Shown piece after piece: positions 1 through 61,621 of a DNA stretch of 61,621 nt (the first letter of the stretch is position 1; each line of letters begins with the position of its first letter). Source of the DNA: a virus. The position numbers were made by a program, and so were the translations under genes. The notes under the pieces were generated by a model, which saw only the letters and a list, made by a program, of their open reading frames with translations, was not told where the DNA came from and did not search any database. The DNA lies in the IMG/VR virus record IMGVR_UViG_3300048930_000318, positions 1-61,621 of that record. One strand, 5' to 3'.

Positions 1-402
1 GCTAACGTGTATATGGCTTGCGTTCGATGCTAACCCATACCTAAGCATACACTGCGCCTCTTGTTGCTCAGGATGAGGCTTCTATGCGCTCGACTCTTTA
101 TCGTGGGGGGCGAGGTAGGTAGGCGGCGGGTTGGGTTGCGATGTTGTGTCGCCATCTGGCTGGGTAGTGGCTGTGATGTTGTGGGGGTGGTATAGGTCGG
201 TATCTTCTAGGGTGATCTGTGGGGGTGGTTGTGTGGTGGTAGGGGTAGTATCTACTGCGGTTCGGTGGTCGGTATCTATGCAGCCTGAGCAAAGTATCAG
301 TGTATAGTGCGCTTACCACTTCTTTAATAGCGCACGCTTATGCCTTTGAATCTATTATGGATTCTGCGTTAGTTATTCAGCCTGTGTTGTATCACCCCAC
401 CC
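1..402. other. Stretch without a convincing gene
   Basis: I see no supportable gene here. A 73-codon minus-strand frame (98-319) exists, but its product is a low-complexity His/Pro/Arg string caused by a G/T-rich tract at about 100-270. The only structure noted is a 7-bp inverted repeat, 307-313 with 329-335. The stretch lies downstream of the leftward sigma-like gene and may hold the leader of a gene outside the window. Confidence 0.5.
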
Positions 403-1071
403 CTACACCTCTTCTGGCTTCAACATCAAAGCATACACACGCATACGCTCGTAGGCTTGATTGAGCAGAAGGTAGATGTATTGACGGCTATACCCCAAAG
501 CCTCACCTATCGACTTTTCATCCATCCCCTTGAAGTATTTCATTTCCACAGTTTTTCTCTGCATGTGAGGTAAGCACCGCAAGCACTGGCTTACCGTGCG
601 CTTATCCTCGAAAGTGGCGTAGTGATCCTCTCGTCGATCCTCTTCTCCTTGAGATACGTTCGCTATGAAATTCTCAGGATCATGGAAACTGTACCGCTTC
701 TTTCTGGTGAAGTAGTCCTTTGGGAGTGTGGCGCTATAACACATCCGACTCTCGTACTCACGCAACATTCTCACCACATACATTGTAGCAATATGCCCAA
801 AGTATCCGCGTTTCCGATCCCACTTCGGCCAAGCAAGCAGTAGCGCCAAGGCTACCTCTTGCTGCACGTCTGCGTAGTGTGCGCCGTTTGTATGGAAACG
901 AAGACGGAACTTGAAGAGGTAGGTATAACGTCGGATCACCTGTTCACGCACAGAATCGGGGAGATCAGTAGGTGCGATACTCAGATCATACTTCTCTATG
1001 ATCTCCTTCTCCAGCCGTATGTCAAACAGCCGCAGGATAGTCGCTGTATTGTTTGGTAATGGTTTCTTCAT
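403..1071 (-). CDS. Sigma-70-family-like RNA polymerase sigma factor
   Basis: A 222-residue protein with the layout of a small sigma factor. Residues about 66-104 (YADVQQEVALALLLAWPKWD followed by an aromatic/basic helix) resemble region 2, which binds core polymerase and the -10 element. Residues about 170-212 form a region-4-like helix-turn-helix (MKYFKGMDEKSIGEALGYS, then QYIYLLLNQAYERMR) of the kind that reads a -35 element. The middle is highly charged and lacks a clear region 3. By family it should redirect host RNA polymerase to phage promoters; the repeated non-host promoter elements in this window are candidate targets (inference). It ends a leftward gene run. A sigma-like HTH protein with another role cannot be excluded. 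Confidence 0.75.
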   Translation of the reverse strand: MKKPLPNNTATILRLFDIRLEKEIIEKYDLSIAPTDLPDSVREQVIRRYTYLFKFRLRFHTNGAHYADVQQEVALALLLAWPKWDRKRGYFGHIATMYVVRMLREYESRMCYSATLPKDYFTRKKRYSFHDPENFIANVSQGEEDRREDHYATFEDKRTVSQCLRCLPHMQRKTVEMKYFKGMDEKSIGEALGYSRQYIYLLLNQAYERMRVYALMLKPEEV

Positions 1072-1073
1072 AA

Positions 1074-1319
1074 CTACCCTTTCGATACATAGGCGTATCG
1101 GTCTTTGAGAAATTGGAAGACCTTGCTCTTTTTCTCAGGATTTCCTTGGACAACAATCTTGTAGGTCTTGTACACCTGTATAAGCACACCGTTGACAAGA
1201 CGTATTGTGTTGTGGTGTTCGCGTGGCGAGTTGATCAGGATCTCAAACCCATTCTCTTTGAGATCTGTGACGATCATATCCAAGAGCATATCGTGTACTG
1301 TCTCTCGATCTTCTGGCAT
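1074..1319 (-). CDS. Small protein of unknown function
   Basis: About 81 residues, not recognised. An in-frame ATG at 1355 lies inside the 1334-1363 palindrome and has no Shine-Dalgarno sequence. I therefore place the start at the ATG at 1319, which has GGAG six bases upstream. The product has a helical N-terminus (residues about 1-22) and a mixed beta C-terminal half with VNGVLIQVYKTYKIVVQG, suggesting a small alpha/beta domain. It is followed 2 nt later by the sigma-like gene, so co-transcription is likely. Confidence 0.6.
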   Translation of the reverse strand: MPEDRETVHDMLLDMIVTDLKENGFEILINSPREHHNTIRLVNGVLIQVYKTYKIVVQGNPEKKSKVFQFLKDRYAYVSKG

Positions 1320-1333
1320 AGTGGTCTCCATTG

Positions 1334-1363
1334 CACCCGTTATGGGAATTCCCATAACGGGTG
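1334..1363. repeat. Perfect 30-bp palindrome between genes
   Basis: The sequence is perfectly self-complementary over 15 bp per arm, centred on GAATTC at 1346-1351, with arms reading CACCCGTTATGG. It lies 4 bp beyond the stop of the upstream leftward gene and covers the first possible ATG of the next gene. There is no U-run, so it is not a standard intrinsic terminator. A dimer-binding operator or an mRNA processing/stabilising hairpin is more likely. Confidence 0.8.
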
Positions 1364-1367
1364 TATG

Positions 1368-1658
1368 TTAGGGCTGGTATGGTTCGGGGAGGTGAGACCA
1401 CGCGATTACATCGTCATCCATCAACATAGCGAGACCGTGTGACCAGCGAAACTCTTGGAGAACACCACCTTGGATGTCGACGGTGGGGTACGCCGCAAAG
1501 ACAGAACCGCGCTTATCTGTCACAAGAACCTCGTTTCCCATCTCAAAGATGCAGGTGTCGGGCTTTGTCCAGTCTTCCTTCTTGGTTTGGAAGATATTGG
1601 GAAGAGTCGAGAGATCCTGCATATCGATCTTAGTCCATTTGAATACTTGGTTGTTCAT
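1368..1658 (-). CDS. DUF551-like protein
   Basis: About 96 residues. The start at 1658 (MNNQVFKWTK) has AGGAG in front; an upstream in-frame codon at 1691 lies inside the neighbouring gene and is less likely. The C-terminus, DDDVIAWSHLPEPYQP, matches the hallmark of DUF551 proteins (VxxWxPLPEPP-like), common in phages and of unknown function. It overlaps the upstream gene by 4 nt, so translation is probably coupled. Confidence 0.65.
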   Translation of the reverse strand: MNNQVFKWTKIDMQDLSTLPNIFQTKKEDWTKPDTCIFEMGNEVLVTDKRGSVFAAYPTVDIQGGVLQEFRWSHGLAMLMDDDVIAWSHLPEPYQP

Positions 1659-2023
1659 CGGCTTTCTCCTTTGTACTTTGTGTTCAACCACTCTACAAAT
1701 TCAATCATGTAGAAGGTGATGTTGACGGTTACGACTGTACCGAACACGGAACAGCCCACGGCCCACTGCCACTGTTGTACGTCGTGTGAGATCTTCGCGG
1801 CGATACTCTCTGCGATATTGTGGATGTTGAGTACACTAACCCAAACCTTTTCTGGTACAGCCTCAAGACGGATCGAAGAGACTGTGACAAGATCCCAATT
1901 GTCATAGCGGCTGAGGTCTTCTTCCGTCCCAAGGATCACGATTGCGTCTGGAAACGCCTTCTTGAGAGCGGCCACACGGTGACTGTTCTCGTTGAGGGAT
2001 GGATCGATGATAAGGATCTTCAT
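1655..2023 (-). CDS. Unknown protein with C-terminal membrane segment
   Basis: About 122 residues. The start is set at MKILIIDPSL (2023), because the upstream in-frame stretch translates the tRNA-like element and looks non-coding. The N-terminal 80 residues begin with a beta strand and acidic turn (MKILIIDPSL) and alternate strands and helices, giving an alpha/beta fold. Near the C-terminus a hydrophobic run (WAVGCSVFGTVVTVNITFYM) is a probable single transmembrane helix, making this a tail-anchored type. No function recognised. Confidence 0.6.
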   Translation of the reverse strand: MKILIIDPSLNENSHRVAALKKAFPDAIVILGTEEDLSRYDNWDLVTVSSIRLEAVPEKVWVSVLNIHNIAESIAAKISHDVQQWQWAVGCSVFGTVVTVNITFYMIEFVEWLNTKYKGESR

Positions 2024-2051
2024 GTCTTTAGCCTTTCTTCTTTGGAGCCTG

Positions 2052-2160
2052 TGGACGGGGTAGGAGTCGAACCTACATGGTCTCGTGGTTGTTGCTGTTA
2101 CGGTGAAAACGCAGATAACCCCGCAACAACAAGCCACTTCAACCCACCATGTACCCATCC
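2052..2160 (-). tRNA. tRNA-like element with a 42-nt anticodon loop
   Basis: Read on the minus strand, all outer parts of a tRNA are present: acceptor stem GGATGGG/CCCGTCC (2154-2160 with 2053-2059, one G-U pair), T8-A9, a D-arm (2135-2151) with GGTT in the loop, a variable region of 5, and a T-arm with a 5-bp stem and loop TTCGACT (2060-2076). An anticodon stem CTTGT/ACGAG (2129-2133 with 2082-2086) also pairs. The loop it closes is 42 nt instead of 7 and contains its own hairpin (TGTTGC/GCAACA). There is no U33 in any simple arrangement and I cannot assign an anticodon. It could be an interrupted tRNA, a decayed tRNA or a structural mimic. CCA is not encoded. Confidence 0.5.
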
Positions 2161-2197
2161 AATGTATAAGCCGAAGCCTACGAGAGAACAACAGAGA

Positions 2198-3112
2198 TCA
2201 ATCACCAGAAGTCCAGTCGGGGTCACACCAACCAGCCTCGGCATCGCGAACCCAACGACCATCGAAGAAGGACATACCATCGGAGTGTGTACCACGATGA
2301 CTGTAGCGCGAGTGTGTAGGTACGATACTCTCAGGCATCTTGGTTTGCGTCTCAAGAACGGTTTTCTGCTTGCGACGAGGCATATAGCGCACCGCAGGAT
2401 GCGTCTTATCAAAGGTGATCTCCACGTCCACGTTTGAGTTCTGGAAGACGGTGACAGAGGGGAACATCTTGAACTTGATCATATCCATCTGGTGTTCGAG
2501 AATGTCTTGTGTGAGAAGGCCGAGCAAGATCGTTTGAAACGCTTCTGAATTATAGTAATCTTCCCAAGCATTTTCGCGGTTATCATACTCGCCAAGATTC
2601 CACTGTTGCCATAGAAGGTAAGCATCAATAGCTTCTCTGTTCTTGTCTGCATACTCTCTCGCAGATCTACCCACACCTAATTCCTTCTTGAGTTCGGGCA
2701 GATCGAACCAACCAAAGGTCTGACCCCAGACAGACGTAAAGACTTTCACTTCTGGTGCTGAGATGTCCTTCACAACGAAGACATCTGCACGTCCTGTCTC
2801 GCGATACTCATGGTGGATCTCTGTGGTGCAGAGATAGACGCCTGACTCAAGATCACACGCGCCTTCAACATCATACGAGGAAACGTTTCCTCGATAGTAG
2901 CCCACGCTTGCGTGCAAGTAGAACACCCAACATCTCTCTTCAACCTTCACGAGAATAGCCTTTTCGTAGGCGTTGACGAGTTTGCGTTCTACTTCTTTCT
3001 TAGTGTTGAATTGCGTCTCAACTTTATTTTGTGGTTGAGCCTGTTGCGTGTTCTGCTTCTTGTCGAGGTTTCTGTTCTTTCCGAAGTTCTTTGCGAAGTC
3101 TTGGATGTTCAT
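2198..3112 (-). CDS. Large protein of unknown function
   Basis: A 304-residue protein that I do not recognise. Residues 1-45 are Gln/Asn/Lys-rich and probably disordered (for example KKQNTQQAQPQNK). A mixed alpha/beta core follows with several aromatic motifs (GQTFGWFDLPELKKELGVG). The tail ends in an acidic, Trp-containing stretch (DAEAGWCDPDWTSGD). AGGAG lies 6 nt before the ATG. It is the first gene after a sigma-70-like promoter (3164-3192) with a leader hairpin (3133-3149), so it probably opens the transcription unit running left through the sigma-like gene. Confidence 0.7.
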   Translation of the reverse strand: MNIQDFAKNFGKNRNLDKKQNTQQAQPQNKVETQFNTKKEVERKLVNAYEKAILVKVEERCWVFYLHASVGYYRGNVSSYDVEGACDLESGVYLCTTEIHHEYRETGRADVFVVKDISAPEVKVFTSVWGQTFGWFDLPELKKELGVGRSAREYADKNREAIDAYLLWQQWNLGEYDNRENAWEDYYNSEAFQTILLGLLTQDILEHQMDMIKFKMFPSVTVFQNSNVDVEITFDKTHPAVRYMPRRKQKTVLETQTKMPESIVPTHSRYSHRGTHSDGMSFFDGRWVRDAEAGWCDPDWTSGD

Positions 3113-3132
3113 GGCTTGCTCCTTTGTGGCTT

Positions 3133-3149
3133 GTGATCACCGCGATCAC
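3133..3149 (-). promoter_or_regulatory. Leader hairpin/operator GTGATC-N5-GATCAC
   Basis: An inverted repeat of 6 bp arms around 5 nt, about 15 nt downstream of the -10 of the promoter at 3164-3192. The same hairpin sits at the same place after the promoters at 22925 and 41990, and a variant (ACGATC-N5-GATCGT) after the one at 35545. It is either an operator or a 5' mRNA hairpin. Confidence 0.5.
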
Positions 3150-3163
3150 TTTTGATGTTCTAT

Positions 3164-3192
3164 TCTCTACACGAGATATTTTTGTTTGTCAA
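3164..3192 (-). promoter_or_regulatory. Sigma-70-like promoter, leftward
   Basis: TTGACA (3187-3192), a 17-bp spacer and TAGAGA (3164-3169) on the minus strand, just after the stop of the upstream gene. It would drive the gene at 2198-3112 and those beyond it. Confidence 0.6.
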
Positions 3193-3878
3193 ATGTTTTT
3201 TGCAGATCGTTTGATAAGTTTGAGTCGAGCGTACTCAACCGCCCACTCTTTCAAGGAGATACGTGGCCCCTTTGACCAGCTATCAGCGAGGTATTGAGGC
3301 TCTGATCCTGCAAGAGATCGGAGTTGGACGGGGGCTGAGACTTCGTAGATCGGTTGTGGATCACGTTGCATATCTGCACTAAGGAGTAGAGAGACCTCGG
3401 TGATATGCTTGCGTAGTTCGATCTTTAGGCGATCAGGGGAGGATGCGAGGGCTTCCATCTCAGACTTACCTGTGTCGAGTTTGAGGTTTCCAGTCTCACG
3501 TCCTTTGTTGTAGATCTTGTCGTAGAGATCGCTTTTGAGTTTGATAGCGTTCACGACTGCACTTGCGCCTCTTGGGTCTCTATCTGCCTTCCAGTTGTTG
3601 ATAACGAGATCGAGATCGTTGATAAGGTGTAGTTGGAAGGCTGCGTACTTGAGGAAGAGGCGTAAGGCATCTGAGGTGGTGAAGTGTGAGGATAGGCTAT
3701 TGAAGGCTACTTCAATATAGCGATCTACATACTCTTCGTCTGTGTTGAGATCTTGAGCGATGATAGAGGAAGGTTCACCTTGGAGGTGACGTTTAAGGAT
3801 CTCAGCGGTGATCTCTTTTGCGGGTAGAGTTTCTGCGGGGGTGAATCGTTCTGGAAGGTTGTCGAGGCTTCGGGTCAT
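3189..3878 (-). CDS. Unknown protein with possible HTH region
   Basis: About 229 residues from the ATG at 3878, which has AAGGAG upstream; the reading frame extends further up but only as His/Thr/Pro-rich low complexity. Residues about 20-55 (EILKRHLQGEPSSIIAQDLN, then EEYVDRYIEVAF) look like a helix-turn-helix. A long helical region and a basic C-terminus (EYARLKLIKRSAKNI) follow. The combination resembles small DNA-binding or terminase-small-subunit proteins, but I see no decisive motif. It is the first gene downstream of promoter-like element A (4.0-4.18 kb). Confidence 0.6.
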   Translation of the reverse strand: MTRSLDNLPERFTPAETLPAKEITAEILKRHLQGEPSSIIAQDLNTDEEYVDRYIEVAFNSLSSHFTTSDALRLFLKYAAFQLHLINDLDLVINNWKADRDPRGASAVVNAIKLKSDLYDKIYNKGRETGNLKLDTGKSEMEALASSPDRLKIELRKHITEVSLLLSADMQRDPQPIYEVSAPVQLRSLAGSEPQYLADSWSKGPRISLKEWAVEYARLKLIKRSAKNI

Positions 3879-3992
3879 AGCGATCTCCTTATTATGATCT
3901 GTTGGTGTGTGTACGGTGTGGTGGGTGGTGGGGTGCGTCTTGTGATGCAGGGGTGTGGCTAGACGTGACAATACTGGCATAACGTGCAGTAT

Positions 3993-4176
3993 AACTGTTT
4001 CACCTTACTCTACCAAGGTCATGCTGGTTGTAGTCCATTTTCTTACAAGATTCTGTTTTTTCGTGATCCACCCTCTCTATAGGATCATTAAGTGGAGGGT
4101 GGCGCACCTAAAGACCTTGGTAGAGTAAGGAGATCTGGATCTACTGCTAGTCTATTCAGTCGTGGATCAGGTTGTT
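3993..4176. repeat. Promoter-like repeat element, copy A
   Basis: One of three long, closely similar copies (others at about 24890-25075 and 54345-54490), plus shorter and inverted pieces at 24541-24870. In this copy an 18-bp perfect inverted repeat (4003-4020 with 4113-4130, containing CTACCAAGGTC) encloses a smaller one (CCACCCTC/GAGGGTGG, 4068-4075 with 4095-4102). The right end carries GGATCTACTGCTA and CAGTCGTGGATCA, shared with the other copies. It lies upstream of a leftward transcription unit. Confidence 0.8.
4087..4126 (-). promoter_or_regulatory. Candidate phage-specific promoter (copy A), leftward
   Basis: On the minus strand, the box CTCTACCAAGGTCTTT ends 16 bp before a -10-like CTTAAT (4087-4092). 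The same box-to-hexamer spacing occurs in copy B and, with a perfect TATAAT, in copy C and at 24666-24671. It points toward the gene starting at 3878. Confidence 0.45.
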
Positions 4177-4786
4177 TTTGGCTATAAATAACAAGCGTTC
4201 AAAAAAGACATATACTCTTTCTTGTGGATGCTTTTGCCTGAGTCTTTTCTTTTTATAACAACAGTTCAAAATAGTTATATTTGATTTCTTCTTGGTCTTG
4301 TAGAGAGAGATACCTTCTTGGTTAGATACCTCTTTCACCAAGAACATAAAATAACAATCGTTCAGAAATAAAAGAATAGAGTTCGACCGTGAACACATCT
4401 CTCGTGGTCAGTCTAATCTCTCTAGTTGTTTTTGTTTTGGTCTGGTTTGTATATCTTATCGCTTTGTCGTTTTTACTTTCAAGATCTAGGTGACTCTCAG
4501 AGGATCATCTCACCCAAGTTGAGAGATGGGGACGGGGGGAGAAGGCAAAAAGTTCGGTGCATTTACGCAAAATCTTATGTGCAAAAACGCACACTACTCT
4601 ATCAAGGTTGAAACACCTATTTCGATTGTGACACTCATGTGACATTTTTATTGAACGCCTGTTATGTCACACAGATCGTACCTTATCTTACATAATCGAA
4701 GACTTAATAACCGTACCATCCTTACAAGTTATACATGATGCCGTCTTACATATATCAAGAATAAGTCGTATCTACACCGCAGATAC
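4177..4786. other. AT-rich non-coding region with short repeats
   Basis: About 600 bp without a convincing gene. An 80-codon minus-strand frame (4156-4398) is rejected because the repeats run through it in different frames. The region holds three ATAACAAnnGTTCA units (4188-4201, 4255-4268, 4351-4364), an 8-bp inverted repeat TGTGACAT/ATGTCACA (4638-4645 with 4664-4671), a variant CTCTATCAAGGT box near 4595 and several CTTACA repeats (4680-4750). It is a candidate replication origin or control region. Confidence 0.5.
4188..4368. repeat. Three iteron-like repeats
   Basis: Three copies of ATAACAAnnGTTCAnAA at 4188-4204, 4255-4271 and 4351-4367. Each has a small internal dyad (AAC-N4-GTT) and A/T-rich flanks. 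Spacing is 67 and 96 bp, that is, roughly 6 and 9 helical turns. Confidence 0.55.
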
Positions 4787-4817
4787 AAAAAAGGCTGCTA
4801 AGCAAAGCCTAGCAGCC
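4787..4817 (-). terminator. Intrinsic terminator after the reductase gene
   Basis: On the minus strand, the stem GGCTGCTA/TAGCAGCC (4810-4817 with 4793-4800) with an inner GC/GC pair is followed by six T (4792-4787). It lies 24 nt past the stop codon of the reductase gene. Confidence 0.85.
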
Positions 4818-4841
4818 CTATCCACTCTCACCAAGATCAGA

Positions 4842-7800
4842 TCAACCGCAACCACCGCTATTGTAACCACAAGACACACACGTCTTGCACTTACCCGTCT
4901 GCACAAGAAGAGATCCACAGTTGGGGCAAGGCTCACCCGTAACAGTATGGGTGTGTCCATCTTCATCAGAAACATCGCTTCCAGCCTCAACAGGCACACT
5001 CTCGACAACAGGCAATACCTCGCTATGGCTTTTACCATAGAACGCATCTGCATAGCGTTTGTACGCACCTGTATCAATACCCACCTTCAAAGACTTCACA
5101 ACCAAAGCGGGGATAGAAGCACAGAAGCCAAGACCAGCAACAAAACCCTGCGGCGCAAAGGATACAGCCTCGAACTTCCGATACAGATCCTCAAAAGGTA
5201 CTCCGTATTGCAAACCCAGACTCAACAGGGTCGCAAACGCATCCACCATACCCGCCACAAAAGAACCTTGCACACCTGTCAGAAAGACTTCACCAATCGA
5301 TCCATCCTCGAACAACCCAACGTGCATATAGAGTTCGTGACCTGCCATACGCAACTTGAGACGCTGAGAACATACACTATCTGGGAGTTTGACGCGATGC
5401 GCTTGGATCGGGACAGAGCGTTTCGACAACTCACCTTTGAGGTTTGCGATCTGCTCTTGGAGGTTATGCACAAGGGCAGAGTCGATCACTTCCGCTTGCT
5501 CTGTATCCTCTTTCTTCTCTTCCTTCTTGATAGAGACAGGCTGCGCGCCCTTACAGCCATCGCGATAGATAGAGATCGCCTTGACACCTTTTTCCCACGC
5601 TCGCATATACAAAGCCCCGATGTCTTGGGGTGTATAGCTGTTTGGTACATTACAAGTCTTACTCGCAGAACCCGAAATGAACGGTTGAACCGCAGCGATC
5701 ATATCAACATGGCCGTTGGGGTGAATATGCAACTTCACCTCGTTACCCACAGAGATCCCTAAAGCTGTCTCAAAGACCTTCACAACACTGTCTGGGTATC
5801 CCTCAAGTGTACCTGTCTCCACGAGTTCCTTGTAGTGTGCGTCTGGATCAAGACCCATAGCCTCCATCGCCACAGCCACAACAGGGGGGGCTTGGATAAC
5901 CGTACCACCACCTGAGAGGGTCTTGAAGGACTGGATCGCAATAAGAGGCTCTGGCCCCGTAGCGTAGCAGTCTGTGATCATACCAGTTGTTCCCTGCGGG
6001 GCATAGGGAACAACCTGCATATTGCGAAGACCAAAAGAGTCAAGGTTTTTGGATGTCGCGGAGATAAGAATGGATACAACTTCTTCGAGGTAAGATTCTG
6101 CGGTATTGAAATCAGCAACCACCCAAGCATCACGGTGTTTATTGAACACCTTACGGACTTGATCTCTGTTGCGCTCGTAGTTCTCGCAGGGGCCGAGACT
6201 TTCAGCCATGTGGGTAGAGTGGTTGTATGCGGCAAAGAAGTGGAGGGCCGCGATCTGCTTGGCAAATGTTCTCCCCTCGTCGGAGTCGTAGGGGAGACCG
6301 CGCAGCATCAAAAGCCCACCGAGATCAGAGATAGAGAGTCCAAGGATGCGGTTTGCTCGTGTCCACTCAGTTCCGATCTCTGTGGGATAAGAGGCGTAGT
6401 CAACAATGATGTCCTGACAAGTGAGAAGGACACGCACATCTGCGATGTAAGCGTCAACATCAAACCTCTGGGTCTTCGTATCGAAGTATTTTGTGAGGCG
6501 AAGCATCGCAAGATTGCAAGCGATAAGTGCCCCAGAGACCAATGGGACGGGGTAGATAACCTCGTTGCAGTTGTGAACCTTGAACCCCTCGCAGATCGCA
6601 TAAGGTTCACCCTCAAGCATGGTGAAGTCATACACCAATTCCGTACCTTCACAGAGTTCGAGTCCAACAACTTGCACGAGAGCAGAATCCACTTCATCTA
6701 CCACATTTTTCTCTTCATCGTACAGATACCAACCCAAGAGGTTTTTGACTTCGACCTGTTCTTCATATACAAATTCTGAGTGTATATCGTAAGCAAAGAA
6801 CACATGATCGGGTGTGAAGCGTAGCGTACGGCCATCTTCCAACACAATCTTGCACAGTTGACGGCGACCTGTTACCTTGAATTCCGCTGGACGAAAAGCC
6901 TTACCGTCCCAGATCTCCACAGTCTTGCCTGACTCTTCCAAAAACCCGATCTCCTTGTAGCCACCTCTTGTCTTGAGGCGCATTTCACGCGATCCGCAGG
7001 GGTTACTGGTAGTGATCTCCATGTTATCAAGATCGAGGATCGTTCCGTCTTTGAGTGTGATACGGCCCTTTGTGCAGACATTCCAGTCGTTGATGTTGTC
7101 GAAGAACTTGATCGTGGGGTCTGCGGCGTACCACGTTGCATAGCAGAGTGCTTCCCAGACGGTTTTTGCTTGGTATGTCCAGACCACCTCTTTTGTACGG
7201 GGGCAGATCACATCCCACTCTTTGTCTTCTTTGACTGCTTGGAGGAACTTGTCATACACAAGAACTGCGCGGTTGGCGTTCTGGGCGGGTAGAACATAAT
7301 CCACGAGGCTGTTCATGGACACGTCATGGCCGAGGCTTGCAAGGTCTTTGCGGATCTGTTCGTAGATCTGCTTTTCTCGGATGAAGTCTGTGTCAAGAGC
7401 AGCTACAGGAAGGGATGCTAGGTATTCCTTGTCACGGTAGCAGTCTGGGTGATCGATAGGGAGGGTCACGTCACGGGCTGCGCGTCGGTGAGAACCGCCA
7501 CTTTTGATAGCGCCGCTAGAACGATCCCAACCCTCATTGAAGTAGAGGGGGCCAGAGGCATAGCCTCCCTTGGAGAGTGCGCGACCTTCGTGGGAGATGT
7601 TACCCACATATACACCCGCACCCCCACCGTGCTGAAACACACGAGCCTCAACCTCGGTGTGATGCGTGAGGCTTTCGTAGTTATCCTCTACAGCAAGAAG
7701 GAAGCAAGCAGATGTACGGGGATCTTCTGTCCATCCTGCATTGAGGTACACAGGCGTATTGAATACACCCTTCTGGTGCTGTTGGAGCAAGACAAGATAG

Positions 7801-8105
7801 TCTTCAAAGCCTTGACGTTCATCTGCTTTGATATGGCCAAGCGACACACCTGCCGTAGTGATCTCTCTTGCTACACGGCGGAACATCTGCTCTGTAGATG
7901 TCTCGCGTTCGGGTGTGCCGAGTTTTCCGCGAAACCAACGAGAGGTTGCAATGTTGACGGCCGTATCACTCCACGTCTCAGGGGCTTCAACGTCTTCTTG
8001 CTCAAAGACTGTTTTGCCTGTTTTCCAGTCTTTGATCTTGACGTGGTGTTTTTTTGTGGGGATAGGTTCGAGGTTGACGGTGTGGTCGAAGGGGTTTCTA
8101 GCCAT
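4842..8105 (-). CDS. nrdJ: Adenosylcobalamin-dependent (class II) ribonucleotide reductase with mini-intein
   Basis: Reduces ribonucleotides to deoxyribonucleotides, giving the phage dNTPs without an NrdB radical subunit. Visible features: the redox cysteine in TSACFL, the NPC-x-E active site (split by the intein), a second conserved cysteine in ACNLAMLRL, the class II signature SGSASKTCNVPNSYTPQDI, a TSCPD-like domain, and a C-terminal Cys cluster (CPNCGSLL, then CKTCVSCGYNSGGCG) typical of the tail that re-reduces the active site. About 1087 residues, of which 143 are intein. The start is taken at 8105, since GGAG lies 8 nt upstream, rather than the in-frame ATG at 8123. A terminator lies on each side, so it is a single-gene unit or needs read-through. 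Confidence 0.93.
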   Translation of the reverse strand: MARNPFDHTVNLEPIPTKKHHVKIKDWKTGKTVFEQEDVEAPETWSDTAVNIATSRWFRGKLGTPERETSTEQMFRRVAREITTAGVSLGHIKADERQGFEDYLVLLQQHQKGVFNTPVYLNAGWTEDPRTSACFLLAVEDNYESLTHHTEVEARVFQHGGGAGVYVGNISHEGRALSKGGYASGPLYFNEGWDRSSGAIKSGGSHRRAARDVTLPIDHPDCYRDKEYLASLPVAALDTDFIREKQIYEQIRKDLASLGHDVSMNSLVDYVLPAQNANRAVLVYDKFLQAVKEDKEWDVICPRTKEVVWTYQAKTVWEALCYATWYAADPTIKFFDNINDWNVCTKGRITLKDGTILDLDNMEITTSNPCGSREMRLKTRGGYKEIGFLEESGKTVEIWDGKAFRPAEFKVTGRRQLCKIVLEDGRTLRFTPDHVFFAYDIHSEFVYEEQVEVKNLLGWYLYDEEKNVVDEVDSALVQVVGLELCEGTELVYDFTMLEGEPYAICEGFKVHNCNEVIYPVPLVSGALIACNLAMLRLTKYFDTKTQRFDVDAYIADVRVLLTCQDIIVDYASYPTEIGTEWTRANRILGLSISDLGGLLMLRGLPYDSDEGRTFAKQIAALHFFAAYNHSTHMAESLGPCENYERNRDQVRKVFNKHRDAWVVADFNTAESYLEEVVSILISATSKNLDSFGLRNMQVVPYAPQGTTGMITDCYATGPEPLIAIQSFKTLSGGGTVIQAPPVVAVAMEAMGLDPDAHYKELVETGTLEGYPDSVVKVFETALGISVGNEVKLHIHPNGHVDMIAAVQPFISGSASKTCNVPNSYTPQDIGALYMRAWEKGVKAISIYRDGCKGAQPVSIKKEEKKEDTEQAEVIDSALVHNLQEQIANLKGELSKRSVPIQAHRVKLPDSVCSQRLKLRMAGHELYMHVGLFEDGSIGEVFLTGVQGSFVAGMVDAFATLLSLGLQYGVPFEDLYRKFEAVSFAPQGFVAGLGFCASIPALVVKSLKVGIDTGAYKRYADAFYGKSHSEVLPVVESVPVEAGSDVSDEDGHTHTVTGEPCPNCGSLLVQTGKCKTCVSCGYNSGGCG
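6570..6998 (-). other. Mini-intein in the ribonucleotide reductase
   Basis: A 143-residue insertion between NP and CNE of the reductase active site. It starts with Cys (CGSREMRLKTRGG), has an intein block-B-like segment (RTLRFTPDHVFFAYD), and ends FKVHN followed by Cys+1, which fits standard protein-splicing residues. There is no room for a homing endonuclease. The block G residue before Asn is His, as usual. Splicing would restore NPCNE, where the +1 cysteine is the predicted thiyl-radical cysteine. Unspliced enzyme should therefore be inactive. Confidence 0.88.
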
Positions 8106-8120
8106 TTGGCTTCTCCGTGA

Positions 8121-8149
8121 CAAAAAAGCCCAACAGGGTTTGTTGGGCG
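8121..8149 (-). terminator. Intrinsic terminator
   Basis: On the minus strand, the stem GCCCAACA/TGTTGGGC (8141-8148 with 8128-8135) is followed by six T (8127-8122). It sits between the gene ending at 8189 and the reductase start, so reductase expression needs its own promoter or read-through. I could not place a clear promoter in the 16 bp left. Confidence 0.85.
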
Positions 8150-8188
8150 GGTGTGGGTTGTGTGATACGTTTGAAGGTGTTTGTCTGC

Positions 8189-8632
8189 TTACTTTTCTTG
8201 GGGAGGATCTTGATTGAGCCTTGCGAGAAACCAGTCTGCGATCTTGGTGTTGACTTGATCGGCATCTACCTCTCTCTTGAGAAAGAACAGATATTCCACA
8301 CCAAGGATGTAACGTGTAGGTGAGGTTGTAACCCTGATCTCGTAATCATGCGGTTCATCTTCTGTATCAAACTTACCTGTATAGGTGTAATCACCGATGG
8401 TAAGCACAAAGCCCTCAAGACGATTTATGCGTTCAAAGATCTCTCTGAGTGTTTCTTTGTAGTGTTCCTTGTATCCTACCTCAAAGTTGATCTGAGATAC
8501 GAGTTGTGATCGGGTGTAGATGTCATATTCCAAGATTGAAAAGACTTGACATTCACCGCGTTCTGCGTGGATGCAGATGTAGGTAACCCCCTCGTGTGTT
8601 GAGGGGATTGTGGTTATATCTTTGATTGTCAT
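8189..8632 (-). CDS. Protein of unknown function
   Basis: 147 residues, not recognised. A beta-rich N-terminal half (TYICIHAERGECQVFSILEY) is followed by a helix and more strands, with an acidic middle (KFDTEDEPHDYEIRV). AGGA lies 6 nt before the ATG. The ATG overlaps the stop of the upstream methylase gene (4 nt), so translation is coupled. It is the last gene before the terminator at 8121-8149. Confidence 0.65.
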   Translation of the reverse strand: MTIKDITTIPSTHEGVTYICIHAERGECQVFSILEYDIYTRSQLVSQINFEVGYKEHYKETLREIFERINRLEGFVLTIGDYTYTGKFDTEDEPHDYEIRVTTSPTRYILGVEYLFFLKREVDADQVNTKIADWFLARLNQDPPQEK

Positions 8633-9180
8633 GGTTTTTCCTTTTCTGGTAGTTCATCACCAAAGCAGTCCCACCCTTGGAGGTGACGCCTTGCGAAGAA
8701 CTCCGCTTTTGTTGCGTTGGGGTAGAGAGTGTCGATCCTTCGCTGTACTTCGTCTGGCTTTTGGCTATGCCCCGTCCTTGGGGCCAAGATTATCTGAGAG
8801 ACGCCTTCTGAGGCTAAGGGTAGCGGTCTTCCCTTCTTGACGTTGGAAGCCACAAGGACGAGTTCTGTGGTAGGCTTCACAACAGAAGGTCTAACACCCT
8901 GCGCTCCAATGGGAGTTCTACCGTCCTTCTTGGTCTTTACCCATACAAAGGCAATACCTCGGTAGTGAAGACCTAGACGTTTGATATACTCCATAGCCGT
9001 ATCAAGTCGAGGGCAAGTAGCCCAGAGGAACAATACACCACGAGAAGAGAGCGGGTAAGTGTAGGCAAAGATCTCTTCGTCTGTCATGGTCTTGTACTCT
9101 TTGCCTACATCACCCATACCGTGTGTCGATCCGTAGTAAGACCAAGGTGGATCTGTTAGGATCACATCATAAGTTTTCAT
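8629..9180 (-). CDS. MT-A70-family adenine methyltransferase
   Basis: 183 residues covering the whole MT-A70 catalytic core, which transfers a methyl group from S-adenosylmethionine to adenine N6. The catalytic DPPW motif is near the N-terminus (DVILTDPPWSYYG). Typical later motifs follow: FLWAT, GFxWVKTK-like (IAFVWVKTKKDG), TGHSQKPDE and ELFAR-like (AEFFARRHLQGWDCFGDE). By family the target is DNA (or possibly RNA); no target-recognition domain is evident. GAGG precedes the ATG. A second MT-A70 gene lies at 29711-30286, of a clearly different subgroup. Confidence 0.88.
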   Translation of the reverse strand: MKTYDVILTDPPWSYYGSTHGMGDVGKEYKTMTDEEIFAYTYPLSSRGVLFLWATCPRLDTAMEYIKRLGLHYRGIAFVWVKTKKDGRTPIGAQGVRPSVVKPTTELVLVASNVKKGRPLPLASEGVSQIILAPRTGHSQKPDEVQRRIDTLYPNATKAEFFARRHLQGWDCFGDELPEKEKP

Positions 9181-9187
9181 GTAGCCT

Positions 9188-9745
9188 CTATAGGGCGTTC
9201 TGCCAGTTGATTGCGTCCCGATCTTCTTTTGCTTTTTTGGTTAAGATTGTGATCTTATGATCAAGCAGTGTAACAAACCACCCCTTTTCGTTGAGGCGTT
9301 TATTTGCCCCTTGAATTGCAGATCGGAGGCGGGGTGCATCCCAATCCCCAATCTGAGGGATTGCCGTGTTCAACGATATACCGCCCGCGTTCTTTACGCA
9401 AGCGACCATGTGCTTTTTCACAAATTCGATCAAGATTGCAACATCACCTTGGATGGATTCTTGATACTCTTCCTCGATCTGCTCAACTGTGGGGATCTCG
9501 TCGTCTTGTGGGTACAGTGCGTTGCCGTGCGTCTGCACAGCGGTAACAACTCGCCAGATCATCTTGACTAGATCCGCGTAGATCGTTTCTTGTGTCCACT
9601 TATCTGATTCGGTTGGTCTTATTGCGCCAACGTAATTATCAACAAAGCCAAATACTTCTTGGTGGATCGAAGGTGGTACACCATCTGGTAGGCTGTACTT
9701 GTCGGCCAAGTATGCTTGAAAGTCCAAAACATCTTGTCGAGACAT
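9188..9745 (-). CDS. Protein of unknown function
   Basis: 185 residues, not recognised. Mostly helical; the last third (DAPRLRSAIQGANKRLNEKG, then WFVTLLDHKITILTK) looks like a winged-helix or small alpha/beta module. Strong Shine-Dalgarno (AGGAG, 8 nt before ATG). It lies 7 nt upstream of the MT-A70 gene in the same leftward operon. Confidence 0.65.
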   Translation of the reverse strand: MSRQDVLDFQAYLADKYSLPDGVPPSIHQEVFGFVDNYVGAIRPTESDKWTQETIYADLVKMIWRVVTAVQTHGNALYPQDDEIPTVEQIEEEYQESIQGDVAILIEFVKKHMVACVKNAGGISLNTAIPQIGDWDAPRLRSAIQGANKRLNEKGWFVTLLDHKITILTKKAKEDRDAINWQNAL

Positions 9746-9749
9746 GGTT

Positions 9750-10025
9750 TTACTCCTTTTCCTCTATGTAGTTTTTGCCCCTTTCAGTGAGGCGGAGATA
9801 ACGAAACATATCAAAATATGATCCAGTCTTCTCAAGATAACCACGACGCATAAGGCTATTGGCTGTCTTTGTGCAAAGAAGATCTCCACCCACTTCTCTG
9901 AGTTGTATGAAGTCACGCGCACCTTGTACTCGAAAGTCTGAGTAACTTTGGCACTGTACGCCGTCATGGATTCGTTGAAGTAGATACACTTGCTGAGGTG
10001 TGAGTTTTTCCCTTTTAGCCTTCAT
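9750..10025 (-). CDS. Small winged-helix-like protein
   Basis: 91 residues. Helices around residues 9-18 (PQQVYLLQRI) and 47-60 (DLLCTKTANSLMRRGYLEKT) followed by a beta hairpin (FRYLRLTERGKNYIEE) match the pattern of a winged-helix DNA-binding domain (LxxRGYLexT...yRLTerG). No partner or target can be inferred. It is followed after 4 nt by the next gene and preceded by tRNA-Trp. Confidence 0.6.
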   Translation of the reverse strand: MKAKREKLTPQQVYLLQRIHDGVQCQSYSDFRVQGARDFIQLREVGGDLLCTKTANSLMRRGYLEKTGSYFDMFRYLRLTERGKNYIEEKE

Positions 10026-10066
10026 CGCTTCACCTTTTTTGGTTATATGTTATTGGTGTAGAGTCG

Positions 10067-10141
10067 CGGCCATGGACGGACTCGAACCGCCGCTTTGCAG
10101 ATTTGGAGTCTGCTTGTGCTTCCCATTACGACTACATGACC
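10067..10141 (-). tRNA. tRNA-Trp (anticodon CCA)
   Basis: 75 nt. Acceptor stem GGTCATG/CATGGCC with one G-U pair; anticodon stem GCAGA/TCTGC closing loop CTCCAAA (anticodon CCA); T-arm GGCGG-TTCGAGT-CCGTC; discriminator G. The D-stem is weakly paired. The 3' CCA is not encoded (CGA follows), so a host nucleotidyltransferase must add it. It is embedded between protein genes of the leftward operon and may supplement host tRNA-Trp for UGG-rich phage genes. Confidence 0.9.
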
Positions 10142-10190
10142 AGACGTGACGACAACCCCGTCACAGTGGGCTTGGATGTGTGGCTTAGGA

Positions 10191-10559
10191 TTAGACGAGT
10201 TTGCGAACGCCCTTGAAGTTGAAAACGAAATTTCCGTTTTCGTCACGCTCACGCTCTGTCACCACCTCATAGCAGTCCCAACCGTTCACTTCGGCCACTT
10301 GGTAGGCGGCGATAGTAGAAGAGGTAAGACCGCCGAGAAGGAAGGCAAAATCATCGGTGTCAAAGTTGAAGCCGTTTTTCTCTTCCGCGACAAGCTGTGA
10401 AGCAACCTTTTCTTTCACATCTTGGAAGGTCATGTCAGTCGGAACATTGAAGCCGAGGGGCTTGGTGGCGATCTCGAATCCTGCCTCTTCAAACTGTTGG
10501 AGGTAGTTCTTCTGGTCGTGGGAGGTCATGTTCACGAGTTTGATCTTGTTGTTGGTCAT
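10191..10559 (-). CDS. Protein of unknown function
   Basis: About 122 residues, starting MTNNKIKLVN at 10559 with AAAGGAAG upstream; a longer in-frame start at 10628 would lie deep inside the neighbouring gene and is unlikely. A compact alpha/beta protein with DDFAFLLGGLTSSTIAAYQV and a C-terminal beta hairpin. Not recognised. The start overlaps the end of the upstream gene by 71 nt in another frame. Confidence 0.6.
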   Translation of the reverse strand: MTNNKIKLVNMTSHDQKNYLQQFEEAGFEIATKPLGFNVPTDMTFQDVKEKVASQLVAEEKNGFNFDTDDFAFLLGGLTSSTIAAYQVAEVNGWDCYEVVTERERDENGNFVFNFKGVRKLV

Positions 10560-10977
10560 GGCTTTCTTCCTTTTTTGTTTCGCCTTCTTGGGCTTCTTGT
10601 GGAAAATACATCTTCTCGTAATTTGCAAGGGAGGCTTCTGCGATCTGAAAGAATCTTCCCTTTACACGGGCCATCAACTCGGCCTTGATTGTTTTATACT
10701 CGAAGGGTTGATCGTTGTCAAGAGTTTTTTTTGCCTCTTGCATTTCTTTTTCGATCAGACCCTCAACGATCAAACGGTAGCCTTCTCGCGCAAGAGAGGG
10801 TGGAAAGACAAGTTGATGGCTACCATCCTCGAACAATACCATCTGCGTCTCTTTAGAGACGATCTCTTTCAATCGTTTCTTGAACACCGCCAGTTCTTGT
10901 TGGCGGCGGTTGTGTTCTTGACGTTGTTGCTTGGTCTCTTGCTGTTGCTTCATGGTTACGATCTTCTTCTGGTTCAT
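10489..10977 (-). CDS. Charged helical protein of unknown function
   Basis: About 162 residues. Residues 8-45 are Gln/Arg/Glu-rich and helical (probably coiled coil); a central alpha/beta region follows, and a hydrophilic tail (residues 128-162) that is Gln/Glu/Pro-rich and likely disordered. Two starts are possible, 10977 and 10953 (MKQQQETK). The region just upstream is a 26-bp tandem duplication that duplicates the ATG context. Not recognised. Confidence 0.6.
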   Translation of the reverse strand: MNQKKIVTMKQQQETKQQRQEHNRRQQELAVFKKRLKEIVSKETQMVLFEDGSHQLVFPPSLAREGYRLIVEGLIEKEMQEAKKTLDNDQPFEYKTIKAELMARVKGRFFQIAEASLANYEKMYFPQEAQEGETKKEESHDQQQDQTREHDLPRPEELPPTV

Positions 10978-11016
10978 GTCTTTATCTTTCTCTTCTGGTT
11001 CATGTCGTTATCTTTC
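10965..11016. repeat. 26-bp tandem duplication at a gene start
   Basis: Two adjacent 26-bp units (10965-10990 and 10991-11016) differ at one base. Each contains an ATG followed by AACCAGAAGA on the minus strand. The right-hand copy overlaps the end of the upstream gene; the left-hand one supplies the start of the gene at 10489-10977. Confidence 0.85.
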
Positions 11017-11376
11017 GTTCTCGTTCGGCCCCATCTCAAGAAAGAGACGGTGGCCGTGTTTGTTGGCAATGAACTTCGCAAGGTAGGCGATGTTCGAGAA
11101 AGTCTGTCCGTCTTTGCCCCAAGCCACACCTCTTGTAGCGTCTGGGACATAGACGATTGCGGTGAAGTGTTGGGCATCTGTGCGCGATACGGACACTTCA
11201 ACCTCATCTTCAAACTCGTAGTCCACAACGGCTCTCATGTTGGAGAGTACATTACCACGGATACGGGCGATCAGATCTTCGTCTGCGATGATAACGGGGT
11301 TGTGGGCCTTGCGGCGTTTGGTTCGCACAGGAACATCTTGCAGGGTGTGGTGTGTCATGGGGGAGTAGTTGCTCAT
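11008..11376 (-). CDS. Protein of unknown function
   Basis: About 122 residues, not recognised. The start is at MSNYSPMTHH (11376), which has AAGGA 9 nt upstream; the ATG at 11385 has none. The N-terminus is basic (RTKRRKAHNP); then an acidic beta segment (DYEFEDEVEVSVSRTD) and a helix-strand C-terminus. It lies 5 nt after the resolvase gene. Confidence 0.6.
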   Translation of the reverse strand: MSNYSPMTHHTLQDVPVRTKRRKAHNPVIIADEDLIARIRGNVLSNMRAVVDYEFEDEVEVSVSRTDAQHFTAIVYVPDATRGVAWGKDGQTFSNIAYLAKFIANKHGHRLFLEMGPNENER

Positions 11377-11381
11377 GGTCT

Positions 11382-12248
11382 TCATCCTTCGTTGGTTTCA
11401 ATGACGGCGTACTCACCGTCGTTTTTTGTTGTAAAAGGCTCTCTCCAGTATCCGTCTGGGTAAGCCCCGCTTTCCTTTAGAGACTTGGTGTTTCCGAAAT
11501 CCACACCGTACGCCAAACCGAGATCGCTGAGTGTTGTGTACGCGACCAAGAAGGCGTCAGCTAAGTCGTAACCGTATCTCTTCTTCCCATCATACTTCAA
11601 GGCGATGTCCAAGTCAAGAGAAAAGATTTCTTTTGTGGCTGCGACGGAGGCTTCCTTTGGATCTCGCCCACCTACACCACACACGCCCTTAACAAGCGTT
11701 GGGCTGTATAGTTTGAATGGAAGACCCGCTTGCCAGAGTCCGACCTTAACGAGACCGCCTAACTCGTGAATTTCAGATACGCGGTGACTTTGTTGCGAGA
11801 AAGCATAGTCTTCAATACCAACATAGTTGTGACGATCTTCAAGTGTGTGTTTGTCAATATAATCAAGTACATACTGAGAGACAACGTGGAGACGGTGCAT
11901 ACGGTGATCATAGAGATCGGTATAGCGACAATCAAAGACAACAAAGTGATCTCGGTGTTTACCATCTAACATCTTCTTGGCAGGTGTGAACGCTTTGTAG
12001 TCCACAATCTCAAACTTCTTTTGAAAGGGACAGGCATCGATCACAGCAATAGCTGATCCCGTCAAAGAGAGATCAAGTCCAAAGATACGAACATAATCAG
12101 ACCGTTTGAAGGCTTCTGGTTCACGTTTCTTGAGTACCTTCTGGCGGATCTCCTTCTGTGTCTCTTTTGATTTCGTCGTCTTCTTCTCTGTCATATCGTC
12201 CGTCTTCTGGTTCTTCCCCTGTGTTGTCGAGGTCTTCTGTGCTTTCAT
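11382..12248 (-). CDS. RuvC-like Holliday junction resolvase
   Basis: 288 residues. The RNase H-fold nuclease core begins at IFGLDLSLTGSAIAVID (residue about 55), with the first catalytic Asp at 59. A Glu in NYVGIEDYAF (about 146) and Asp residues in YDLADAFLVAY (about 228 and 231) complete the usual RuvC tetrad. By family it cleaves four-way or branched DNA, relevant to resolving recombination intermediates before packaging. Residues 1-50 are a Lys-rich extension that overlaps the upstream gene by 128 nt in another frame. An internal ATG at 12194 is an alternative start. Confidence 0.8.
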   Translation of the reverse strand: MKAQKTSTTQGKNQKTDDMTEKKTTKSKETQKEIRQKVLKKREPEAFKRSDYVRIFGLDLSLTGSAIAVIDACPFQKKFEIVDYKAFTPAKKMLDGKHRDHFVVFDCRYTDLYDHRMHRLHVVSQYVLDYIDKHTLEDRHNYVGIEDYAFSQQSHRVSEIHELGGLVKVGLWQAGLPFKLYSPTLVKGVCGVGGRDPKEASVAATKEIFSLDLDIALKYDGKKRYGYDLADAFLVAYTTLSDLGLAYGVDFGNTKSLKESGAYPDGYWREPFTTKNDGEYAVIETNEG

Positions 12249-13548
12249 TGTCTTCCATCCTTCGGATCAAAGTGGAGATCCTGTTTTTTGCATAGGCAAA
12301 CCGTGTGGGATCGGATTCGATGCCTATCACTTTTCTGTTTAGCTTTGTTGCTTCATATACCGTAAAGCCTACATTTGCAAAGGGATCAAGGATCGTGTGG
12401 TATGCCGCACTCATATCCTTGATAATATCGCGCAGGTATGCTGTAGGTGGGCATCTTGGATGTACTACACCGTCAACCCAACCTTTTGAGCGGTACTGCC
12501 CGTGATTGGGTAGGTTCTGCGATGGGTTGTAGGTATAGTTGTAGTGCTGACACCCACGCACCATGTAGATCATACTGTTTTTGTAGTCTTTACGGGCTTT
12601 TTTTCTTCCGAGGTTCTTGAACTCAAGACAGGCATGGAAGCCCTCTCGAATAAATAGCCCCGCTTTCTGCATAGCCGCCTTGTACTCGTAGGCGGTATCA
12701 ATATGATCACACAACACAACAACCGTACCCCTTACGGCAAGGTATGGTACGATCTTCTCGATCCAGTCTGTTTTGATGTCAGGCGTGGGGTAGGTGAGAA
12801 CAAGCCCCACCGATCTCTCAGGTAGATGGGTCTTGAGGATCTGTGTGTACTCTCCGTTATACACCCTTGTCATTTCACTGCGCTTCACGAGATCCTTACC
12901 TGATCCAACTGTGCGTTGGATGCGTTTCTTCTCATATTGAAACTGCGCCTTTTTCTCTTTGACAAGGCGGATAGCCTCGCGCACAAGGTAGTTTCTCTCT
13001 GCGGTAGAGACAGGTTGACGTTTGATCTTCTCTCTGATCTCGTCTGGGAGGTTCGCAGGTTCCATAAGGCGCTTGATTGTGTTAGGTGATACGTCACGCG
13101 CCTTTGCCATAGCTTGCACAAACTGAGGTACGAGACCTGCTTCGATGGAGTCCTTGTTCTCTTCCTCGTAAGCCTTCTTGCGTAGGGCTAGGGCTTCTGC
13201 GAGTTCGAGGGTATCAAAGTCCTTACGAAAGACGTTCTCAGCGATCTGTAGATCGAGAAGGTGTGTCTTGTCGTCAGGCTCTACAACCAAGCATTTGACC
13301 TTGATACCAAGTTGCTTACAGGCTAGGCGGCGTCTGCGGCCCGTCACGACGATATACATAGTGCGATCTTGGACTTTTCGTTGCATGACTGTGATCGGTT
13401 GGATCTGTCCATCTTTTTTGATGGACTCTTTCAGCCCCTCAATATCGCCGTAGTCTGTGCGGTCATGTGTTCCCCTGATCGTGACGATCTCGTCGGGGTC
13501 TAGGTCAAGGACGACACTATCTTTGGGGATTAGGTTCTGCCGTGTCAT
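12121..13548 (-). CDS. ParB-like domain fused to a DNA methyltransferase domain
   Basis: 475 residues. Residues about 1-190 are ParB/Srx-like: GQIQPITV, TGRRRRLACKQLG (70-80) and QIAENVFRKDFD are the standard motifs, followed by a KorB-like helical part. Residues about 225-430 have an N4/N6 methyltransferase fold, with LDPFANVGFTVYEATKLNRK (386-405) as SAM-binding motif I. The expected catalytic (D/N/S)PP(Y/W) reads TYPTPD (252-257), so activity may be altered. Such fusions are common in phages and are thought to place methylation at ParB-recognised DNA. The acidic tail (430-475) overlaps the RuvC-like gene. Confidence 0.85.
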   Translation of the reverse strand: MTRQNLIPKDSVVLDLDPDEIVTIRGTHDRTDYGDIEGLKESIKKDGQIQPITVMQRKVQDRTMYIVVTGRRRRLACKQLGIKVKCLVVEPDDKTHLLDLQIAENVFRKDFDTLELAEALALRKKAYEEENKDSIEAGLVPQFVQAMAKARDVSPNTIKRLMEPANLPDEIREKIKRQPVSTAERNYLVREAIRLVKEKKAQFQYEKKRIQRTVGSGKDLVKRSEMTRVYNGEYTQILKTHLPERSVGLVLTYPTPDIKTDWIEKIVPYLAVRGTVVVLCDHIDTAYEYKAAMQKAGLFIREGFHACLEFKNLGRKKARKDYKNSMIYMVRGCQHYNYTYNPSQNLPNHGQYRSKGWVDGVVHPRCPPTAYLRDIIKDMSAAYHTILDPFANVGFTVYEATKLNRKVIGIESDPTRFAYAKNRISTLIRRMEDNESTEDLDNTGEEPEDGRYDREEDDEIKRDTEGDPPEGTQET

Positions 13549-13553
13549 TCTCC

Positions 13554-15287
13554 CTACCTTTCTTGGATCTCAGAGTGGCCCGTTGTGTTTCGATCTACCG
13601 TGATCGTGCGTGAGATCGTGGAGAGAATATCGGAGTGATGGGAGATAAGAAAGATCTGTTTGTATCCGATCTTGGGTAGTTTCTCGGTGACAAGGTGAAG
13701 TAGGCGTTGTCGGTTCGTGGCGTCAAGCATCGCAAAGGTCTCGTCCAAGATGATGAAGTTGGATTGAAAGCCTGTCATACTCGACACAAGATAGGCGCAA
13801 GCAAGGCGCACAGCAAAGGAGATCAAGACTTTTTCACCGCCAGACTCTAACTCAAAGATACGGGTAGATCGACCATCTAGGATCTCAAGACTTGGTTGGT
13901 ACTTTCTCTTCTTTGGTCTGTCTGTACCACAACCGCTACAGCGGCCACCTGACCACTCCGAACCACCACAAACAGGGCAGACTTTCTCGTATGTACCAAG
14001 TTCTTGGTACGGTGTGAATTGGATTCTCTTGTTGGACTCCAAAGTTTCAAGGATCTCGTTGCAGATATTCGAGACTTGGTGGAGTTCTTGGATAAGTATG
14101 GAGAGAGGTACGCCCTTATCAGAACAAGCGTGAGCGAGACGGGCAAGGTGTAAGCCTCGCACTTCAAGCGGTGCGATCTGGGATTCGAGATCCAAGAGGG
14201 TCTGTTCATACTCGGTGATCTCTCGTAGCCGATCTTCGTGGATCGCTATGTTCTTGGTATGGTTAGAGATCGCAGTCTCGTAGTTGTGGACAACGTGTTT
14301 TCCCTTCTCAATACGAATTTGAAGATCTTGTAATGGGTTGTATGCGACTTCTTGGACATCACCTAAAGAAGAGATCTCCTTGGTGAGTGTATTGATCTGC
14401 TCTTGTGTTTTACTCTTGGCTTGTGCTTGAGAGACTTGGAGTAGATCACAGTGGATTGAGAGTGTTGGGCAGATGCCTTCTTGGATGCGTTTCAGTTCAT
14501 TTTGAAGCGAGTCTAACTGAGACTGATACCTAGACCTCAATCTAAGTCTCTCAGCGTCCTTAGCCGCGTTCTGCCACGTTTCCTTGTGGTGCTGATCAAC
14601 TTGGAGTTGAAGGCTATGCAGGAGTTCGTCTGCTTTCTTTTTTCTCTCGGATACCTCGGAGATTTGGGTATGCAGAAATTCCAAGATATTCTGGTAGTCC
14701 CGCTTATTTGAGATCCTACCTTTGAGATCTTGGATCTTGTACTTGAGGATGTGGATCTGGTCTGTTACTTCTTGTCGCTTTTCTTTGATGATTGCGGAGT
14801 AGCGCGTCCACACCTGTAGTCCACTTGTCCATCTTGCGAAATAGTCCGTCTTATCCCCCAAGAGAAACAGGTGAATATCCTCCTGCACAAAGTAGGTCAG
14901 GCTGATAAAGTCGAGGTAGGTGCAGTTGAGCATCTTTGCCAGACCTACTTGGATCTCCGAGACCTTACCCGATAAGCCTGTCACTTCCATAACGGGCTGA
15001 TTGTCGCGGGTACGACCACGCTTGATCGTGATCTCTTGGTCGTTGAGGATGATCGTAACCTCGACAAACATCTGACCAACAAGTGTTTCTGTGTTGATCA
15101 GATCTGTCTCGGTAGTTCTTGGTGTAGATGGGATCTTACCAAAGAGGGCGTAGGTGAGTGCTTTGAAGATTGAGGATTTACCCGATCCGTTATGACCGAT
15201 GATCGCTAGAGTCTCGTTCGGGTTGAACGAGATCGTTTGATCCTTGTAACTCAAGAAGTTCTTTAATCTTATAGTCTTTAGCTGCAT
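13554..15287 (-). CDS. SbcC/Rad50-like recombination nuclease ATPase (T4 gp46-like)
   Basis: 577 residues. The ATPase head is split: Walker A GHNGSGKSS (31-39) at the N-terminus; ABC signature ESGGEKVLIS (481-490) and Walker B FIILDETFAMLD (511-522) at the C-terminus. Coiled coil lies between about 160 and 420. CPTLSIHC (273-280) near the coil apex could be a divergent hook, and a four-Cys zinc site (CPVC at 437-440, C450, C453) stands just before the signature. With the gp47-like nuclease (16075-17250) it would process DNA ends for recombination-dependent replication. Good ribosome site (AAAGGA); the start overlaps the preceding gene by 98 nt. Confidence 0.9.
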   Translation of the reverse strand: MQLKTIRLKNFLSYKDQTISFNPNETLAIIGHNGSGKSSIFKALTYALFGKIPSTPRTTETDLINTETLVGQMFVEVTIILNDQEITIKRGRTRDNQPVMEVTGLSGKVSEIQVGLAKMLNCTYLDFISLTYFVQEDIHLFLLGDKTDYFARWTSGLQVWTRYSAIIKEKRQEVTDQIHILKYKIQDLKGRISNKRDYQNILEFLHTQISEVSERKKKADELLHSLQLQVDQHHKETWQNAAKDAERLRLRSRYQSQLDSLQNELKRIQEGICPTLSIHCDLLQVSQAQAKSKTQEQINTLTKEISSLGDVQEVAYNPLQDLQIRIEKGKHVVHNYETAISNHTKNIAIHEDRLREITEYEQTLLDLESQIAPLEVRGLHLARLAHACSDKGVPLSILIQELHQVSNICNEILETLESNKRIQFTPYQELGTYEKVCPVCGGSEWSGGRCSGCGTDRPKKRKYQPSLEILDGRSTRIFELESGGEKVLISFAVRLACAYLVSSMTGFQSNFIILDETFAMLDATNRQRLLHLVTEKLPKIGYKQIFLISHHSDILSTISRTITVDRNTTGHSEIQER

Positions 15288-15837
15288 CTTTTTTCCTTTT
15301 TAGCCTTAACTCAGCATACCAGCGATCTCGGTTTGGATGATCTACATGGTGAAAAGCGCCATAGTAGAGGATCGCGTTGAACATCGCCTTATGTACCCGT
15401 AAGGTACGGCGTATATCGGACTTACGTAAAGTAAAGATGTACTCCCAGATCTTATAGACGGTTTCGTCTGTAACGCGGATAGGCTCAGCCTCTTCGAGTT
15501 TTGACGCCCTCTTTGCCGCTTCGTTTCGATGTTGGTAGTACAGGTTCTCCACCCTACAATTTGTAACATCTCCGTCTTTGTATCGGACGTAGTGATCCCA
15601 AGGGCGAGGCCCGATAAAGGCATCTGCCACAAGGTTTGAGAGCAGGTAGGTTCGACTCTCCTGTATCACTCGAACACGCAGGTAGCCATCTAAACCGCTT
15701 GAGGGCTTGCGTAGTTTACCCGTCAGGAGTGACTTTACCCTCCCCATATTCGAGACTTCTAGGTATTTGGAGATCGCAGACTCTCTCCACTCTTCATTAG
15801 GGAGATTTCGGTAGGTTCTCTTGGGTGTCTTCTTCAT
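15190..15837 (-). CDS. NUMOD4/HNH-like homing endonuclease, possibly inactive
   Basis: 215 residues. Residues about 14-50 (EEWRESAISKYLEVSNMGRV, then KSLLTGK) match a NUMOD4 DNA-binding module. Residues about 64-110 (LSNLVADAFIGPRPWDHYVR, then YKDGDVTNCRVENLYY) match the HNH_3 core, but the usual NHxDG reads RYKDGD, so the catalytic His appears missing. A helical C-terminus may bind DNA. It sits between the gp46-like and gp47-like genes, overlapping both neighbours, as homing genes often invade such clusters. It could be a regulatory or degenerate derivative. Confidence 0.7.
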   Translation of the reverse strand: MKKTPKRTYRNLPNEEWRESAISKYLEVSNMGRVKSLLTGKLRKPSSGLDGYLRVRVIQESRTYLLSNLVADAFIGPRPWDHYVRYKDGDVTNCRVENLYYQHRNEAAKRASKLEEAEPIRVTDETVYKIWEYIFTLRKSDIRRTLRVHKAMFNAILYYGAFHHVDHPNRDRWYAELRLKRKKDAAKDYKIKELLELQGSNDLVQPERDSSDHRS

Positions 15838-16102
15838 CGTCTTCCAACCTCAAAGCAGCGATCACAAGGTTCTGTTTGTATAGGCGACCAACCCCTAGAG
15901 GTTTCCAGTTCTCGCCTGTGACGAAGGCTTCTCGTATCTCAACCCACCATTGATCCACACCTTTTGTAGAGGGGTTGGCCAAGTAGGACAGTACGATCTC
16001 ACCTCCATCTAGGATCGCGTGTGTAGGTATTGCGCCTTTTGGTAGTGATACGGTCTCACCCGCATAACACGAGATCAGACTGAGGTTTTGATTTCTTCCC
16101 AT
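15797..16102 (-). CDS. Protein of unknown function
   Basis: About 101 residues, not recognised. I use the ATG at 16102, with AAGGAG 11 nt upstream; a TTG at 16123 is the alternative. The product is beta-rich (GGEIVLSYLANPSTKGVDQW) with an acidic C-terminus (RLEDDEEDTQENLPKSP). It overlaps the end of the gp47-like gene and the start of the HNH-like gene. Confidence 0.6.
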   Translation of the reverse strand: MGRNQNLSLISCYAGETVSLPKGAIPTHAILDGGEIVLSYLANPSTKGVDQWWVEIREAFVTGENWKPLGVGRLYKQNLVIAALRLEDDEEDTQENLPKSP

Positions 16103-17250
16103 AGTGGCTCGATCTCCTTCCAAACCTTCTCGCCTTGTTGTGTTGACGAGGTTATGTATTTTTCAAGTAGGGTGTCTGGGTTGGATAGCTGTTCGGGTGT
16201 GGGCGCTATATCAAATTCTCTCTGCTTGTTTTGCTTGTGGATCGGTGAGAGTTTGACAGCCAAAGCACCGAGGTTCTTCAACCAAGAGACAAAGGCAGAC
16301 CAGTCGATCTCTGCATCGGTAAGGCGGATCACACGGACGATCTTACCGTAGGTTAGAAACTGTGTGCAATTTTGATAGGTTCGAGCATACTCAAGGAGAT
16401 CTTCGGTTGTCTGGATCTCTGCGGGGATCTCTACCGTTTTGAACAGTCGAGGTTGTAACGTGGTTTGGATCAGGTGTTCCCCGTAGGCGTTTCGAGAATA
16501 GATAACAGAGGGGTTAGCCTCTTCGCCGAACGAGAGGGGCATACAAGATCCGAGGCACAGGTGATCGTGTTCTTTGATGTACTGAAACTTGTGGATATGA
16601 CCGCTGATTGCGGGGTACGGCCAGTCATACACAAAGTCAGCCCCCTTGTATGGGAGTTCTTGCCCGTTGATGTTTGCACCTTTTGGGTTAAGGTGCGTGA
16701 AGGCGATAGAAACAGGTAGATCGTCGTTGAATGCGGTGTTTGTAAGGTATCCACCTGAGTCCAGTTCGGACTGGACATCGCAGACGTACTCGTCCCAAGA
16801 CTTATAGATACTCGGTGACGGGTGAGGTAAGAACAGGCAAGAGTCGATCAGTCTTGGTCGTTCGAGGATCTTCACTTTTTTGAAGGGGTACGCCGCATAT
16901 AGGCTCAAGGCTGAGTGTTCTCTTGATGTTTTGCCGTAAGCAAATGCGTCGTGGTTCCCTACCAAGATATACAAGGGGATACCTACGGACTCCCAAGCCA
17001 CAAGGAAGTCCAAGAAGATCAGTTGATCTGCTACTTCTGGCTCTGGTGTATCGAACACGTCTCCAAGATGGACAGCGAAGTGATAGCCGCCGCCTTGTGC
17101 TTGGAATAGGAACTCGTACAGCCTCTCTTCGATATGCTTGGACAGACTATACCCCGCAGACTTCTTGCCGAGGTGTGTATCTCCGATGCAGATGAAATTG
17201 GGTGAAGTTGTAGGCTTTCTCGGTGAAGGTGTGGATGTTGCGACTCTCAT
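16075..17250 (-). CDS. SbcD/Mre11-like recombination nuclease (T4 gp47-like)
   Basis: 391 residues with all calcineurin-type metallophosphoesterase motifs in order: DTHLG (24-28), GDVFD (63-67), GNHD (98-101), FTHLNPKG (about 190) and SGHIH (about 217-221). These bind two metal ions for exo- and endonuclease cleavage. The partner ATPase is the gp46-like protein at 13554-15287. The N-terminal 17 residues are Ser/Thr/Pro-rich, unusual for the family. The ATG overlaps the RecA stop codon (ATGA), indicating coupled translation of recombination functions. Confidence 0.9.
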   Translation of the reverse strand: MRVATSTPSPRKPTTSPNFICIGDTHLGKKSAGYSLSKHIEERLYEFLFQAQGGGYHFAVHLGDVFDTPEPEVADQLIFLDFLVAWESVGIPLYILVGNHDAFAYGKTSREHSALSLYAAYPFKKVKILERPRLIDSCLFLPHPSPSIYKSWDEYVCDVQSELDSGGYLTNTAFNDDLPVSIAFTHLNPKGANINGQELPYKGADFVYDWPYPAISGHIHKFQYIKEHDHLCLGSCMPLSFGEEANPSVIYSRNAYGEHLIQTTLQPRLFKTVEIPAEIQTTEDLLEYARTYQNCTQFLTYGKIVRVIRLTDAEIDWSAFVSWLKNLGALAVKLSPIHKQNKQREFDIAPTPEQLSNPDTLLEKYITSSTQQGEKVWKEIEPLWEEIKTSV

Positions 17251-18155
17251 TCATCCACCTCTTCGGCTTCTGTCTTGGAGGATGCGGATCGCAAACCTTT
17301 CTCAAAGTCGATGATCAGATCACAAGACCCAAATGGTGTATTGAGTCTGTTCTTCTCTGCGGTGACGCGAACTTTGAGACCTGCAACATACTTCTTTTTG
17401 TCCTTGGTGCGGTACACCTTACCGAGATGTTCAACACGCAGACGGAGAGAGGCATAGAATCCGATACGCTTACCGCCTACAGGCTTCGCCTTGGACTTGA
17501 AGCCTTGGGGTGAGACCTCACCCTCGTTCACTTGGTTGATAAGGTACAGAAGGTGGGGTGAACGTGGGATTAGTGCGCCAATGATCCGTAAAGCCTTGGA
17601 GATCAGTTGTGCGCGCATTTGCGCTTGGCGATCTTGGTCGAAAGTGGCGTTTGCGACCTCTGCATTTGTGGAGAGACCCGCTACCGAGTCCACCACGATC
17701 ACCATCGGGATCTCTTTGTTTGCCTCGATCAGTTTGTGCATCGTCTCGAAGACTTCCTCAACGATGTTCGAGTCCACGACCAGTAGGTTATCCGTGTTGA
17801 TCCCATAGGAGAGTGCGAGTGTACGAGAAAACTCACCTTCTGCGGTGAAGAGTACACCCATACCACCGCGCTCTTGCACCTTGGCAATAGCGTTGTAGGC
17901 AAGTGTCGTTTTACCCGTCTGAGACTCCCCAAACACTTCGATGATGCGACCCATAGGGTATCCGCGTTTGTGAGCCTCAAGAACTTCGTCAAGTTCTTCG
18001 ATACCTGTAGGTAGAAAGTGTTGAGGCTCACCTAGATCGCTTTCTGTACCTGAGAATACAGCCTCGTTTGAGAGAGCCTTTCTTGCGACTGCGGCTAGGC
18101 TTTGGATTGCGTTCTTTGTGTCGAAAGTGGCGGCTGTATTGGTCTTCTTAGCCAT
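17247..18155 (-). CDS. RecA-like recombinase
   Basis: About 302 residues (start MAKKTNT at 18155, with AAGGA 9 nt upstream). The RecA core shows Walker A GESQTGKTT (about 76-84), Walker B MVIVVDS (about 151-157), and QVNEGEVSPQGFKSKAKPVGG matching the L2 loop and following segment. It should polymerise on ssDNA and drive strand invasion, paired with the gp46/47-like nuclease and the phage SSB. It is closer to bacterial RecA than to T4 UvsX in length and motifs, but lacks RecA's full C-terminal domain; the tail is short and acidic (SKTEAEEVDE). It overlaps thyX by 8 nt. Confidence 0.9.
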   Translation of the reverse strand: MAKKTNTAATFDTKNAIQSLAAVARKALSNEAVFSGTESDLGEPQHFLPTGIEELDEVLEAHKRGYPMGRIIEVFGESQTGKTTLAYNAIAKVQERGGMGVLFTAEGEFSRTLALSYGINTDNLLVVDSNIVEEVFETMHKLIEANKEIPMVIVVDSVAGLSTNAEVANATFDQDRQAQMRAQLISKALRIIGALIPRSPHLLYLINQVNEGEVSPQGFKSKAKPVGGKRIGFYASLRLRVEHLGKVYRTKDKKKYVAGLKVRVTAEKNRLNTPFGSCDLIIDFEKGLRSASSKTEAEEVDE

Positions 18156-19134
18156 TATCTTCATCCTTGTTTTCTCGAAAGAATTTGTCGAGTATATCCT
18201 CGTTGGCGGAGTCGTGGATCTGCTTCTCTTCTGCTACCTGCTCCATCATCTGAGCAAAAAGACCAAGGCGCTCCATCTTTTTGATAAGGTCTTGGGTCTT
18301 TGTGCTTTTCTGGTTCCAAGAGAGCGCGCGATCCAAAACACCCATCTTTTTTAGGTGACTGGAAAGATGTTCGCTTGCCATCATTTTTGAGATCAGGACT
18401 GTTTCATCGAAGGAAAGTTTGAGAGCCTTGAGGGTGTGGTTCTCGAAAGCGGCCCAAGTGTAGGGAACCCAGAGACGGACGATCTCTTTGATGGCTTCGG
18501 CGTAGTCTCGGATCTCCTTCTGGGCGTGTGAGTCGAGGCGTTGTTGAAGGAAGCCAAGAAGGTTACGGAGATCCATCTTCCACACGATCTCGGTGTAGTT
18601 GGAGACGGGGAGTACCATACGGGCCATCTCTCTCGCGGTATCGTAGTGCAGAAGATCGTTGTAGGCGTTATGGGAGGCTTCCAGAGACTCGCTATAGGTA
18701 AGGTCTTGCTTCTCTCTCAGTTCGTCTCCTGCGTAGTGGGAGACCTGTTTATTTGGACTTGTGTTAACCCTCCACTCTTCTGGGTGGTAGTAGAGATCCA
18801 CAGCCTCGGAGTAGCGCAAGGACATCTCATTCAGTTTTGCCGTGCGATGCCGAACCCACTGGCGCATAATGAAGATCGGCAGTCGGATGTTGAACTTGAT
18901 ACTACACATCTCAAAAGGAGATGCGTGACCATTCCGCCAGAGGTAGTCAATCAAAGCCCCCGTGTCTTGGCGTTTGGTCGTACCCTTTCCGTAGGACATA
19001 CGGGCGGCATCCTCGATGTCCCGATCCTCACCCATCCAATCCAATAAACGGATATAGCCTACATCGTGGATCTTGATCTCCACGCCACGTAAGGCTTCAA
19101 GTGTATGTTCTTTGATCTGTTCGACTCGGATCAT
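18148..19134 (-). CDS. thyX: FAD-dependent thymidylate synthase
   Basis: 328 residues. The ThyX signature RHR-x7-S is present as RHRTAKLNEMS (95-105), followed by LRYSE. LPVSNYTEIVWKMDLRNLLG, then QQRLDSHAQKEIRDYA, matches the nucleotide/FAD-binding C-terminal half. It makes dTMP from dUMP using methylene-tetrahydrofolate and NADPH. The last 80 residues extend beyond a typical ThyX (about 220-250 residues) as a charged helical tail of unknown role. It works with the reductase in phage DNA precursor synthesis. Confidence 0.93.
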   Translation of the reverse strand: MIRVEQIKEHTLEALRGVEIKIHDVGYIRLLDWMGEDRDIEDAARMSYGKGTTKRQDTGALIDYLWRNGHASPFEMCSIKFNIRLPIFIMRQWVRHRTAKLNEMSLRYSEAVDLYYHPEEWRVNTSPNKQVSHYAGDELREKQDLTYSESLEASHNAYNDLLHYDTAREMARMVLPVSNYTEIVWKMDLRNLLGFLQQRLDSHAQKEIRDYAEAIKEIVRLWVPYTWAAFENHTLKALKLSFDETVLISKMMASEHLSSHLKKMGVLDRALSWNQKSTKTQDLIKKMERLGLFAQMMEQVAEEKQIHDSANEDILDKFFRENKDEDNG

Positions 19135-20006
19135 TTCTTCAATAACTCCATAGTTCTGATTTCTTCTGGTGTAAGGTGTGAAACTTCACAAGCTGAAACA
19201 ACATCCCAAGAACGGCGATCCCATTGGTGGGCGACACTTTGGATGATACCGTCCTTTTCCTCTTCTGATAGAAGGATGGGAGGTGTCAGGCGCATAAGGA
19301 TGTTGTTGCGTTCAAGGATCTCTACTGTCTCTTCTCGGCTGTTTTTGCCGAGTCCATCTGCGGTATAGACGTAATCAAAGAGATCGGTGAAGGTGTCGTA
19401 GTGGATAGCGATCTTCTCTGCGCTCTTGGGGCCAACACCTGCGATACCTTTGATGTTGTCTGATGGATCTCCTGTGAGGATCTTCATCATAAGAAACTGC
19501 TCAGGCGTACAAGCATAGCGCAGAAGATCGCCTTTGAATGTGGTCACGTCTGTCTTTGTGTTTGTGAGTTGGTAGAGATCCCGATCACCAGAGACAACGA
19601 TCACGTTGCCTTTGATCTTCTCACAGATCGCAGCTACAGCATCATCAGCCTCCATACCATTTTCATAGATAACGATATAGGGTGAGTGATGTAGGATCTC
19701 TCGTGATCGCCTTGCAACCTCTACCACGGTCTCTTTGAGATCAGATTCTTTGCGTTGTGCTTTGTATTCTGGGTAGATGGCTTTGCGTCGGTCTTTACCA
19801 TTTGGGCCATCGAAGACGCAGATAATACGGTTTGCGTAGAAAGGGGGGCGATTGAGGTACTGCAAGATGCTAGTAACAGAAGCCTCAACAGGTGCAGGTG
19901 CGTTACGGTAGGCGTGGGCCTTGATATAGATAAGGCCGCTCATATCAACAATAGCGTATGTTTTGGTATTGTGGGGCTGCGTTTGTGTGTTTGCGGCGGT
20001 TTGCAT
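19131..20006 (-). CDS. 5'-3' exonuclease / flap endonuclease (T4 RNase H or PolA-exo type)
   Basis: About 291 residues from the ATG at 20006 (AAAGG upstream); the frame continues upstream through another gene but is not coding there. PIN-type core: YAIVDMSGLIY, CVFDGPNGKDRRKAIYPEYK, NGMEADDAVA and VVSGDRDLYQL supply the acidic metal ligands. The helix-hairpin-helix region (GDPSDNIKGIAGVGPKSAEK) binds DNA. It should remove RNA primers and 5' flaps, complementing the phage polymerase, which carries a 3'-5' exonuclease but no 5'-3' domain. The stop overlaps the thyX start. Confidence 0.9.
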   Translation of the reverse strand: MQTAANTQTQPHNTKTYAIVDMSGLIYIKAHAYRNAPAPVEASVTSILQYLNRPPFYANRIICVFDGPNGKDRRKAIYPEYKAQRKESDLKETVVEVARRSREILHHSPYIVIYENGMEADDAVAAICEKIKGNVIVVSGDRDLYQLTNTKTDVTTFKGDLLRYACTPEQFLMMKILTGDPSDNIKGIAGVGPKSAEKIAIHYDTFTDLFDYVYTADGLGKNSREETVEILERNNILMRLTPPILLSEEEKDGIIQSVAHQWDRRSWDVVSACEVSHLTPEEIRTMELLKK

Positions 20007-20038
20007 CTTTGTGTACCTTTTGCGTTTGATGTTGTGTG

Positions 20039-20311
20039 CTATTGGGGTTTGAATACTTTGGCGAGGTTTTCCTTGTGGGTGAGCATATACATGATAGATG
20101 TACCGAACAAGTGGGCCAAGGTTTGAAGGCGATTGATGCCGATGTCCTTGAATTCTCCACGTTCGATCTTCATGTATGTTTGCCACTGTAGCCCAATGGA
20201 CTCTGCGGCCCGTTTTGATGGTACTTTTGCGGCTTGTCGAAAGTGTCGGATCACCATACCCCAATGCGGGTTGGTGTCTTTATCTTTTGTCTCTTCTTGG
20301 TTCTCTGTCAT
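20039..20311 (-). CDS. Xre/Cro-type helix-turn-helix regulator
   Basis: About 90 residues from MTENQEETK (20311). A classic HTH_XRE fold: WGMVIRHFRQAAKVPSKRAA, then ESIGLQWQTYMKIERGEFKD, and INRLQTLAHLFGTSIMYML. The QWQTYMKIERGE segment is the recognition-helix region. It is expected to bind an operator as a dimer; the target is unknown, and the perfect palindrome at 1334-1363 is one possibility. It sits between the SSB and exonuclease genes, an unusual place for a regulator. Confidence 0.85.
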   Translation of the reverse strand: MTENQEETKDKDTNPHWGMVIRHFRQAAKVPSKRAAESIGLQWQTYMKIERGEFKDIGINRLQTLAHLFGTSIMYMLTHKENLAKVFKPQ

Positions 20312-20392
20312 GTTTTTACCTATGGGGGTTAAAAGTTGGGGAGGGTGGGGCATCCTTGCCCCGTCTTTGCTTCCTTGCTTGGATGTAGGAGA

Positions 20393-21139
20393 TCAGAAAG
20401 GTATATCCGTATCTGTGTCGGGTGTGGTATCCTCGAAGCCATCATGACTACCGCCAGAACCGCCGCCCGTATAAGAGCCGTTGCCTTCTTTTGGCTTCTT
20501 AGCGAAGGGGTCTTCGTTGTTGACGATAGCAGTACGGATAGCAGCATTATCGGAGGAACGAAGTTCGGGATGTTCGTTAAGGTCTCCGATCTGGTTCAAG
20601 AAGTCCATAGTGAAGAGGCTGGAAAGATCGCGTTCTTCACCAAAAGAGATCCCGTAGCGAATACCTTTGGGGGTGTCGCGTTTTGTGATGCAGAGGGGAC
20701 GCATAGCCGAGGGTTGGGACGGGTCAAACTGATCATTCATCATGTCTTCAATGATGGAATTGTATGCTCCGCTTGGGACTTGAAGGATCTTGAGATCGTC
20801 TTCGATGGAGAGTTCTGTACGACCCTTGATCGCATCACGAGACACGACCCAAAAGTAACCCACTGTCTTGCTACGCCACTTGTCTTCTGTGACCTTATCG
20901 TTTTTGCGCTGGGCTTCGGCCACAGCTTGACAGCCGTAGCAAGGCTTACCTTCCGTCTTCTTGGGGCAGATGTATTTTCCGTGACGGGCGCGGTCTGCGG
21001 AGATACCGAGGTTAGGATTACGAACGAGATAGAACCAGTTGGAGCCTTTGACCAGTCGTGCGAATAGACCTGCGCGGTCTTGTTCGAGTTTTGCTTTGGT
21101 TTGTTTGAGATCACCGAAGATACTTTTCATCTCAGTCAT
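20393..21139 (-). CDS. Single-stranded DNA-binding protein (gp32-like)
   Basis: 248 residues. A zinc-binding cluster (CPKKTEGKPCYGC, C58/C67/C70, with H53 as a possible fourth ligand) sits within an OB-fold-like core, as in T4 gp32. The C-terminus is a Gly/Ser-rich linker ending in an acidic tip, DTTPDTDTDIPF, the typical tail by which SSBs recruit partners. It coats ssDNA and should cooperate with RecA, the polymerase and helicases encoded nearby. An alternative start is the third-codon ATG at 21130. Confidence 0.82.
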   Translation of the reverse strand: MTEMKSIFGDLKQTKAKLEQDRAGLFARLVKGSNWFYLVRNPNLGISADRARHGKYICPKKTEGKPCYGCQAVAEAQRKNDKVTEDKWRSKTVGYFWVVSRDAIKGRTELSIEDDLKILQVPSGAYNSIIEDMMNDQFDPSQPSAMRPLCITKRDTPKGIRYGISFGEERDLSSLFTMDFLNQIGDLNEHPELRSSDNAAIRTAIVNNEDPFAKKPKEGNGSYTGGGSGGSHDGFEDTTPDTDTDIPF

Positions 21140-21623
21140 TGTCTTCTTCGCTTTCTTTTGTTACAAATGCGTTCACGTCTTCCGTTGTGAACTTTGGCTT
21201 GCGTGGTCTTTGGTGAGGTATCGCTGGTGTCTTTGTTAGGTAGTTGCCTAACTCGTTTCGCCGCATAGGGCCGAGTTGTTGTAGCATTTCCTTCTTAACG
21301 ACTAGCGCCTCTTTTGCCACAGATAAGATGTCCTTGTCGCGTTTTGCTTCGTTGAGTTGTTTTAAGACCTCTTCGTGTCTTTCCTGTAGGCGGATATAGG
21401 CTTTGGCTTCCGCCTCTTTGCATGATGCTCCAATCTCCTTCTTGGCTTCAAAGTACAACTGGCTGTACTCTAATTCATATACGGCTTCTGCGTGTCGTAA
21501 CGTGTCACACGCCCTAGCATATTGGTAGGCTAGTCGTGCGTAGGATGCGGCCATCTGCTCGAACTCTGATTCAAGATCCGAGGTGACGATCAGCATCTCT
21601 TGGATGTCTGCTTCTGTGATCAT
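21132..21623 (-). CDS. Coiled-coil protein of unknown function
   Basis: 163 residues, helical almost throughout: a long coiled coil at about residues 1-115 (SDLESEFEQMAASYARLAYQ; ERHEEVLKQLNEAKRDKDIL). A short proline-containing basic segment follows (TPAIPHQRPRKPKFTTEDV). No catalytic motif. It overlaps both neighbours by a few nt and precedes the SSB gene, so it may be a structural or replication-accessory protein. Not recognised. Confidence 0.65.
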   Translation of the reverse strand: MITEADIQEMLIVTSDLESEFEQMAASYARLAYQYARACDTLRHAEAVYELEYSQLYFEAKKEIGASCKEAEAKAYIRLQERHEEVLKQLNEAKRDKDILSVAKEALVVKKEMLQQLGPMRRNELGNYLTKTPAIPHQRPRKPKFTTEDVNAFVTKESEEDND

Positions 21624-22216
21624 TAAAAGTGTCCATCGTCGTTTAGGCGAGACGTGCGGTTTGGGTCTCGACCGCCGCTAAGGTGTGTCTCTGTTGAGCG
21701 TTCGTATGGTGTATCAACCAACCGCACATCATCAGGCCCGTAGTTACGGGCGAAAACCATACAGTTACCGTTACGCAATCTTCGCGCAAAAAACAGCCCA
21801 ACGTGACCTAGACACCCGTTCTTACCGAACCACTCCCCGCCCCAGAACAGTTTGGGGAGTTCCTTGATCTCTTCTTCGGTAAGAGGGCGATCTTTCATCG
21901 AAGCGATCTTCTCGTTACGGGCATCTTCCTCTTCTTTTGCCTTGCGTCCAGCTTCTGTTTCTTCCTCTTGCACCTTCGCAATAGCCACAGAAGAGATAGC
22001 CTTCACCTTTTCACCGTCTCGCCACACCTTACAACCATGTTTTGCTGCAAAGTAGTGTGCCTCAGATGTAGTCTCCACGACTGTCTGTTCTTGCGCTACA
22101 CCAGACTCGTAGCGAATAGATACCCAATACCCACCATAGTAACGCTCGACGATTGTGGCGTATGGGTAGCTAAATTCAAGTTCTGGCTTTTGGTTCTTCT
22201 TGTTTTTCTTGCTCAT
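21623..22216 (-). CDS. Protein of unknown function
   Basis: About 197 residues from MSKKNKKN (22216), preceded by GAAAGGG. Lys-rich start, a beta-rich first third (YPYATIVERYYGGYWVSIRY), a charged helix (EEETEAGRKAKEEEDARNEK), then a Gly/Trp-containing domain (ELPKLFWGGEWFGKNGCLGH) and a hydrophilic Arg/Asn-rich tail. Not recognised. The ribosome-site context GAAAGGGTAAAACC is identical to that after the hexapeptide gene's paralogue at 42.7 kb. Confidence 0.6.
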   Translation of the reverse strand: MSKKNKKNQKPELEFSYPYATIVERYYGGYWVSIRYESGVAQEQTVVETTSEAHYFAAKHGCKVWRDGEKVKAISSVAIAKVQEEETEAGRKAKEEEDARNEKIASMKDRPLTEEEIKELPKLFWGGEWFGKNGCLGHVGLFFARRLRNGNCMVFARNYGPDDVRLVDTPYERSTETHLSGGRDPNRTSRLNDDGHF

Positions 22217-22220
22217 GGTT

Positions 22221-22871
22221 TTACCCTTTCTGGTTTGTTGCTTCACGGTAGGCGATCATACCAAGGATAATACTCCTATACAATTCGATTTCTGTATCAG
22301 ATAGTCCCTCTTCTTTTGCGATTTTTTCTCCATGCTCTTTCCACACCTCAAAGGTGTGAACTTGACACCCCACAGAGATATGAGAGTCAGAGCAGGTGAT
22401 GATATAGCGGTACAAATTAGCATACATAACAGACTCGGTACACAACATATCACCAAAGACACAAGCATTATCATAGACACGAGCCTTACCAGAGACACGG
22501 GCATTATCACATACACTGGCATCACCATAAACACAGGCATTATCATAGACACTGGCATTATCACATACACGAGCCTTACCAAAGACACAGGCATAACCAA
22601 AGACACGAGCATTACCAAAAACAAGCCCATCATCATAGACATAGGCATTATCATAGACACAGGCATCACCAAAGACACGAGCAGCACCAAAGACACGGGC
22701 ATCACCATAGACACAGGCATTATCAAAGATAAAGCAATTGCCATCATGTGAGAGGTTATATTCTTTCTCGATCCAACCTCCCACAAGACCGTCTGAGATT
22801 CGGCGGACTCTCTTTAGAGTCCTATCGAAGATTTGCTTCTCTTCACCTGTAAATTCATATTTTCGTGTCAC
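22221..22871 (-). CDS. Hexapeptide-repeat (beta-helix) protein, copy 1
   Basis: About 216 residues, starting at GTG (22871): the paralogue at 42072 begins with the same TRKYEFTGEEK sequence at an ATG. Residues about 50-150 are roughly 16 tandem six-residue units of the form (V-F/Y-G/D-N/D-A-R/S/C), the pattern of a left-handed beta helix. The N-terminal cap (RRISDGLVGGWIEKEYNLSH) and C-terminal domain (IITCSDSHISVGCQVHTFEV, then WKEHGEKIAKEE) are conserved with copy 2. Function unknown; such folds occur in scaffolding and acyltransferase-like proteins, but no active site is visible. Confidence 0.8.
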   Translation of the reverse strand: MTRKYEFTGEEKQIFDRTLKRVRRISDGLVGGWIEKEYNLSHDGNCFIFDNACVYGDARVFGAARVFGDACVYDNAYVYDDGLVFGNARVFGYACVFGKARVCDNASVYDNACVYGDASVCDNARVSGKARVYDNACVFGDMLCTESVMYANLYRYIITCSDSHISVGCQVHTFEVWKEHGEKIAKEEGLSDTEIELYRSIILGMIAYREATNQKG

Positions 22872-22893
22872 GGTTTTACCCTTTCTGGTTTGC

Positions 22894-22910
22894 GTGATCT
22901 TCTTGATCAC
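22894..22910 (-). promoter_or_regulatory. Leader hairpin/operator GTGATC-N5-GATCAC
   Basis: Same 6+5+6 hairpin as at 3133-3149 and 42032-42048, 15 nt downstream of the -10 at 22925-22930. Confidence 0.5.
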
Positions 22911-22924
22911 CGAGGATGTTTTAT

Positions 22925-22953
22925 GTTCTACACCAAGAAAGAGATCCTGTCAA
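22925..22953 (-). promoter_or_regulatory. Sigma-70-like promoter, leftward
   Basis: TTGACA (22948-22953), 17 bp, TAGAAC (22925-22930). Spacer and flanks are nearly identical to the promoter of the paralogous gene at 41990-42018. Confidence 0.65.
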
Positions 22954-22962
22954 CAACTATCT

Positions 22963-23175
22963 TCAATCATCATCTTCTTCTTGATGGATGCACATAGCAA
23001 CAGAAGACCAGAAGCCTTTACCGCGATCTTGATAGTGGGAGATACATGCCGAGGATCGGTTGTAGTCCAAATAGAAACCAAACACGAGAAGGACTACAAT
23101 TGCGATGGATAGGATCACCGCAGTCATATACAGGATAACGGCATCCAACCAGACTCGAAATCGGCTCTTACGCAT
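22963..23175 (-). CDS. Small single-pass membrane protein
   Basis: About 70 residues from MRKSRFRVWLD (23175), which has GGTGAG upstream; the longer frame would overlap the clamp gene. A basic N-terminus is followed by a long hydrophobic helix (VILYMTAVILSIAIVVLLVF). The remainder has two cysteines (SSACISHY, VAMCIHQ) and an acidic end. Topology is probably N-in. Function not recognised. Confidence 0.6.
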   Translation of the reverse strand: MRKSRFRVWLDAVILYMTAVILSIAIVVLLVFGFYLDYNRSSACISHYQDRGKGFWSSVAMCIHQEEDDD

Positions 23176-23185
23176 TTTTCTCACC

Positions 23186-24433
23186 CTATTCTGCTTTGTA
23201 TGTCTTGTCACCGTCACCAAAGCGCAGAGGCATAATAAGGGCTTTGATGTTTAGACAAGAACACAGCATAGGGCCAAAGGGATAGGCGGGTAGGTCGATA
23301 GTCACAACGTCTGTACGAGAGAGGCCCTTCAAGAAGGTTTGAAGTAAGCGTGGATCAAAAGCAAAAACAAGGTCTCCTCCTTTGCGGTATTCTTGCTCAA
23401 GAAGCGTAACAGGAACATCCACCTTGAATGAACGAGCCTTGTCCACATAGTTCACAAGAAATCGGGGGGGCTTTCCAACGGAGAGATCCAACCACACACC
23501 GTGATTTCTTGGGACTTGGCTACAGACGTGTGTGAGCGGTTCGAGAAGGGCAGACACAAGACCTTTGATACGAACGTGCGTATTGCCTCCCCTCGGCCAG
23601 ACGTGGTGTGTATCAAAGCCAGATCGTCGTTCTGTATCAAAGTGTGCAGAGATGGGGGCATTAGAGACTTGTACGGACAGACGTACAAGATCCTGCCCGT
23701 TGTCATTGGCAAGTCTGATATGGAAAATTGTTTCATCTTTCTTACTGAGAGTGCAGATTGCTTTGACGATCCTGTCAGAGATCGTTGGTCGGTAGCGCAA
23801 AACGTCCATCACCAGACCGATCTCTTTACCGTCAAGATAAGCGTCCGTGTCAGAGGATACTGCCGTTAAGGTCTTTGCATCCGTTGAGAGCGCAGCTACA
23901 CGGCAATTCAAAACATCCAAGATAACCCGATCCATGTTAGGCTTCATACCTAAAGTCGCAGGGAGGCTATCAAGAGCCTTGGACAGAGTACCTTCTTGGA
24001 ATCGGACAAGAATAGCTTCACCCTCTGGCTTCACGTTTGGGAAGAGATCGTAATCGTGTGTCAACCACTCTTCACAATGGACAGCGCCAGAGATTGCAAG
24101 ACGAAGTACAGAGTAGTCAAGCGTAAGAGAACCATCTGTGTGCGAGAAGGAGATCTCTTCTGTTGGTGTGAAGCCTGTGGAGAGTGTGCGGATCAGATCT
24201 TGGGTATAGATACCAAGGTCTTTTTGTAGTGGTGTTTGGATTGTAGCGTGGCAGGTTATGGTGATCTGTTCTTTGTCAGGCGTGTTGGCGTAGAACTCTA
24301 CGGTATCCTTGAGGGTTCGTATCCGCACCAGAAGGAAACGTACAGAGGTGGACTTCTTGACACAGAAGTCTTTGAGGGTAGCGAGTACCGTTTTGAGGTG
24401 ACTGTACTTGATGGAGAAGTTTGGGTAGAGCAT
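23186..24433 (-). CDS. DnaN-like DNA sliding clamp
   Basis: 415 residues in three repeats of the clamp fold. Landmarks: a middle-domain LDVLNCRVAALSTDAKTLTA that matches the (L)RLVATDGHRLA-type strand of bacterial beta clamps, an acidic/LxxxLPAT segment before it, and the C-terminus ALIMPLRF, equivalent to the YVIMPMRL end that forms the partner-binding pocket. It would tether the phage polymerase and other clamp-binding proteins. It is the first gene of the leftward unit, facing the divergent control region. Sequence is far from any clamp I can quote, so the call rests on motifs and length. Confidence 0.75.
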   Translation of the reverse strand: MLYPNFSIKYSHLKTVLATLKDFCVKKSTSVRFLLVRIRTLKDTVEFYANTPDKEQITITCHATIQTPLQKDLGIYTQDLIRTLSTGFTPTEEISFSHTDGSLTLDYSVLRLAISGAVHCEEWLTHDYDLFPNVKPEGEAILVRFQEGTLSKALDSLPATLGMKPNMDRVILDVLNCRVAALSTDAKTLTAVSSDTDAYLDGKEIGLVMDVLRYRPTISDRIVKAICTLSKKDETIFHIRLANDNGQDLVRLSVQVSNAPISAHFDTERRSGFDTHHVWPRGGNTHVRIKGLVSALLEPLTHVCSQVPRNHGVWLDLSVGKPPRFLVNYVDKARSFKVDVPVTLLEQEYRKGGDLVFAFDPRLLQTFLKGLSRTDVVTIDLPAYPFGPMLCSCLNIKALIMPLRFGDGDKTYKAE

Positions 24434-24564
24434 TTTGTGTCCTTTGTCTATTGTGGGGTGAACAACGTGTATAGAATAGGTAGAGTGTTTGCTTTTGGGT
24501 TGTCAACAAGATCGTGTGTAGTTTTTATACTACACTTGAACATATTAGCAGTAGATCCAGATCG

Positions 24565-24608
24565 TCTTACTCTACCAAGGTCTTGCTGGATCTAGTGTAG
24601 TGTATAGT
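24565..24608 (+). promoter_or_regulatory. Candidate phage-specific promoter, rightward 1
   Basis: Box CTCTACCAAGGTCTTGC (ending 24586), 16 bp, TATAGT (24603-24608). Confidence 0.45.
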
Positions 24609-24630
24609 TTTTGCCACAACTGTTTCACCC

Positions 24631-24671
24631 CACTCTACCAAGGTCTTGCGATGCTCCACCCTCCCTATAAT
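24631..24671 (+). promoter_or_regulatory. Candidate phage-specific promoter, rightward 2
   Basis: Box CTCTACCAAGGTCTTGC (ending 24649), 16 bp, perfect TATAAT (24666-24671). It is the mirror image of copy C at 54 kb. It points toward the primase/helicase gene. Confidence 0.55.
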
Positions 24672-24889
24672 GATCCTATAGAAAGGGGTGGATCGTGTAA
24701 GATCCAAAACTTGTAGGAATAAGTATGATCGTTGTGTGTAGTTTAGCTGTTTCTACTTACAGCGCCAAGGTCATGCGGTGTGTAAGATAAGCAAAATGTA
24801 TTCAGCACTCTTGTATAACAACACGCCAGATCCAGATCCCCCTACTCTACCAAGGTCTTGCTGGAAATCTTATACAGGCATGAAAAGTA

Positions 24890-25075
24890 CAACCTGTTTC
24901 ACCTTAGAGCGCCAAGGTCATGCGCCTTGTAGTCCATTTTCTTACAGGATCTTGTTTGTACCGTGATCCACCCTCTCTATAGGATCATTAAGGGGAGGGT
25001 GGAGCACCTCAAGACCTTGGTAGAGTAAGGTGATATGGATCTACTGCTAATCTATTCAGTCGTGGATCAGGGTTT
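24890..25075. repeat. Promoter-like repeat element, copy B
   Basis: Closely similar to copy A over about 180 bp: left box AGCGCCAAGGTCATGC, TTTTCTTACAGGATCTTG, hairpin core (24968-25002 region), right box on the minus strand (25012-25026), then GGATCTACTGCTAATC and CAGTCGTGGATCA. The minus-strand promoter inside it has CTTAAT (24987-24992) 16 bp from the box. Confidence 0.8.
24987..25026 (-). promoter_or_regulatory. Candidate phage-specific promoter (copy B), leftward
   Basis: Minus-strand box CTCTACCAAGGTCTTG, 16 bp, CTTAAT (24987-24992). It would give a leftward transcript with a leader of over 500 nt before the clamp gene, overlapping the rightward promoters at 24.57-24.67 kb. Confidence 0.4.
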
Positions 25076-25129
25076 TTGTCTCAAAGTGAGACGTACGTAT
25101 CATATTGAGACAACAAGATCACTAGATAC

Positions 25130-25167
25130 AAAAAAGGGTAGGCCCAACTTTCGCCAGACCTACCCTT
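25130..25167 (-). terminator. Intrinsic terminator, leftward
   Basis: On the minus strand, AAGGGTAGG/CCTACCCTT stem (about 25159-25167 with 25134-25142), then TTTTTT. It would stop leftward transcription entering the divergent region from the right. Confidence 0.7.
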
Positions 25168-25193
25168 CCACATAAAAAAACCAAACATACTTC

Positions 25194-25222
25194 TTGACTG
25201 TGCTGTCTGAATCATCTACTAT
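25194..25222 (+). promoter_or_regulatory. Sigma-70-like promoter, rightward
   Basis: TTGACT (25194-25199), 17 bp, TACTAT (25217-25222), just upstream of an AGGAG/GTG translation start and the leader terminator at 25288-25318. Confidence 0.5.
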
Positions 25223-25287
25223 CTAGGAGAACAAAAGGTGTGCAAGAGACATACCGACGAAGAAATCCACCACCAACCAAAAAAAAA

Positions 25288-25318
25288 GCCCCAAAGTGTT
25301 GCGACACGGGGCTTTTTT
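25288..25318 (+). terminator. Intrinsic terminator in the leader of the primase/helicase gene
   Basis: Stem GCCCC/GGGGC (25288-25292 with 25308-25312) with inner GTGT/ACAC, then six T (25313-25318); A-rich on the other side, so it may work both ways. It lies about 60 nt after the predicted transcript start and 13 nt before the likely ATG, suggesting attenuation. Confidence 0.75.
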
Positions 25319-25330
25319 GAGAGCTTACCG

Positions 25331-28300
25331 ATGAAAAAAATAAGAGCCTACCGCCTACGTTGTCAAGAGATCGTTGCAAAAAAGTTTGTGCTATCCCCTC
25401 AAGGATACCCGCAAAAGACCGATAAAGCCCACCCCGCTACCTTTAACTTCTCTCCCCTGTTCTGGAATTCCATTGAAGGTCTCTTCGGTATCCTCTCCAC
25501 GTTACGCTGCGATCCACACTCCCTGATCATCCGTGGAAACCTCAAAGAAGGCTTCTCCCCAAACAATCAGTACCGACGCAAGATCGACAAGCCAGACAAG
25601 GCGGGTTATGTTGCTACCGTTGAAGAGGTAGATCGTGATTGGGTCTGCATTGACATCGACAACTACCGCTGCAAAACACAAGTCGATCCACACAACAAGG
25701 AAAGCCTCTTAGAAGCCGCTAGAGAGACCCTGTTTGCACACCTACCACAAGACCTTCACAACACTTCTTTTGTTGTCCAATGGTCTAATAGCGCCTTCCT
25801 AGACAGCCAGACCTACACTTTCGACCCACACAAAGCAAAAGCACACTTCTGGATCATGCTTGATCGTGAAGTCTGTGGTGAGTCTCTTCGCCCTTGGTTG
25901 AAGGCTATCGGGGCAGACTCCGCCCTCGCCGATACCATCCAACAGCACTACACCTCAGACCCCGTTTGTGAAGGCTTTACCCACCCACTACCATCAGAAC
26001 ACCGCGTCTTTCTTGTCAAAGGTGAACGTGACACACTCGACACCTCGAAGATCACCACACACGAGATCTTCACAACCGAACAGTACAAACAACGCCTCGA
26101 ACAAGAAGCCCAACGCAAGATACAAGAAGCAAAAGCACGTGAAGAGAGACACGTAAAGCAAGAGCAAGAGCAACGTATCACATACGGCGTAGAAGGCTCC
26201 TATACCTCACGCAAAGCCCTAGCAGAAAGCATCTTGAATACCGCAATCAAGAAGATCATGTCTGCGCGAGACGGCAACAGAGGCAAAACGATCTTTGGGC
26301 AGTCCAAGTGGATCGCTTCCATCGCCTCAGAACATCGCAATGGACTCCCGATCTCCTATGCCCAGACCATGCTAGAGAGCGCAGCCGTCAACCTCGCAGG
26401 TCAATCTGCCGCAGATCTACGCGACTACCGCGTATCCTACAAAAACGGCTGGTCGGAAGGTGAATCGTCACCCCAACTTCTCGATCTCAAAGTGGAAAAC
26501 AAACCACAGAAGATCACCAAAGCCCAAAAGTCCAAAGAGCAAAAGGAGAAAGCAGCACAAGAGAAGATCGCCAACTCTATCTTCTACCACTACGCAAACC
26601 TCTCCGCAGCCCAAGAACCTTGCGGATTCAGCCCCACACCGCACTACATGGCCCCTCTCCATGTTGCCGCAGGGATCACCGCAGTGCGCGCATCTCTTGG
26701 GACTGGAAAAACAGAGGTGGCCAAAGCCCTCTGCAAAAAGTACAACTCCGTCCTTTGGTTGGCCCACCGCGTAGCCCTCACACGCAATACCCAAGAACGC
26801 CTCAATGAAGGTGAAACCCAAGCCTTCTCGCTCTACCTCGACAAAGAAGGCAAACTCGTAGAGTCCAAGTTGATCGTATGTGTGGACTCGATCTCTCGCG
26901 TAGCTTCACAGCATGATCTTGTTGTGATTGACGAAGCAGATCAGGTGCTTCGCTCTGTGATCAAACGATCCAAGAACCGCCAAGCCAGTGATGCGATCTT
27001 CCATAAAATGATGGGTCTCACTATCGCAGGTGGTGGGGCAAAGCAGATCCTTCTACTCTCCGCCGATCTCTGTGATACCACACTCAAAGCCTACGAAATT
27101 CTGTTTGGTAAAGAAGTTACAAACCGTATCGATCACAACTGGCATCACCCTGACGAGACGTGGAATTTCCACGAGACAATTGACCTTTGGAGGCTCCAAC
27201 TCTCCGAGGATCTTGAGAACAACAAGAAGATCTTTGGCTTCTTTGCCTCGCAAGCCACACTGATCCAGTACGAAGCGTGGATCAAGCAACATTTCCCTAG
27301 CAAAAAGGTCGTAGCCATCCACCGAGAAGCCGAAGATGAAGACCGTGACACCCTCGAAAGCGTCAACAAACTCTGGAAAGATGCAGACGTGGTGTTCGTC
27401 ACAACATCGGCAGGTAGCGGCGTATCCTACGACGTAAAGGACGATTTCGATGCTGTCTATGTTAATGGCTATCATGCCCCTCTTGACTTCCCTGCAAGCG
27501 AGTATCTACAAGGCGCTTGCCGCGTTCGTCACCCTCGAAGCCGAACCATTCAAGCCTATATCATTGAGTCTGAAAGACCTCTCAAGTCTCTCGAAGCGAT
27601 GCACGGTGAGTTTGAACGCCGTGAAGGTGAAACGCTACGCATCCTCCGATCCATCGGTCAAGTTGAAGAGATCCGAGGTGCAGTCACAACAACCTCACAG
27701 ATCTTTGAGAACGCTTGGCTACTCTCGATGCTACAAGGGGAGGAAAGATCGCACTTTGCCGCAAAGTGGATCTGTGAAACACTCCTAGATCGCCAGATCA
27801 AGATCACCTACACAACAGGTACTGGCGACCCAAAAAAGAGCAAAAAGATCCAAGGTGAGATGCAGGTTGCGAAAGAGGCTGTATTCATCAAAGAGATCGG
27901 ACGCATCCTTGAGGCAAAGGATCTTACACCCGCAGAAGCCGAACCTCTCCGTGGTCAAGAACTCAAGAAGGCCCAACAACTTGAGATCAAAAAGCACGAA
28001 GCAGCGATGTTCTACAGTCAACACGAAGACAAACACACTGCACCAGAAGCACCTACCGAAGAGATCCTTGTGTGGGATAACAAAGGTAAGGGCCGCAAGA
28101 CAATCCGATCCCTTGTGACTTCCGCAGCTTTTCATTCTGCCCGTGACTACAATATCTTCCAAGATCAACACGATCTTGTCTTCGATACATCGGACAAAGA
28201 AGCCAAGGTGTACCCCAAAGTCCGTTCAAAGATGGATGCTTCGCACTACTACTTACGATCCAAGCAAGGATGCTTGTTGTTGGCGGTAGCGTGTAAGGAG

Positions 28301-28948
28301 ATCCCCGCCTTCCACAAACTTTTGCTTGAATTCTTTCCAAATGCACTACCTTCTGATCTAAGCCATGTCACAACAGAAGAGGTGATGAATTGCTACTTCC
28401 GTGATGTTCGGGCCTATGGAAAGGTATTTGGGACTCGCGTATCCGAACACAACAATTTCGCATCAAACCTCGGCCATATCTGCAAAGATTTCGGTATTGT
28501 CCGTACCTGTCTGCGTTCTGGCGGTGATGCCCGTGATTACATCTTTGAAGAGAAAGCGACACGATACGCCCTTGAGCAAGCGACCTACGAAAGAAACCGA
28601 TACATGACCACAATTGACAAATGGAAAAACGGACACGGACTCGTTGATACAAGCGAGTTTGACCGCGAAGAGGGCGAGACGCAAGAAGAACCGAAGCAAG
28701 TGCATCTGTTCGCGCAGTACCCCCAACAACCAGCCACACAACAAAAAGTGCAAGCAAACGTACAACCTACACAACAAGATGATCTTGCCCGTCATGTTGG
28801 GTTTTATATGTCAGTCTATATGAACGCTGGAAAACAGGGGCCATTTGACGCCTTTGTCTTCACCAAGAAAAAACTCAACATCCAAGACCTCGACTACGCT
28901 TGGGCCTTGGATTGCAAGGCTGCTTTTGACAACTCTTTCTGGGGATAA
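25331..28948 (+). CDS. Primase-polymerase/helicase fusion (AEP + superfamily 2 helicase)
   Basis: About 1205 residues from ATG 25331 (GAGAG upstream). A longer frame from GTG 25238, which has its own AGGAG, would read through a terminator hairpin. N-terminal part: an archaeo-eukaryotic-type primase pattern, with metal-binding CIDIDNY (about 107-113) and KAHFWIML (about 170-177). Middle: helicase with Walker A ASLGTGKTE (about 455-463), DEAD box LVVIDEAD (about 530-536), and the later motif FVTTSAGSGVSYDVKDDFDA with QGACRVRHPRS, as in herpes-type origin-binding helicases. The C-terminal third is charged and unassigned. Likely role: initiation of phage replication, as primer synthesis plus unwinding. 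First gene of the rightward unit. Confidence 0.82.
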   Translation: MKKIRAYRLRCQEIVAKKFVLSPQGYPQKTDKAHPATFNFSPLFWNSIEGLFGILSTLRCDPHSLIIRGNLKEGFSPNNQYRRKIDKPDKAGYVATVEEVDRDWVCIDIDNYRCKTQVDPHNKESLLEAARETLFAHLPQDLHNTSFVVQWSNSAFLDSQTYTFDPHKAKAHFWIMLDREVCGESLRPWLKAIGADSALADTIQQHYTSDPVCEGFTHPLPSEHRVFLVKGERDTLDTSKITTHEIFTTEQYKQRLEQEAQRKIQEAKAREERHVKQEQEQRITYGVEGSYTSRKALAESILNTAIKKIMSARDGNRGKTIFGQSKWIASIASEHRNGLPISYAQTMLESAAVNLAGQSAADLRDYRVSYKNGWSEGESSPQLLDLKVENKPQKITKAQKSKEQKEKAAQEKIANSIFYHYANLSAAQEPCGFSPTPHYMAPLHVAAGITAVRASLGTGKTEVAKALCKKYNSVLWLAHRVALTRNTQERLNEGETQAFSLYLDKEGKLVESKLIVCVDSISRVASQHDLVVIDEADQVLRSVIKRSKNRQASDAIFHKMMGLTIAGGGAKQILLLSADLCDTTLKAYEILFGKEVTNRIDHNWHHPDETWNFHETIDLWRLQLSEDLENNKKIFGFFASQATLIQYEAWIKQHFPSKKVVAIHREAEDEDRDTLESVNKLWKDADVVFVTTSAGSGVSYDVKDDFDAVYVNGYHAPLDFPASEYLQGACRVRHPRSRTIQAYIIESERPLKSLEAMHGEFERREGETLRILRSIGQVEEIRGAVTTTSQIFENAWLLSMLQGEERSHFAAKWICETLLDRQIKITYTTGTGDPKKSKKIQGEMQVAKEAVFIKEIGRILEAKDLTPAEAEPLRGQELKKAQQLEIKKHEAAMFYSQHEDKHTAPEAPTEEILVWDNKGKGRKTIRSLVTSAAFHSARDYNIFQDQHDLVFDTSDKEAKVYPKVRSKMDASHYYLRSKQGCLLLAVACKEIPAFHKLLLEFFPNALPSDLSHVTTEEVMNCYFRDVRAYGKVFGTRVSEHNNFASNLGHICKDFGIVRTCLRSGGDARDYIFEEKATRYALEQATYERNRYMTTIDKWKNGHGLVDTSEFDREEGETQEEPKQVHLFAQYPQQPATQQKVQANVQPTQQDDLARHVGFYMSVYMNAGKQGPFDAFVFTKKKLNIQDLDYAWALDCKAAFDNSFWG

Positions 28949-28949
28949 T

Positions 28950-29714
28950 ATGCAAACGATAGAACTCTGCTTAGGTGATTGCTTTGACTATCTACCACAG
29001 ATCCCAAGTGGTTCGGTAGATATGATCCTCGCAGATCTTCCCTATGGTACAACCCGCTGCTCTTGGGACGTGGTACTACCCTTTGAAGATCTTTGGAGAG
29101 AGTACAACCGTGTTCTCAAAGAGAGCGGTGCGGTTGTACTCTTTGGTACAGAGCCGTTTTCGTCAGCCCTACGCCTCAGTAATATCAAAGACTACCGCTA
29201 TGATATTTACTGGCAGAAAGATCGGGGTGCTAACTTCCTCTTTGGTAATCGTATGCCCCTCAAGGTTATCGAAACGATCTCTGTGTTTTACAAGAAACAG
29301 CCAACATACAACCCCCAGAAGAGAGAAAACCCCAAGGGGCCGTCAAAAAGACACCTAAGCCGCTATGTGAAGCCCTCCGATAACGTAAAGGATGTCATGG
29401 GGGATTCTTGGAAATTGCAATCTTGGGAAGCGGGGCAGAAGTACGAACCAGATAAACTACTGCCCACCTCTATTGAGTATTGCGCGAGAGAGCAAAAAGG
29501 TAAGGTTCATCCAACGCAAAAGCCTGTGGCCCTGCTCGAACGCCTTATCCTTACCTACACAAACGAGGGTGAGACTGTCCTTGATAACTGTATGGGATCG
29601 GGGTCAACAGGTGTAGCCGCACTCAAGACAAAGAGATCCTTCATCGGTATGGAGAAGGAAGAAAAATACTACATGATCGCACAGGATCGCATCAACGGGG
29701 TAACACCTACATGA
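28950..29714 (+). CDS. N6-adenine (or N4-cytosine) DNA methyltransferase
   Basis: About 254 residues from ATG 28950, 1 nt after the previous stop; the longer frame overlaps that gene. Beta-class order: catalytic motif IV MILADLPYGTTRCSWD near residue 25-40, then VHPTQKPVALLERLILTYTN and motif I DNCMGSGSTGVAAL near the C-terminus. DLPY replaces the canonical DPPY, a common variant in phage methylases. It uses S-adenosylmethionine; the target sequence is unknown. It may protect phage DNA from host restriction. Its last residues (GVTPT) and stop lie in a direct repeat shared with the next junction. Confidence 0.88.
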   Translation: MQTIELCLGDCFDYLPQIPSGSVDMILADLPYGTTRCSWDVVLPFEDLWREYNRVLKESGAVVLFGTEPFSSALRLSNIKDYRYDIYWQKDRGANFLFGNRMPLKVIETISVFYKKQPTYNPQKRENPKGPSKRHLSRYVKPSDNVKDVMGDSWKLQSWEAGQKYEPDKLLPTSIEYCAREQKGKVHPTQKPVALLERLILTYTNEGETVLDNCMGSGSTGVAALKTKRSFIGMEKEEKYYMIAQDRINGVTPT

Positions 29715-29737
29715 AGCCTATCACTATCGAACAACAA
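29703..29737. repeat. Direct repeat flanking a methylase gene (left copy)
   Basis: About 35 bp matching 30275-30309 at all but two or three positions. It spans the end of one gene (VTPT-stop) and the first eight codons of the next (MKPITIEQ). The distance between copies is 572 bp. Confidence 0.85.
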
Positions 29738-30286
29738 AAATTTAAGTGCATAGTGGCTGATCCGCCTTGGGAGGTTAAGCGTGGATCGCCGCAGGGAAGA
29801 CCATTTGGCACACAAATGGCCAGTCAAAATTTACCGTACCCCACCATGTCTGTAGATGAAATTTGCCAATTGCCCGTCCAAGACCTCGCAGACAAAGACG
29901 CGCACCTCTATCTTTGGACTATAAATCGCTATATTGAAGATGCGTATCTTGTGGCCCGTGCTTGGGGTTTCAAGCCTAGTACGTTATTGGTGTGGGCCAA
30001 GACCCCTAAAGGTCTCGGCTTAGGTGGGACTTACGCCTTATCCTCCGAATTCTGCTTATTTTCAAGGCGCGGAACGCTACCCGCGAAGAGAAGAGAAGAA
30101 ACAAACTGGTGGCATTGGAAGAGAAGTAAGCATAGTCAAAAGCCCGAAGAATTCCAAGATATGATCGAGTCTGTCAGTCAAGGCCCGTATCTTGAACTTT
30201 TTGCAAGAAGAAAGCGAGAAGGTTGGTCTGTATGGGGAAACGAAGTTGAATGTGATGTCTTGTTAACCGAGGTGACACCTACATGA
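29711..30286 (+). CDS. MT-A70-family methyltransferase, second copy
   Basis: 191 residues with the MT-A70 core: CIVADPPWEVKRG, LYLWTINRYIEDAYLVARAW, TLLVWAKTPKGLG, SKHSQKPEEFQ and LELFARRKREGWSVWGNEVE. Adenine N6 methylation is expected; the substrate is unknown. Its first residues (MKPITIEQ) are identical to those of the next gene, and its end repeats the end of the preceding gene. This suggests that the reading frame was inserted or duplicated as a unit between two direct repeats. Confidence 0.87.
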   Translation: MKPITIEQQKFKCIVADPPWEVKRGSPQGRPFGTQMASQNLPYPTMSVDEICQLPVQDLADKDAHLYLWTINRYIEDAYLVARAWGFKPSTLLVWAKTPKGLGLGGTYALSSEFCLFSRRGTLPAKRREETNWWHWKRSKHSQKPEEFQDMIESVSQGPYLELFARRKREGWSVWGNEVECDVLLTEVTPT

Positions 30287-30309
30287 AGCCTATCACCATA
30301 GAACAACTC
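30275..30309. repeat. Direct repeat flanking a methylase gene (right copy)
   Basis: Partner of 29703-29737; 22 consecutive identical bases plus a near-identical continuation. Confidence 0.85.
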
Positions 30310-30906
30310 AAGGCGGGTGCTACAATCCTCGGTATCACCTTCGATCCAAGGGCTACACCTACGCAACTGGAATACGCTATCAACAAACACCTCAAAGAAG
30401 ATGAATCCTATGGGAAGTATGCCTGTCCAGCCTGTGAACGCAAGATCATAGATATTGTACCCGTTTGTCCCTTCTGTACGGTACAGCTTGCACCACTACC
30501 TCAATACCAAGACCCCGATTACGCTACCATCGGAACCATTGAGGATGAAGCCTTTGGAGAGATTGAGATCCAAAGTCTTGCTGTCAAAGATGCTCAATCT
30601 ATCCGAACAGAAGACCTTGAGCCTATCGTCACCAAGAAGGTGAGCAACAAGAAGACGAAGCAGAAGATCATGGACGTAGAGCGAGAACAAGACGCGATCA
30701 AGATCCTCGGTATGCTACCGATCAAGCGTTCTGCCCTCGAACAGATCAAACGAGAGAAATTACTACGCATTGCCGCTGTCCTTGAGGTACAAGACCGCAG
30801 TTTCTTTCACCTCAAAACACCAGCACTGATCGATCTTCTCCTACTGACACAGACTCAGAGGGGCTTCGATGTAACAGAAGACGCAGAAGATAAAGAAAGT
30901 GCTTGA
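30283..30906 (+). CDS. Zinc-ribbon protein of unknown function
   Basis: 207 residues. Residues about 1-38 resemble a small helical (SAP/HeH-like) module (TIEQLKAGATILGITFDPRA, then TPTQLEYAINKHL). A zinc ribbon follows (CPACERKII, then CPFC; C46/C49/C61/C64 approximately). The rest is charged and helical, with a second TPALIDLLLL helix near the C-terminus. Possible nucleic-acid-binding role by inference only. It ends just before the promoter at 30903. Confidence 0.6.
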   Translation: MKPITIEQLKAGATILGITFDPRATPTQLEYAINKHLKEDESYGKYACPACERKIIDIVPVCPFCTVQLAPLPQYQDPDYATIGTIEDEAFGEIEIQSLAVKDAQSIRTEDLEPIVTKKVSNKKTKQKIMDVEREQDAIKILGMLPIKRSALEQIKREKLLRIAAVLEVQDRSFFHLKTPALIDLLLLTQTQRGFDVTEDAEDKESA

Positions 30907-30931
30907 CATGGTAGGTCGTGTATGGTATATC
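30903..30931 (+). promoter_or_regulatory. Sigma-70-like promoter, rightward
   Basis: TTGACA (30903-30908, overlapping the preceding TGA stop), 17 bp, TATATC (30926-30931). Confidence 0.65.
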
Positions 30932-30965
30932 CATCTTGGGTCTAAACAAAGAAAGGGTAAAGGCT

Positions 30966-31418
30966 ATGGAAAAAAGATACGTCACAGAGAGCGAAGGCAT
31001 TAAGGCAATTGTCGTTGAAGATACACTCACGTTTGACGATACGGACTATACTGCGTCCTACCGACTGTGGTACTACAGCAAACACCTGTGGCACGTCACG
31101 ATCTCCGACGAGGAAAATTGCCTTGTCGCTGAATGGGACACGATACTTGCTATCGAAGATCAGATCGTAGATCTTCACGAAAAAAACAAAGAAAAACCCC
31201 TCAAGGAAGGCGATGTCTATACCTGTCGTGCAGAGACCGACGAGGGAGACTTCACTATCAAGTTGGATGGTGACGGCTACTTCTTTGTGAAAGGTGATGA
31301 TGGTCAATCCTTGGAGATGTTCTATCCCCAACTCAACGAACTCCTTGCTATAATCCAAGAGAAGAAAGAAGAGTTGGACGCCGAGTATGCCAAACAACAG
31401 AAGGAGAAACAAGCGTGA
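30966..31418 (+). CDS. Acidic protein of unknown function
   Basis: 150 residues from MEKRYVTES (30966), with GAAAGGG upstream. Acidic throughout, beta-rich in the first two thirds (RLWYYSKHLWHVTISDEENC), ending in a Lys/Glu/Gln helix. Not recognised. First gene after the promoter at 30903; the stop overlaps the next start (GTGA). Confidence 0.6.
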   Translation: MEKRYVTESEGIKAIVVEDTLTFDDTDYTASYRLWYYSKHLWHVTISDEENCLVAEWDTILAIEDQIVDLHEKNKEKPLKEGDVYTCRAETDEGDFTIKLDGDGYFFVKGDDGQSLEMFYPQLNELLAIIQEKKEELDAEYAKQQKEKQA

Positions 31419-31771
31419 CAAACGAAAAAGAGACACTACCGCAATACAGATCTGCAAGATACCACAACGACGTAAAGCGTCGGTTTGTGGCTACACTCCA
31501 ACCTTGTCAACTCGTGACTTCTGGTGACGACTACGACAACAGAGAGCAAGCACAGGCGGCGGCTATCTACTTCTTTGGTGAAGATGCAAAAGCCTCTCTC
31601 CTGCGTGGATCTCACGACGATAAATCGTGGGTATGGAAGGTGACACCCAAGAACTTTCCACCTAACCCAAGGATTGCAGAGATCCAAATGCTCCAATCTC
31701 TTGTGAACCGTTTGACCGACCAGATCGACGCACTGTACTCCGAACTTGATAGCGATGGAGAGGGGCAGTAA
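31415..31771 (+). CDS. Protein of unknown function
   Basis: 118 residues, GTG start with AGGAG 8 nt upstream and overlapping the preceding stop. Middle part (FVATLQPCQLVTSGDDYDNR, then EQAQAAAIYFFGED) looks like a small alpha/beta fold; the C-terminus is a helix (MLQSLVNRLTDQIDALYSEL). Not recognised. Confidence 0.6.
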   Translation: MTNEKETLPQYRSARYHNDVKRRFVATLQPCQLVTSGDDYDNREQAQAAAIYFFGEDAKASLLRGSHDDKSWVWKVTPKNFPPNPRIAEIQMLQSLVNRLTDQIDALYSELDSDGEGQ

Positions 31772-31772
31772 G

Positions 31773-32924
31773 ATGATACTAGCAGACAATTTAGCCGCAC
31801 TAACAATTCACGGGGATTGTTTGGATGAGATGAAAACACTACCAGACCATAGCGTGGATGCTATCGTTACAGATCCACCTGCGGGTATTGGATTTATGGG
31901 TAAAAAATGGGATCTTGGTAGGGGTGGACGAGACAATTGGATCTCTTGGATGTGTCAGGTTGCATCTGAGTGTTACCGTGTTCTAAAGCACGGCGGTCAC
32001 GCTGTTGTTTGGGCATTACCTCGAAATTCACACTGGACGGCAACCGCTTGGGAAAACGCGGGGTTTGAGGTACGAGATCGTATTGCTCACGCCTTCTCAA
32101 CAGGTTTTCCAAAGTCACATTCTATACAGAAAGCCATCGAAAAAAAACAAGGAGAAGGTGCAGCACAAGAATTTGTGGGATGGGGTACTGCACTCAAACC
32201 TGCAATCGAAGACTGGTGGTTGTTGCGTAAGCCTATAGAGAGTGGGTTGACGGTTGCAGAGAATATGTTGAAATGGGGCGTTGGCGGTATCAACATAGAT
32301 GCTTGTCGAGTTGAAGGATCTTGGAACGGTTCGCCCACTCGCAAGCAGGGTAAGAAAAATGACGTTTTTGGTAAGATCGCGGTGGGCTTGGAGACAAAGC
32401 AAGAAGAGGGTGGGAGGTTTCCATCCAACTTTACCCACGATAATAGCGAAGATGTGGCCATGCTTCTCTCCCAAGATCAGAGAAAATTCTTCAAGTCTTT
32501 GGAGGATACACAAGAAGACAGGGGGCATATCGAATATATCACATCTATTCTTTATGTACCCAAAGCATCAACAGGTGACAAAGAATTGGGGTGTGGTGAC
32601 ATTGAGCCGCGAATAGGCGGCTCAATGTCAGGAAAGGAAACCAGAGACGGTAAGCCCACAAACCACCCCCTGCGCCAAAACTCGCATCCAACAGTGAAAT
32701 CTACAGCCCTTATGCGCTATCTTTGTCGCCTTGTAACGCCACCGCAAGGTATAGTGTTAGACCCTTTTATGGGGTCTGGATCAACAGGTGTGGCTTGTAT
32801 GCGAGAGGGTTTCCGATTCATTGGTATTGAGCAAGATGAACACTACTATAGTATTGCATCTTCTCGCATCAATCACAGCAAGAATATGTACCTGGAAGAG
32901 AAAGGTATAGCAACATGGCCGTAA
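31773..32924 (+). CDS. DNA methyltransferase (N4/N6 type) with variable insert
   Basis: About 383 residues from MILADNLAAL (31773). Order of motifs: catalytic-region TDPPAGIGFMGKKWD (Ala where Tyr/Phe/Trp is usual), an insert of about 150 residues that probably recognises the target, then SHPTVKSTALMRYLCRLV and motif I LDPFMGSGSTGVACMREG. The family methylates adenine or cytosine exocyclic amines in DNA. DPPA could reduce stacking of the flipped base, so activity is uncertain. It overlaps the next gene by 10 nt. Confidence 0.85.
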   Translation: MILADNLAALTIHGDCLDEMKTLPDHSVDAIVTDPPAGIGFMGKKWDLGRGGRDNWISWMCQVASECYRVLKHGGHAVVWALPRNSHWTATAWENAGFEVRDRIAHAFSTGFPKSHSIQKAIEKKQGEGAAQEFVGWGTALKPAIEDWWLLRKPIESGLTVAENMLKWGVGGINIDACRVEGSWNGSPTRKQGKKNDVFGKIAVGLETKQEEGGRFPSNFTHDNSEDVAMLLSQDQRKFFKSLEDTQEDRGHIEYITSILYVPKASTGDKELGCGDIEPRIGGSMSGKETRDGKPTNHPLRQNSHPTVKSTALMRYLCRLVTPPQGIVLDPFMGSGSTGVACMREGFRFIGIEQDEHYYSIASSRINHSKNMYLEEKGIATWP

Positions 32925-33259
32925 AAATGACAGGTGCAGAATGGAGAGACTTCTACACTGATAAAGCCTTCTGGACGGATATATCCCACGACGAAGAGGT
33001 TATTACTATCAACGGAAAGACCGACGATAGTGAAACGTATCTTGATGTAGAAGATACTGATGTTGTCCGTGTAGAGGGCGGTACGGTGTACGAACACGGG
33101 CCTACAGGCGACGAATACGAGCCTACCTGTAGCCTTGAAACGTACATCAAGCGTTGGCGAAAGGCGCAGAAGCAAACAACACTCACTATCAAGATTGACA
33201 AAGCCTCTGAGAAGGCTTTACGAGAGGTTGTCAAGACCCTCGGAGGTAAGATCCTCTAA
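32915..33259 (+). CDS. Protein of unknown function
   Basis: 114 residues with AAAGG before the ATG. An acidic N-terminal two thirds with short strands (EVITINGKTDDSETYLDVED), then a Lys-rich helix region (KIDKASEKALREVVKTLGGK) that may bind nucleic acid. Not recognised. Confidence 0.6.
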   Translation: MAVKMTGAEWRDFYTDKAFWTDISHDEEVITINGKTDDSETYLDVEDTDVVRVEGGTVYEHGPTGDEYEPTCSLETYIKRWRKAQKQTTLTIKIDKASEKALREVVKTLGGKIL

Positions 33260-33277
33260 CCCCATAAAGGTTCAACC

Positions 33278-33481
33278 ATGCACAACCCACATCATACCGT
33301 ACTGCAAGTAGCCTCAGTTATCATCTTCTCGCTTACCTTCTTTTTTCTTGGTTACACATACCAAGAATACAAGATGGGAGTCGCTTCTTGGGTGTGGCTA
33401 CCTACCGTCGTTCTTGTTGGCATCGCTTCCTATATCCTCTCCCTCTTCTTTGTTATCCTCTACACCATCCTGCGAGACTAA
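33278..33481 (+). CDS. Small membrane protein, two transmembrane segments
   Basis: 67 residues with hydrophobic helices at about 9-26 (LQVASVIIFSLTFFFLGYTY) and 37-64 (VWLPTVVLVGIASYILSLFF), joined by a short polar loop. AAAGG precedes the ATG. No lysis motif (holin-like charge pattern is weak), and its position among replication genes argues against a lysis role, but a holin cannot be excluded. Confidence 0.6.
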   Translation: MHNPHHTVLQVASVIIFSLTFFFLGYTYQEYKMGVASWVWLPTVVLVGIASYILSLFFVILYTILRD

Positions 33482-33486
33482 CCCCC

Positions 33487-35241
33487 ATGAAACACATCGA
33501 ACTAGAGGTAAAACAGTACCTCACACTCAAGCGTTGGGAGTCAAAACTCAACGGTGAAGAGTACAAGATCAAGGTCTGCCCCTTCTGCCAGTCAGAAGAG
33601 TGGTCTTTCTATATGTCAGCAAAGACCTCTCAGTACCGCTGTATGAAAGCCTCTTGTGGTGAGACTGGAAACCTTACTACCCTCAAAAAACACCTTGGGG
33701 ATCTCACCGCCAAAGAAGAGAAGCAAGACTCAGGTAAATTCATCTCTGCGGATATGGTCGAGACTTGGCATAATCGACTACTCAACAAACCAGACTACCT
33801 ACAGAAAGTCCTTGATAGAGGCTTCACACAAGAGGCTATCAAGAAATTCCGACTCGGTATCCGCATCCTCGCAGAAGGTGGGCCTGTCTATCTCTGCATC
33901 CCACACCTTGAGAATGGTGTGTGTCGTAACGTCAAGTACCGTATCCTCGAAGATGAAGGGTCTTACTCACCCTCCGATAAGTGGCGCAGGGAAGAGGGAT
34001 ATAAGAGCATCTTGTTTAATGTGGACGCCTTGGATGAAGCAGAAGAGATCTACATCGCAGAGTCGGAACTAGATGCCGTATCTCTCTGGTGTGCAGGATA
34101 CAAAAACGTCGTAGGTCTTACCGTAGGTGCAGACACCTTCAAACCTGAGTGGTTTGACCTGTTCGCCAACCTCAAGAAGATCTATATCTGTCTTGATAGC
34201 GATAATGCAGGTCAGAAGGGCGCACAGGATCTAGCTAGGCGGCTAGGCTTTGCTAGGTGTGTCAATGTGATATGGCCCCTCAAAGACCCCAACAAAGTCC
34301 TAACAGATCTCGGTGAGGATCATCTTCACTTTGCAATCTCCCAAGCCTCCCCCTTCGAGGTTTCTGGTGTTGTCACTATCGAACAAGCCCTCTCAAGACG
34401 GCAAAACAACCTAGATAGTGATCGTCATGGTATTCTCTCCCCTTGGCCCTCTGTCAATCGCCTTCTTGGTAAAGGACTTCAACAGGGAGACCTCACGATC
34501 CTCTCTGCTCGATATAAAGTAGGGAAAAGCACCCTCTCCCTTCAATGGCTTACTTGGCTTGCCTCTCAGGGTATTCCTTCCCTTATGGTCAACCTTGAGA
34601 TGCCTGTACCTCGCCTTATTGACAAGATCGTCCAGTCTGTTCGTTGCAAGTCAGACGATATGATCGAGCCTTTGGACTACACACTCACACGCCAGTTTCT
34701 TCAAGACAAGCCATTCTACTTTCTTGAAGACGGTGAGGGCCGATTCTCCAACGCGGATCGCATCTTTGACGCTATGGAGGATGCCGTCAAACGCTACGGT
34801 ATCCGAGTCGTTGTATTCGACCACCTCCACTACCTCTGCCGATCCATGAATATCCGAGACGAGATCGGACACGTTATGCGCCGATTCAAAGCCTTTGCTA
34901 TGCAGTTTGGGATCTCCGTGATCTTGATTGCACAGCCCCGCAAACTCAACGGACAACGCCCAACATCCGACGATCTCAAAGACTCAGTATCCATCGCAAC
35001 AGACGCAGACTGGATCATCCTTCTCCATCGACTCTCTATGGCATCCGAGACAGACGAATTCGATAGTGAAGGTGATCCAGAAGAACCACAAGAGATTTTA
35101 TCCCCTATCACAGAAGTGATCTTTGATGCTACCCGCTTTCGTAGTGGTGGTCGTGTGAAGCTGTACTACGAAGGTGAAACCTCGACTTTCTTTGAGCAGG
35201 AACACGGACAGCCCCTCAGAAGTGTTGTCCACAAACTATAG
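33487..35241 (+). CDS. T7 gp4-type primase-helicase
   Basis: About 584 residues from MKHIELEVKQ (33487). Zinc-binding module C31/C34/C52/C57 (CPFC ... CMKASC), TOPRIM primase with AESELDA (Glu about 192) and ICLDSDNAG (Asp 237/239), then a DnaB-like RecA fold with Walker A ARYKVGKST (about 341-349), MVNLEMP and VFDHLHYL. By family it forms a hexamer at the fork, unwinds 5'-3' and lays down primers. That the phage also carries the AEP-helicase at 25331 means two distinct priming proteins are available. Confidence 0.92.
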   Translation: MKHIELEVKQYLTLKRWESKLNGEEYKIKVCPFCQSEEWSFYMSAKTSQYRCMKASCGETGNLTTLKKHLGDLTAKEEKQDSGKFISADMVETWHNRLLNKPDYLQKVLDRGFTQEAIKKFRLGIRILAEGGPVYLCIPHLENGVCRNVKYRILEDEGSYSPSDKWRREEGYKSILFNVDALDEAEEIYIAESELDAVSLWCAGYKNVVGLTVGADTFKPEWFDLFANLKKIYICLDSDNAGQKGAQDLARRLGFARCVNVIWPLKDPNKVLTDLGEDHLHFAISQASPFEVSGVVTIEQALSRRQNNLDSDRHGILSPWPSVNRLLGKGLQQGDLTILSARYKVGKSTLSLQWLTWLASQGIPSLMVNLEMPVPRLIDKIVQSVRCKSDDMIEPLDYTLTRQFLQDKPFYFLEDGEGRFSNADRIFDAMEDAVKRYGIRVVVFDHLHYLCRSMNIRDEIGHVMRRFKAFAMQFGISVILIAQPRKLNGQRPTSDDLKDSVSIATDADWIILLHRLSMASETDEFDSEGDPEEPQEILSPITEVIFDATRFRSGGRVKLYYEGETSTFFEQEHGQPLRSVVHKL

Positions 35242-35249
35242 GACAGACC

Positions 35250-35369
35250 ATGACAAAAAGAAAAGTTCCGCGATATGATCTCGATGATCTTCTTGAAGAT
35301 CTGACGCCAGAGGATGTTAGCCTTGATTTCGATTGGGGGGCAGATGTAGGCGAGGAGATTGTTGGGTGA
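35250..35369 (+). CDS. MazE-like antitoxin tail peptide without DNA-binding domain
   Basis: 39 residues. After a short basic start (MTKRKVPR) the sequence YDLDDLLEDLTPED, then FDWGADVGEEIV, lines up over its whole length with the C-terminal toxin-binding tail of MazE antitoxins (E. coli: FTLAELVNDITPEN ... IDWGEPKDKEVW). In known MazE-MazF complexes this tail wraps around MazF and blocks its RNA-cleaving site. The AbrB-fold half of MazE is absent. The gene is 8 nt after the primase-helicase stop, with AGGA upstream, and overlaps the next gene by 4 nt, so it looks like a real member of the operon rather than debris. No MazF is seen in this window. Inferred role: neutralising host MazF during infection. 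Confidence 0.7.
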   Translation: MTKRKVPRYDLDDLLEDLTPEDVSLDFDWGADVGEEIVG

Positions 35370-35548
35370 GAAAGAATTTGATCCCACGCGAGAGTCTGTA
35401 TTGGAAGTACATGAAAATGCGAGAAGGTGCCTTGAATGAAAGAGATAACGCACAAACAGACGAAGAAAGAAAATCAGCAAGCATCGCCGCGTTTGAATTT
35501 AGACTCAAAGCAATAGAAGCGAGAAGGTCTGAGTTAAAAACCTCTTGA
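35366..35548 (+). CDS. Small helical protein of unknown function
   Basis: 60 residues, GTG start (GTGA overlap with the preceding stop) and GAGGAG 9 nt upstream. Almost entirely one charged helix or coiled coil (YWKYMKMREGALNERDNAQT; FEFRLKAIEARRSELKTS). Translational coupling to the MazE-like peptide suggests shared regulation. Not recognised. Confidence 0.6.
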   Translation: MRKNLIPRESLYWKYMKMREGALNERDNAQTDEERKSASIAAFEFRLKAIEARRSELKTS

Positions 35549-35573
35549 CATCGCACCTGTCCTTGTGTATAAG
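35545..35573 (+). promoter_or_regulatory. Sigma-70-like promoter, rightward
   Basis: TTGACA (35545-35550, overlapping the preceding TGA), 17 bp, TATAAG (35568-35573). Confidence 0.7.
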
Positions 35574-35582
35574 AACAAAGCG

Positions 35583-35599
35583 ACGATCAAAGAGATCGT
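35583..35599 (+). promoter_or_regulatory. Leader hairpin ACGATC-N5-GATCGT
   Basis: Starts 10 nt after the -10 at 35568; same geometry as the GTGATC-N5-GATCAC hairpins of other promoters here. Confidence 0.45.
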
Positions 35600-35622
35600 A
35601 AAATCAAGAAAAGGAGTAAGAT

Positions 35623-35976
35623 ATGTCAAACACTCTAAAGCCGTTCGAGCCTCTGCCAATCAGCGAAGCCCTTCACGCTTTCATCAAAGAGATGATGGAC
35701 AGAAAAAGATCTAACGTCGAAACAATTGAACAGTTAAGCCAAGCAAATACGGCGATTATGACCCATGTATGGGAACAGATTCAAGAGGCGTTTCCAGAAA
35801 CCAAAGGTCGAAATATGGTTTGCAACAGACGTGAGGATGGTTCATACATGGTCTCTTTGATGTATGACAAAAAAGAAATTCCATCTTCAAACGACCGTGT
35901 GCGCTTGCTTTTTGCTGGACTGGAGAGCGAGGGCGCGACTCTCTCTCAGATTCGCGGGATGTTGGAGCGTGAATGA
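35623..35976 (+). CDS. Protein of unknown function
   Basis: 117 residues, strong AAGGAG site. Helical N-terminal half (ALHAFIKEMMDRKRSNVETI, then EQLSQANTAIMTHVW), then a beta hairpin (NMVCNRREDGSYMVSLMYDK) and a C-terminal helix. Not recognised. First gene of a short run of tightly coupled small genes. Confidence 0.6.
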   Translation: MSNTLKPFEPLPISEALHAFIKEMMDRKRSNVETIEQLSQANTAIMTHVWEQIQEAFPETKGRNMVCNRREDGSYMVSLMYDKKEIPSSNDRVRLLFAGLESEGATLSQIRGMLERE

Positions 35977-36134
35977 AACTCCGCACCGTAGGTATTTTTG
36001 TCAACTACTTTGGACTGTTGCTTGGGGTTATTGGCGTGATCACAGCACGCACAGCATCACAGCAAGTCACCCCTTTGACGGTTGTTTTCGTGAACGCTTT
36101 TCTTATTTGGCTTTGGCTCGTAAAGAAGGATTGA
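35973..36134 (+). CDS. Small membrane protein, two transmembrane segments
   Basis: 53 residues; ATG overlaps the preceding stop (ATGA). Hydrophobic segments IFVNYFGLLLGVIGVITA and PLTVVFVNAFLIWLWLV are separated by a short polar loop; ends KKD. Not recognised. Confidence 0.55.
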   Translation: MKLRTVGIFVNYFGLLLGVIGVITARTASQQVTPLTVVFVNAFLIWLWLVKKD

Positions 36135-36139
36135 AACCG

Positions 36140-36349
36140 ATGTTCGGACATAGAAAAGGGCCGCAGTTCGACCGCTTACGCAAGCTCCTGCGTGATAAGA
36201 CAATCACGACAATGGAGTATCGTCGGCTTGCTAACTGCGAAAGCAACTTTGCTGGCGTAATACAGCACTACGGTTGGCGCAAGACATTGAAGGCTATCTA
36301 TCAGGGATACTATGCAATTCAACACCTTTATTGGGAGATTGAGAGATGA
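36140..36349 (+). CDS. Small basic protein of unknown function
   Basis: 69 residues (MFGHRKGPQF...), basic and helical. The weak upstream site and 5-nt gap suggest coupling with the preceding gene. Aromatic-rich C-terminal half (YGWRKTLKAIYQGYYAIQHL). Not recognised. Confidence 0.55.
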   Translation: MFGHRKGPQFDRLRKLLRDKTITTMEYRRLANCESNFAGVIQHYGWRKTLKAIYQGYYAIQHLYWEIER

Positions 36350-36390
36350 TGCCCGTCGCAATCATCCGAATCCTCTTGGAGAGCGAATAA
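36346..36390 (+). CDS. Possible 14-codon coupled mini-gene
   Basis: MMPVAIIRILLESE. Its ATG overlaps the previous stop (ATGA) and its stop overlaps the next ATG (TAATG), so it may serve to carry ribosomes forward. It may equally be chance. Confidence 0.25.
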   Translation: MMPVAIIRILLESE

Positions 36391-36734
36391 TGCCAATCGC
36401 AATGGAAATCTTTGTCTGCGGTTTGTTCGGCCTCGCCCTTCTTGGTTCCCTCGGTGCGCTTGGCTGCTTCCTGCAAATGCGTGTATATCAGAACGAAGAT
36501 TGGGAACACGACCGCGAAGTAGGGTGGGCAAGCGCCCACCTCTCTGTACAGAGACAGATATACCAAGACGATCACAACCTGCGCGTGATCGTCGCCGAAT
36601 TTCACCGAGATAAGATCGGTGGACTGATTTGCCCCATCCACGGTCGAGAGGCATACAAAGATGGGGGGCAAGCGTACTTCAAAACACTACGCACATCTAC
36701 TATCTTGATAAAGGAACCTAAACCTGTGCGGTAG
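36390..36734 (+). CDS. Membrane-anchored protein of unknown function
   Basis: 114 residues from ATG 36390 (GGAG upstream). N-terminal hydrophobic helix (MEIFVCGLFGLALLGSLGAL), probably a membrane anchor, then a soluble domain (about residues 35-114) with a CPIHGREAYKDGG motif. Not recognised. The promoter for the next gene begins 19 nt after the stop. Confidence 0.6.
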   Translation: MPIAMEIFVCGLFGLALLGSLGALGCFLQMRVYQNEDWEHDREVGWASAHLSVQRQIYQDDHNLRVIVAEFHRDKIGGLICPIHGREAYKDGGQAYFKTLRTSTILIKEPKPVR

Positions 36735-36752
36735 GTGATATTCAAAAAATCC

Positions 36753-36781
36753 TTGACACGTCCGTCTCCGTAGTGTATAGA
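36753..36781 (+). promoter_or_regulatory. Sigma-70-like promoter, rightward
   Basis: TTGACA (36753-36758), 17 bp, TATAGA (36776-36781). It drives the SNF2 helicase gene and probably the polymerase. Confidence 0.7.
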
Positions 36782-36825
36782 AAAGAAAAGCCACTATCGG
36801 CCTTCTCACAACGGAGACCTTCGGT

Positions 36826-39273
36826 ATGAAAGAGCAAATTTACAAAATAGTCAAAGCCCTCTCCAACCAATGCGACGGTGCAGTCAACCGTGATAACGTC
36901 GGATTCAACGCCACACACACACACCTCGGAAAACGCCTTGCCAACCTGCCCATTGAAGACTGGACAGACGAACACTTTTCCTACTGCGCCAACCACCTAC
37001 TCCCCACCTACAAGAATCAGATCGAGGCTATGGGGTTTGAACTGCCAACCTACAAGCAGGGAACATACACCCTACCCTCCGAGATCAACACTCTCTCCCA
37101 AGAAATCGAAAAGAAAAACCTACGGAAGACCACACATCTTCTGCTCTGGAAAGAGCAGCACAACCAATGGTTTCTCAAATTCCCATACAATGCAGAGATG
37201 CTAAAGGATATTCGCCTTATCACACCAAAGGGCGAATTCAACCGACACTTTGAGAAAGAGTGGGCCTTCTCTCGTGCAGCAAGCGAAGACATCCAAACCT
37301 TTTGTAAGAAGTGGGACATCTTCGTTACAACCGAAAATGATGTACGGTTTGACGTATTCATCGAAACCACCGCAAAACTACCCAAAGATGAAGAAAAGAA
37401 CCCCCACCGTATCGAAGAAAAAGACGGAACCTTCCACGTCTTCTTCCCCTACTCTGAGTATCTTGTAAGCGCGATCAAGCGCGTCTTTGGTGCTACGTTT
37501 CGCAACATCGGTGAGAAGTATTGGGTTGTCACACCTTCACCACGTTCTCTCAACGACCTATACAATTTCTGTCTCCATGCTCACCCCGATTTCCGAGACT
37601 ATGCGGGGCAAGTACAAAACGCACTCAAAGAGATCACCGTTGAAAAGGCTAAGATGGAAGCCCTCTCGAAAGCCGTGAACGCAGAAGTGGATCTAGACAC
37701 TTCACGTCTCCGCCTCGAACTCCGACCTTTCCAGAGAGTAGGTGTGCGCTTCTTGATTGATAACGGGTGTGTCTTGAACTCCGACGATCTTGGTGTAGGT
37801 AAGACATGCGAAGCCCTTGCAACTGTAGTGTGTGGCCCAAACCGTCTCCCTGTTCTCGTTGTCACACCCGCATCGCTCAAACTAAATTGGGCAAAAGAAG
37901 CAATCTCTTGGATCAAGGATGTCTCTGTCACAGTTCTTGATAGCAAAGCAAAAGACTTCACCGTCACAACCAAGCAAGGTGAACGTCATACTGTACCTTG
38001 CAACGATTTCAACGCAGAGATCGTTATCGTGAACTATGACATCCTTGACCGCTTCTCTGACCAGATCCTCAACACACCATTCAAAGCAATGGTGATCGAC
38101 GAGTCGCACAATATCAAGAATTACAAGGCAAAACGTACACAGACGGTATTGTCTATCGCCAAGAATATCCGATACAAGTACGCACTCTCTGGTACACCGA
38201 TCCTTAACCGCGCAGCCGAACTACTACCACAACTTGACTTCCTCGGAAGACTCCCCGCTGTTGGTGGCAAGACCAATTTCCTTCGTCGCTATTGTATCCC
38301 AAGCAATAGCGGGTGGGGCACAACCTACGACGGATCACAGAACCTTGACGAACTCCACAAGATCCTCCGTCAAGAGGGTGTCTATATCCGACGCACAAAG
38401 AAACAAGTCCTTACGGAACTCCCAGACAAGGAGCGTGTCACCGTCCCACTCGGATTCGATGCTTCATTCCAAGCCGAGTACAACAAAGCAGAAGCGGACT
38501 TCATCGAATTCCTACGCAAAGACGGGCTACTCAAAAAAGACTTCTTGGAGAGCATCAAACACCTCCCCAAAGAGCAACAAAAAGTAGAGATCCAACGGTT
38601 CCGAGAAGAGAAAGCAGCTAGAGCGCAAAGAGCCGAACACCTTGTCCGTATCCAAGGTCTCAAGTATCTCTGTGCAAAGGGCAAGATGGCTTCTTTCCTT
38701 GCTTGGTGTGAAGACTTCCTTGCCTCTGGTGAAAAGTTGATCGTCTGTGGTATCCACACCGATCTGATCGAGCAGGTGGTTGAGCATCTTTCCTCTTGGG
38801 GTGCGGTCTCGATCACAGGTCAAACACCTCACGTCAAACGGCAAGAGTATGTGGATCGGTTTCAAGTCTCTGAGTTTTGCCGTGTGATTGTTTGCAACTT
38901 GATCGCAGGTGGTGTGGGCCTTACCCTTACAGCATCTTCAAACGTCGCTACTTTCGAGTTTGGATGGGTAGCAGGTCTTCATACACAGATGGAAGATCGC
39001 TCGCTCCGTATGGGTCAGAAGAACGCCGTGACTTGCTGGTACTTCACAGCAAACGGTACGATTGAAGATTACCTGATCTCTATCGTTGAGTCTAAACGGG
39101 CTACAACCGACGCCCTGATCGATGGCACAACCGACAAGCCACAAGCGGGGGTGATCGGCGATCTTACCAAGTGGATGCTTTTGAAGGAAGAGAAGAAAAA
39201 AAGAGATGATGAAAAACGCAAAGAGATCCTAGACCTATATCAACAAGAAGGTATGGAAGTCCTTTTTGATTAG
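36826..39273 (+). CDS. SNF2-family helicase with HARP-like repeats (SMARCAL1-like)
   Basis: 815 residues. Two HARP-like segments precede the motor: WFLKFPYNAEMLKDIR (about 113-128) and FHVFFPYSEYLVSAIKRVFG with KYWVV (about 202-232). The motor shows LRPFQRVGVRFLIDN, DDLGVGKTCEAL (Walker A, about 320), VIDESHNIKN (about 422), ALSGTPILNR, then the second RecA lobe with GGVGLTLTASSNVATFEFGW and QMEDRSLRMGQ. In animals this architecture marks annealing helicases that rewind RPA-coated ssDNA and remodel stalled forks. A similar fork-repair or annealing role is inferred. Own promoter; terminator at 39301-39331. Confidence 0.85.
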   Translation: MKEQIYKIVKALSNQCDGAVNRDNVGFNATHTHLGKRLANLPIEDWTDEHFSYCANHLLPTYKNQIEAMGFELPTYKQGTYTLPSEINTLSQEIEKKNLRKTTHLLLWKEQHNQWFLKFPYNAEMLKDIRLITPKGEFNRHFEKEWAFSRAASEDIQTFCKKWDIFVTTENDVRFDVFIETTAKLPKDEEKNPHRIEEKDGTFHVFFPYSEYLVSAIKRVFGATFRNIGEKYWVVTPSPRSLNDLYNFCLHAHPDFRDYAGQVQNALKEITVEKAKMEALSKAVNAEVDLDTSRLRLELRPFQRVGVRFLIDNGCVLNSDDLGVGKTCEALATVVCGPNRLPVLVVTPASLKLNWAKEAISWIKDVSVTVLDSKAKDFTVTTKQGERHTVPCNDFNAEIVIVNYDILDRFSDQILNTPFKAMVIDESHNIKNYKAKRTQTVLSIAKNIRYKYALSGTPILNRAAELLPQLDFLGRLPAVGGKTNFLRRYCIPSNSGWGTTYDGSQNLDELHKILRQEGVYIRRTKKQVLTELPDKERVTVPLGFDASFQAEYNKAEADFIEFLRKDGLLKKDFLESIKHLPKEQQKVEIQRFREEKAARAQRAEHLVRIQGLKYLCAKGKMASFLAWCEDFLASGEKLIVCGIHTDLIEQVVEHLSSWGAVSITGQTPHVKRQEYVDRFQVSEFCRVIVCNLIAGGVGLTLTASSNVATFEFGWVAGLHTQMEDRSLRMGQKNAVTCWYFTANGTIEDYLISIVESKRATTDALIDGTTDKPQAGVIGDLTKWMLLKEEKKKRDDEKRKEILDLYQQEGMEVLFD

Positions 39274-39300
39274 TGATCTCTTCTCCAACGCTCTACTAAG

Positions 39301-39331
39301 ATGGCTGGTAGTTTGACTATCGGCCATTTTT
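39301..39331 (+). terminator. Intrinsic terminator
   Basis: ATGGC..GTAGT-TTG-ACTAT..GCCAT hairpin followed by five T, 28 nt after the SNF2 helicase stop. Read-through is needed for the polymerase unless it has its own promoter. Confidence 0.7.
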
Positions 39332-39374
39332 CATTTCGAGAACTTGTAGGGTACACCCCACATGGAGAGATCGG

Positions 39375-41981
39375 ATGGAGCCACGACAAAGAGATCGAAA
39401 CTGCTCACTATGCAGTTTAAGCCAGAATTGCTATACACCCTGCCTTTGGGGTGAGGGAGACAAAAGCAGCCCAATCATGCTTGTTGGGTTTGAGGTTGGT
39501 GAGGAAGATGATAAGGCACAAAGAGTCTTTATTGGGGATGCTGGACGTAAGTTCACATACTTACTAGGAAAAAGTGGACTCAAACGCAAAGATCTCTATC
39601 TCACCAACCTCGTCAAATGCTTTCCTGACAAAGAGACACCTAAGAAAAAGCCGCACATTGATGTCTGCAAGCCCTACATCTATCAGGAGATCCACGAAGT
39701 ACGCCCCAAGGTGATCGTTGTCTTTGGTGAACCTGCTACAAAAGCCTTGATCGGTAAGACTTCTAAATTCAAGCACCTTGTTGGATTTCCTGTTTATCAT
39801 ACATTCCATCTTGGGGATGAAGAGTTTGACTGTTGGGTTATACCCACGCACAGCCCCGCCGCAGCCCTTCGACAATGGGAGATCGACGCGCAGATTATCC
39901 GCGCACTTGAAGACGCTCAGGTCTATGCCAAGGGTGAGAAAGCGTACACGCTACCAGAAGCGCCTTACGTCACGATTAAGACCATAGAAGATGCAAGGCA
40001 ATACCTCGGTATGCTTTTGGAACAGAGCGTGATTGTAGTGGATACTGAGACCCTTGGTTTGCGTGTGGCCAAACACGCTATCCTTGACATCGGATTCTGT
40101 TATGACAAGAACCAACCCGCTATCATCCTGCCCCTCTTCGACAAAAAGAAAGGCAACCTCTGGGGCGACCACCTCCCTGAGATCAAACAACTTGTCAAAG
40201 CCGTCCTACTCAACAATAACGCAAAAGTGGGCGGTCACAACTTCAAGTTTGATATGCGCTTTCTCTCTTGGTGGTTAGGTGAAACCCTCTTCATCCCCAA
40301 CGTATTCGATACCCTCACCATGCACCACGTCCTTGACGAAAACAAACCCCACAACCTCACCTTCCTACTTGGCCACTTCTTCCATTGGGAACGCTATGAT
40401 TCGGCAATGGAGCCTTACAAGAAGACAGGAAAAGACTTCGGTGATGCCCCATCAAAAGTCCGTCACCAGTATCTTGCCTATGATGTTCTTGGTGAATTCC
40501 TGCTTTATGAAAAACTCTCACCACAGATCCCAGAAAAAGACCTTGAAACCGTCTATCAAACAGAAGTCGCACTCACCAACTACCTTCTCCCTGTTGAACT
40601 TACAGGTATCCGCTTCAACAAGGAAAAGATGGATGAACTGGTGATCCATAACCGAGACCGCGCAACAAAGGCTTTGACACGGTTACGCGAGATCGCTACT
40701 GACTTCGGTATAGGATCTAAAGAAAAGCCATTCAACCCAAACTCTTCCCAACAACTCGCAAAGTTACTCAAAGATGCGGGGGCTTTGCTTCTACATAAAA
40801 CAGATACGGGTGCAGACTCCACAGGCAAGAACGTACTCAAATACCTTGCCACACAACCCGATCAGCTTGTGGCTGAGATCTCCACTCTCGTCCAAGAACT
40901 CCGTAATGCCAACAAACTCCTGTCCACATACCTTGACGGTAAGCCTGTTGATTGCGGTCTTGACGATGTAGGCGACGTAAATGACAACGAAGATAGGGGC
41001 TTTTTCTTCTATGTGGACGAGGATCTGCGTTGTCGTCCATCCTACAATATCTCCCTCACCGCAACAGGTCGCCTATCCGCAACGGAACCCGCAGTACAGA
41101 CTGTTCCCCGCCTATGGGGTATCCGATCCCTTTTTGTCCCAGACAACGCAAATAGCGTGTTTCTCTCTTGCGACTATGGAAAGATCGAGTTGTGTGTCTT
41201 GGCATGGTGTGCAAACGATCCTGTGATGGCTGACGAGTTGAACCGAGGTATCGATCTCCATGCAAAGACAGCTATCACAAAGCGTCTCAAGAGAGCGCCC
41301 ACAGAGGAAGAGTTCGAGAAGATGCTTGCTGAGTTGGTGAAACTACCAACGTGGAAACAGGAACGCGCAGTAGCAAAGGCTGTGTCGTTTGGCACTCCCT
41401 ACAACATCTCTGCAAAAGGGATCGTAGATGGGAATCCTGACGCCTTTGATGCGGATATGCCCGTAGAGGATCGGATCGAGATCGCACAGGATATGATCGA
41501 TGCTTACTTTGAGCGGTACGAGAAAGTCAAAGAGTACCTTGATCGCCAGTTTGTCGCAGCCCAAAACATCGGATACCTGAGAACATACTTCACCAAGAGA
41601 GAGAGACGGTTCCATGACGCCGTTGCTTGGCTCAATACGGAATGGTCAAAGAATACAAGGCTCCATAACCTCGACAAAAACAACCTGCGTTCTCAAGCCT
41701 GTAACTTTGAGATCCAGTCCACCGCTTCCGATGAACTCACGAGAGCCACAAAGCGGGTATATGAAGGTCTCCAACAGTCCAATATCCCAGACTTCCGTAT
41801 CGTCTTCTCTCTCCACGACCAGTTCATGTTCAACGTCCACAAAGATCATGTAGAGGAAGCAAAGCCTCTTATCCGATCTTGGATGGAAACTACATTTCCA
41901 TCGGATGCTTTGCACAAATTCGAGATCCCATTCAAGATCGATATAGCCGTACAAAGATGGTGGGGTGATAACGAATACTAA
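39375..41981 (+). CDS. Family A DNA polymerase with N-terminal UDG-like and 3'-5' exonuclease domains
   Basis: 868 residues, three parts. (1) About 1-190, a family-4 uracil-DNA-glycosylase fold with Fe-S-type cysteines (CSLCSLSQNC, later CKPYIYQEI), but GEAPGE reads GFEVGEE and the HPS region reads THSPAA, so glycosylase activity is doubtful. (2) About 215-390, a DnaQ-type proofreading exonuclease: DTETLG, HNFKFDMRF, YLAYD. (3) Polymerase: TATGRLSATEP, motif A DYGKIELCV, motif B RAVAKAVSFGTPYN (Asn instead of Gly after Tyr), motif C SLHDQF (Gln instead of Glu). SPO1-like phage polymerases also carry a UDG-like N-terminus. Likely the replicative polymerase, probably used with the phage clamp. 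Confidence 0.92.
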   Translation: MEPRQRDRNCSLCSLSQNCYTPCLWGEGDKSSPIMLVGFEVGEEDDKAQRVFIGDAGRKFTYLLGKSGLKRKDLYLTNLVKCFPDKETPKKKPHIDVCKPYIYQEIHEVRPKVIVVFGEPATKALIGKTSKFKHLVGFPVYHTFHLGDEEFDCWVIPTHSPAAALRQWEIDAQIIRALEDAQVYAKGEKAYTLPEAPYVTIKTIEDARQYLGMLLEQSVIVVDTETLGLRVAKHAILDIGFCYDKNQPAIILPLFDKKKGNLWGDHLPEIKQLVKAVLLNNNAKVGGHNFKFDMRFLSWWLGETLFIPNVFDTLTMHHVLDENKPHNLTFLLGHFFHWERYDSAMEPYKKTGKDFGDAPSKVRHQYLAYDVLGEFLLYEKLSPQIPEKDLETVYQTEVALTNYLLPVELTGIRFNKEKMDELVIHNRDRATKALTRLREIATDFGIGSKEKPFNPNSSQQLAKLLKDAGALLLHKTDTGADSTGKNVLKYLATQPDQLVAEISTLVQELRNANKLLSTYLDGKPVDCGLDDVGDVNDNEDRGFFFYVDEDLRCRPSYNISLTATGRLSATEPAVQTVPRLWGIRSLFVPDNANSVFLSCDYGKIELCVLAWCANDPVMADELNRGIDLHAKTAITKRLKRAPTEEEFEKMLAELVKLPTWKQERAVAKAVSFGTPYNISAKGIVDGNPDAFDADMPVEDRIEIAQDMIDAYFERYEKVKEYLDRQFVAAQNIGYLRTYFTKRERRFHDAVAWLNTEWSKNTRLHNLDKNNLRSQACNFEIQSTASDELTRATKRVYEGLQQSNIPDFRIVFSLHDQFMFNVHKDHVEEAKPLIRSWMETTFPSDALHKFEIPFKIDIAVQRWWGDNEY

Positions 41982-41989
41982 AATAGTGG

Positions 41990-42018
41990 TTGACAGGATC
42001 TCTTTCTTGGTGTAGAAC
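41990..42018 (+). promoter_or_regulatory. Sigma-70-like promoter, rightward
   Basis: TTGACA (41990-41995), 17 bp, TAGAAC (42013-42018). Nearly the same sequence, including spacer, as the leftward promoter at 22925-22953. Confidence 0.65.
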
Positions 42019-42031
42019 ATAAATATCATCG

Positions 42032-42048
42032 GTGATCAAGTAGATCAC
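42032..42048 (+). promoter_or_regulatory. Leader hairpin/operator GTGATC-N5-GATCAC
   Basis: Same hairpin as at 3133 and 22894, 13 nt downstream of the -10. Confidence 0.5.
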
Positions 42049-42071
42049 ACTAACCAAGAAAGGACAAAGCC

Positions 42072-42719
42072 ATGACACGAAAATATGAATTCACAGGTGA
42101 AGAGAAAGGCTTTAACGGTAGAATTCTCAAGAGAATCCGCAGGATCTCAGATGGTCGTGTTGGGGGGTGGATCGAAAAAGAAGAAAACCTCTCTCACCAC
42201 GGATCTTGCTTTGTATTTGCTAATGCTAGTGTCTTTGGTAATGCTGGTGTCTATGATAATGCTAGTGTCTATGATAATGCTAGTGTCTTTGGTAATGCTT
42301 ATGTCTATGCTAATGCTCGTGTCTATGATAATGCTAGTGTCTTTGGTAATGCTTATGTCTATGATAATGCTCATGTCTTTGGTGATGCTAGTGTCTTTGG
42401 TGATGCTAGTGTCTTTGGTGATGCTCATGTCTTTGGTGATGCTAGTGTCTTTGGTGATGCTAGTGTCTATGATAATGCTCGTGTCTTTGGTGGGATGGTC
42501 TGCACAAAAGATATTATGTATGCTAGACTGTATCGCTATATCATCACCTGCTCAGATTCACATATCTCTGTTGGGTGTCAATCTCACGCCTTTGATTTCT
42601 GGAAAGAACATGGGGAAAAACTTGCAAAAGAGAACAATCTATCAGATACAGAACTTGCCCTATATAAAAGTGTCGTCCTTGGCATGATCTCCTACCGTGA
42701 AGCAAACCAGAAAGGGTAA
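42072..42719 (+). CDS. Hexapeptide-repeat (beta-helix) protein, copy 2
   Basis: 215 residues, paralogue of 22221-22871 on the other strand. Tandem six-residue units (VFGNAS, VYDNAR, VFGDAH and variants) span about residues 48-142 and predict a left-handed beta helix. The N-terminal (TRKYEFTGEEK ... RRISDGRVGGWIEKEENLSH) and C-terminal (YRYIITCSDSHISVGCQSHA) domains are nearly identical to copy 1. In DNA the repeats are 18-bp units (GGTAATGCT, GATAATGCT, GGTGATGCT cores), so unit number can change by slippage. Function unknown. Confidence 0.8.
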   Translation: MTRKYEFTGEEKGFNGRILKRIRRISDGRVGGWIEKEENLSHHGSCFVFANASVFGNAGVYDNASVYDNASVFGNAYVYANARVYDNASVFGNAYVYDNAHVFGDASVFGDASVFGDAHVFGDASVFGDASVYDNARVFGGMVCTKDIMYARLYRYIITCSDSHISVGCQSHAFDFWKEHGEKLAKENNLSDTELALYKSVVLGMISYREANQKG

Positions 42720-42754
42720 AACCATGTCAAATAAACTTTCACCGCCCCGTCCAC

Positions 42755-42970
42755 TTGTTCCTGCTTGCCCTGTTGGATATAAGCGAAGAGGCGGCGGAAA
42801 GGCTTGACCTCTTGAAAGAATCGACTATCGGAGGAAATCGTTCCGCTTGTATTAGACAACCTCTACAACTATTTGAATATGTTGTGGAAAGAACCGTGGA
42901 AGGAGATAGTCTTTTTGTTGGTAAAGATAAAGAGGCCGCTGTAGAACTGAAACTTCTCGGACTTGTATAG
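42755..42970 (+). CDS. Small protein, start uncertain
   Basis: Up to 71 residues (LALLDISEEAAERLDLLKES ... AAVELKLLGLV), plausible as a compact helical protein. The only starts in frame are TTG codons. A good ribosome site and ATG at 42724 open a different frame that ends after 27 codons (MSNKLSPPRP...). Either the 42724 frame is a leader, or a frameshift separates the true start from its body. Not recognised. Confidence 0.35.
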   Translation: MFLLALLDISEEAAERLDLLKESTIGGNRSACIRQPLQLFEYVVERTVEGDSLFVGKDKEAAVELKLLGLV

Positions 42971-42981
42971 AGGCGAAAAAC

Positions 42982-43344
42982 ATGACCAGTCAAAAGAAAA
43001 CATTTGATCCACCACTTCGATTGTATGTTGCCTCTGTAGATCGTACACACCTCTTCGGTTCTCGTGTGATCTCGAAGTTGGCTACATCTGAAACGGATAT
43101 TATGTATATCTTCAAAGGTGCAGGTGGATACCAAGAGCGCACACACAAAGATCTTGACGGTAGGAGGATCTGCTTTCTTACCGAGAAAGAGGCATACGAG
43201 GCTCTTATCCGCTATGTGGAAGAGGATCTGGCGGAAGATAACAAGTTGGTGCATGAACGTCTTAATCTACTGCGCAGCCGAATTGCGAATAGTGAAGATG
43301 TAGATATAGTCTTGCACCAGACCTGTATGAAAGAGAGGAAGTAA
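42982..43344 (+). CDS. Protein of unknown function, tandem paralogue 1
   Basis: 120 residues. Beta-rich N-terminal half (LRLYVASVDRTHLFGSRVIS, then KLATSETDIMYIFKG), then RRICFLTEKEAYEALIRYVE and a long helix. The next gene has the same layout (PIKVYLIQD ... VAETDRRYHFSGF ... SACFLTKAEAYKRLISHVE), so the two arose by tandem duplication. Function not recognised. Confidence 0.6.
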   Translation: MTSQKKTFDPPLRLYVASVDRTHLFGSRVISKLATSETDIMYIFKGAGGYQERTHKDLDGRRICFLTEKEAYEALIRYVEEDLAEDNKLVHERLNLLRSRIANSEDVDIVLHQTCMKERK

Positions 43345-43349
43345 GGGCT

Positions 43350-43640
43350 ATGCAAGAAGTGAGGCGGCTACCTGAGCCAATTAAGGTGTACTTGATACAA
43401 GACTCTGCGCCTGACTTGTATGATCCGTGGGTTGTTGAGCAGATAGCTGTAGCGGAAACTGACCGCAGATACCATTTTTCAGGATTCAACGGTTCCGATG
43501 ACAAGTCTGCTTGCTTTCTAACAAAAGCAGAAGCGTATAAACGGCTTATCTCTCATGTAGAGGCAAAGGCGAAACGTACCCAAGACCTTATCTCTAAACT
43601 CAAATATACCCTGTCTTGCATAAAAGACGAGGGGCAGTAA
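43350..43640 (+). CDS. Protein of unknown function, tandem paralogue 2
   Basis: 96 residues, paralogous to the preceding gene (see shared FLTxxEAYxxLIxxVE helix and AxxETDxxYxFxGxxG strand-turn). It is shorter at both ends. The helix at the C-terminus (AKRTQDLISKLKYTLSCIKD) may dimerise. Not recognised. Confidence 0.6.
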   Translation: MQEVRRLPEPIKVYLIQDSAPDLYDPWVVEQIAVAETDRRYHFSGFNGSDDKSACFLTKAEAYKRLISHVEAKAKRTQDLISKLKYTLSCIKDEGQ

Positions 43641-43653
43641 AAAGGAGAAAATA

Positions 43654-43920
43654 ATGGAAAAGCTGTCAAACTGGAAAAAAATGCTGACCCGCGCTCTAAC
43701 CGAAAACGGAGAATCATGGGACGATGTGGTATCAAGCACTATGACAGAAAAGGAGATGAAACGGTATTTTGATGCAGGGTATGGTGGGACGAAGGGTGTA
43801 GCCTTCACCGTCTGGACGCAGGACTCGGTCTATTTTCCTGTGTGCTACGATGGTGCAGAGTCGGTTGGTCGTGTTGCACGAAACCCAGACGGAAAGCCAA
43901 CCGAACACCAAGGCGGCTGA
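43654..43920 (+). CDS. Protein of unknown function
   Basis: 88 residues, AAAGGAG site. A helical start (NWKKMLTRALTENGESWDDV), an acidic middle and a small beta domain with GYGGTKGVAFTVWTQDSVYF and PVCYDGAESVGRVARNP. Not recognised. Confidence 0.55.
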   Translation: MEKLSNWKKMLTRALTENGESWDDVVSSTMTEKEMKRYFDAGYGGTKGVAFTVWTQDSVYFPVCYDGAESVGRVARNPDGKPTEHQGG

Positions 43921-43921
43921 T

Positions 43922-44227
43922 ATGCCTCGAATAACCAACGTGCAAAGAGAAGGTTGGCGATCTGGCTTCTATGTTGGTAGAAAAAAGGATACACCTCACC
44001 ACTTCGGGAACCCATTTGAGGTGAGCATCTACGGTAGAAAGAGGGCTATCAAGATGTTTGAGGAGTGGATAGAGGGAACCGCGCACCAAGAGGTAGAGCC
44101 AGAACGCAGACAGTGGATTCTTGATAACCTTGAGATGCTTAGAGGAAAAGACCTCATGTGTTTCTGCGCCCCCGCTGGTTGTCACGCAGAAACCTACTTT
44201 AGACTGCTTGGACAAGAGATCTCTTAG
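43922..44227 (+). CDS. DUF4326-like protein
   Basis: About 101 residues from MPRITNVQREG (43922). It carries DUF4326 hallmarks: GFYVGRKKDTPHHFGNPFEV near the start and RGKDLMCFCAPAGCHAETYF at the end (GKxLxCxCxPxxCHxxxL pattern). The family is common in phages; its biochemical role is not established to my knowledge. The Cys/His-rich end suggests metal binding. Its TAG stop overlaps the TAA stop of the convergent tail-fibre gene. Confidence 0.75.
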   Translation: MPRITNVQREGWRSGFYVGRKKDTPHHFGNPFEVSIYGRKRAIKMFEEWIEGTAHQEVEPERRQWILDNLEMLRGKDLMCFCAPAGCHAETYFRLLGQEIS

Positions 44228-45951
44228 ACAGCCGCCCGAACATCCCCATCCAACTGAATCTCCCAAAAGTCAACAATCAACTCGTGATCGTTAGCAGATC
44301 CCGCCTCGCTCTCCACACGTCCACCCAAAGACAAGCCCCAATACGTCGGATCAGCATCAAGATCATCTTGTAGTGTCAGGCTCACAGGTGTTGTCATGCC
44401 TGTCACCCAAAACTCCGCAGTCACGTTGTCGGTACAAACAAACCAACCCTGCAAGATTGTATCATCTGCAAGTGTCGCAAGTGTCGCTGTGGATACCGTC
44501 GTACCCGCTTCTGCTTTGTAGTGACCAACCACCGCACCGTTAATAATACGAAATCCGATAAAGGGGCCATCCAACGCACCCGCCGTATCCCAAGCATCTG
44601 AGATCCCAATATACGCTGTATAGGTCGCCTCAACACCCTTGATCGCAAAACGAGAAAAGAAGCGAGGTCTTCTTGTATAACAGGAGAACTCCGCACCCTG
44701 TAGCCGTGAATTTGTTGCAAGGGCATCTGGACTCACAATACGAACAGCCCCCTTTACATTCTCCCAAATAGCGTGTGTGCTATCGGCCATACGCACAACA
44801 CCTGTACCGCCCTCTGTTGCAACATAGGCATCTGGCGCAGTTGCCGCAGATGTCCACTTACTTTGAGGATACATAAACTCGTCAGAGAAACGTGGGGTCA
44901 TTGCCATCCGACCATACTGCTCAATACGGATCTGCAAGGCATCGTCAGGGTCATACACATCAAAGACGTTCTTTTGGTTTGGACGGATAGATGGTGATGT
45001 CTGAAACGAGTTGAGCGTAACAGGCTTGCTTGCTACATCTACGTTGATCTCGTTACCCGCACCAGATCCTTGACCATCGTAAGCGTTGTCCAAAGTGATC
45101 AGAAACACCTTGACCTGCCCAACCATACTATATGTCGCAGAACTCCCCACACCCGCCCCTGTGATGCTACCAAGAAAGACGTAGTTGTCCTTGTCCGTTT
45201 TGATAGCGGTGTTGGTTCCCTTGAGGATAGAGGGGCCGAGAACGTGGACGCGATAGTCAGAAGCGGTTGTGGATGGTGCAGATGCCGATGTATCCTGTCC
45301 AAGAGGGCCAGAACCGCCTGAGTATGGGATCGCAAGGTAGTTTGCACCTGTACCACCATCGTAAGCAATCGTACCCTCGTAGAAAGCCACACTATCATCA
45401 CCGCTAACAGGTGTCTCCAACCAAGCCCTTGCAGTTCTACCCGCAAAAGTGTGGCTACCTGTAGGGTCTGTCAGATTGTTGATCCAAAGGCGGATCGACG
45501 TACCGAGATCCGTAACAGTAGCAGGTGCGCCAACCTCTCCAAAAACATCCTTCTTGGATCGGTACTCAGGGTAGCCGCGCTTTGGGTTGATACTCGCTTG
45601 ATCTGCACGTTGATTCCATCGGATACCCACCTCGTAGTTTGCACCCAAGGTATTCTCAAAGACGATCTCAGAAGTCTCACCAACAAGACTACCGTACAAA
45701 GTGATCACCTTGCCTGTTGCGACAGCTACCCGCTTGGGCGTGGTGAGGTCAAACAACTCGAAGTCTTCCGTAGTGGAGTCTTCCTGTAAAGTGATCTCGG
45801 TGGACTCAAAGACACCCGATTTACCCTGCAAGAAGGCTGCAACAGTTTCATCTGTCAAGTCTTCGATATATTCAAGAAAGTTATCCTTCATATCCTCTTT
45901 GGAGAGAAGGCGATTATCTGTGATCTCAATACGGTTTTGGTTTGTTGGCAT
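44224..45951 (-). CDS. Tail fibre / structural protein
   Basis: 575 residues, beta-rich with many Gly/Ser/Thr-rich segments (TGANYLAIPYSGGSGPLGQD), little charge patterning and no catalytic motif. Residues 370-575 look like a jelly-roll or concanavalin-type domain (GFRIINGAVVGHYKAEAGTT). The N-terminal 60 residues (ITDNRLLSKEDMKDNFLEYI) may attach to the baseplate. It is last in the leftward tail operon, after the gpI-like gene, where receptor-binding fibre proteins usually lie. Homology not recognised in detail. Confidence 0.65.
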   Translation of the reverse strand: MPTNQNRIEITDNRLLSKEDMKDNFLEYIEDLTDETVAAFLQGKSGVFESTEITLQEDSTTEDFELFDLTTPKRVAVATGKVITLYGSLVGETSEIVFENTLGANYEVGIRWNQRADQASINPKRGYPEYRSKKDVFGEVGAPATVTDLGTSIRLWINNLTDPTGSHTFAGRTARAWLETPVSGDDSVAFYEGTIAYDGGTGANYLAIPYSGGSGPLGQDTSASAPSTTASDYRVHVLGPSILKGTNTAIKTDKDNYVFLGSITGAGVGSSATYSMVGQVKVFLITLDNAYDGQGSGAGNEINVDVASKPVTLNSFQTSPSIRPNQKNVFDVYDPDDALQIRIEQYGRMAMTPRFSDEFMYPQSKWTSAATAPDAYVATEGGTGVVRMADSTHAIWENVKGAVRIVSPDALATNSRLQGAEFSCYTRRPRFFSRFAIKGVEATYTAYIGISDAWDTAGALDGPFIGFRIINGAVVGHYKAEAGTTVSTATLATLADDTILQGWFVCTDNVTAEFWVTGMTTPVSLTLQDDLDADPTYWGLSLGGRVESEAGSANDHELIVDFWEIQLDGDVRAAV

Positions 45952-45967
45952 CGTTCTTCTCTATTCG

Positions 45968-48127
45968 CTAGGGGTTAGGCCCAACACGATCTTGACTGGC
46001 AGGTAGTGTGATAACCTCTACGAGATCTGTGTAAGTGGACGATCCAGAAGAGGCGATACCGATCTTTCCTGCACCAAAGGGTACGGAGGCGTAAGTCTGT
46101 TCATAGACGAGAGACCCCGCACGATAGACCTTTATTTTTGCATCGGCCCCGCTGTTTGTGCGGATCATCACAAATCGGAATACATCACGGTACTCGTAGT
46201 CCACGCCCCAATAATCGGTGTAGTATAAGTGGGCTAGGGTTACAGCCGAACCGATGGCTGTAGTCACACCAGAGTTGACACGATTGACTGTCAAAGCCCC
46301 TGTAGTGTAGTTGATTGTTGCGTGGATGTTGTTGTTGGCATCATCGTATAGCAGATATATCTTTGCTACAGTTGAGGCTGTCTTTGCTCGAATACGAACA
46401 CTCAATTGACGTTCAAGATCCCAAGAGTTATAGGCGGTATCTGATACAAGGATCTCACCGCCAGACTCAACCTCGATCTTCTCACCATCAAGAGCATAAC
46501 CGCCCGTCGCATCCCATTGGGAGATGTACTTAGCATCCTCGAACTGATCAAGGAAAGCAAGATATACAATATCGACCCGCTCACCGTTTGGGCGTACAAC
46601 ATCGATCAGATACTTGAAGAGATCCCTATTGAGATCTCCTTTGTCCACGATGCGGATCTCTGTAACATACTCCGAGTTTGCACCCCATAGTCTCCACGTC
46701 CCACCATAGAAACCCGCAGGTGCTACCCAAGATGTATCAAGGTAACCGAGGTATGTTCCCTTGACTAGACTTGTGATGCGGTAGAAACCCTTTCTAGCAG
46801 GGTCAAGCGGTACGTCTAGGAGTTGGAGGTAGGCGTACTGGTTTTCCTTCTCAAATACACGGTTTGGAAAGAATGATGTAGGAAGATCGGTGATCGCGAA
46901 TTGTTGCGATAGCGGATAAGCAGATGCCGCTACACCGACGTTTTGCCAAAGAGACCCTTCGGGTGTAGGTGTATTGAAGTCCAAGGCAACAGGATCGTAG
47001 TCCAACAACATCTCTGTGATAAATGTCTGATCCACCTGCATACGGCGGTCAAACCAGTTTTGAATACGGTAGCGGCCATTGGAGACCATACGGCAAGCAA
47101 CCTCAAAGGAAGGCTCACTACCCTTGAGACTCCACAGGCTACCAGCTTTTGCGATAACCTCTCGTACTTCGGACTCGTCAGCACTCAAGTCCATGTTTTG
47201 TGTAAAACCAACGAGGCTTTTGAGCCAAGGCAAGAACTTTGCGGGGATCTGATAGGGGTCGTACAATTTAGAGAGATCAGAGCAACGATCATAGATCATC
47301 GTTCTTTGCAGATCATCGGGGCCGTCTGGCCCTGTTAGCAATCGCTCAAGAAGTGACGGGCTGTTCTTGTCGTGTTGACGGATACTGTGGCGTAGCATCT
47401 TGTATGTGGAGAATACGACGTTATCTGCTTGGATGTAAAACGACCAGTTGTAGTCCACATTCAAAGAGATCACGTTCTCGGCATAGATTCGGACTTCTAC
47501 AAGATCACCAAACTCAAACTCCACAGAAGGGATCAGAACGAAGTCGAAACCGTTTAGGCCGTTAGCCCGATCTAGCGAAGATGTCCACCCCTCAGCGTAG
47601 GTATCAGTCGATCCGTTGTAGATCTCTCGATCAGTTACATAGATCCGAACAGATGCCAACACCACATCATTTCTATCTCCGATGGATACAGAGATCTTCT
47701 GTAGTGGGTCTTGATCTACCGCGCTATCCGATGGAGAGTGGTAGTTGATATAGGGTGGTCGGATATAACCAACTTGAAAACTGTACGAGTCAGTGAAGGA
47801 CTCGTAAGAAGGCTCACCACTATCCGCCCAAACCTCAACATTTACGGTAGCCCTCTCCCCAAATGTGGTTGGAGGTGTGATCGTGAAAGTATAGCCGTCG
47901 CTAACCCTTACAGGCGTTACAGTGAATCCATTATGCGCCGCTTCACCGCTATATGCTTCTACACCATCAACTTCCACCACCACGCTTGACAAAACAATAT
48001 CATTCATATTGTCACGAAGGTCAAAGACAATATCCGCGTTGTAGTACACACCTGTTGCGGATGGTGCTGGTGTCTGGTTTGATAGTGCGGCGTAAGAATC
48101 ACCGCCGTATGATGGGTTGAAACTCAT
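45968..48127 (-). CDS. Baseplate protein, gpI-like with added beta domains
   Basis: 719 residues. Residues about 1-230 are two Ig-like beta domains (VVVEVDGVEAYSG; VRIYVTDREIYNG). Residues about 270-380 match P2 gpI / phage-tail-I proteins (LYDPYQIPAKFLPWLKSLVG, then ESEVREVIAKAGSLWSLKGS). The remaining C-terminal half is beta-rich with a concanavalin-like look (SVRIRAKTASTVAKIYLLYD). It sits after the gpJ-like gene as in P2/Mu-type tails and would connect fibres to the baseplate wedge. Confidence 0.78.
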   Translation of the reverse strand: MSFNPSYGGDSYAALSNQTPAPSATGVYYNADIVFDLRDNMNDIVLSSVVVEVDGVEAYSGEAAHNGFTVTPVRVSDGYTFTITPPTTFGERATVNVEVWADSGEPSYESFTDSYSFQVGYIRPPYINYHSPSDSAVDQDPLQKISVSIGDRNDVVLASVRIYVTDREIYNGSTDTYAEGWTSSLDRANGLNGFDFVLIPSVEFEFGDLVEVRIYAENVISLNVDYNWSFYIQADNVVFSTYKMLRHSIRQHDKNSPSLLERLLTGPDGPDDLQRTMIYDRCSDLSKLYDPYQIPAKFLPWLKSLVGFTQNMDLSADESEVREVIAKAGSLWSLKGSEPSFEVACRMVSNGRYRIQNWFDRRMQVDQTFITEMLLDYDPVALDFNTPTPEGSLWQNVGVAASAYPLSQQFAITDLPTSFFPNRVFEKENQYAYLQLLDVPLDPARKGFYRITSLVKGTYLGYLDTSWVAPAGFYGGTWRLWGANSEYVTEIRIVDKGDLNRDLFKYLIDVVRPNGERVDIVYLAFLDQFEDAKYISQWDATGGYALDGEKIEVESGGEILVSDTAYNSWDLERQLSVRIRAKTASTVAKIYLLYDDANNNIHATINYTTGALTVNRVNSGVTTAIGSAVTLAHLYYTDYWGVDYEYRDVFRFVMIRTNSGADAKIKVYRAGSLVYEQTYASVPFGAGKIGIASSGSSTYTDLVEVITLPASQDRVGPNP

Positions 48128-48161
48128 TTTTCACCCTCCAAGGATGACGATACTTGCGGTA

Positions 48162-49346
48162 TTACACGCCGTAAAGTGCTGCGCTTTGCCAAGAGTACGG
48201 TGTAGCGGGTGCAGATGAACGGTAGCGAAAGAACATAAGGTTGGGAGACGCTGTAGCAATAATTCCCTCATCACCTACAACCGCAGGTGGTGTGAGTACG
48301 GCACTCTCGTAGAACAAGAAACCATTGATCCAACACCGCACGATCTCGTCCGTACCCCACTGTACGGTTATAGCCATCGTTCTAGGCATTGGTTGCCCGT
48401 AGTAGTAGTTGTTGATGGAGCAGATGGTTTGCCAACCCGCAGGTATCCACACTTGGATCGCACCTGTCCCTGTGAACAGAAATCCGCCCTTGATGTTTCC
48501 ACTACCCGTATTTGCAAGAAGGAAGGCGTATTGTGCGCCGTTGGTCTCAGGGGATTCGACCACACAGTCCACTGTCCAAGCCGTATTCCTGCGGATACTA
48601 GCTACACCATGTAACCGCCAAGATCCACCTGACACATAAGCCCCCATCTTTTCGTAAAAGAAAGATGGGACATAACGTAAAGTACCAACAGTGCTCGCGT
48701 GGTTTGCGTTACCACTCGCATCGTTAAACGGTGTAGAGACGTTTCCGAGTTCTGCGCGGTACTCTTCATCGGCTTCGATAGCGGGCCAAGAGGGGCGGGT
48801 ATATGTTGGGCCACTAGAAGTCTCGATCACGGCGTAGGACGGCAGTAAAGACACCTCACCTGCAAGATCACCGAAAACGGTACGCCGTGTGATCTTGAGA
48901 ATAAGGGTATAGGCTTTACTGGTGTCGATATCTGTAAAGAAACCCGCGATTGTTACGGTGTTTTCTTGCTCGTCGTAGGCTGCACCTGAGTAGGTTAGGT
49001 TTGACGAATTGTTACTACCTGTGACGGTAGCACCTGTAACATCCCCCGCAGGATCTCCGATGTCCAAAAGGTAGGCCGCAACTTCCCACCCAACATCTCC
49101 ACTTGCCACTGCCTTTGCTGTATAGCGAAGACGAACAACAAGATCATCACTATCTAACGTACCCATCTCTGTTTGTGGGGGGATAAGGAGACGCCAGACA
49201 GCCTTTGCGCTCGTACCTTCTGGAAAATCCAAAGAGACCAGCGCAGAGTTCACACCTGAGATTCTAGCCTTGTCTGGTCTATCTGCGGGTGTATCCGATG
49301 GTCGGATGATTGCGCCTTCTGGTAGTATAGCAAGGAGTAGCGGCAT
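48162..49346 (-). CDS. Structural protein with LamG/concanavalin-like domain
   Basis: 394 residues. The C-terminal 170 residues (RRNTAWTVDCVVESPETNGA; FLFTGTGAIQVWIPAGWQTI; TVQWGTDEIVRCWINGFLFY) follow the strand pattern of LamG-type carbohydrate-binding folds seen on phage tail proteins. The N-terminal half is beta-rich and unassigned. It lies directly between the gpJ-like and gpI-like genes (1 nt after gpJ), so it is probably a baseplate or fibre component. Confidence 0.65.
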   Translation of the reverse strand: MPLLLAILPEGAIIRPSDTPADRPDKARISGVNSALVSLDFPEGTSAKAVWRLLIPPQTEMGTLDSDDLVVRLRYTAKAVASGDVGWEVAAYLLDIGDPAGDVTGATVTGSNNSSNLTYSGAAYDEQENTVTIAGFFTDIDTSKAYTLILKITRRTVFGDLAGEVSLLPSYAVIETSSGPTYTRPSWPAIEADEEYRAELGNVSTPFNDASGNANHASTVGTLRYVPSFFYEKMGAYVSGGSWRLHGVASIRRNTAWTVDCVVESPETNGAQYAFLLANTGSGNIKGGFLFTGTGAIQVWIPAGWQTICSINNYYYGQPMPRTMAITVQWGTDEIVRCWINGFLFYESAVLTPPAVVGDEGIIATASPNLMFFRYRSSAPATPYSWQSAALYGV

Positions 49347-49347
49347 C

Positions 49348-51834
49348 TTACGCCTCCAACAAAGTGATAAGGATCTTGGATGGGATGGTTACGGGCAGTT
49401 CATTCTCAGACAAGGTGACGGAAGCCGCCGTAGGCGTGGCCGTTCCCTTTGCGAGTTTCAAACTCGGTACGTCTCGGATGTTAGGTGAGATCTCGTGGAT
49501 CAAGTTGTGGATCTTGGAGTAAGACACCTGACCGCCAAAATTCCAAATATACGTTGTCTGATCTCCCTCAACAGCAAGCGGGTTGAGGTAGTTGGAGAGC
49601 GCAGTACGGATCTCTGCAATACTACCTCGCGGCCACACTACCGTTGCTTCGATAGTGATCGTCGCAGGTTCGTAATTCAAGGCGGTAAGCTGGTGGTTCA
49701 CAAGCAACTTACCCTTGATAGGTGGCCGCGCATAGCGATCTCCGTTGAAGAAGGCCTGTAAGTCGAGAAGTTCCGTATTGCTGAGAACCGCACCACCAAG
49801 GCCCACAACAAGGAGTTTTACAGTCTTTGGCCCGTATCCCTCTTCAACGACAACAGCCCTCTCGATCATCTTGATACCCGAAGAGTTTGTGTACTCTTCC
49901 ACAGCGATATACTCAATATCATCCGAACGAGTACCCACAGACCTTACTCGAAGTTGTGTTGGGCCTTGGTGACGAAGGCGCTCAAGATCGATCTCGTCAC
50001 CACCATCTTTGAGACGCCAACCTCTTGCGGGTCTTGGGTTTGTGATATTGACGATACCGCCGATGCCCGTAGCGTTTGATAGGATCTGATCAACGCCTAC
50101 GTTACCGTTCTCTTCACCGCCAACACGGATCGTTCCTCGGATGTTACCTGCGCCAACAGGGGGGATCTTTCCGTTTGTACCATCACCAAAGTAGATCACC
50201 ATCTGATCTTCATTGTTGATCTTGCGTGTGTAGTGTCGGTCAAGTGGGCCTGAGAACTTGAAAGAATCGACAAGCGTGTATTCTAGCCAAACACCCGTAC
50301 CTGCTTCGTCCACCTCAATAGTCTCTGTATCTTGTAGGTACGGGCCTTCTGTGAGGGTAAAGAACTGATTAGCCGAACCATCACTCGAACCAAAGATTGT
50401 AGGGCCAACGGTCTCCCCCTGTGTGACGGGGAAGAGGATGTACTGATCGTCTTGGTCGATCTGGATCGTGTCAATGGTTGGACGTGTGGCACCCAAGACG
50501 CCTGTATATCGAAATCTCCACCAGTAGCCTTCGATCAGATTCACCTCACCTTTTGACCAAGAGCGATCAATTGTCTGAGGTATATCAAAGATGATACGCC
50601 CTGTTTGCGCTAGGTCTGTACCGCTGAGATTACAGGTGTCGTCGAGGTTCGAGAAGGGAACCCACTCGGCTGTTACATAGTAATCAGAAGGATCTTCGCT
50701 TGGTGTAGTTTGCCCAAACAGACCCTCTGCCTTGACGTAGTTGACAGATCCGAGACCTGCTACAAGATAACTAGAGATCCGCTTCTCGCTTGCGCCTGTT
50801 TTCTTGAGGGAGATTGTGACGATAGCGCCACTACCAACGCGAGTACCCATCAAAGAGGTAATGTCGAAGTAAAGGTTTGTGGAGTCGTAGTAGATATTGT
50901 CAGGCTCGAAGATGCTGCGCTCTGAGTCATAGTATTCCCAAACACCAAAAAGCCCGTTGGTGGATGCGGATGTGATCGTAAAGTCGATACGGTTAGGCAT
51001 GACGTGTTTGTGACAACCATACAGACATTCACCGTCGTAGTTTGTTGCCCCAAAGGGCGTTACCGTACCCACACCGTATGTTACAGATGCCTGATCTGTA
51101 GAGTAGGTGAATGTTGACCACGCAATATCAGTCTCGGTTTGAAACTGGGGCGATCTTGCACTTGGGACTTGTACGACTCGAATCCTAGTGGCATCCAAAC
51201 GTGATACAACGCGAAAGAAACCAAGGTTAGGGGCAAGACTACCCTTTAGGTAGATCTCTTGCCCTACGATGCTTGTTGACCACGTTCCTGACGCCCTTGT
51301 CACTACGTCGCTATTCGTATCCACACTTGCCTTATCGGAACCACCAGAAGCCGAGGCTCTTGTTGTATAGAAGAGGGAGGTAAGGCGATCTGTACGGTCA
51401 AGGTCAAACGTCTCAAGGTTTTCGTAGGCAACGGGGGGTGTACCCTCTGTCTCAAAAAGAGAAAGTGAGGGTACATAGTCGAGTTGGTTGACGGAAGTAG
51501 ATGTGGAGAGTTTGGCTAGGATCTCAGCAACAGCGGGGGTCGCTGTCTTGAGTTCAATACCTTGTAGCCGTAGGAGTTCTTTAATAGACGATCTCAACTG
51601 TGCGCTATCAATAAACATCTCTGTGGCAATAGAGTCGAGGCGGGTATTATTCATGTGTCCTACAGCCGCAAAGGACGACAGCAATTGCGTGTGGACTTCA
51701 TAGTCGTTTTCGTCTGTAAGACCTAAACGATCTTTGTTGACTCGGAGATACTGCAAGAGAGATCTGTAGATCTCAGGGTAGTAGAACCCTGCGAAGTTTA
51801 GACCACCAACGGTAGTGATTACCCGTGTTGCCAT
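49348..51834 (-). CDS. Baseplate wedge protein, gpJ-like
   Basis: 828 residues. C-terminal part carries gpJ/T4 gp6-type features: FGDGTNGKIPPVGAGNIRGT, GGDEIDLERLRHQGPTQLRV (the ETDEELRERI-like strand), GPKTVKLLVVGLGG and TIEATVVWPRGSIAEIRTAL. The N-terminus (LNFAGFYYPEIYRSLLQYLR) is typical of the wedge-joining helices. It forms the baseplate wedge with the gpW/gp25-like protein encoded just upstream. The large middle insert is beta-rich. It overlaps the gp25-like gene by 1 nt. Confidence 0.85.
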   Translation of the reverse strand: MATRVITTVGGLNFAGFYYPEIYRSLLQYLRVNKDRLGLTDENDYEVHTQLLSSFAAVGHMNNTRLDSIATEMFIDSAQLRSSIKELLRLQGIELKTATPAVAEILAKLSTSTSVNQLDYVPSLSLFETEGTPPVAYENLETFDLDRTDRLTSLFYTTRASASGGSDKASVDTNSDVVTRASGTWSTSIVGQEIYLKGSLAPNLGFFRVVSRLDATRIRVVQVPSARSPQFQTETDIAWSTFTYSTDQASVTYGVGTVTPFGATNYDGECLYGCHKHVMPNRIDFTITSASTNGLFGVWEYYDSERSIFEPDNIYYDSTNLYFDITSLMGTRVGSGAIVTISLKKTGASEKRISSYLVAGLGSVNYVKAEGLFGQTTPSEDPSDYYVTAEWVPFSNLDDTCNLSGTDLAQTGRIIFDIPQTIDRSWSKGEVNLIEGYWWRFRYTGVLGATRPTIDTIQIDQDDQYILFPVTQGETVGPTIFGSSDGSANQFFTLTEGPYLQDTETIEVDEAGTGVWLEYTLVDSFKFSGPLDRHYTRKINNEDQMVIYFGDGTNGKIPPVGAGNIRGTIRVGGEENGNVGVDQILSNATGIGGIVNITNPRPARGWRLKDGGDEIDLERLRHQGPTQLRVRSVGTRSDDIEYIAVEEYTNSSGIKMIERAVVVEEGYGPKTVKLLVVGLGGAVLSNTELLDLQAFFNGDRYARPPIKGKLLVNHQLTALNYEPATITIEATVVWPRGSIAEIRTALSNYLNPLAVEGDQTTYIWNFGGQVSYSKIHNLIHEISPNIRDVPSLKLAKGTATPTAASVTLSENELPVTIPSKILITLLEA

Positions 51835-52199
51835 TAGAATTGACCTCCGTTGATAGGTACGGATAGTTGTTGTCTTGCACCAGACTCAAGGTTTATGTAT
51901 TCGATAAGGGCGTTAAGTTCGCCGTCTATCGTCTCAAAAGAGATGTCTCGTAGTCTTGCAAGTTGATCTTGTTCGAGGGACTGGAATAGCCTCTGGATCA
52001 CAACACCCGCTGTAGAAGAGGTGGTATCGTCGTTGATACCAAAAATTAGGCTATCAAGGTCTTCTTGAGGTTGAAACGGATTCTCTGAATCGGCAGAACC
52101 TAACCCAACACGGATCAACTGCGCGATGTATTCATCACCGTCTAGCAAGGCGAAGCGTCCGTTGACGGCTTTGGATGGAAGTTTTATGCCTCTTGCCAT
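51834..52199 (-). CDS. Baseplate wedge protein, gpW/gp25-like
   Basis: 121 residues. Short length, the position between spike and gpJ-like genes, and a small beta domain after a helical part (RLRDISFETIDGELNALIEY, then INLESGARQQLSVPI) fit the gp25/gpW lysozyme-fold wedge family, which nucleates sheath assembly. Sequence similarity is weak, so the call leans on gene order. Confidence 0.65.
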   Translation of the reverse strand: MARGIKLPSKAVNGRFALLDGDEYIAQLIRVGLGSADSENPFQPQEDLDSLIFGINDDTTSSTAGVVIQRLFQSLEQDQLARLRDISFETIDGELNALIEYINLESGARQQLSVPINGGQF

Positions 52200-52207
52200 A
52201 GTCTAAC

Positions 52208-52810
52208 CTACTTCGTGAAGACGGTAGAGGAAGAGAGACCCGCGATGTTTGGGAGAAGTAACGTATCAACAGCCGTTGTCAATGCGGGATCTGTGGTTAC
52301 AACGGCGTGTGCCTTGAGTGCCGTACATAGGTTACCCAACCACGTTGCTAACTCTGTGCCTAGTACGAGAGGCTGGTTTGCGAGTTCCGATCCAAGGTGG
52401 ATTGTGTTCTTCTTGGCGTGGATCGGTACACCGTCTGCGGCCCCAATAGAAACGAACTCGTTGTCCTTTGTATCATCCAAGACGATGTAATTCCCCGCAG
52501 GTGTAACGATGCCTCTTGCCTTTGGGTAGGAGTACAGAAGTCGAGTAGGGGCTGTTGTCTCTTCAAAACGAATAACACCCAAGTAGTAGATTTCGTCTGC
52601 AAACTCAACGAAGTCACCGTCATCTTCTGGGATAAGAAGCATAACGGTATCCCCCACGTTTGGAGGAAAGAAGCAGTCACCGTTGAAGATGGGGGAGATC
52701 CATTCTGGGTAAGTGGCATCATCCAACTCAGCCATACGACAAAGGACACGACCCGCTTTGGCGGGATCATCCACAGATTCAACAAAGCCCTTGGTGTGTG
52801 CAAACAGCAT
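52208..52810 (-). CDS. Baseplate central spike, gpV/gp5-OB-like
   Basis: 200 residues. The N-terminal OB-fold (TKGFVESVDDPAKAGRVLCR; PNVGDTVMLLIPEDDGDFVE) is typical of gpV/gp45/gp5 spike proteins, followed by a short beta-repeat region (ARGIVTPAGNYIVLDDTKDN; ADGVPIHAKKNTIHLGSELA). No lysozyme domain. It forms the membrane-piercing tip or its adaptor beneath the hub. The apex may be a separate protein. Confidence 0.78.
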   Translation of the reverse strand: MLFAHTKGFVESVDDPAKAGRVLCRMAELDDATYPEWISPIFNGDCFFPPNVGDTVMLLIPEDDGDFVEFADEIYYLGVIRFEETTAPTRLLYSYPKARGIVTPAGNYIVLDDTKDNEFVSIGAADGVPIHAKKNTIHLGSELANQPLVLGTELATWLGNLCTALKAHAVVTTDPALTTAVDTLLLPNIAGLSSSTVFTK

Positions 52811-52811
52811 C

Positions 52812-54302
52812 TTATTTCTTTCCTACGGGTGGAATAGCTGGTGGAATACCAAGACCATCCTTTGCACCAAAGCGTTGAACACGATTCCATTTGGTGATCA
52901 AAATACCACCAGCACTACCTTTGCCTGTCTTCTTGGGGATAATCTCTGCGGTGAGTAGTTTGTAGCCTGTCACCTCACAGACGTAGATACCATCGGGTGA
53001 CATAGTATGTTTGCAGGTAGTGATCTTGTAGAAGCCATCCAAACGAGAGGAAAGCCCTTCTACGGCGTGGACTTGACGAGATCGCAAAGAGGGGACGCCT
53101 ACAACAGTCATGCGTAACATGATGAAGTCGCGTTCATTCTCTCGCAAGAATTTGTCAACAAAGTCCAAGGCATCTTGCTTGGAGTAGAATGGTTTGTCTG
53201 CGATAGCGGTGATAGATCTACCAAATGCTGTAAAGCGTACACGCGCACCGTGTAGGATCTCGTCTTTTGCTCTCAGACTGTTCGGGCCTACCTTTGGGCC
53301 ATCTAAACGCATAATCTCTGTCTTGGTTGTATCTTCGATGGTTGTTGACTTGATCTTGCGGGTAGAGCGGTCATAGTGTAGGACTTCAACGCCTGTAGGC
53401 TTGTCTTTGATAGAGAACTCAGGGGAGGCGTTGAGGATGGATGGATTATCACCGCCGTACTTGAAGAGATAACCGACCTCTTCTCCTGCTTCTCTTTTCT
53501 TTTTGAAGTGGACAACGTAAGCCCCACCCTCAATAGGTGCAGCGGGATCGTTGGACTTTTGGAAGTCAACCCAGAGATCGAAGTCTTGGATCTTGGCTAG
53601 GTGCATAAGGAAGTCCCAATCCGTTTGCCCTGCTTTTTGGATGCGGTTTGGGATCACGGTTTGAGGTGTAGTCTTTGGCTTTGTACCTACAGGTGATCCG
53701 ATGGGGGGTGCAATCACCTTTATGGTAGTCTTCTTATTGACCTCAGTGGGATCTACGTCTGCTTTGTATTGGTACTTTGCTGCGATTTTACGCACGATCT
53801 CTTCATCAGACAGACCCTTCCATACAGTCTGCCTCTTCTTGCGCCCTACGTTCTTGAAACGCGCCCTGTGGCTTGACTGCAAACGGTGACGGCCATCCTG
53901 CGCTTTGATAGTGAGAGTTTGACCGTCTGCATCAAAGTTTGGCATCCATTTAAGGATCTCGCATCTGTCCACGAACTCTCGAAGGTTTCCGTATCCAAGA
54001 TAGAGATCCACATAGTTACCTTCTTGAAAGGCTAGGCTTTCAAGGACGGCAGACCAGTCAGCAAACTTATCGGGTTGAGTATCTGCGCGGTTCTTGAGGT
54101 GCATAGTGAGAAGGGAAGACATCTTTACGTCGTCTTCATATTCGATAGAGACAAGCAGGTCAAGTAGTCGAGATCCGATGGGGGTGATCTTGGACATATC
54201 CTTGCCAGAGATGTAGATGTCAAAAGCGGGTGTGAGGTTATCTATTGGCTGCTTTTCTCTGGCCGCTTCAACGTGTCTTTTTTGCTCAATGATCGTTATC
54301 AT
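52812..54302 (-). CDS. Tail hub protein, gpD-like
   Basis: 496 residues. Layout of phage late-control gpD / Mu gp44 / T4 gp27: beta-barrel N-terminus (PAFDIYISGKDMSKITPIGS; VSIEYEDDVKMSSLLTMHLK), WKGLSDEEIVRKIAAKYQYK followed by QKAGQTDWDFLMHLAKIQDF (the hallmark TDWxFLxRLA segment), and later PSLRSRQVHAVEGLSSRLDG with FYKITTCKHTMSPDG. It binds the spike and the tube. It is the first gene after promoter-like element C (54.35-54.49 kb), the only non-coding gap in the tail operon. Confidence 0.85.
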   Translation of the reverse strand: MITIIEQKRHVEAAREKQPIDNLTPAFDIYISGKDMSKITPIGSRLLDLLVSIEYEDDVKMSSLLTMHLKNRADTQPDKFADWSAVLESLAFQEGNYVDLYLGYGNLREFVDRCEILKWMPNFDADGQTLTIKAQDGRHRLQSSHRARFKNVGRKKRQTVWKGLSDEEIVRKIAAKYQYKADVDPTEVNKKTTIKVIAPPIGSPVGTKPKTTPQTVIPNRIQKAGQTDWDFLMHLAKIQDFDLWVDFQKSNDPAAPIEGGAYVVHFKKKREAGEEVGYLFKYGGDNPSILNASPEFSIKDKPTGVEVLHYDRSTRKIKSTTIEDTTKTEIMRLDGPKVGPNSLRAKDEILHGARVRFTAFGRSITAIADKPFYSKQDALDFVDKFLRENERDFIMLRMTVVGVPSLRSRQVHAVEGLSSRLDGFYKITTCKHTMSPDGIYVCEVTGYKLLTAEIIPKKTGKGSAGGILITKWNRVQRFGAKDGLGIPPAIPPVGKK

Positions 54303-54344
54303 CTTTTTGACCTTGCTTTTGTGTGCCTCTAAGTGTGATCTTTT

Positions 54345-54490
54345 ATTCAGTAGTCCGTTTTCTTACAGGATCTTGTTTGTCTGCGATCCACCCTCTCTAT
54401 AGGATCATTATAGGGAGGGTGGAGCCTCGCAAGACCTTGGTAGAGTAGGGAGATCTGGATCTACTGCTAATCTATTCAGTCGTGGATCGT
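54345..54490. repeat. Promoter-like repeat element, copy C
   Basis: Same core as copies A and B: TTTTCTTACAGGATCTTG, hairpin CCACCCTCTCTATA-N7-TATAGGGAGGGTGG (14-bp stem, one G-U, about 54388-54422), minus-strand box (54429-54445), GGATCTACTGCTAATC and CAGTCGTGGATC. The left box present in A and B is missing. Confidence 0.8.
54407..54445 (-). promoter_or_regulatory. Candidate phage-specific promoter (copy C), leftward
   Basis: Minus-strand box CTCTACCAAGGTCTTGC (54429-54445), 16 bp, perfect TATAAT (54407-54412). About 100 bp upstream of the tail hub gene. Confidence 0.55.
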
Positions 54491-54618
54491 GCCATCATTC
54501 TCTTTTTGCCCTAGACTATACTGTAAGAAAACATCTATGATCCACCATGACGAAAAGACTTGATCCACCATGACGATTTCCTACAACACATAGTGTAAGA
54601 AAAAATCTATACCACAGA

Positions 54619-55383
54619 TCAGACACTAAGCCTTGCTGTTCTCTTGTTTCTCTCGTCCAAAACGTACTGAAACGCAAGTTGAGCGTCTGGTTCGTCTGCA
54701 AATACATGGCAAGATGGTACTACAGATTCTCTCAAGATTACCGATCTAGGTGGTATATGAATCTTAGCACCAACAGGCGGCTTGTACGGGTACTCTGGGT
54801 GTCTTTTCCTCAGACGATCTCCTAACATCGGATCACCGTAGAACCTTCTAGCCAAAGCCTCCCACGATGCCTCCGCCCTACTTGCGACAAGATAGTAAGA
54901 CTCCTTCGGACGTCGAGATGGATCGATTGTGAACTGAGTGAAGGGTACATACTTCGTCAGTGTGATAGAGAGATCGATAGATCTGTACGTCCCATCCAAC
55001 AAAACATCCGTGAACTTTGGGTCAATCGCCTCGATCAGTACCGTCTCGGAGATATGCTTGCCAAAGACGAACAAACAGATCTTTGAACGACCCAACTTAT
55101 CGTCCTTGATAGCCATCTTCTCAAGGGTCTGGTAGGCTTTAAGGATCTCCTTGCCTTGGTCTCGGTCTGCCGCAAACAACTTGGTCTGAAACGTAAAGGT
55201 GCGCTCTTTCCCTTTTGTCCATTGGATGATCGGGTACTGTTGACCAAAACGATCAGCTTTGGATAGCGCACTACCTACGGAGATCTGTACCCCATCACTC
55301 AGAGGAAACTGAGGTTCCCAAACAACATTATCATCCAAGTCCTTGATATACCAGTCGGCTCGAATCTTTGGTTTGTAAATCAT
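54619..55383 (-). CDS. LysM-containing tail tube/baseplate connector
   Basis: 254 residues. The N-terminal 155 residues are beta-rich (the layout of gp53/gp48-type tube-initiator proteins). Residues about 168-218 (YYLVASRAEASWEALARRFY, then KHPEYPYKPPVGAKIHIPP-like end) are a LysM-type fold, as in T4 gp53 and other baseplate proteins between tape measure and hub. Likely joins tube and baseplate. It overlaps the tape-measure gene by 4 nt. Confidence 0.75.
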   Translation of the reverse strand: MIYKPKIRADWYIKDLDDNVVWEPQFPLSDGVQISVGSALSKADRFGQQYPIIQWTKGKERTFTFQTKLFAADRDQGKEILKAYQTLEKMAIKDDKLGRSKICLFVFGKHISETVLIEAIDPKFTDVLLDGTYRSIDLSITLTKYVPFTQFTIDPSRRPKESYYLVASRAEASWEALARRFYGDPMLGDRLRKRHPEYPYKPPVGAKIHIPPRSVILRESVVPSCHVFADEPDAQLAFQYVLDERNKRTARLSV

Positions 55384-57659
55384 CGTTTAGACCCCTTAAT
55401 CGGCGTAGGGATACCCACCATTGCATTACGGCGATCCACTTTTTGCCCTGTACGCTCTAACTGATCGTTTTGGACTTTTGCCACCGACTCCGCTACCTTC
55501 TTGCCATCCAATACAGTTTGGTTGACAATTGTGATGCTAGAACCTTGTGCGGGGTTTTGCTGCGGTTTTGGTGGGGCAAAACGCTCAAGGGCAGGGGCAA
55601 TCTCTTTGAGTGTGGCTGCAATCTGAGCCTCACCGTAACCTCTTGCCTGTAGTGACTTACGGACGCGCTCTGTAGCGTATGCACGGTCGAGGGCTACACG
55701 ACCACCACCCACCTTGCCTACAGTAGTCATGCCCCGATCCCTCATGGAAGATAGTGTAGATAGTGTTTGGTTTGCCGCACCCTGCGCGGTTGTTGCACGA
55801 GCCGTACCGCCTACAGAGATCAGCCCCATTGAAGCCAATACACCACGCAAAGACTCGAACTTTGATAACCAATCGCCGATCTTCTGGCCGAACTTGGACA
55901 TAGCCCCGTTAAGGAAGACTTCATCAATCGTTTGCACGATCTTGTAGATACCGTACCCCACAGCCGCCGCAGCCGCAAATTTGAGGGCGATTATACCCGT
56001 TGTAATCGCCGCCGCTTTTAAGGCTGTACCTAAACCACCAGCACCTAACGCCGCACGATGTATCGAATACTCAATAGCAACCTGTTTGACTAACCACATA
56101 CCCGCTTGGACAACAGCCGCACCTAACCCCCAGACGATACGCAGAACAGGAGCCACAGTAAGTCCGATAAGAAACTTGAGGGCTGTGAATCCTGTGATAA
56201 GCACACCACCGCCAACAACCATAGCCGCGATACGAGCAAGATCCTTCTCTGCGCCACCAAAAGATCTTGTGATCTCAACAACGATACCATAAGCAGCCTT
56301 GAGATCTCTACCAAGCATCTGTGCAATACTCGCAATTGCACCAAAGCCCTGTACGACACCTTGCATGATGGCTACAGACCCCGCAGAGATCCCAAAAGCC
56401 CCTGTTGGATCTACCATCTTTTGTATAGTACGAGCCGCATTACCCGCAAGAGAGAAATCAGAAAGCAGTAGGCTAAAGACCTTACTTGCACCTGTGATCT
56501 TTGCGCTAAACCTTTCGAGTGTTGAGAAGATCGGGCCTTTGAAATTCTGCACCATAGAGATTGCAAAAGCATCTACCGCCGAGGTGAAGCGGATATAGGC
56601 ATCCATGATGTTCTGAGAGCGGATCTTATAGACGGTATCAATCGTCTTGTTGACCTCTTTCTCGCCCGTCTTATACATCTTTACGGTCTTATGGAAGTCC
56701 TTACCCTCAACGATACTCAGAAGCGCACCCACACCACGAGATCCACGCATACCAAACAGTTTGTTGGCGACCTTCTGCACTTCCTCCATGCCTGTCCCAG
56801 ACTTCAAGGCGTCCTTCTGCATTAGGCGAAAAGCGGTTGCCACGTTTAGGATACTTTGCGTGATGTCCAACCCGCCCTCGGCGTTCTTGTGGATCATCGC
56901 CGTGTACTTACCGATCTGGATCTTCCCTTGTCCTGCGTTCTTGGACAGTTGGTTCACCATGTTACTGAGAACCGTACCAGAACGAGATCCGATCAAGGCG
57001 TTATTGTGGAAGAGACCTAGGATGTTTGTGAGTTCTGCAAAGTTGGACTTCGTGAAGTTGGTAACACCTCCGATATAGCGAATACCGTTATACAACTCGT
57101 TGACATTGGCCGCGCTATTTGCAGCAACAAACATCATACGGTTAAGCACACGGTTCATATCGTTGGTTTCCATACCGAACGCTTTGGTGGACGTGACCCC
57201 CATCTTGATCGCCTTCTCAAGCGATATGTTCTCAGCCTCGGCGAAACGGGCCATCATCCCCATGTTCTTGAGTGTATCGGCCCCAGACACACCCATCTGC
57301 TTGAACATTTCCATGCCCTGCAAGACTTCGGCTGCGGTGAATTTGGTCGCACCCGCAACCTCCAAGGCTCTGTCTTTGAAGACTTGCAAAGCGGGATCAC
57401 CAGCCTCAAGGCGAGACTGTAACCTCATAGCAGACTTATCGAAATCGGCAAACTTCTTGACGGCTGTACCTGCCGCCGCTGTAGCGATAACGCCGAGGGT
57501 ATTGAGTTTGGAAAACCCCTCGTTGATCTGTTGTCTTGCGTTGGTCGCAGAATCGCCTAGAGAACGAAATCTCTGTTCCGTTCTAGTCATTTGCGAGATC
57601 GCCTTGTTGGCTGTAAAGGAGAATACGGCAGAGACGCCGATCACTCTTGCGAAGGACAT
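55380..57659 (-). CDS. Tail tape measure protein
   Basis: 759 residues. N-terminal region shows tape-measure features: FADFDKSAMRLQSRLEAGDP, EVAGATKFTAAEVLQGMEMF and LAKAxxMGV-like repeats, followed by hydrophobic helices around residues 480-600 (GGGVLITGFTALKFLIGLTV; ITTGIIALKFAAAAAVGYGI). C-terminal region is helical and Gln-rich. By the usual 1.5 angstrom per residue, a tail of roughly 110 nm is expected. It follows the frameshifted chaperone gene by 1 nt. Confidence 0.9.
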   Translation of the reverse strand: MSFARVIGVSAVFSFTANKAISQMTRTEQRFRSLGDSATNARQQINEGFSKLNTLGVIATAAAGTAVKKFADFDKSAMRLQSRLEAGDPALQVFKDRALEVAGATKFTAAEVLQGMEMFKQMGVSGADTLKNMGMMARFAEAENISLEKAIKMGVTSTKAFGMETNDMNRVLNRMMFVAANSAANVNELYNGIRYIGGVTNFTKSNFAELTNILGLFHNNALIGSRSGTVLSNMVNQLSKNAGQGKIQIGKYTAMIHKNAEGGLDITQSILNVATAFRLMQKDALKSGTGMEEVQKVANKLFGMRGSRGVGALLSIVEGKDFHKTVKMYKTGEKEVNKTIDTVYKIRSQNIMDAYIRFTSAVDAFAISMVQNFKGPIFSTLERFSAKITGASKVFSLLLSDFSLAGNAARTIQKMVDPTGAFGISAGSVAIMQGVVQGFGAIASIAQMLGRDLKAAYGIVVEITRSFGGAEKDLARIAAMVVGGGVLITGFTALKFLIGLTVAPVLRIVWGLGAAVVQAGMWLVKQVAIEYSIHRAALGAGGLGTALKAAAITTGIIALKFAAAAAVGYGIYKIVQTIDEVFLNGAMSKFGQKIGDWLSKFESLRGVLASMGLISVGGTARATTAQGAANQTLSTLSSMRDRGMTTVGKVGGGRVALDRAYATERVRKSLQARGYGEAQIAATLKEIAPALERFAPPKPQQNPAQGSSITIVNQTVLDGKKVAESVAKVQNDQLERTGQKVDRRNAMVGIPTPIKGSKR

Positions 57660-57660
57660 A

Positions 57661-57843
57661 CTAACCTCGCTTTGCTAGGGCTTGCTCACGCTTCAATTGC
57701 TTGTCAATACGTTCAAGAAACCAAAAGCGTTCTTTATGCGTGAGCCTCAAGCAATCTTCGTAAGTGAAGCCCTTCCCATACCAAAGGAGATTGTGGATCT
57801 CTTCGTTTAGATGGTCGAGGCTGAGAGGCGGAAAGATAGATCG
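57661..57843 (-). CDS. Tail chaperone frameshift extension (GT-like)
   Basis: A 60-codon open frame with no start of its own, joined by a -1 shift to the upstream gene. The shift site is the T-run at 57851-57844 (codons ACC TTT TTT TTC, heptamer T TTT TTC). The extension reads RSIFPPLSLDHLNEEIHNLL, then WYGKGFTYEDCLRLTHKERF and ends LKREQALAKRG. It stops 1 nt before the tape measure ATG. This is the classic gpG/gpGT (or P2 gpE/E') arrangement; the fused product of about 334 residues would chaperone the tape measure. Confidence 0.8.
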   Translation of the reverse strand, partial: RSIFPPLSLDHLNEEIHNLLWYGKGFTYEDCLRLTHKERFWFLERIDKQLKREQALAKRG

Positions 57844-58664
57844 AAAAAAAAGGTGTATGACCAGTCAAGGATGTCTTGCGCTTCCTTACCGCACTTGGGG
57901 CAGGTCACATCCAAAACAACCCTTGGCCCTGCCATCTTCTTGTCTGCTTCCATAGAGAGGGTCAGGATGTCAAAGCGGTCAAGGTTATCAAGGTCAGCAT
58001 CAAGAAGAGTGTAGGGTTTGTCTCCATGTTGTGTTCTTGCTGCCACGATAGAGGCTTGGAGGGTCAGAAGATCAATGCTTTGGTTAATCTTGCCGTTGAA
58101 TCCACCGTTGATAAGGGCAGAGAAAGGAAGTGGTGTAATCTTGAAAGCCTTAGCCGAACCGCTGTCATTTGAGAGGGTAAGGGGGCGGCGTAGATCAACC
58201 CAGAAAGAAACCTCGTCTTCGCTCTCAGGCACAAACACGTCAATATCTTGCAGATCCACACCAATAACCGATTGATGCTTACAGTGTGGGCAGATAAATG
58301 GAAGGTGGATCTTCTCGCCCAAAGCCTTGATACGCGCAAAGGTGTATGCGTACAAAACATCAGAGAAAGGCATTTGCATCACGCGCAATTCGGATTCTGG
58401 TGCTGCGTTCCCATCCTTATCAAGAGGAAAGGAGATTCCACCTACACGTTCAAGCAAGAGGGAGAGATGCTTTGCGACCTTGCGAAACTCAAACTTCTGA
58501 CGATCTCTGTCTCGAACATCACTGTTGGCATCGTCCCAGATCGCCAATTGCTTGTCAATACGGCCTGTAGATGGACGTAGAGAGAATTCCTTGTGACGCT
58601 TACCGTCAGACAAGATCCCAATGGGAAGGTTGTTTTTGTTGTCTCGGATTGTTGTCTTGAGCAT
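57807..58664 (-). CDS. Tail assembly chaperone (zinc-ribbon type)
   Basis: 285 residues. Central part FARIKALGEKIHLPFICPHC and later VVLDVTCPKCGKEAQDILDW give two CxxC pairs, a probable zinc site as seen in T4-type baseplate/chaperone proteins. The N-terminus (GKRHKEFSLRPSTGRIDKQL) resembles phage tail-assembly chaperones. Its position between tube and tape measure, and the -1 slippery site near its end, support the role. The short product ends DLSFRLSASTI; the minor product continues into the frame at 57661-57843. Confidence 0.75.
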   Translation of the reverse strand: MLKTTIRDNKNNLPIGILSDGKRHKEFSLRPSTGRIDKQLAIWDDANSDVRDRDRQKFEFRKVAKHLSLLLERVGGISFPLDKDGNAAPESELRVMQMPFSDVLYAYTFARIKALGEKIHLPFICPHCKHQSVIGVDLQDIDVFVPESEDEVSFWVDLRRPLTLSNDSGSAKAFKITPLPFSALINGGFNGKINQSIDLLTLQASIVAARTQHGDKPYTLLDADLDNLDRFDILTLSMEADKKMAGPRVVLDVTCPKCGKEAQDILDWSYTFFFDLSFRLSASTI

Positions 58665-58715
58665 AAAGACCTCAAAGGCGGGGGGTTAGAGGTTGAGGGT
58701 ACGAGGAAGAAGACG

Positions 58716-59171
58716 TTATGTGGAGATAAAGGTTGTAGCCAGATCCGCTTTCATCGTGTAAGTCAGGACGGCCATCTCACCATCATTATCCAACTCAAGA
58801 TCAGGCATCGCTCGTTTTGAAGGAAAGAGACCAACGAGAGAGATAAAGCCTTGTTTGATGTTAGATTGTGAGAAAAGAACAACAGTACCGACCTTTTTAT
58901 GCGTAGGGAGAACGGGGTCTTGACACTCTTGAAACCATAACTCCATCTGAGCAACTTCAAGAGTGTGGTGCGCGGGGATACCGATCTCGAACTCTACTTG
59001 CTTTTTACGGCCACCCGAAGCGTTTGTACGGTCAGGAAGTTCGGCCACATCCAACTCGTCTTCAATCCCAGAAAGAGATGTAAGTGTGAATGGTACAGGG
59101 AGTCCAGTCACAAACAACTGAAACTTGTGTACCTGTAGAATATCGGGCTGCATTGTGCCTTTGATTGGCAT
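58716..59171 (-). CDS. Tail tube protein
   Basis: 151 residues, size and order (right after the sheath) as T4 gp19/phi tube proteins. Beta-rich: HKFQLFVTGLPVPFTLTSLS followed by GIEDELDVAELPDR (the sheath-facing loop), VEFEIGIPAHHTLEVAQMEL and the C-terminal MAVLTYTMKADLATTF strand. It polymerises into the inner tube through which DNA passes. Confidence 0.87.
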   Translation of the reverse strand: MPIKGTMQPDILQVHKFQLFVTGLPVPFTLTSLSGIEDELDVAELPDRTNASGGRKKQVEFEIGIPAHHTLEVAQMELWFQECQDPVLPTHKKVGTVVLFSQSNIKQGFISLVGLFPSKRAMPDLELDNDGEMAVLTYTMKADLATTFIST

Positions 59172-59183
59172 GACTCACACTCC

Positions 59184-61565
59184 TTAGATCGCCTCGCGGA
59201 TACCCGCTTTGGACACGGTGATATTGAACTTCTCAACGGTATCGGCAAGACGGAGTTCGAGAGAAGCGTTCATCTCTCCTGCCGCCTCTGTTGCAGAGGT
59301 GTTGTTTTCGCCGTCAATCTTGAGTTGGATAGCGTCTTGGAGGCTATCGCCCTTGATTGCGCGTTTCTTGTACTCTGCGTCAAAGTAGATGTTGAACACA
59401 GGACGGAGAAGGATACGCTCTTGGGCATCGTTGATCGAAAACACGATGAAGTCAAAAGACTCCATCAGCACGTTGATGTAGTGATTCATCAACTCGCGGT
59501 GTTGGCAGAAGATGTAACGTGTCGTTTCCGAGGGGATACGAGCGCCCCAGATGATGTACTGGCCCTTGTGCTTGCGAACGTATTGGATACCTGCGGGGTT
59601 AAGGATCTCACCGTTGAGTTGGCGATCTCCTGTTGGCAAGTCAACAACAGTCGAAAGGGTAACACCTTCACCTGCGGCAACTTTGTGATAACCGCCGAAG
59701 TTACGGGCCATCATAGCCTCACGACCATGCACCATACCCATGTTCGGGACGGTCTTTTGACGGCGTGGACGCAGAGGATCAGAGACTTTCACAAAAGAAG
59801 GAAAGATCACCTTTGTGAACATATCCTTGCCAAGTGTATCTTGAACGTAGGTCTTGGCCGAGACTTCATCGGTGACAGAGTTCTTGATCTCATAACGGTA
59901 CTGGTAAGCACGGCTACGAGCGTAGGCTGCTCCTGCTTTTTGCACAAGGACTGCGTTCGAGTCGCTGAGTTCTGCGGTGATGTTGGGGTTTCCAAGACGG
60001 ACTTGACCAAAGCCACCACCACGAAGTTTGTTGAATTCGCTGTTGGAAATGTCCCAAACAGCAAGGTAGTCGTCAACATCCAAGTTTGCGATCCCGTCGT
60101 AGCCACCTTCCAATTGCTGCTTGTATTCAAGGCGAACATCAACAGTAGAAGCCAAGGTATCGCCAAGGGTAAGATCTCCGCTTGCGATAGAGACGGTAGA
60201 GACGGTGTTGGCATCGATCAGATAACCTTGGGCATTAGCACCAGACTCCGACTCCAAGAAGATCTTGCCGTTCTTGAGTTCGGATGGGATGAAAGCCAAG
60301 CAAGTAACGTCGGTGTATTCGTTGGTGACAGCGGTTGCGGTTGTATAGGTAAAGCCAAAAGACTTCTTGTTGTCAGCGGCATAGGCTACCGTATCTGTGA
60401 TCGCTGCAAATGTGTGATGCTGCATACGATCTCGGCTTGTGACAGCCAAGACGGGGCCAGAACTGTTTGAAGTGGTGATGCGGAGTTTGTCACGCACACA
60501 CTCCGAACCGAAGGTGAAGGTGGCGATAGTGTTATCGTTTGTACCAACACCCGCTGCACCATACTTCTCCACGATGAACATAGCCGAACCAAAGGTGATC
60601 GTCTTTGCGCCAATAGAGGCTTTTACAAGGCTCTTGGCGTAGAAGTTTGCGGGGCGATTGGCCGCTGTAGGTGTACCTGTAAAGAGGTTGGTTACGGTAA
60701 TGTAGTGGTTTGATGTATCTTCATTGATGATCGGCAAGAAGTAGTTGTCCGAGTCTTCATCCATCGAAAGATCTTCCCACTTCTTGACAAGCGCGCCATC
60801 AAGATAGCAGAACAAGCCAAACTCAGTCGATGGATTCTGGACACCGTTACGGATCTCAACAGAGAGATGCTTACCACGACCATACACGTCCGTATTTGCC
60901 ACTTCAACGATCAATTCAGCATCACCCGCAGATCCGCCAAAGTCTGTTTCAGCCGTGGATTCTGCGGATAGTGTCAAGGTTGCCTGTGTCGCACCAGAAA
61001 GAGACTCGGTGTTGGAGAGGATCTTGTATGTTGTATCCGACTCTTTTACATAGACCGTACCGCCCTTGAACTGGTCTTTTTTGCAGGTAAAGGTAGCGGG
61101 TAGGCGGATAGTGGTCTCTGAGGTGATGTCAAAAGCAGGATCGGAAGGATCGGCTTCATCCATCGAAAGGACATAGACTTGGCGACGACCACCCCATCCA
61201 CCGCCGTTTTTGGCGTCAACACGGAGTACAGCTTGACGTGCGGCTGTACGGTCGTAGAAGGTGAGGGTAGCTTTGGTTTCGTCACCAGCGGTCAGGCGTT
61301 GGAGGATAAGCGCACCCGCACCTTGACCCATATCGAAAAAGTCACGGCAGACGTTAGGAAGAACCGAGTCTTCGATATATCCGCCTGTTTTGGTGATCAG
61401 GTCTTCTTTGCTATAGCAGTAGATCAACTCGCCAACAGGCCCACGCTCTAGGATACCAGCGTAACCTGTAACACCCAAGGCGCTCTGTTGAATCGTAGGT
61501 TGTGCAGCCTTCTCACGGACGGTTACACCCGCATCGTTGACAGGCCCAAAATATAGTGTGGACAT
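59184..61565 (-). CDS. Contractile tail sheath protein
   Basis: 793 residues. Starts MSTLYFGPVNDAGVTVRE, typical of sheath N-termini that reach the neighbouring subunit (an EVD/xxGVxxxE opening). Contains TGYAGILERGPVGELIYCYS and, near the end, GIQYVRKHKGQYIIWGARIP, with SETTRYIFCQHRELMNHYIN, the conserved sheath C-terminal domain (WGxRTL-like). Larger than the minimal sheath; residues about 150-480 hold inserted surface domains. It contracts to drive the tube through the envelope. Confidence 0.92.
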   Translation of the reverse strand: MSTLYFGPVNDAGVTVREKAAQPTIQQSALGVTGYAGILERGPVGELIYCYSKEDLITKTGGYIEDSVLPNVCRDFFDMGQGAGALILQRLTAGDETKATLTFYDRTAARQAVLRVDAKNGGGWGGRRQVYVLSMDEADPSDPAFDITSETTIRLPATFTCKKDQFKGGTVYVKESDTTYKILSNTESLSGATQATLTLSAESTAETDFGGSAGDAELIVEVANTDVYGRGKHLSVEIRNGVQNPSTEFGLFCYLDGALVKKWEDLSMDEDSDNYFLPIINEDTSNHYITVTNLFTGTPTAANRPANFYAKSLVKASIGAKTITFGSAMFIVEKYGAAGVGTNDNTIATFTFGSECVRDKLRITTSNSSGPVLAVTSRDRMQHHTFAAITDTVAYAADNKKSFGFTYTTATAVTNEYTDVTCLAFIPSELKNGKIFLESESGANAQGYLIDANTVSTVSIASGDLTLGDTLASTVDVRLEYKQQLEGGYDGIANLDVDDYLAVWDISNSEFNKLRGGGFGQVRLGNPNITAELSDSNAVLVQKAGAAYARSRAYQYRYEIKNSVTDEVSAKTYVQDTLGKDMFTKVIFPSFVKVSDPLRPRRQKTVPNMGMVHGREAMMARNFGGYHKVAAGEGVTLSTVVDLPTGDRQLNGEILNPAGIQYVRKHKGQYIIWGARIPSETTRYIFCQHRELMNHYINVLMESFDFIVFSINDAQERILLRPVFNIYFDAEYKKRAIKGDSLQDAIQLKIDGENNTSATEAAGEMNASLELRLADTVEKFNITVSKAGIREAI

Positions 61566-61574
61566 TCTTATCTC

Positions 61575-61621
61575 CTATCCAACGTCGTATTCACAGTCAA
61601 CACGAGAGGCTTGGATTGTTC
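61575..61621 (-). CDS. End of an upstream gene (partial)
   Basis: The last 15 codons of a minus-strand frame that continues beyond the window, ending TIQASRVDCEYDVG with a TAG that overlaps the sheath ribosome site. Another frame is also open (ending TTLDRR), so the assignment is tentative. In such operons a tail terminator or neck protein gene is expected here. Confidence 0.35.
   Translation of the reverse strand, partial: TIQASRVDCEYDVG

Follow-up and report, generated by a model that had tools for sequence, protein, structure and literature searches.

A dispersed palindromic cassette as a candidate phage-specific promoter in four control regions of an uncultured tailed phage

Why is one non-coding sequence repeated in several distant control regions of the same phage genome, and what does it do there? 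This question is raised by the intergenic region at 24.5-25.1 kb of the window, which is the whole stretch of 61,621 nucleotides analysed here (positions 1-61,621 of the IMG/VR virus record IMGVR_UViG_3300048930_000318). An earlier note made from the letters of this window had described palindromic elements in three control regions and had suggested that they are either a phage-specific class of promoters or promoters fused with a processing hairpin.

Distribution of the element in the joined genome

The last 127 bases of the window (61495..61621) are identical (100 %, inverted) to the end of IMGVR_UViG_3300048930_000354, which is the pattern expected of adjacent contigs from an assembly with k=127. 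The tail sheath gene and its neighbour at 61568-62803, which begins within the overlap and continues into contig 3300048930_000354, have homologues in the same order in the relatives G002 and G003. Based on the overlap and the agreeing gene order, the two contigs were treated as a single phage with a minimum length of 91,166 bp. The joined contigs represent a tailed phage of about 91 kb, an uncultured virus of bacteria, whose terminase, portal, protease and capsid-type structural protein are encoded on the adjoining contig.

The recurrence of the elements in the three regions named by the earlier note is real. Mechanical repeat detection recovered direct repeats at 4030-4168, 24930-25068 and 54350-54488, with 79-87 % identity to the reference copy, and inverted pieces of them at 24537-24687. 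Matches to the box with up to three mismatches number 26, compared to 4.9 +/- 1.8 in shuffled sequences (largest value 11), and those with up to two mismatches lie nearly all within the three named regions, with one exception at 8951. The family is larger than described, since three further copies, D1-D3, are located on the adjoining contig directly upstream of the terminase gene. The joined sequence thus holds seven core copies (A, B, Bp, C and D1-D3) in four control regions, and every one of them is intergenic.

In IMG/VR (2.9 million viral contigs), pattern scans for the box, core and end motif identified contig 3300048930_000354 as the sole other carrier, and a search of the element DNA against 50,697 phage records gave no match. 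The single match in a scan of bacterial and archaeal genomes was set aside as chance by eye, as it lies in apparently coding, pilin-like sequence. The Rfam scan of the window reported nothing but a tRNA. Among the protein queries, the terminase returned the adjoining contig alone, the RepA-like protein and the DNA polymerase found no relatives, and the capsid protein retrieved relatives.

Copy A (3993..4168, minus strand) comprises an end motif at 4155-4168, a box at 4109-4128, CTTAAT at 4087-4092, a conserved tail at 4030-4046 and a second, inverted box at 4005-4024, and it reads leftward, towards 3189-3980. The unit behind it is a leftward set that includes a sigma-factor-like protein (403..1071, minus strand) with a region 4 and a weak region 2, which is a candidate user of the element. 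Copy C (54350..54488, minus strand; end motif 54475-54488, box 54429-54448, TATAAT 54407-54412, tail 54350-54366) also reads leftward, towards the tail gene 52812-54302 and the further tail genes of its unit. D1-D3 stand in tandem at 16203-16816 of contig 3300048930_000354, just 5' of the terminase large subunit gene (16868-18304), behind which the head genes follow.

The arrangement at 24.5-25.1 kb is more complex, with two core copies facing each other and four further boxes. The partial copy Bp (24618..24725, plus strand; box 24630-24649, TATAAT 24666-24671) reads rightward, towards the replication unit starting at 25238, which encodes a Herpes_ori_bp-type protein, a primase-helicase and a fusion of uracil-DNA glycosylase and DNA polymerase A. 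Copy B (24892..25068, minus strand) reads leftward, towards 23186-24433 and a unit of recombination, repair and nucleotide genes; it has its end motif at 25055-25068, box at 25009-25028, CTTAAT at 24987-24992, tail at 24929-24945 and a degenerate inverted box at 24904-24923. Each of the two lies about 500 bp from its gene and reads through the other. On the plus strand there are also a left arm piece (24537..24588) with a box at 24567-24586 that is followed, 16 bp on and outside the hairpin context, by TATAGT (24603-24608), a degenerate box (24757..24776) and a further box without a core (24842..24861). The five same-strand boxes of this region are spaced by 63, 127, 85 and 62 bp, near whole helical turns, and the spacings of 63 and 62 bp probably stem from one duplication.

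The earlier note had placed the elements in front of a leftward recombination unit, a rightward replication unit and a tail unit. A and C point to leftward genes, and the middle region holds the two facing copies. All seven core copies have a downstream gene of matching direction; this co-orientation is only weakly informative in this genome, and A, C and D alone count as independent. The intergenic gaps measure 861 bp (A), 804 bp (B), 316 bp (C) and 733 bp (D), taken from a gap list in which some other long gaps are missed genes.

A strong hairpin resembling an intrinsic terminator (4791..4819, minus strand) follows the ribonucleotide reductase gene about 650 bp upstream of copy A, and a leftward terminator-like hairpin with 17 pairs and a T run (25132..25169, minus strand) lies upstream of copy B. 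Such leftward terminators are expected where a new unit begins. The terminator search found no leftward one at C and none in the terminase direction at D.

Two smaller repeat groups were observed next to the copies. Three TGAACNNTTGTTAT sites on the minus strand (4188-4201, 4255-4268 and 4351-4364) are located upstream of copy A and nowhere else in the joined genome; they are operator-like, and a second regulator may act there on the sigma-bearing unit. At 54522-54603 on the plus strand, immediately before copy C, two copies each of GATCCACCATGACG and TGTAAGAAAA resemble pieces of the element.

Anatomy and conservation of the cassette

The element is a non-coding module of about 140 letters in a palindromic setting of 140-204 bp. 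Read in box direction, the full unit consists of GATCCACGACTGAA, 26 bp, the box TTACTCTACCAAGGTCWTGC, 16 bp, TATAAT or CTTAAT, GATCCTATAGAGAGGGTGGATC, a variable linker and TGTAAGAAAATGGACTAC. The end motif GATCCACGACTGAA starts 40 bp upstream of the box, and in A, B and D1 an inverted box is found about 85 bp from the first. A second GATCCACGACTGAA closes D1, which thereby forms a palindrome of 204 bp, and D2 has both ends and a single box; these two copies have perfect terminal inverted repeats of 14 bp at both ends, compared to one end only in the other copies. The distance of 26 bp between box and end motif is kept even in the far arm of D1, despite the diverged sequence in between. A parS-like half site, TGTTTCAC, was also seen in the far arms; it is not a palindrome.

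Among the six full copies, 38 of the 140 aligned columns vary, and the invariant blocks are the end motif GATCCACGACTGAA, the box TACTCTACCAAGGTC and TAATGATCCTATAGAGAGGGTGGATC. The invariant runs of 26, 15 and 14 columns exceed the expectation for scattered variable columns (top three runs, P 1e-4), and the longest of them is not terminal but internal, after the box. The four-gamete test was failed by 52 of the 91 informative column pairs, so variants have been reassorted between copies, and D1-D3 are no closer to one another than to A or B. Taken together, this indicates that the copies exchange sequence or are old.

The hexamer lies exactly 16 bp after the box in all seven core copies, which are paralogous. 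The TATAAT that the earlier note had reported at this distance was confirmed at 24666-24671 (plus strand) and 54407-54412 (minus strand), while A and B carry CTTAAT instead; overall, three of the seven core copies have TATAAT and four have CTTAAT, a four-of-six match. Of the 13 boxes in the joined sequence, six are without the core and five of these six also without a good hexamer. The remaining one, at 24567, keeps TATAGT at 16 bp in a different sequence context; five-of-six hexamer matches occur at 0.37 % of non-coding positions, corresponding to about 2 % over the six core-less boxes. A sigma-70 promoter has a TTGACA-like -35 element at 16-18 bp from TATAAT. The cassette differs in this respect, as no TTGACA-like element accompanies any of the hexamers and the sigma-70 scan reports no site there. 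The fixed hexamer spacing without such an element suggests that some factor recognises the box instead of a -35.

A promoter reading and its rivals

These observations are best explained, in our judgement, by a phage-specific promoter cassette that depends on an activator or a sigma factor, and we consider this reading probable. Here, the box TTACTCTACCAAGGTCWTGC of 15-20 bp would replace the sigma-70 -35 element and would be bound by a phage-coded activator or an alternative sigma factor. RNA polymerase would then use the TATAAT or CTTAAT 16 bp past the box and start about 7 nt after the hexamer. Proteins could also bind at the end motif GATCCACGACTGAA, at the invariant sequence that follows the hexamer and at the inverted box, at a distance of about 85 bp; these sites would make the unit palindromic and may let the bound complexes pair. 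One factor could thereby act on the leftward recombination, rightward replication and terminase units as well as on the sigma-bearing and tail-gene stretches, perhaps with a common timing, in line with the synchronisation of distant operons that the earlier note had proposed. Different timing is conceivable as well, given the two variants of the hexamer and the unequal layout of the four regions.

The constant 16-bp spacing, the clustered invariant blocks, the TATAGT behind the core-less box at 24567, the 26-bp distance kept in the far arm of D1, the intergenic placement with gene-matched direction, the leftward terminators at A and B, the sigma-like protein and the repeats of the relatives G005 and G024 were counted in favour of the promoter reading. 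Against it count the lack of a recognisable -35, the CTTAAT in four of seven copies, the six core-less boxes, the copies of region B that face each other about 500 bp from their genes, and a size and degree of palindromy beyond what a promoter requires. The promoter class proposed by the earlier note thus gains indirect backing from placement, orientation, spacing, block conservation, the terminators upstream of two copies and the analogous cassettes of relatives.

The nearest working analogue are the T4 middle promoters, in which the MotA box WWWTGCTTTA is located 12 +/- 1 bp from a -10 TATAAT (PMC2988021). At many T4 operons, a phage box stands in for the -35 ahead of the TATAAT -10 (PMC2988021), as is proposed for the cassette. 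However, the phage studied here has the box TTACTCTACCAAGGTCWTGC, a spacing of 16 bp and a palindromic setting of 140-204 bp that is not described for T4. Since box and spacing differ, the cassette is not a member of this class, and a general scan of part of the gene products gave no match to MotA or AsiA.

Chief among the alternatives is a MITE-like, non-autonomous mobile palindrome that would have spread via intergenic gaps and been homogenised by recombination, the hexamer being either incidental or a passenger. Like MITEs and REP-type palindromic repeats, the element is intergenic, multi-copy and sharply bounded, with the terminal inverted repeats of D1 and D2; the full D1 folds as DNA into one long stem (z -6.5), and the failed four-gamete pairs speak for recombination between copies. 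A different repeat array stands before the terminase in G003 and is absent from G002, although the two are 83 % identical, which would also fit a mobile element. However, no target duplication was seen by eye in the flanks of D1 and D2, no transposase was found among the part of the phage proteins that was scanned, and no copy exists elsewhere in IMG/VR or the genomes by the patterns used. The longest conserved block is internal and the orientation follows the genes, again unlike MITEs and REP-type repeats, so we consider this explanation unlikely.

Alternatively, the boxes could form an operator array, at which a phage repressor or a nucleoid-like protein silences or stops transcription in several regions. 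Stoperators, like SPBRE, are phage repressor sites that shut off or stop transcription, and operators of this type have no promoter of their own. SPBRE of phage SPbeta is a 15 bp motif bound by the repressor MrpR (PMC10516654) and resembles the element as a conserved phage-specific repeat in several promoter regions, but the cassette is a 140-bp multi-block unit that includes the hexamer. The 13 boxes, several of them without a hexamer, and their near-helical spacing in region B would suit such an array. A plain operator explains neither the constant hexamer spacing nor the invariant 26-column stretch after the box, and no repressor gene was identified; we regard this possibility as rather improbable. 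Still more doubtful are replication origin iterons, which are bound by an initiator where replication begins, with the boxes at 24.5-25.1 kb binding the adjacent helicase (25238-28948) and the other copies acting as secondary origins. The Herpes_ori_bp match of the neighbouring gene and the divergent region with its repeated boxes and dyads would be consistent with an origin, whereas the copies before terminase and tail genes are not, gene direction accounts for the turning point of the GC skew at 24 kb, and an AT-rich unwinding region was not demonstrated.

The hairpin around the hexamer that the earlier note had pointed out exists but is imperfect in most copies. Read as a 5' mRNA hairpin for processing or stability, it is favoured by copy C, where the stem reaches 13 pairs (z -5.4), while copy D3 folds no better than shuffles. 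Of the 13 pairs, followed over seven copies (six of them distinct), seven never vary and six are broken in some copy, and no pair is altered on both sides. Nearly every change is found in the left arm, where the hexamer and spacer are located, and Bp is the only copy in which the right arm departs from the constant sequence. Such uncompensated changes are expected of a conserved protein site rather than of a conserved stem. Moreover, with a start 6-8 nt past the hexamer the transcript would not include the left arm, so the proposed fusion of a promoter with a processing hairpin is not upheld, and an RNA role is the most improbable of the readings considered. The early promoters of phage N4, which are used by its virion RNA polymerase (PMC4496689), also have a hairpin overlapping the promoter, but the cassette stem shows no compensatory change. 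The largest called gene in the joined 91 kb encodes 1236 amino acids, so this possibly incomplete record contains no giant virion RNA polymerase. With both the pairing constraint and the giant polymerase gene absent from the joined sequence, an N4-type promoter is disfavoured.

The promoter reading and mobility could also be combined. A mobile or self-copying promoter cassette would have terminal repeats, a complete promoter and regulator sites, would be copied within the genome and be kept uniform by recombination; operons could then be captured by or released from one regulon, and the phage family would repeatedly invent unrelated cassettes. We offer this combination as a speculation with a low probability.

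Provided that the cassettes act as promoters, a single control module, recognisable directly from the sequence, would govern most of the major units of this phage, from replication to packaging. The element would be a ready test piece in the search for a factor recognising a long box instead of the -35, with a sigma-like protein encoded nearby, and the unrelated cassettes of some relatives would offer a way to study how phages gain and exchange regulons. The cassette would then be an unusually large and elaborate version of something already known in phages.

Repeats in relatives and further genome features

The box itself was not retrieved from relatives: a pattern search of 23 larger relative records gave scattered three-mismatch matches only and no convincing box, and according to the element profile none of eight large relatives and G003 carries the element. 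Some relatives (G005, G024, G017 and G003) have intergenic repeats of their own, for the most part immediately 5' of genes and in gene direction. The closest one, G005 (terminase 50 %, capsid 53 %), contains another repeat in seven copies, which are split five to two between the strands; each is oriented like the next gene, and most lie within 50 nt of the gene start. Its best copies show a weak TTGTAA-17-TACTAT by eye, where the promoter scanner reported none. G024 has two repeat families with four copies each, and two copies of the first carry TTGCCT-17-TATACT before a start codon. Five repeat copies lie on the 5' side of leftward genes in G017, and G003 has 130-bp repeat arrays 5' of the terminase and, inverted, at the end of the late genes. 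G012, G013 and G018 showed no dispersed non-coding repeat of comparable size, and a repeat in G020 was set aside because, on reading, it apparently consists of coding paralogues. Such private repeats are thus common to some but not all of these phages, with mutually unrelated sequences. Since they are not homologous to the element, they support the promoter reading by analogy. Mycobacteriophages likewise have phage-specific repeats that are dispersed and partly palindromic and in many cases lie close to gene starts, such as the 17-bp palindrome of cluster O (PMC4351075) and the SAS/ESAS of cluster K (PMC3203893). These are far shorter and more numerous than the cassette, and SAS are tied to translation initiation sites.

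Several other features of the genome were observed. CCGG is absent from the joined 91 kb, where trinucleotide counts predict about 180 sites, and AGCT is much rarer than predicted (55 vs 246 expected), which is likely due to the avoidance of host restriction sites. A P1-like methylation control through local GATC enrichment was dropped, as GATC is abundant genome-wide (1043 vs 901 expected from trinucleotide counts). A ParB-like N-terminal domain is fused with an N6/N4 DNA methylase at 12121-13548 (minus strand), and the fusion at 39375-41981 (plus strand) joins a uracil-DNA glycosylase-type domain with a family A DNA polymerase. A 40-bp repeat (90 %) at 29696-29735 and 30268-30307 (plus strand) lies across the starts of two neighbouring genes, one of which encodes an MT-A70 methylase. 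Finally, paralogous genes at 22221-22910 (minus strand) and 42072-42719 (plus strand) contain 18-nt repeats that are collagen-like by their period and have near-identical leaders, and the same leader occurs a third time at 5138-5229 of the adjoining contig.
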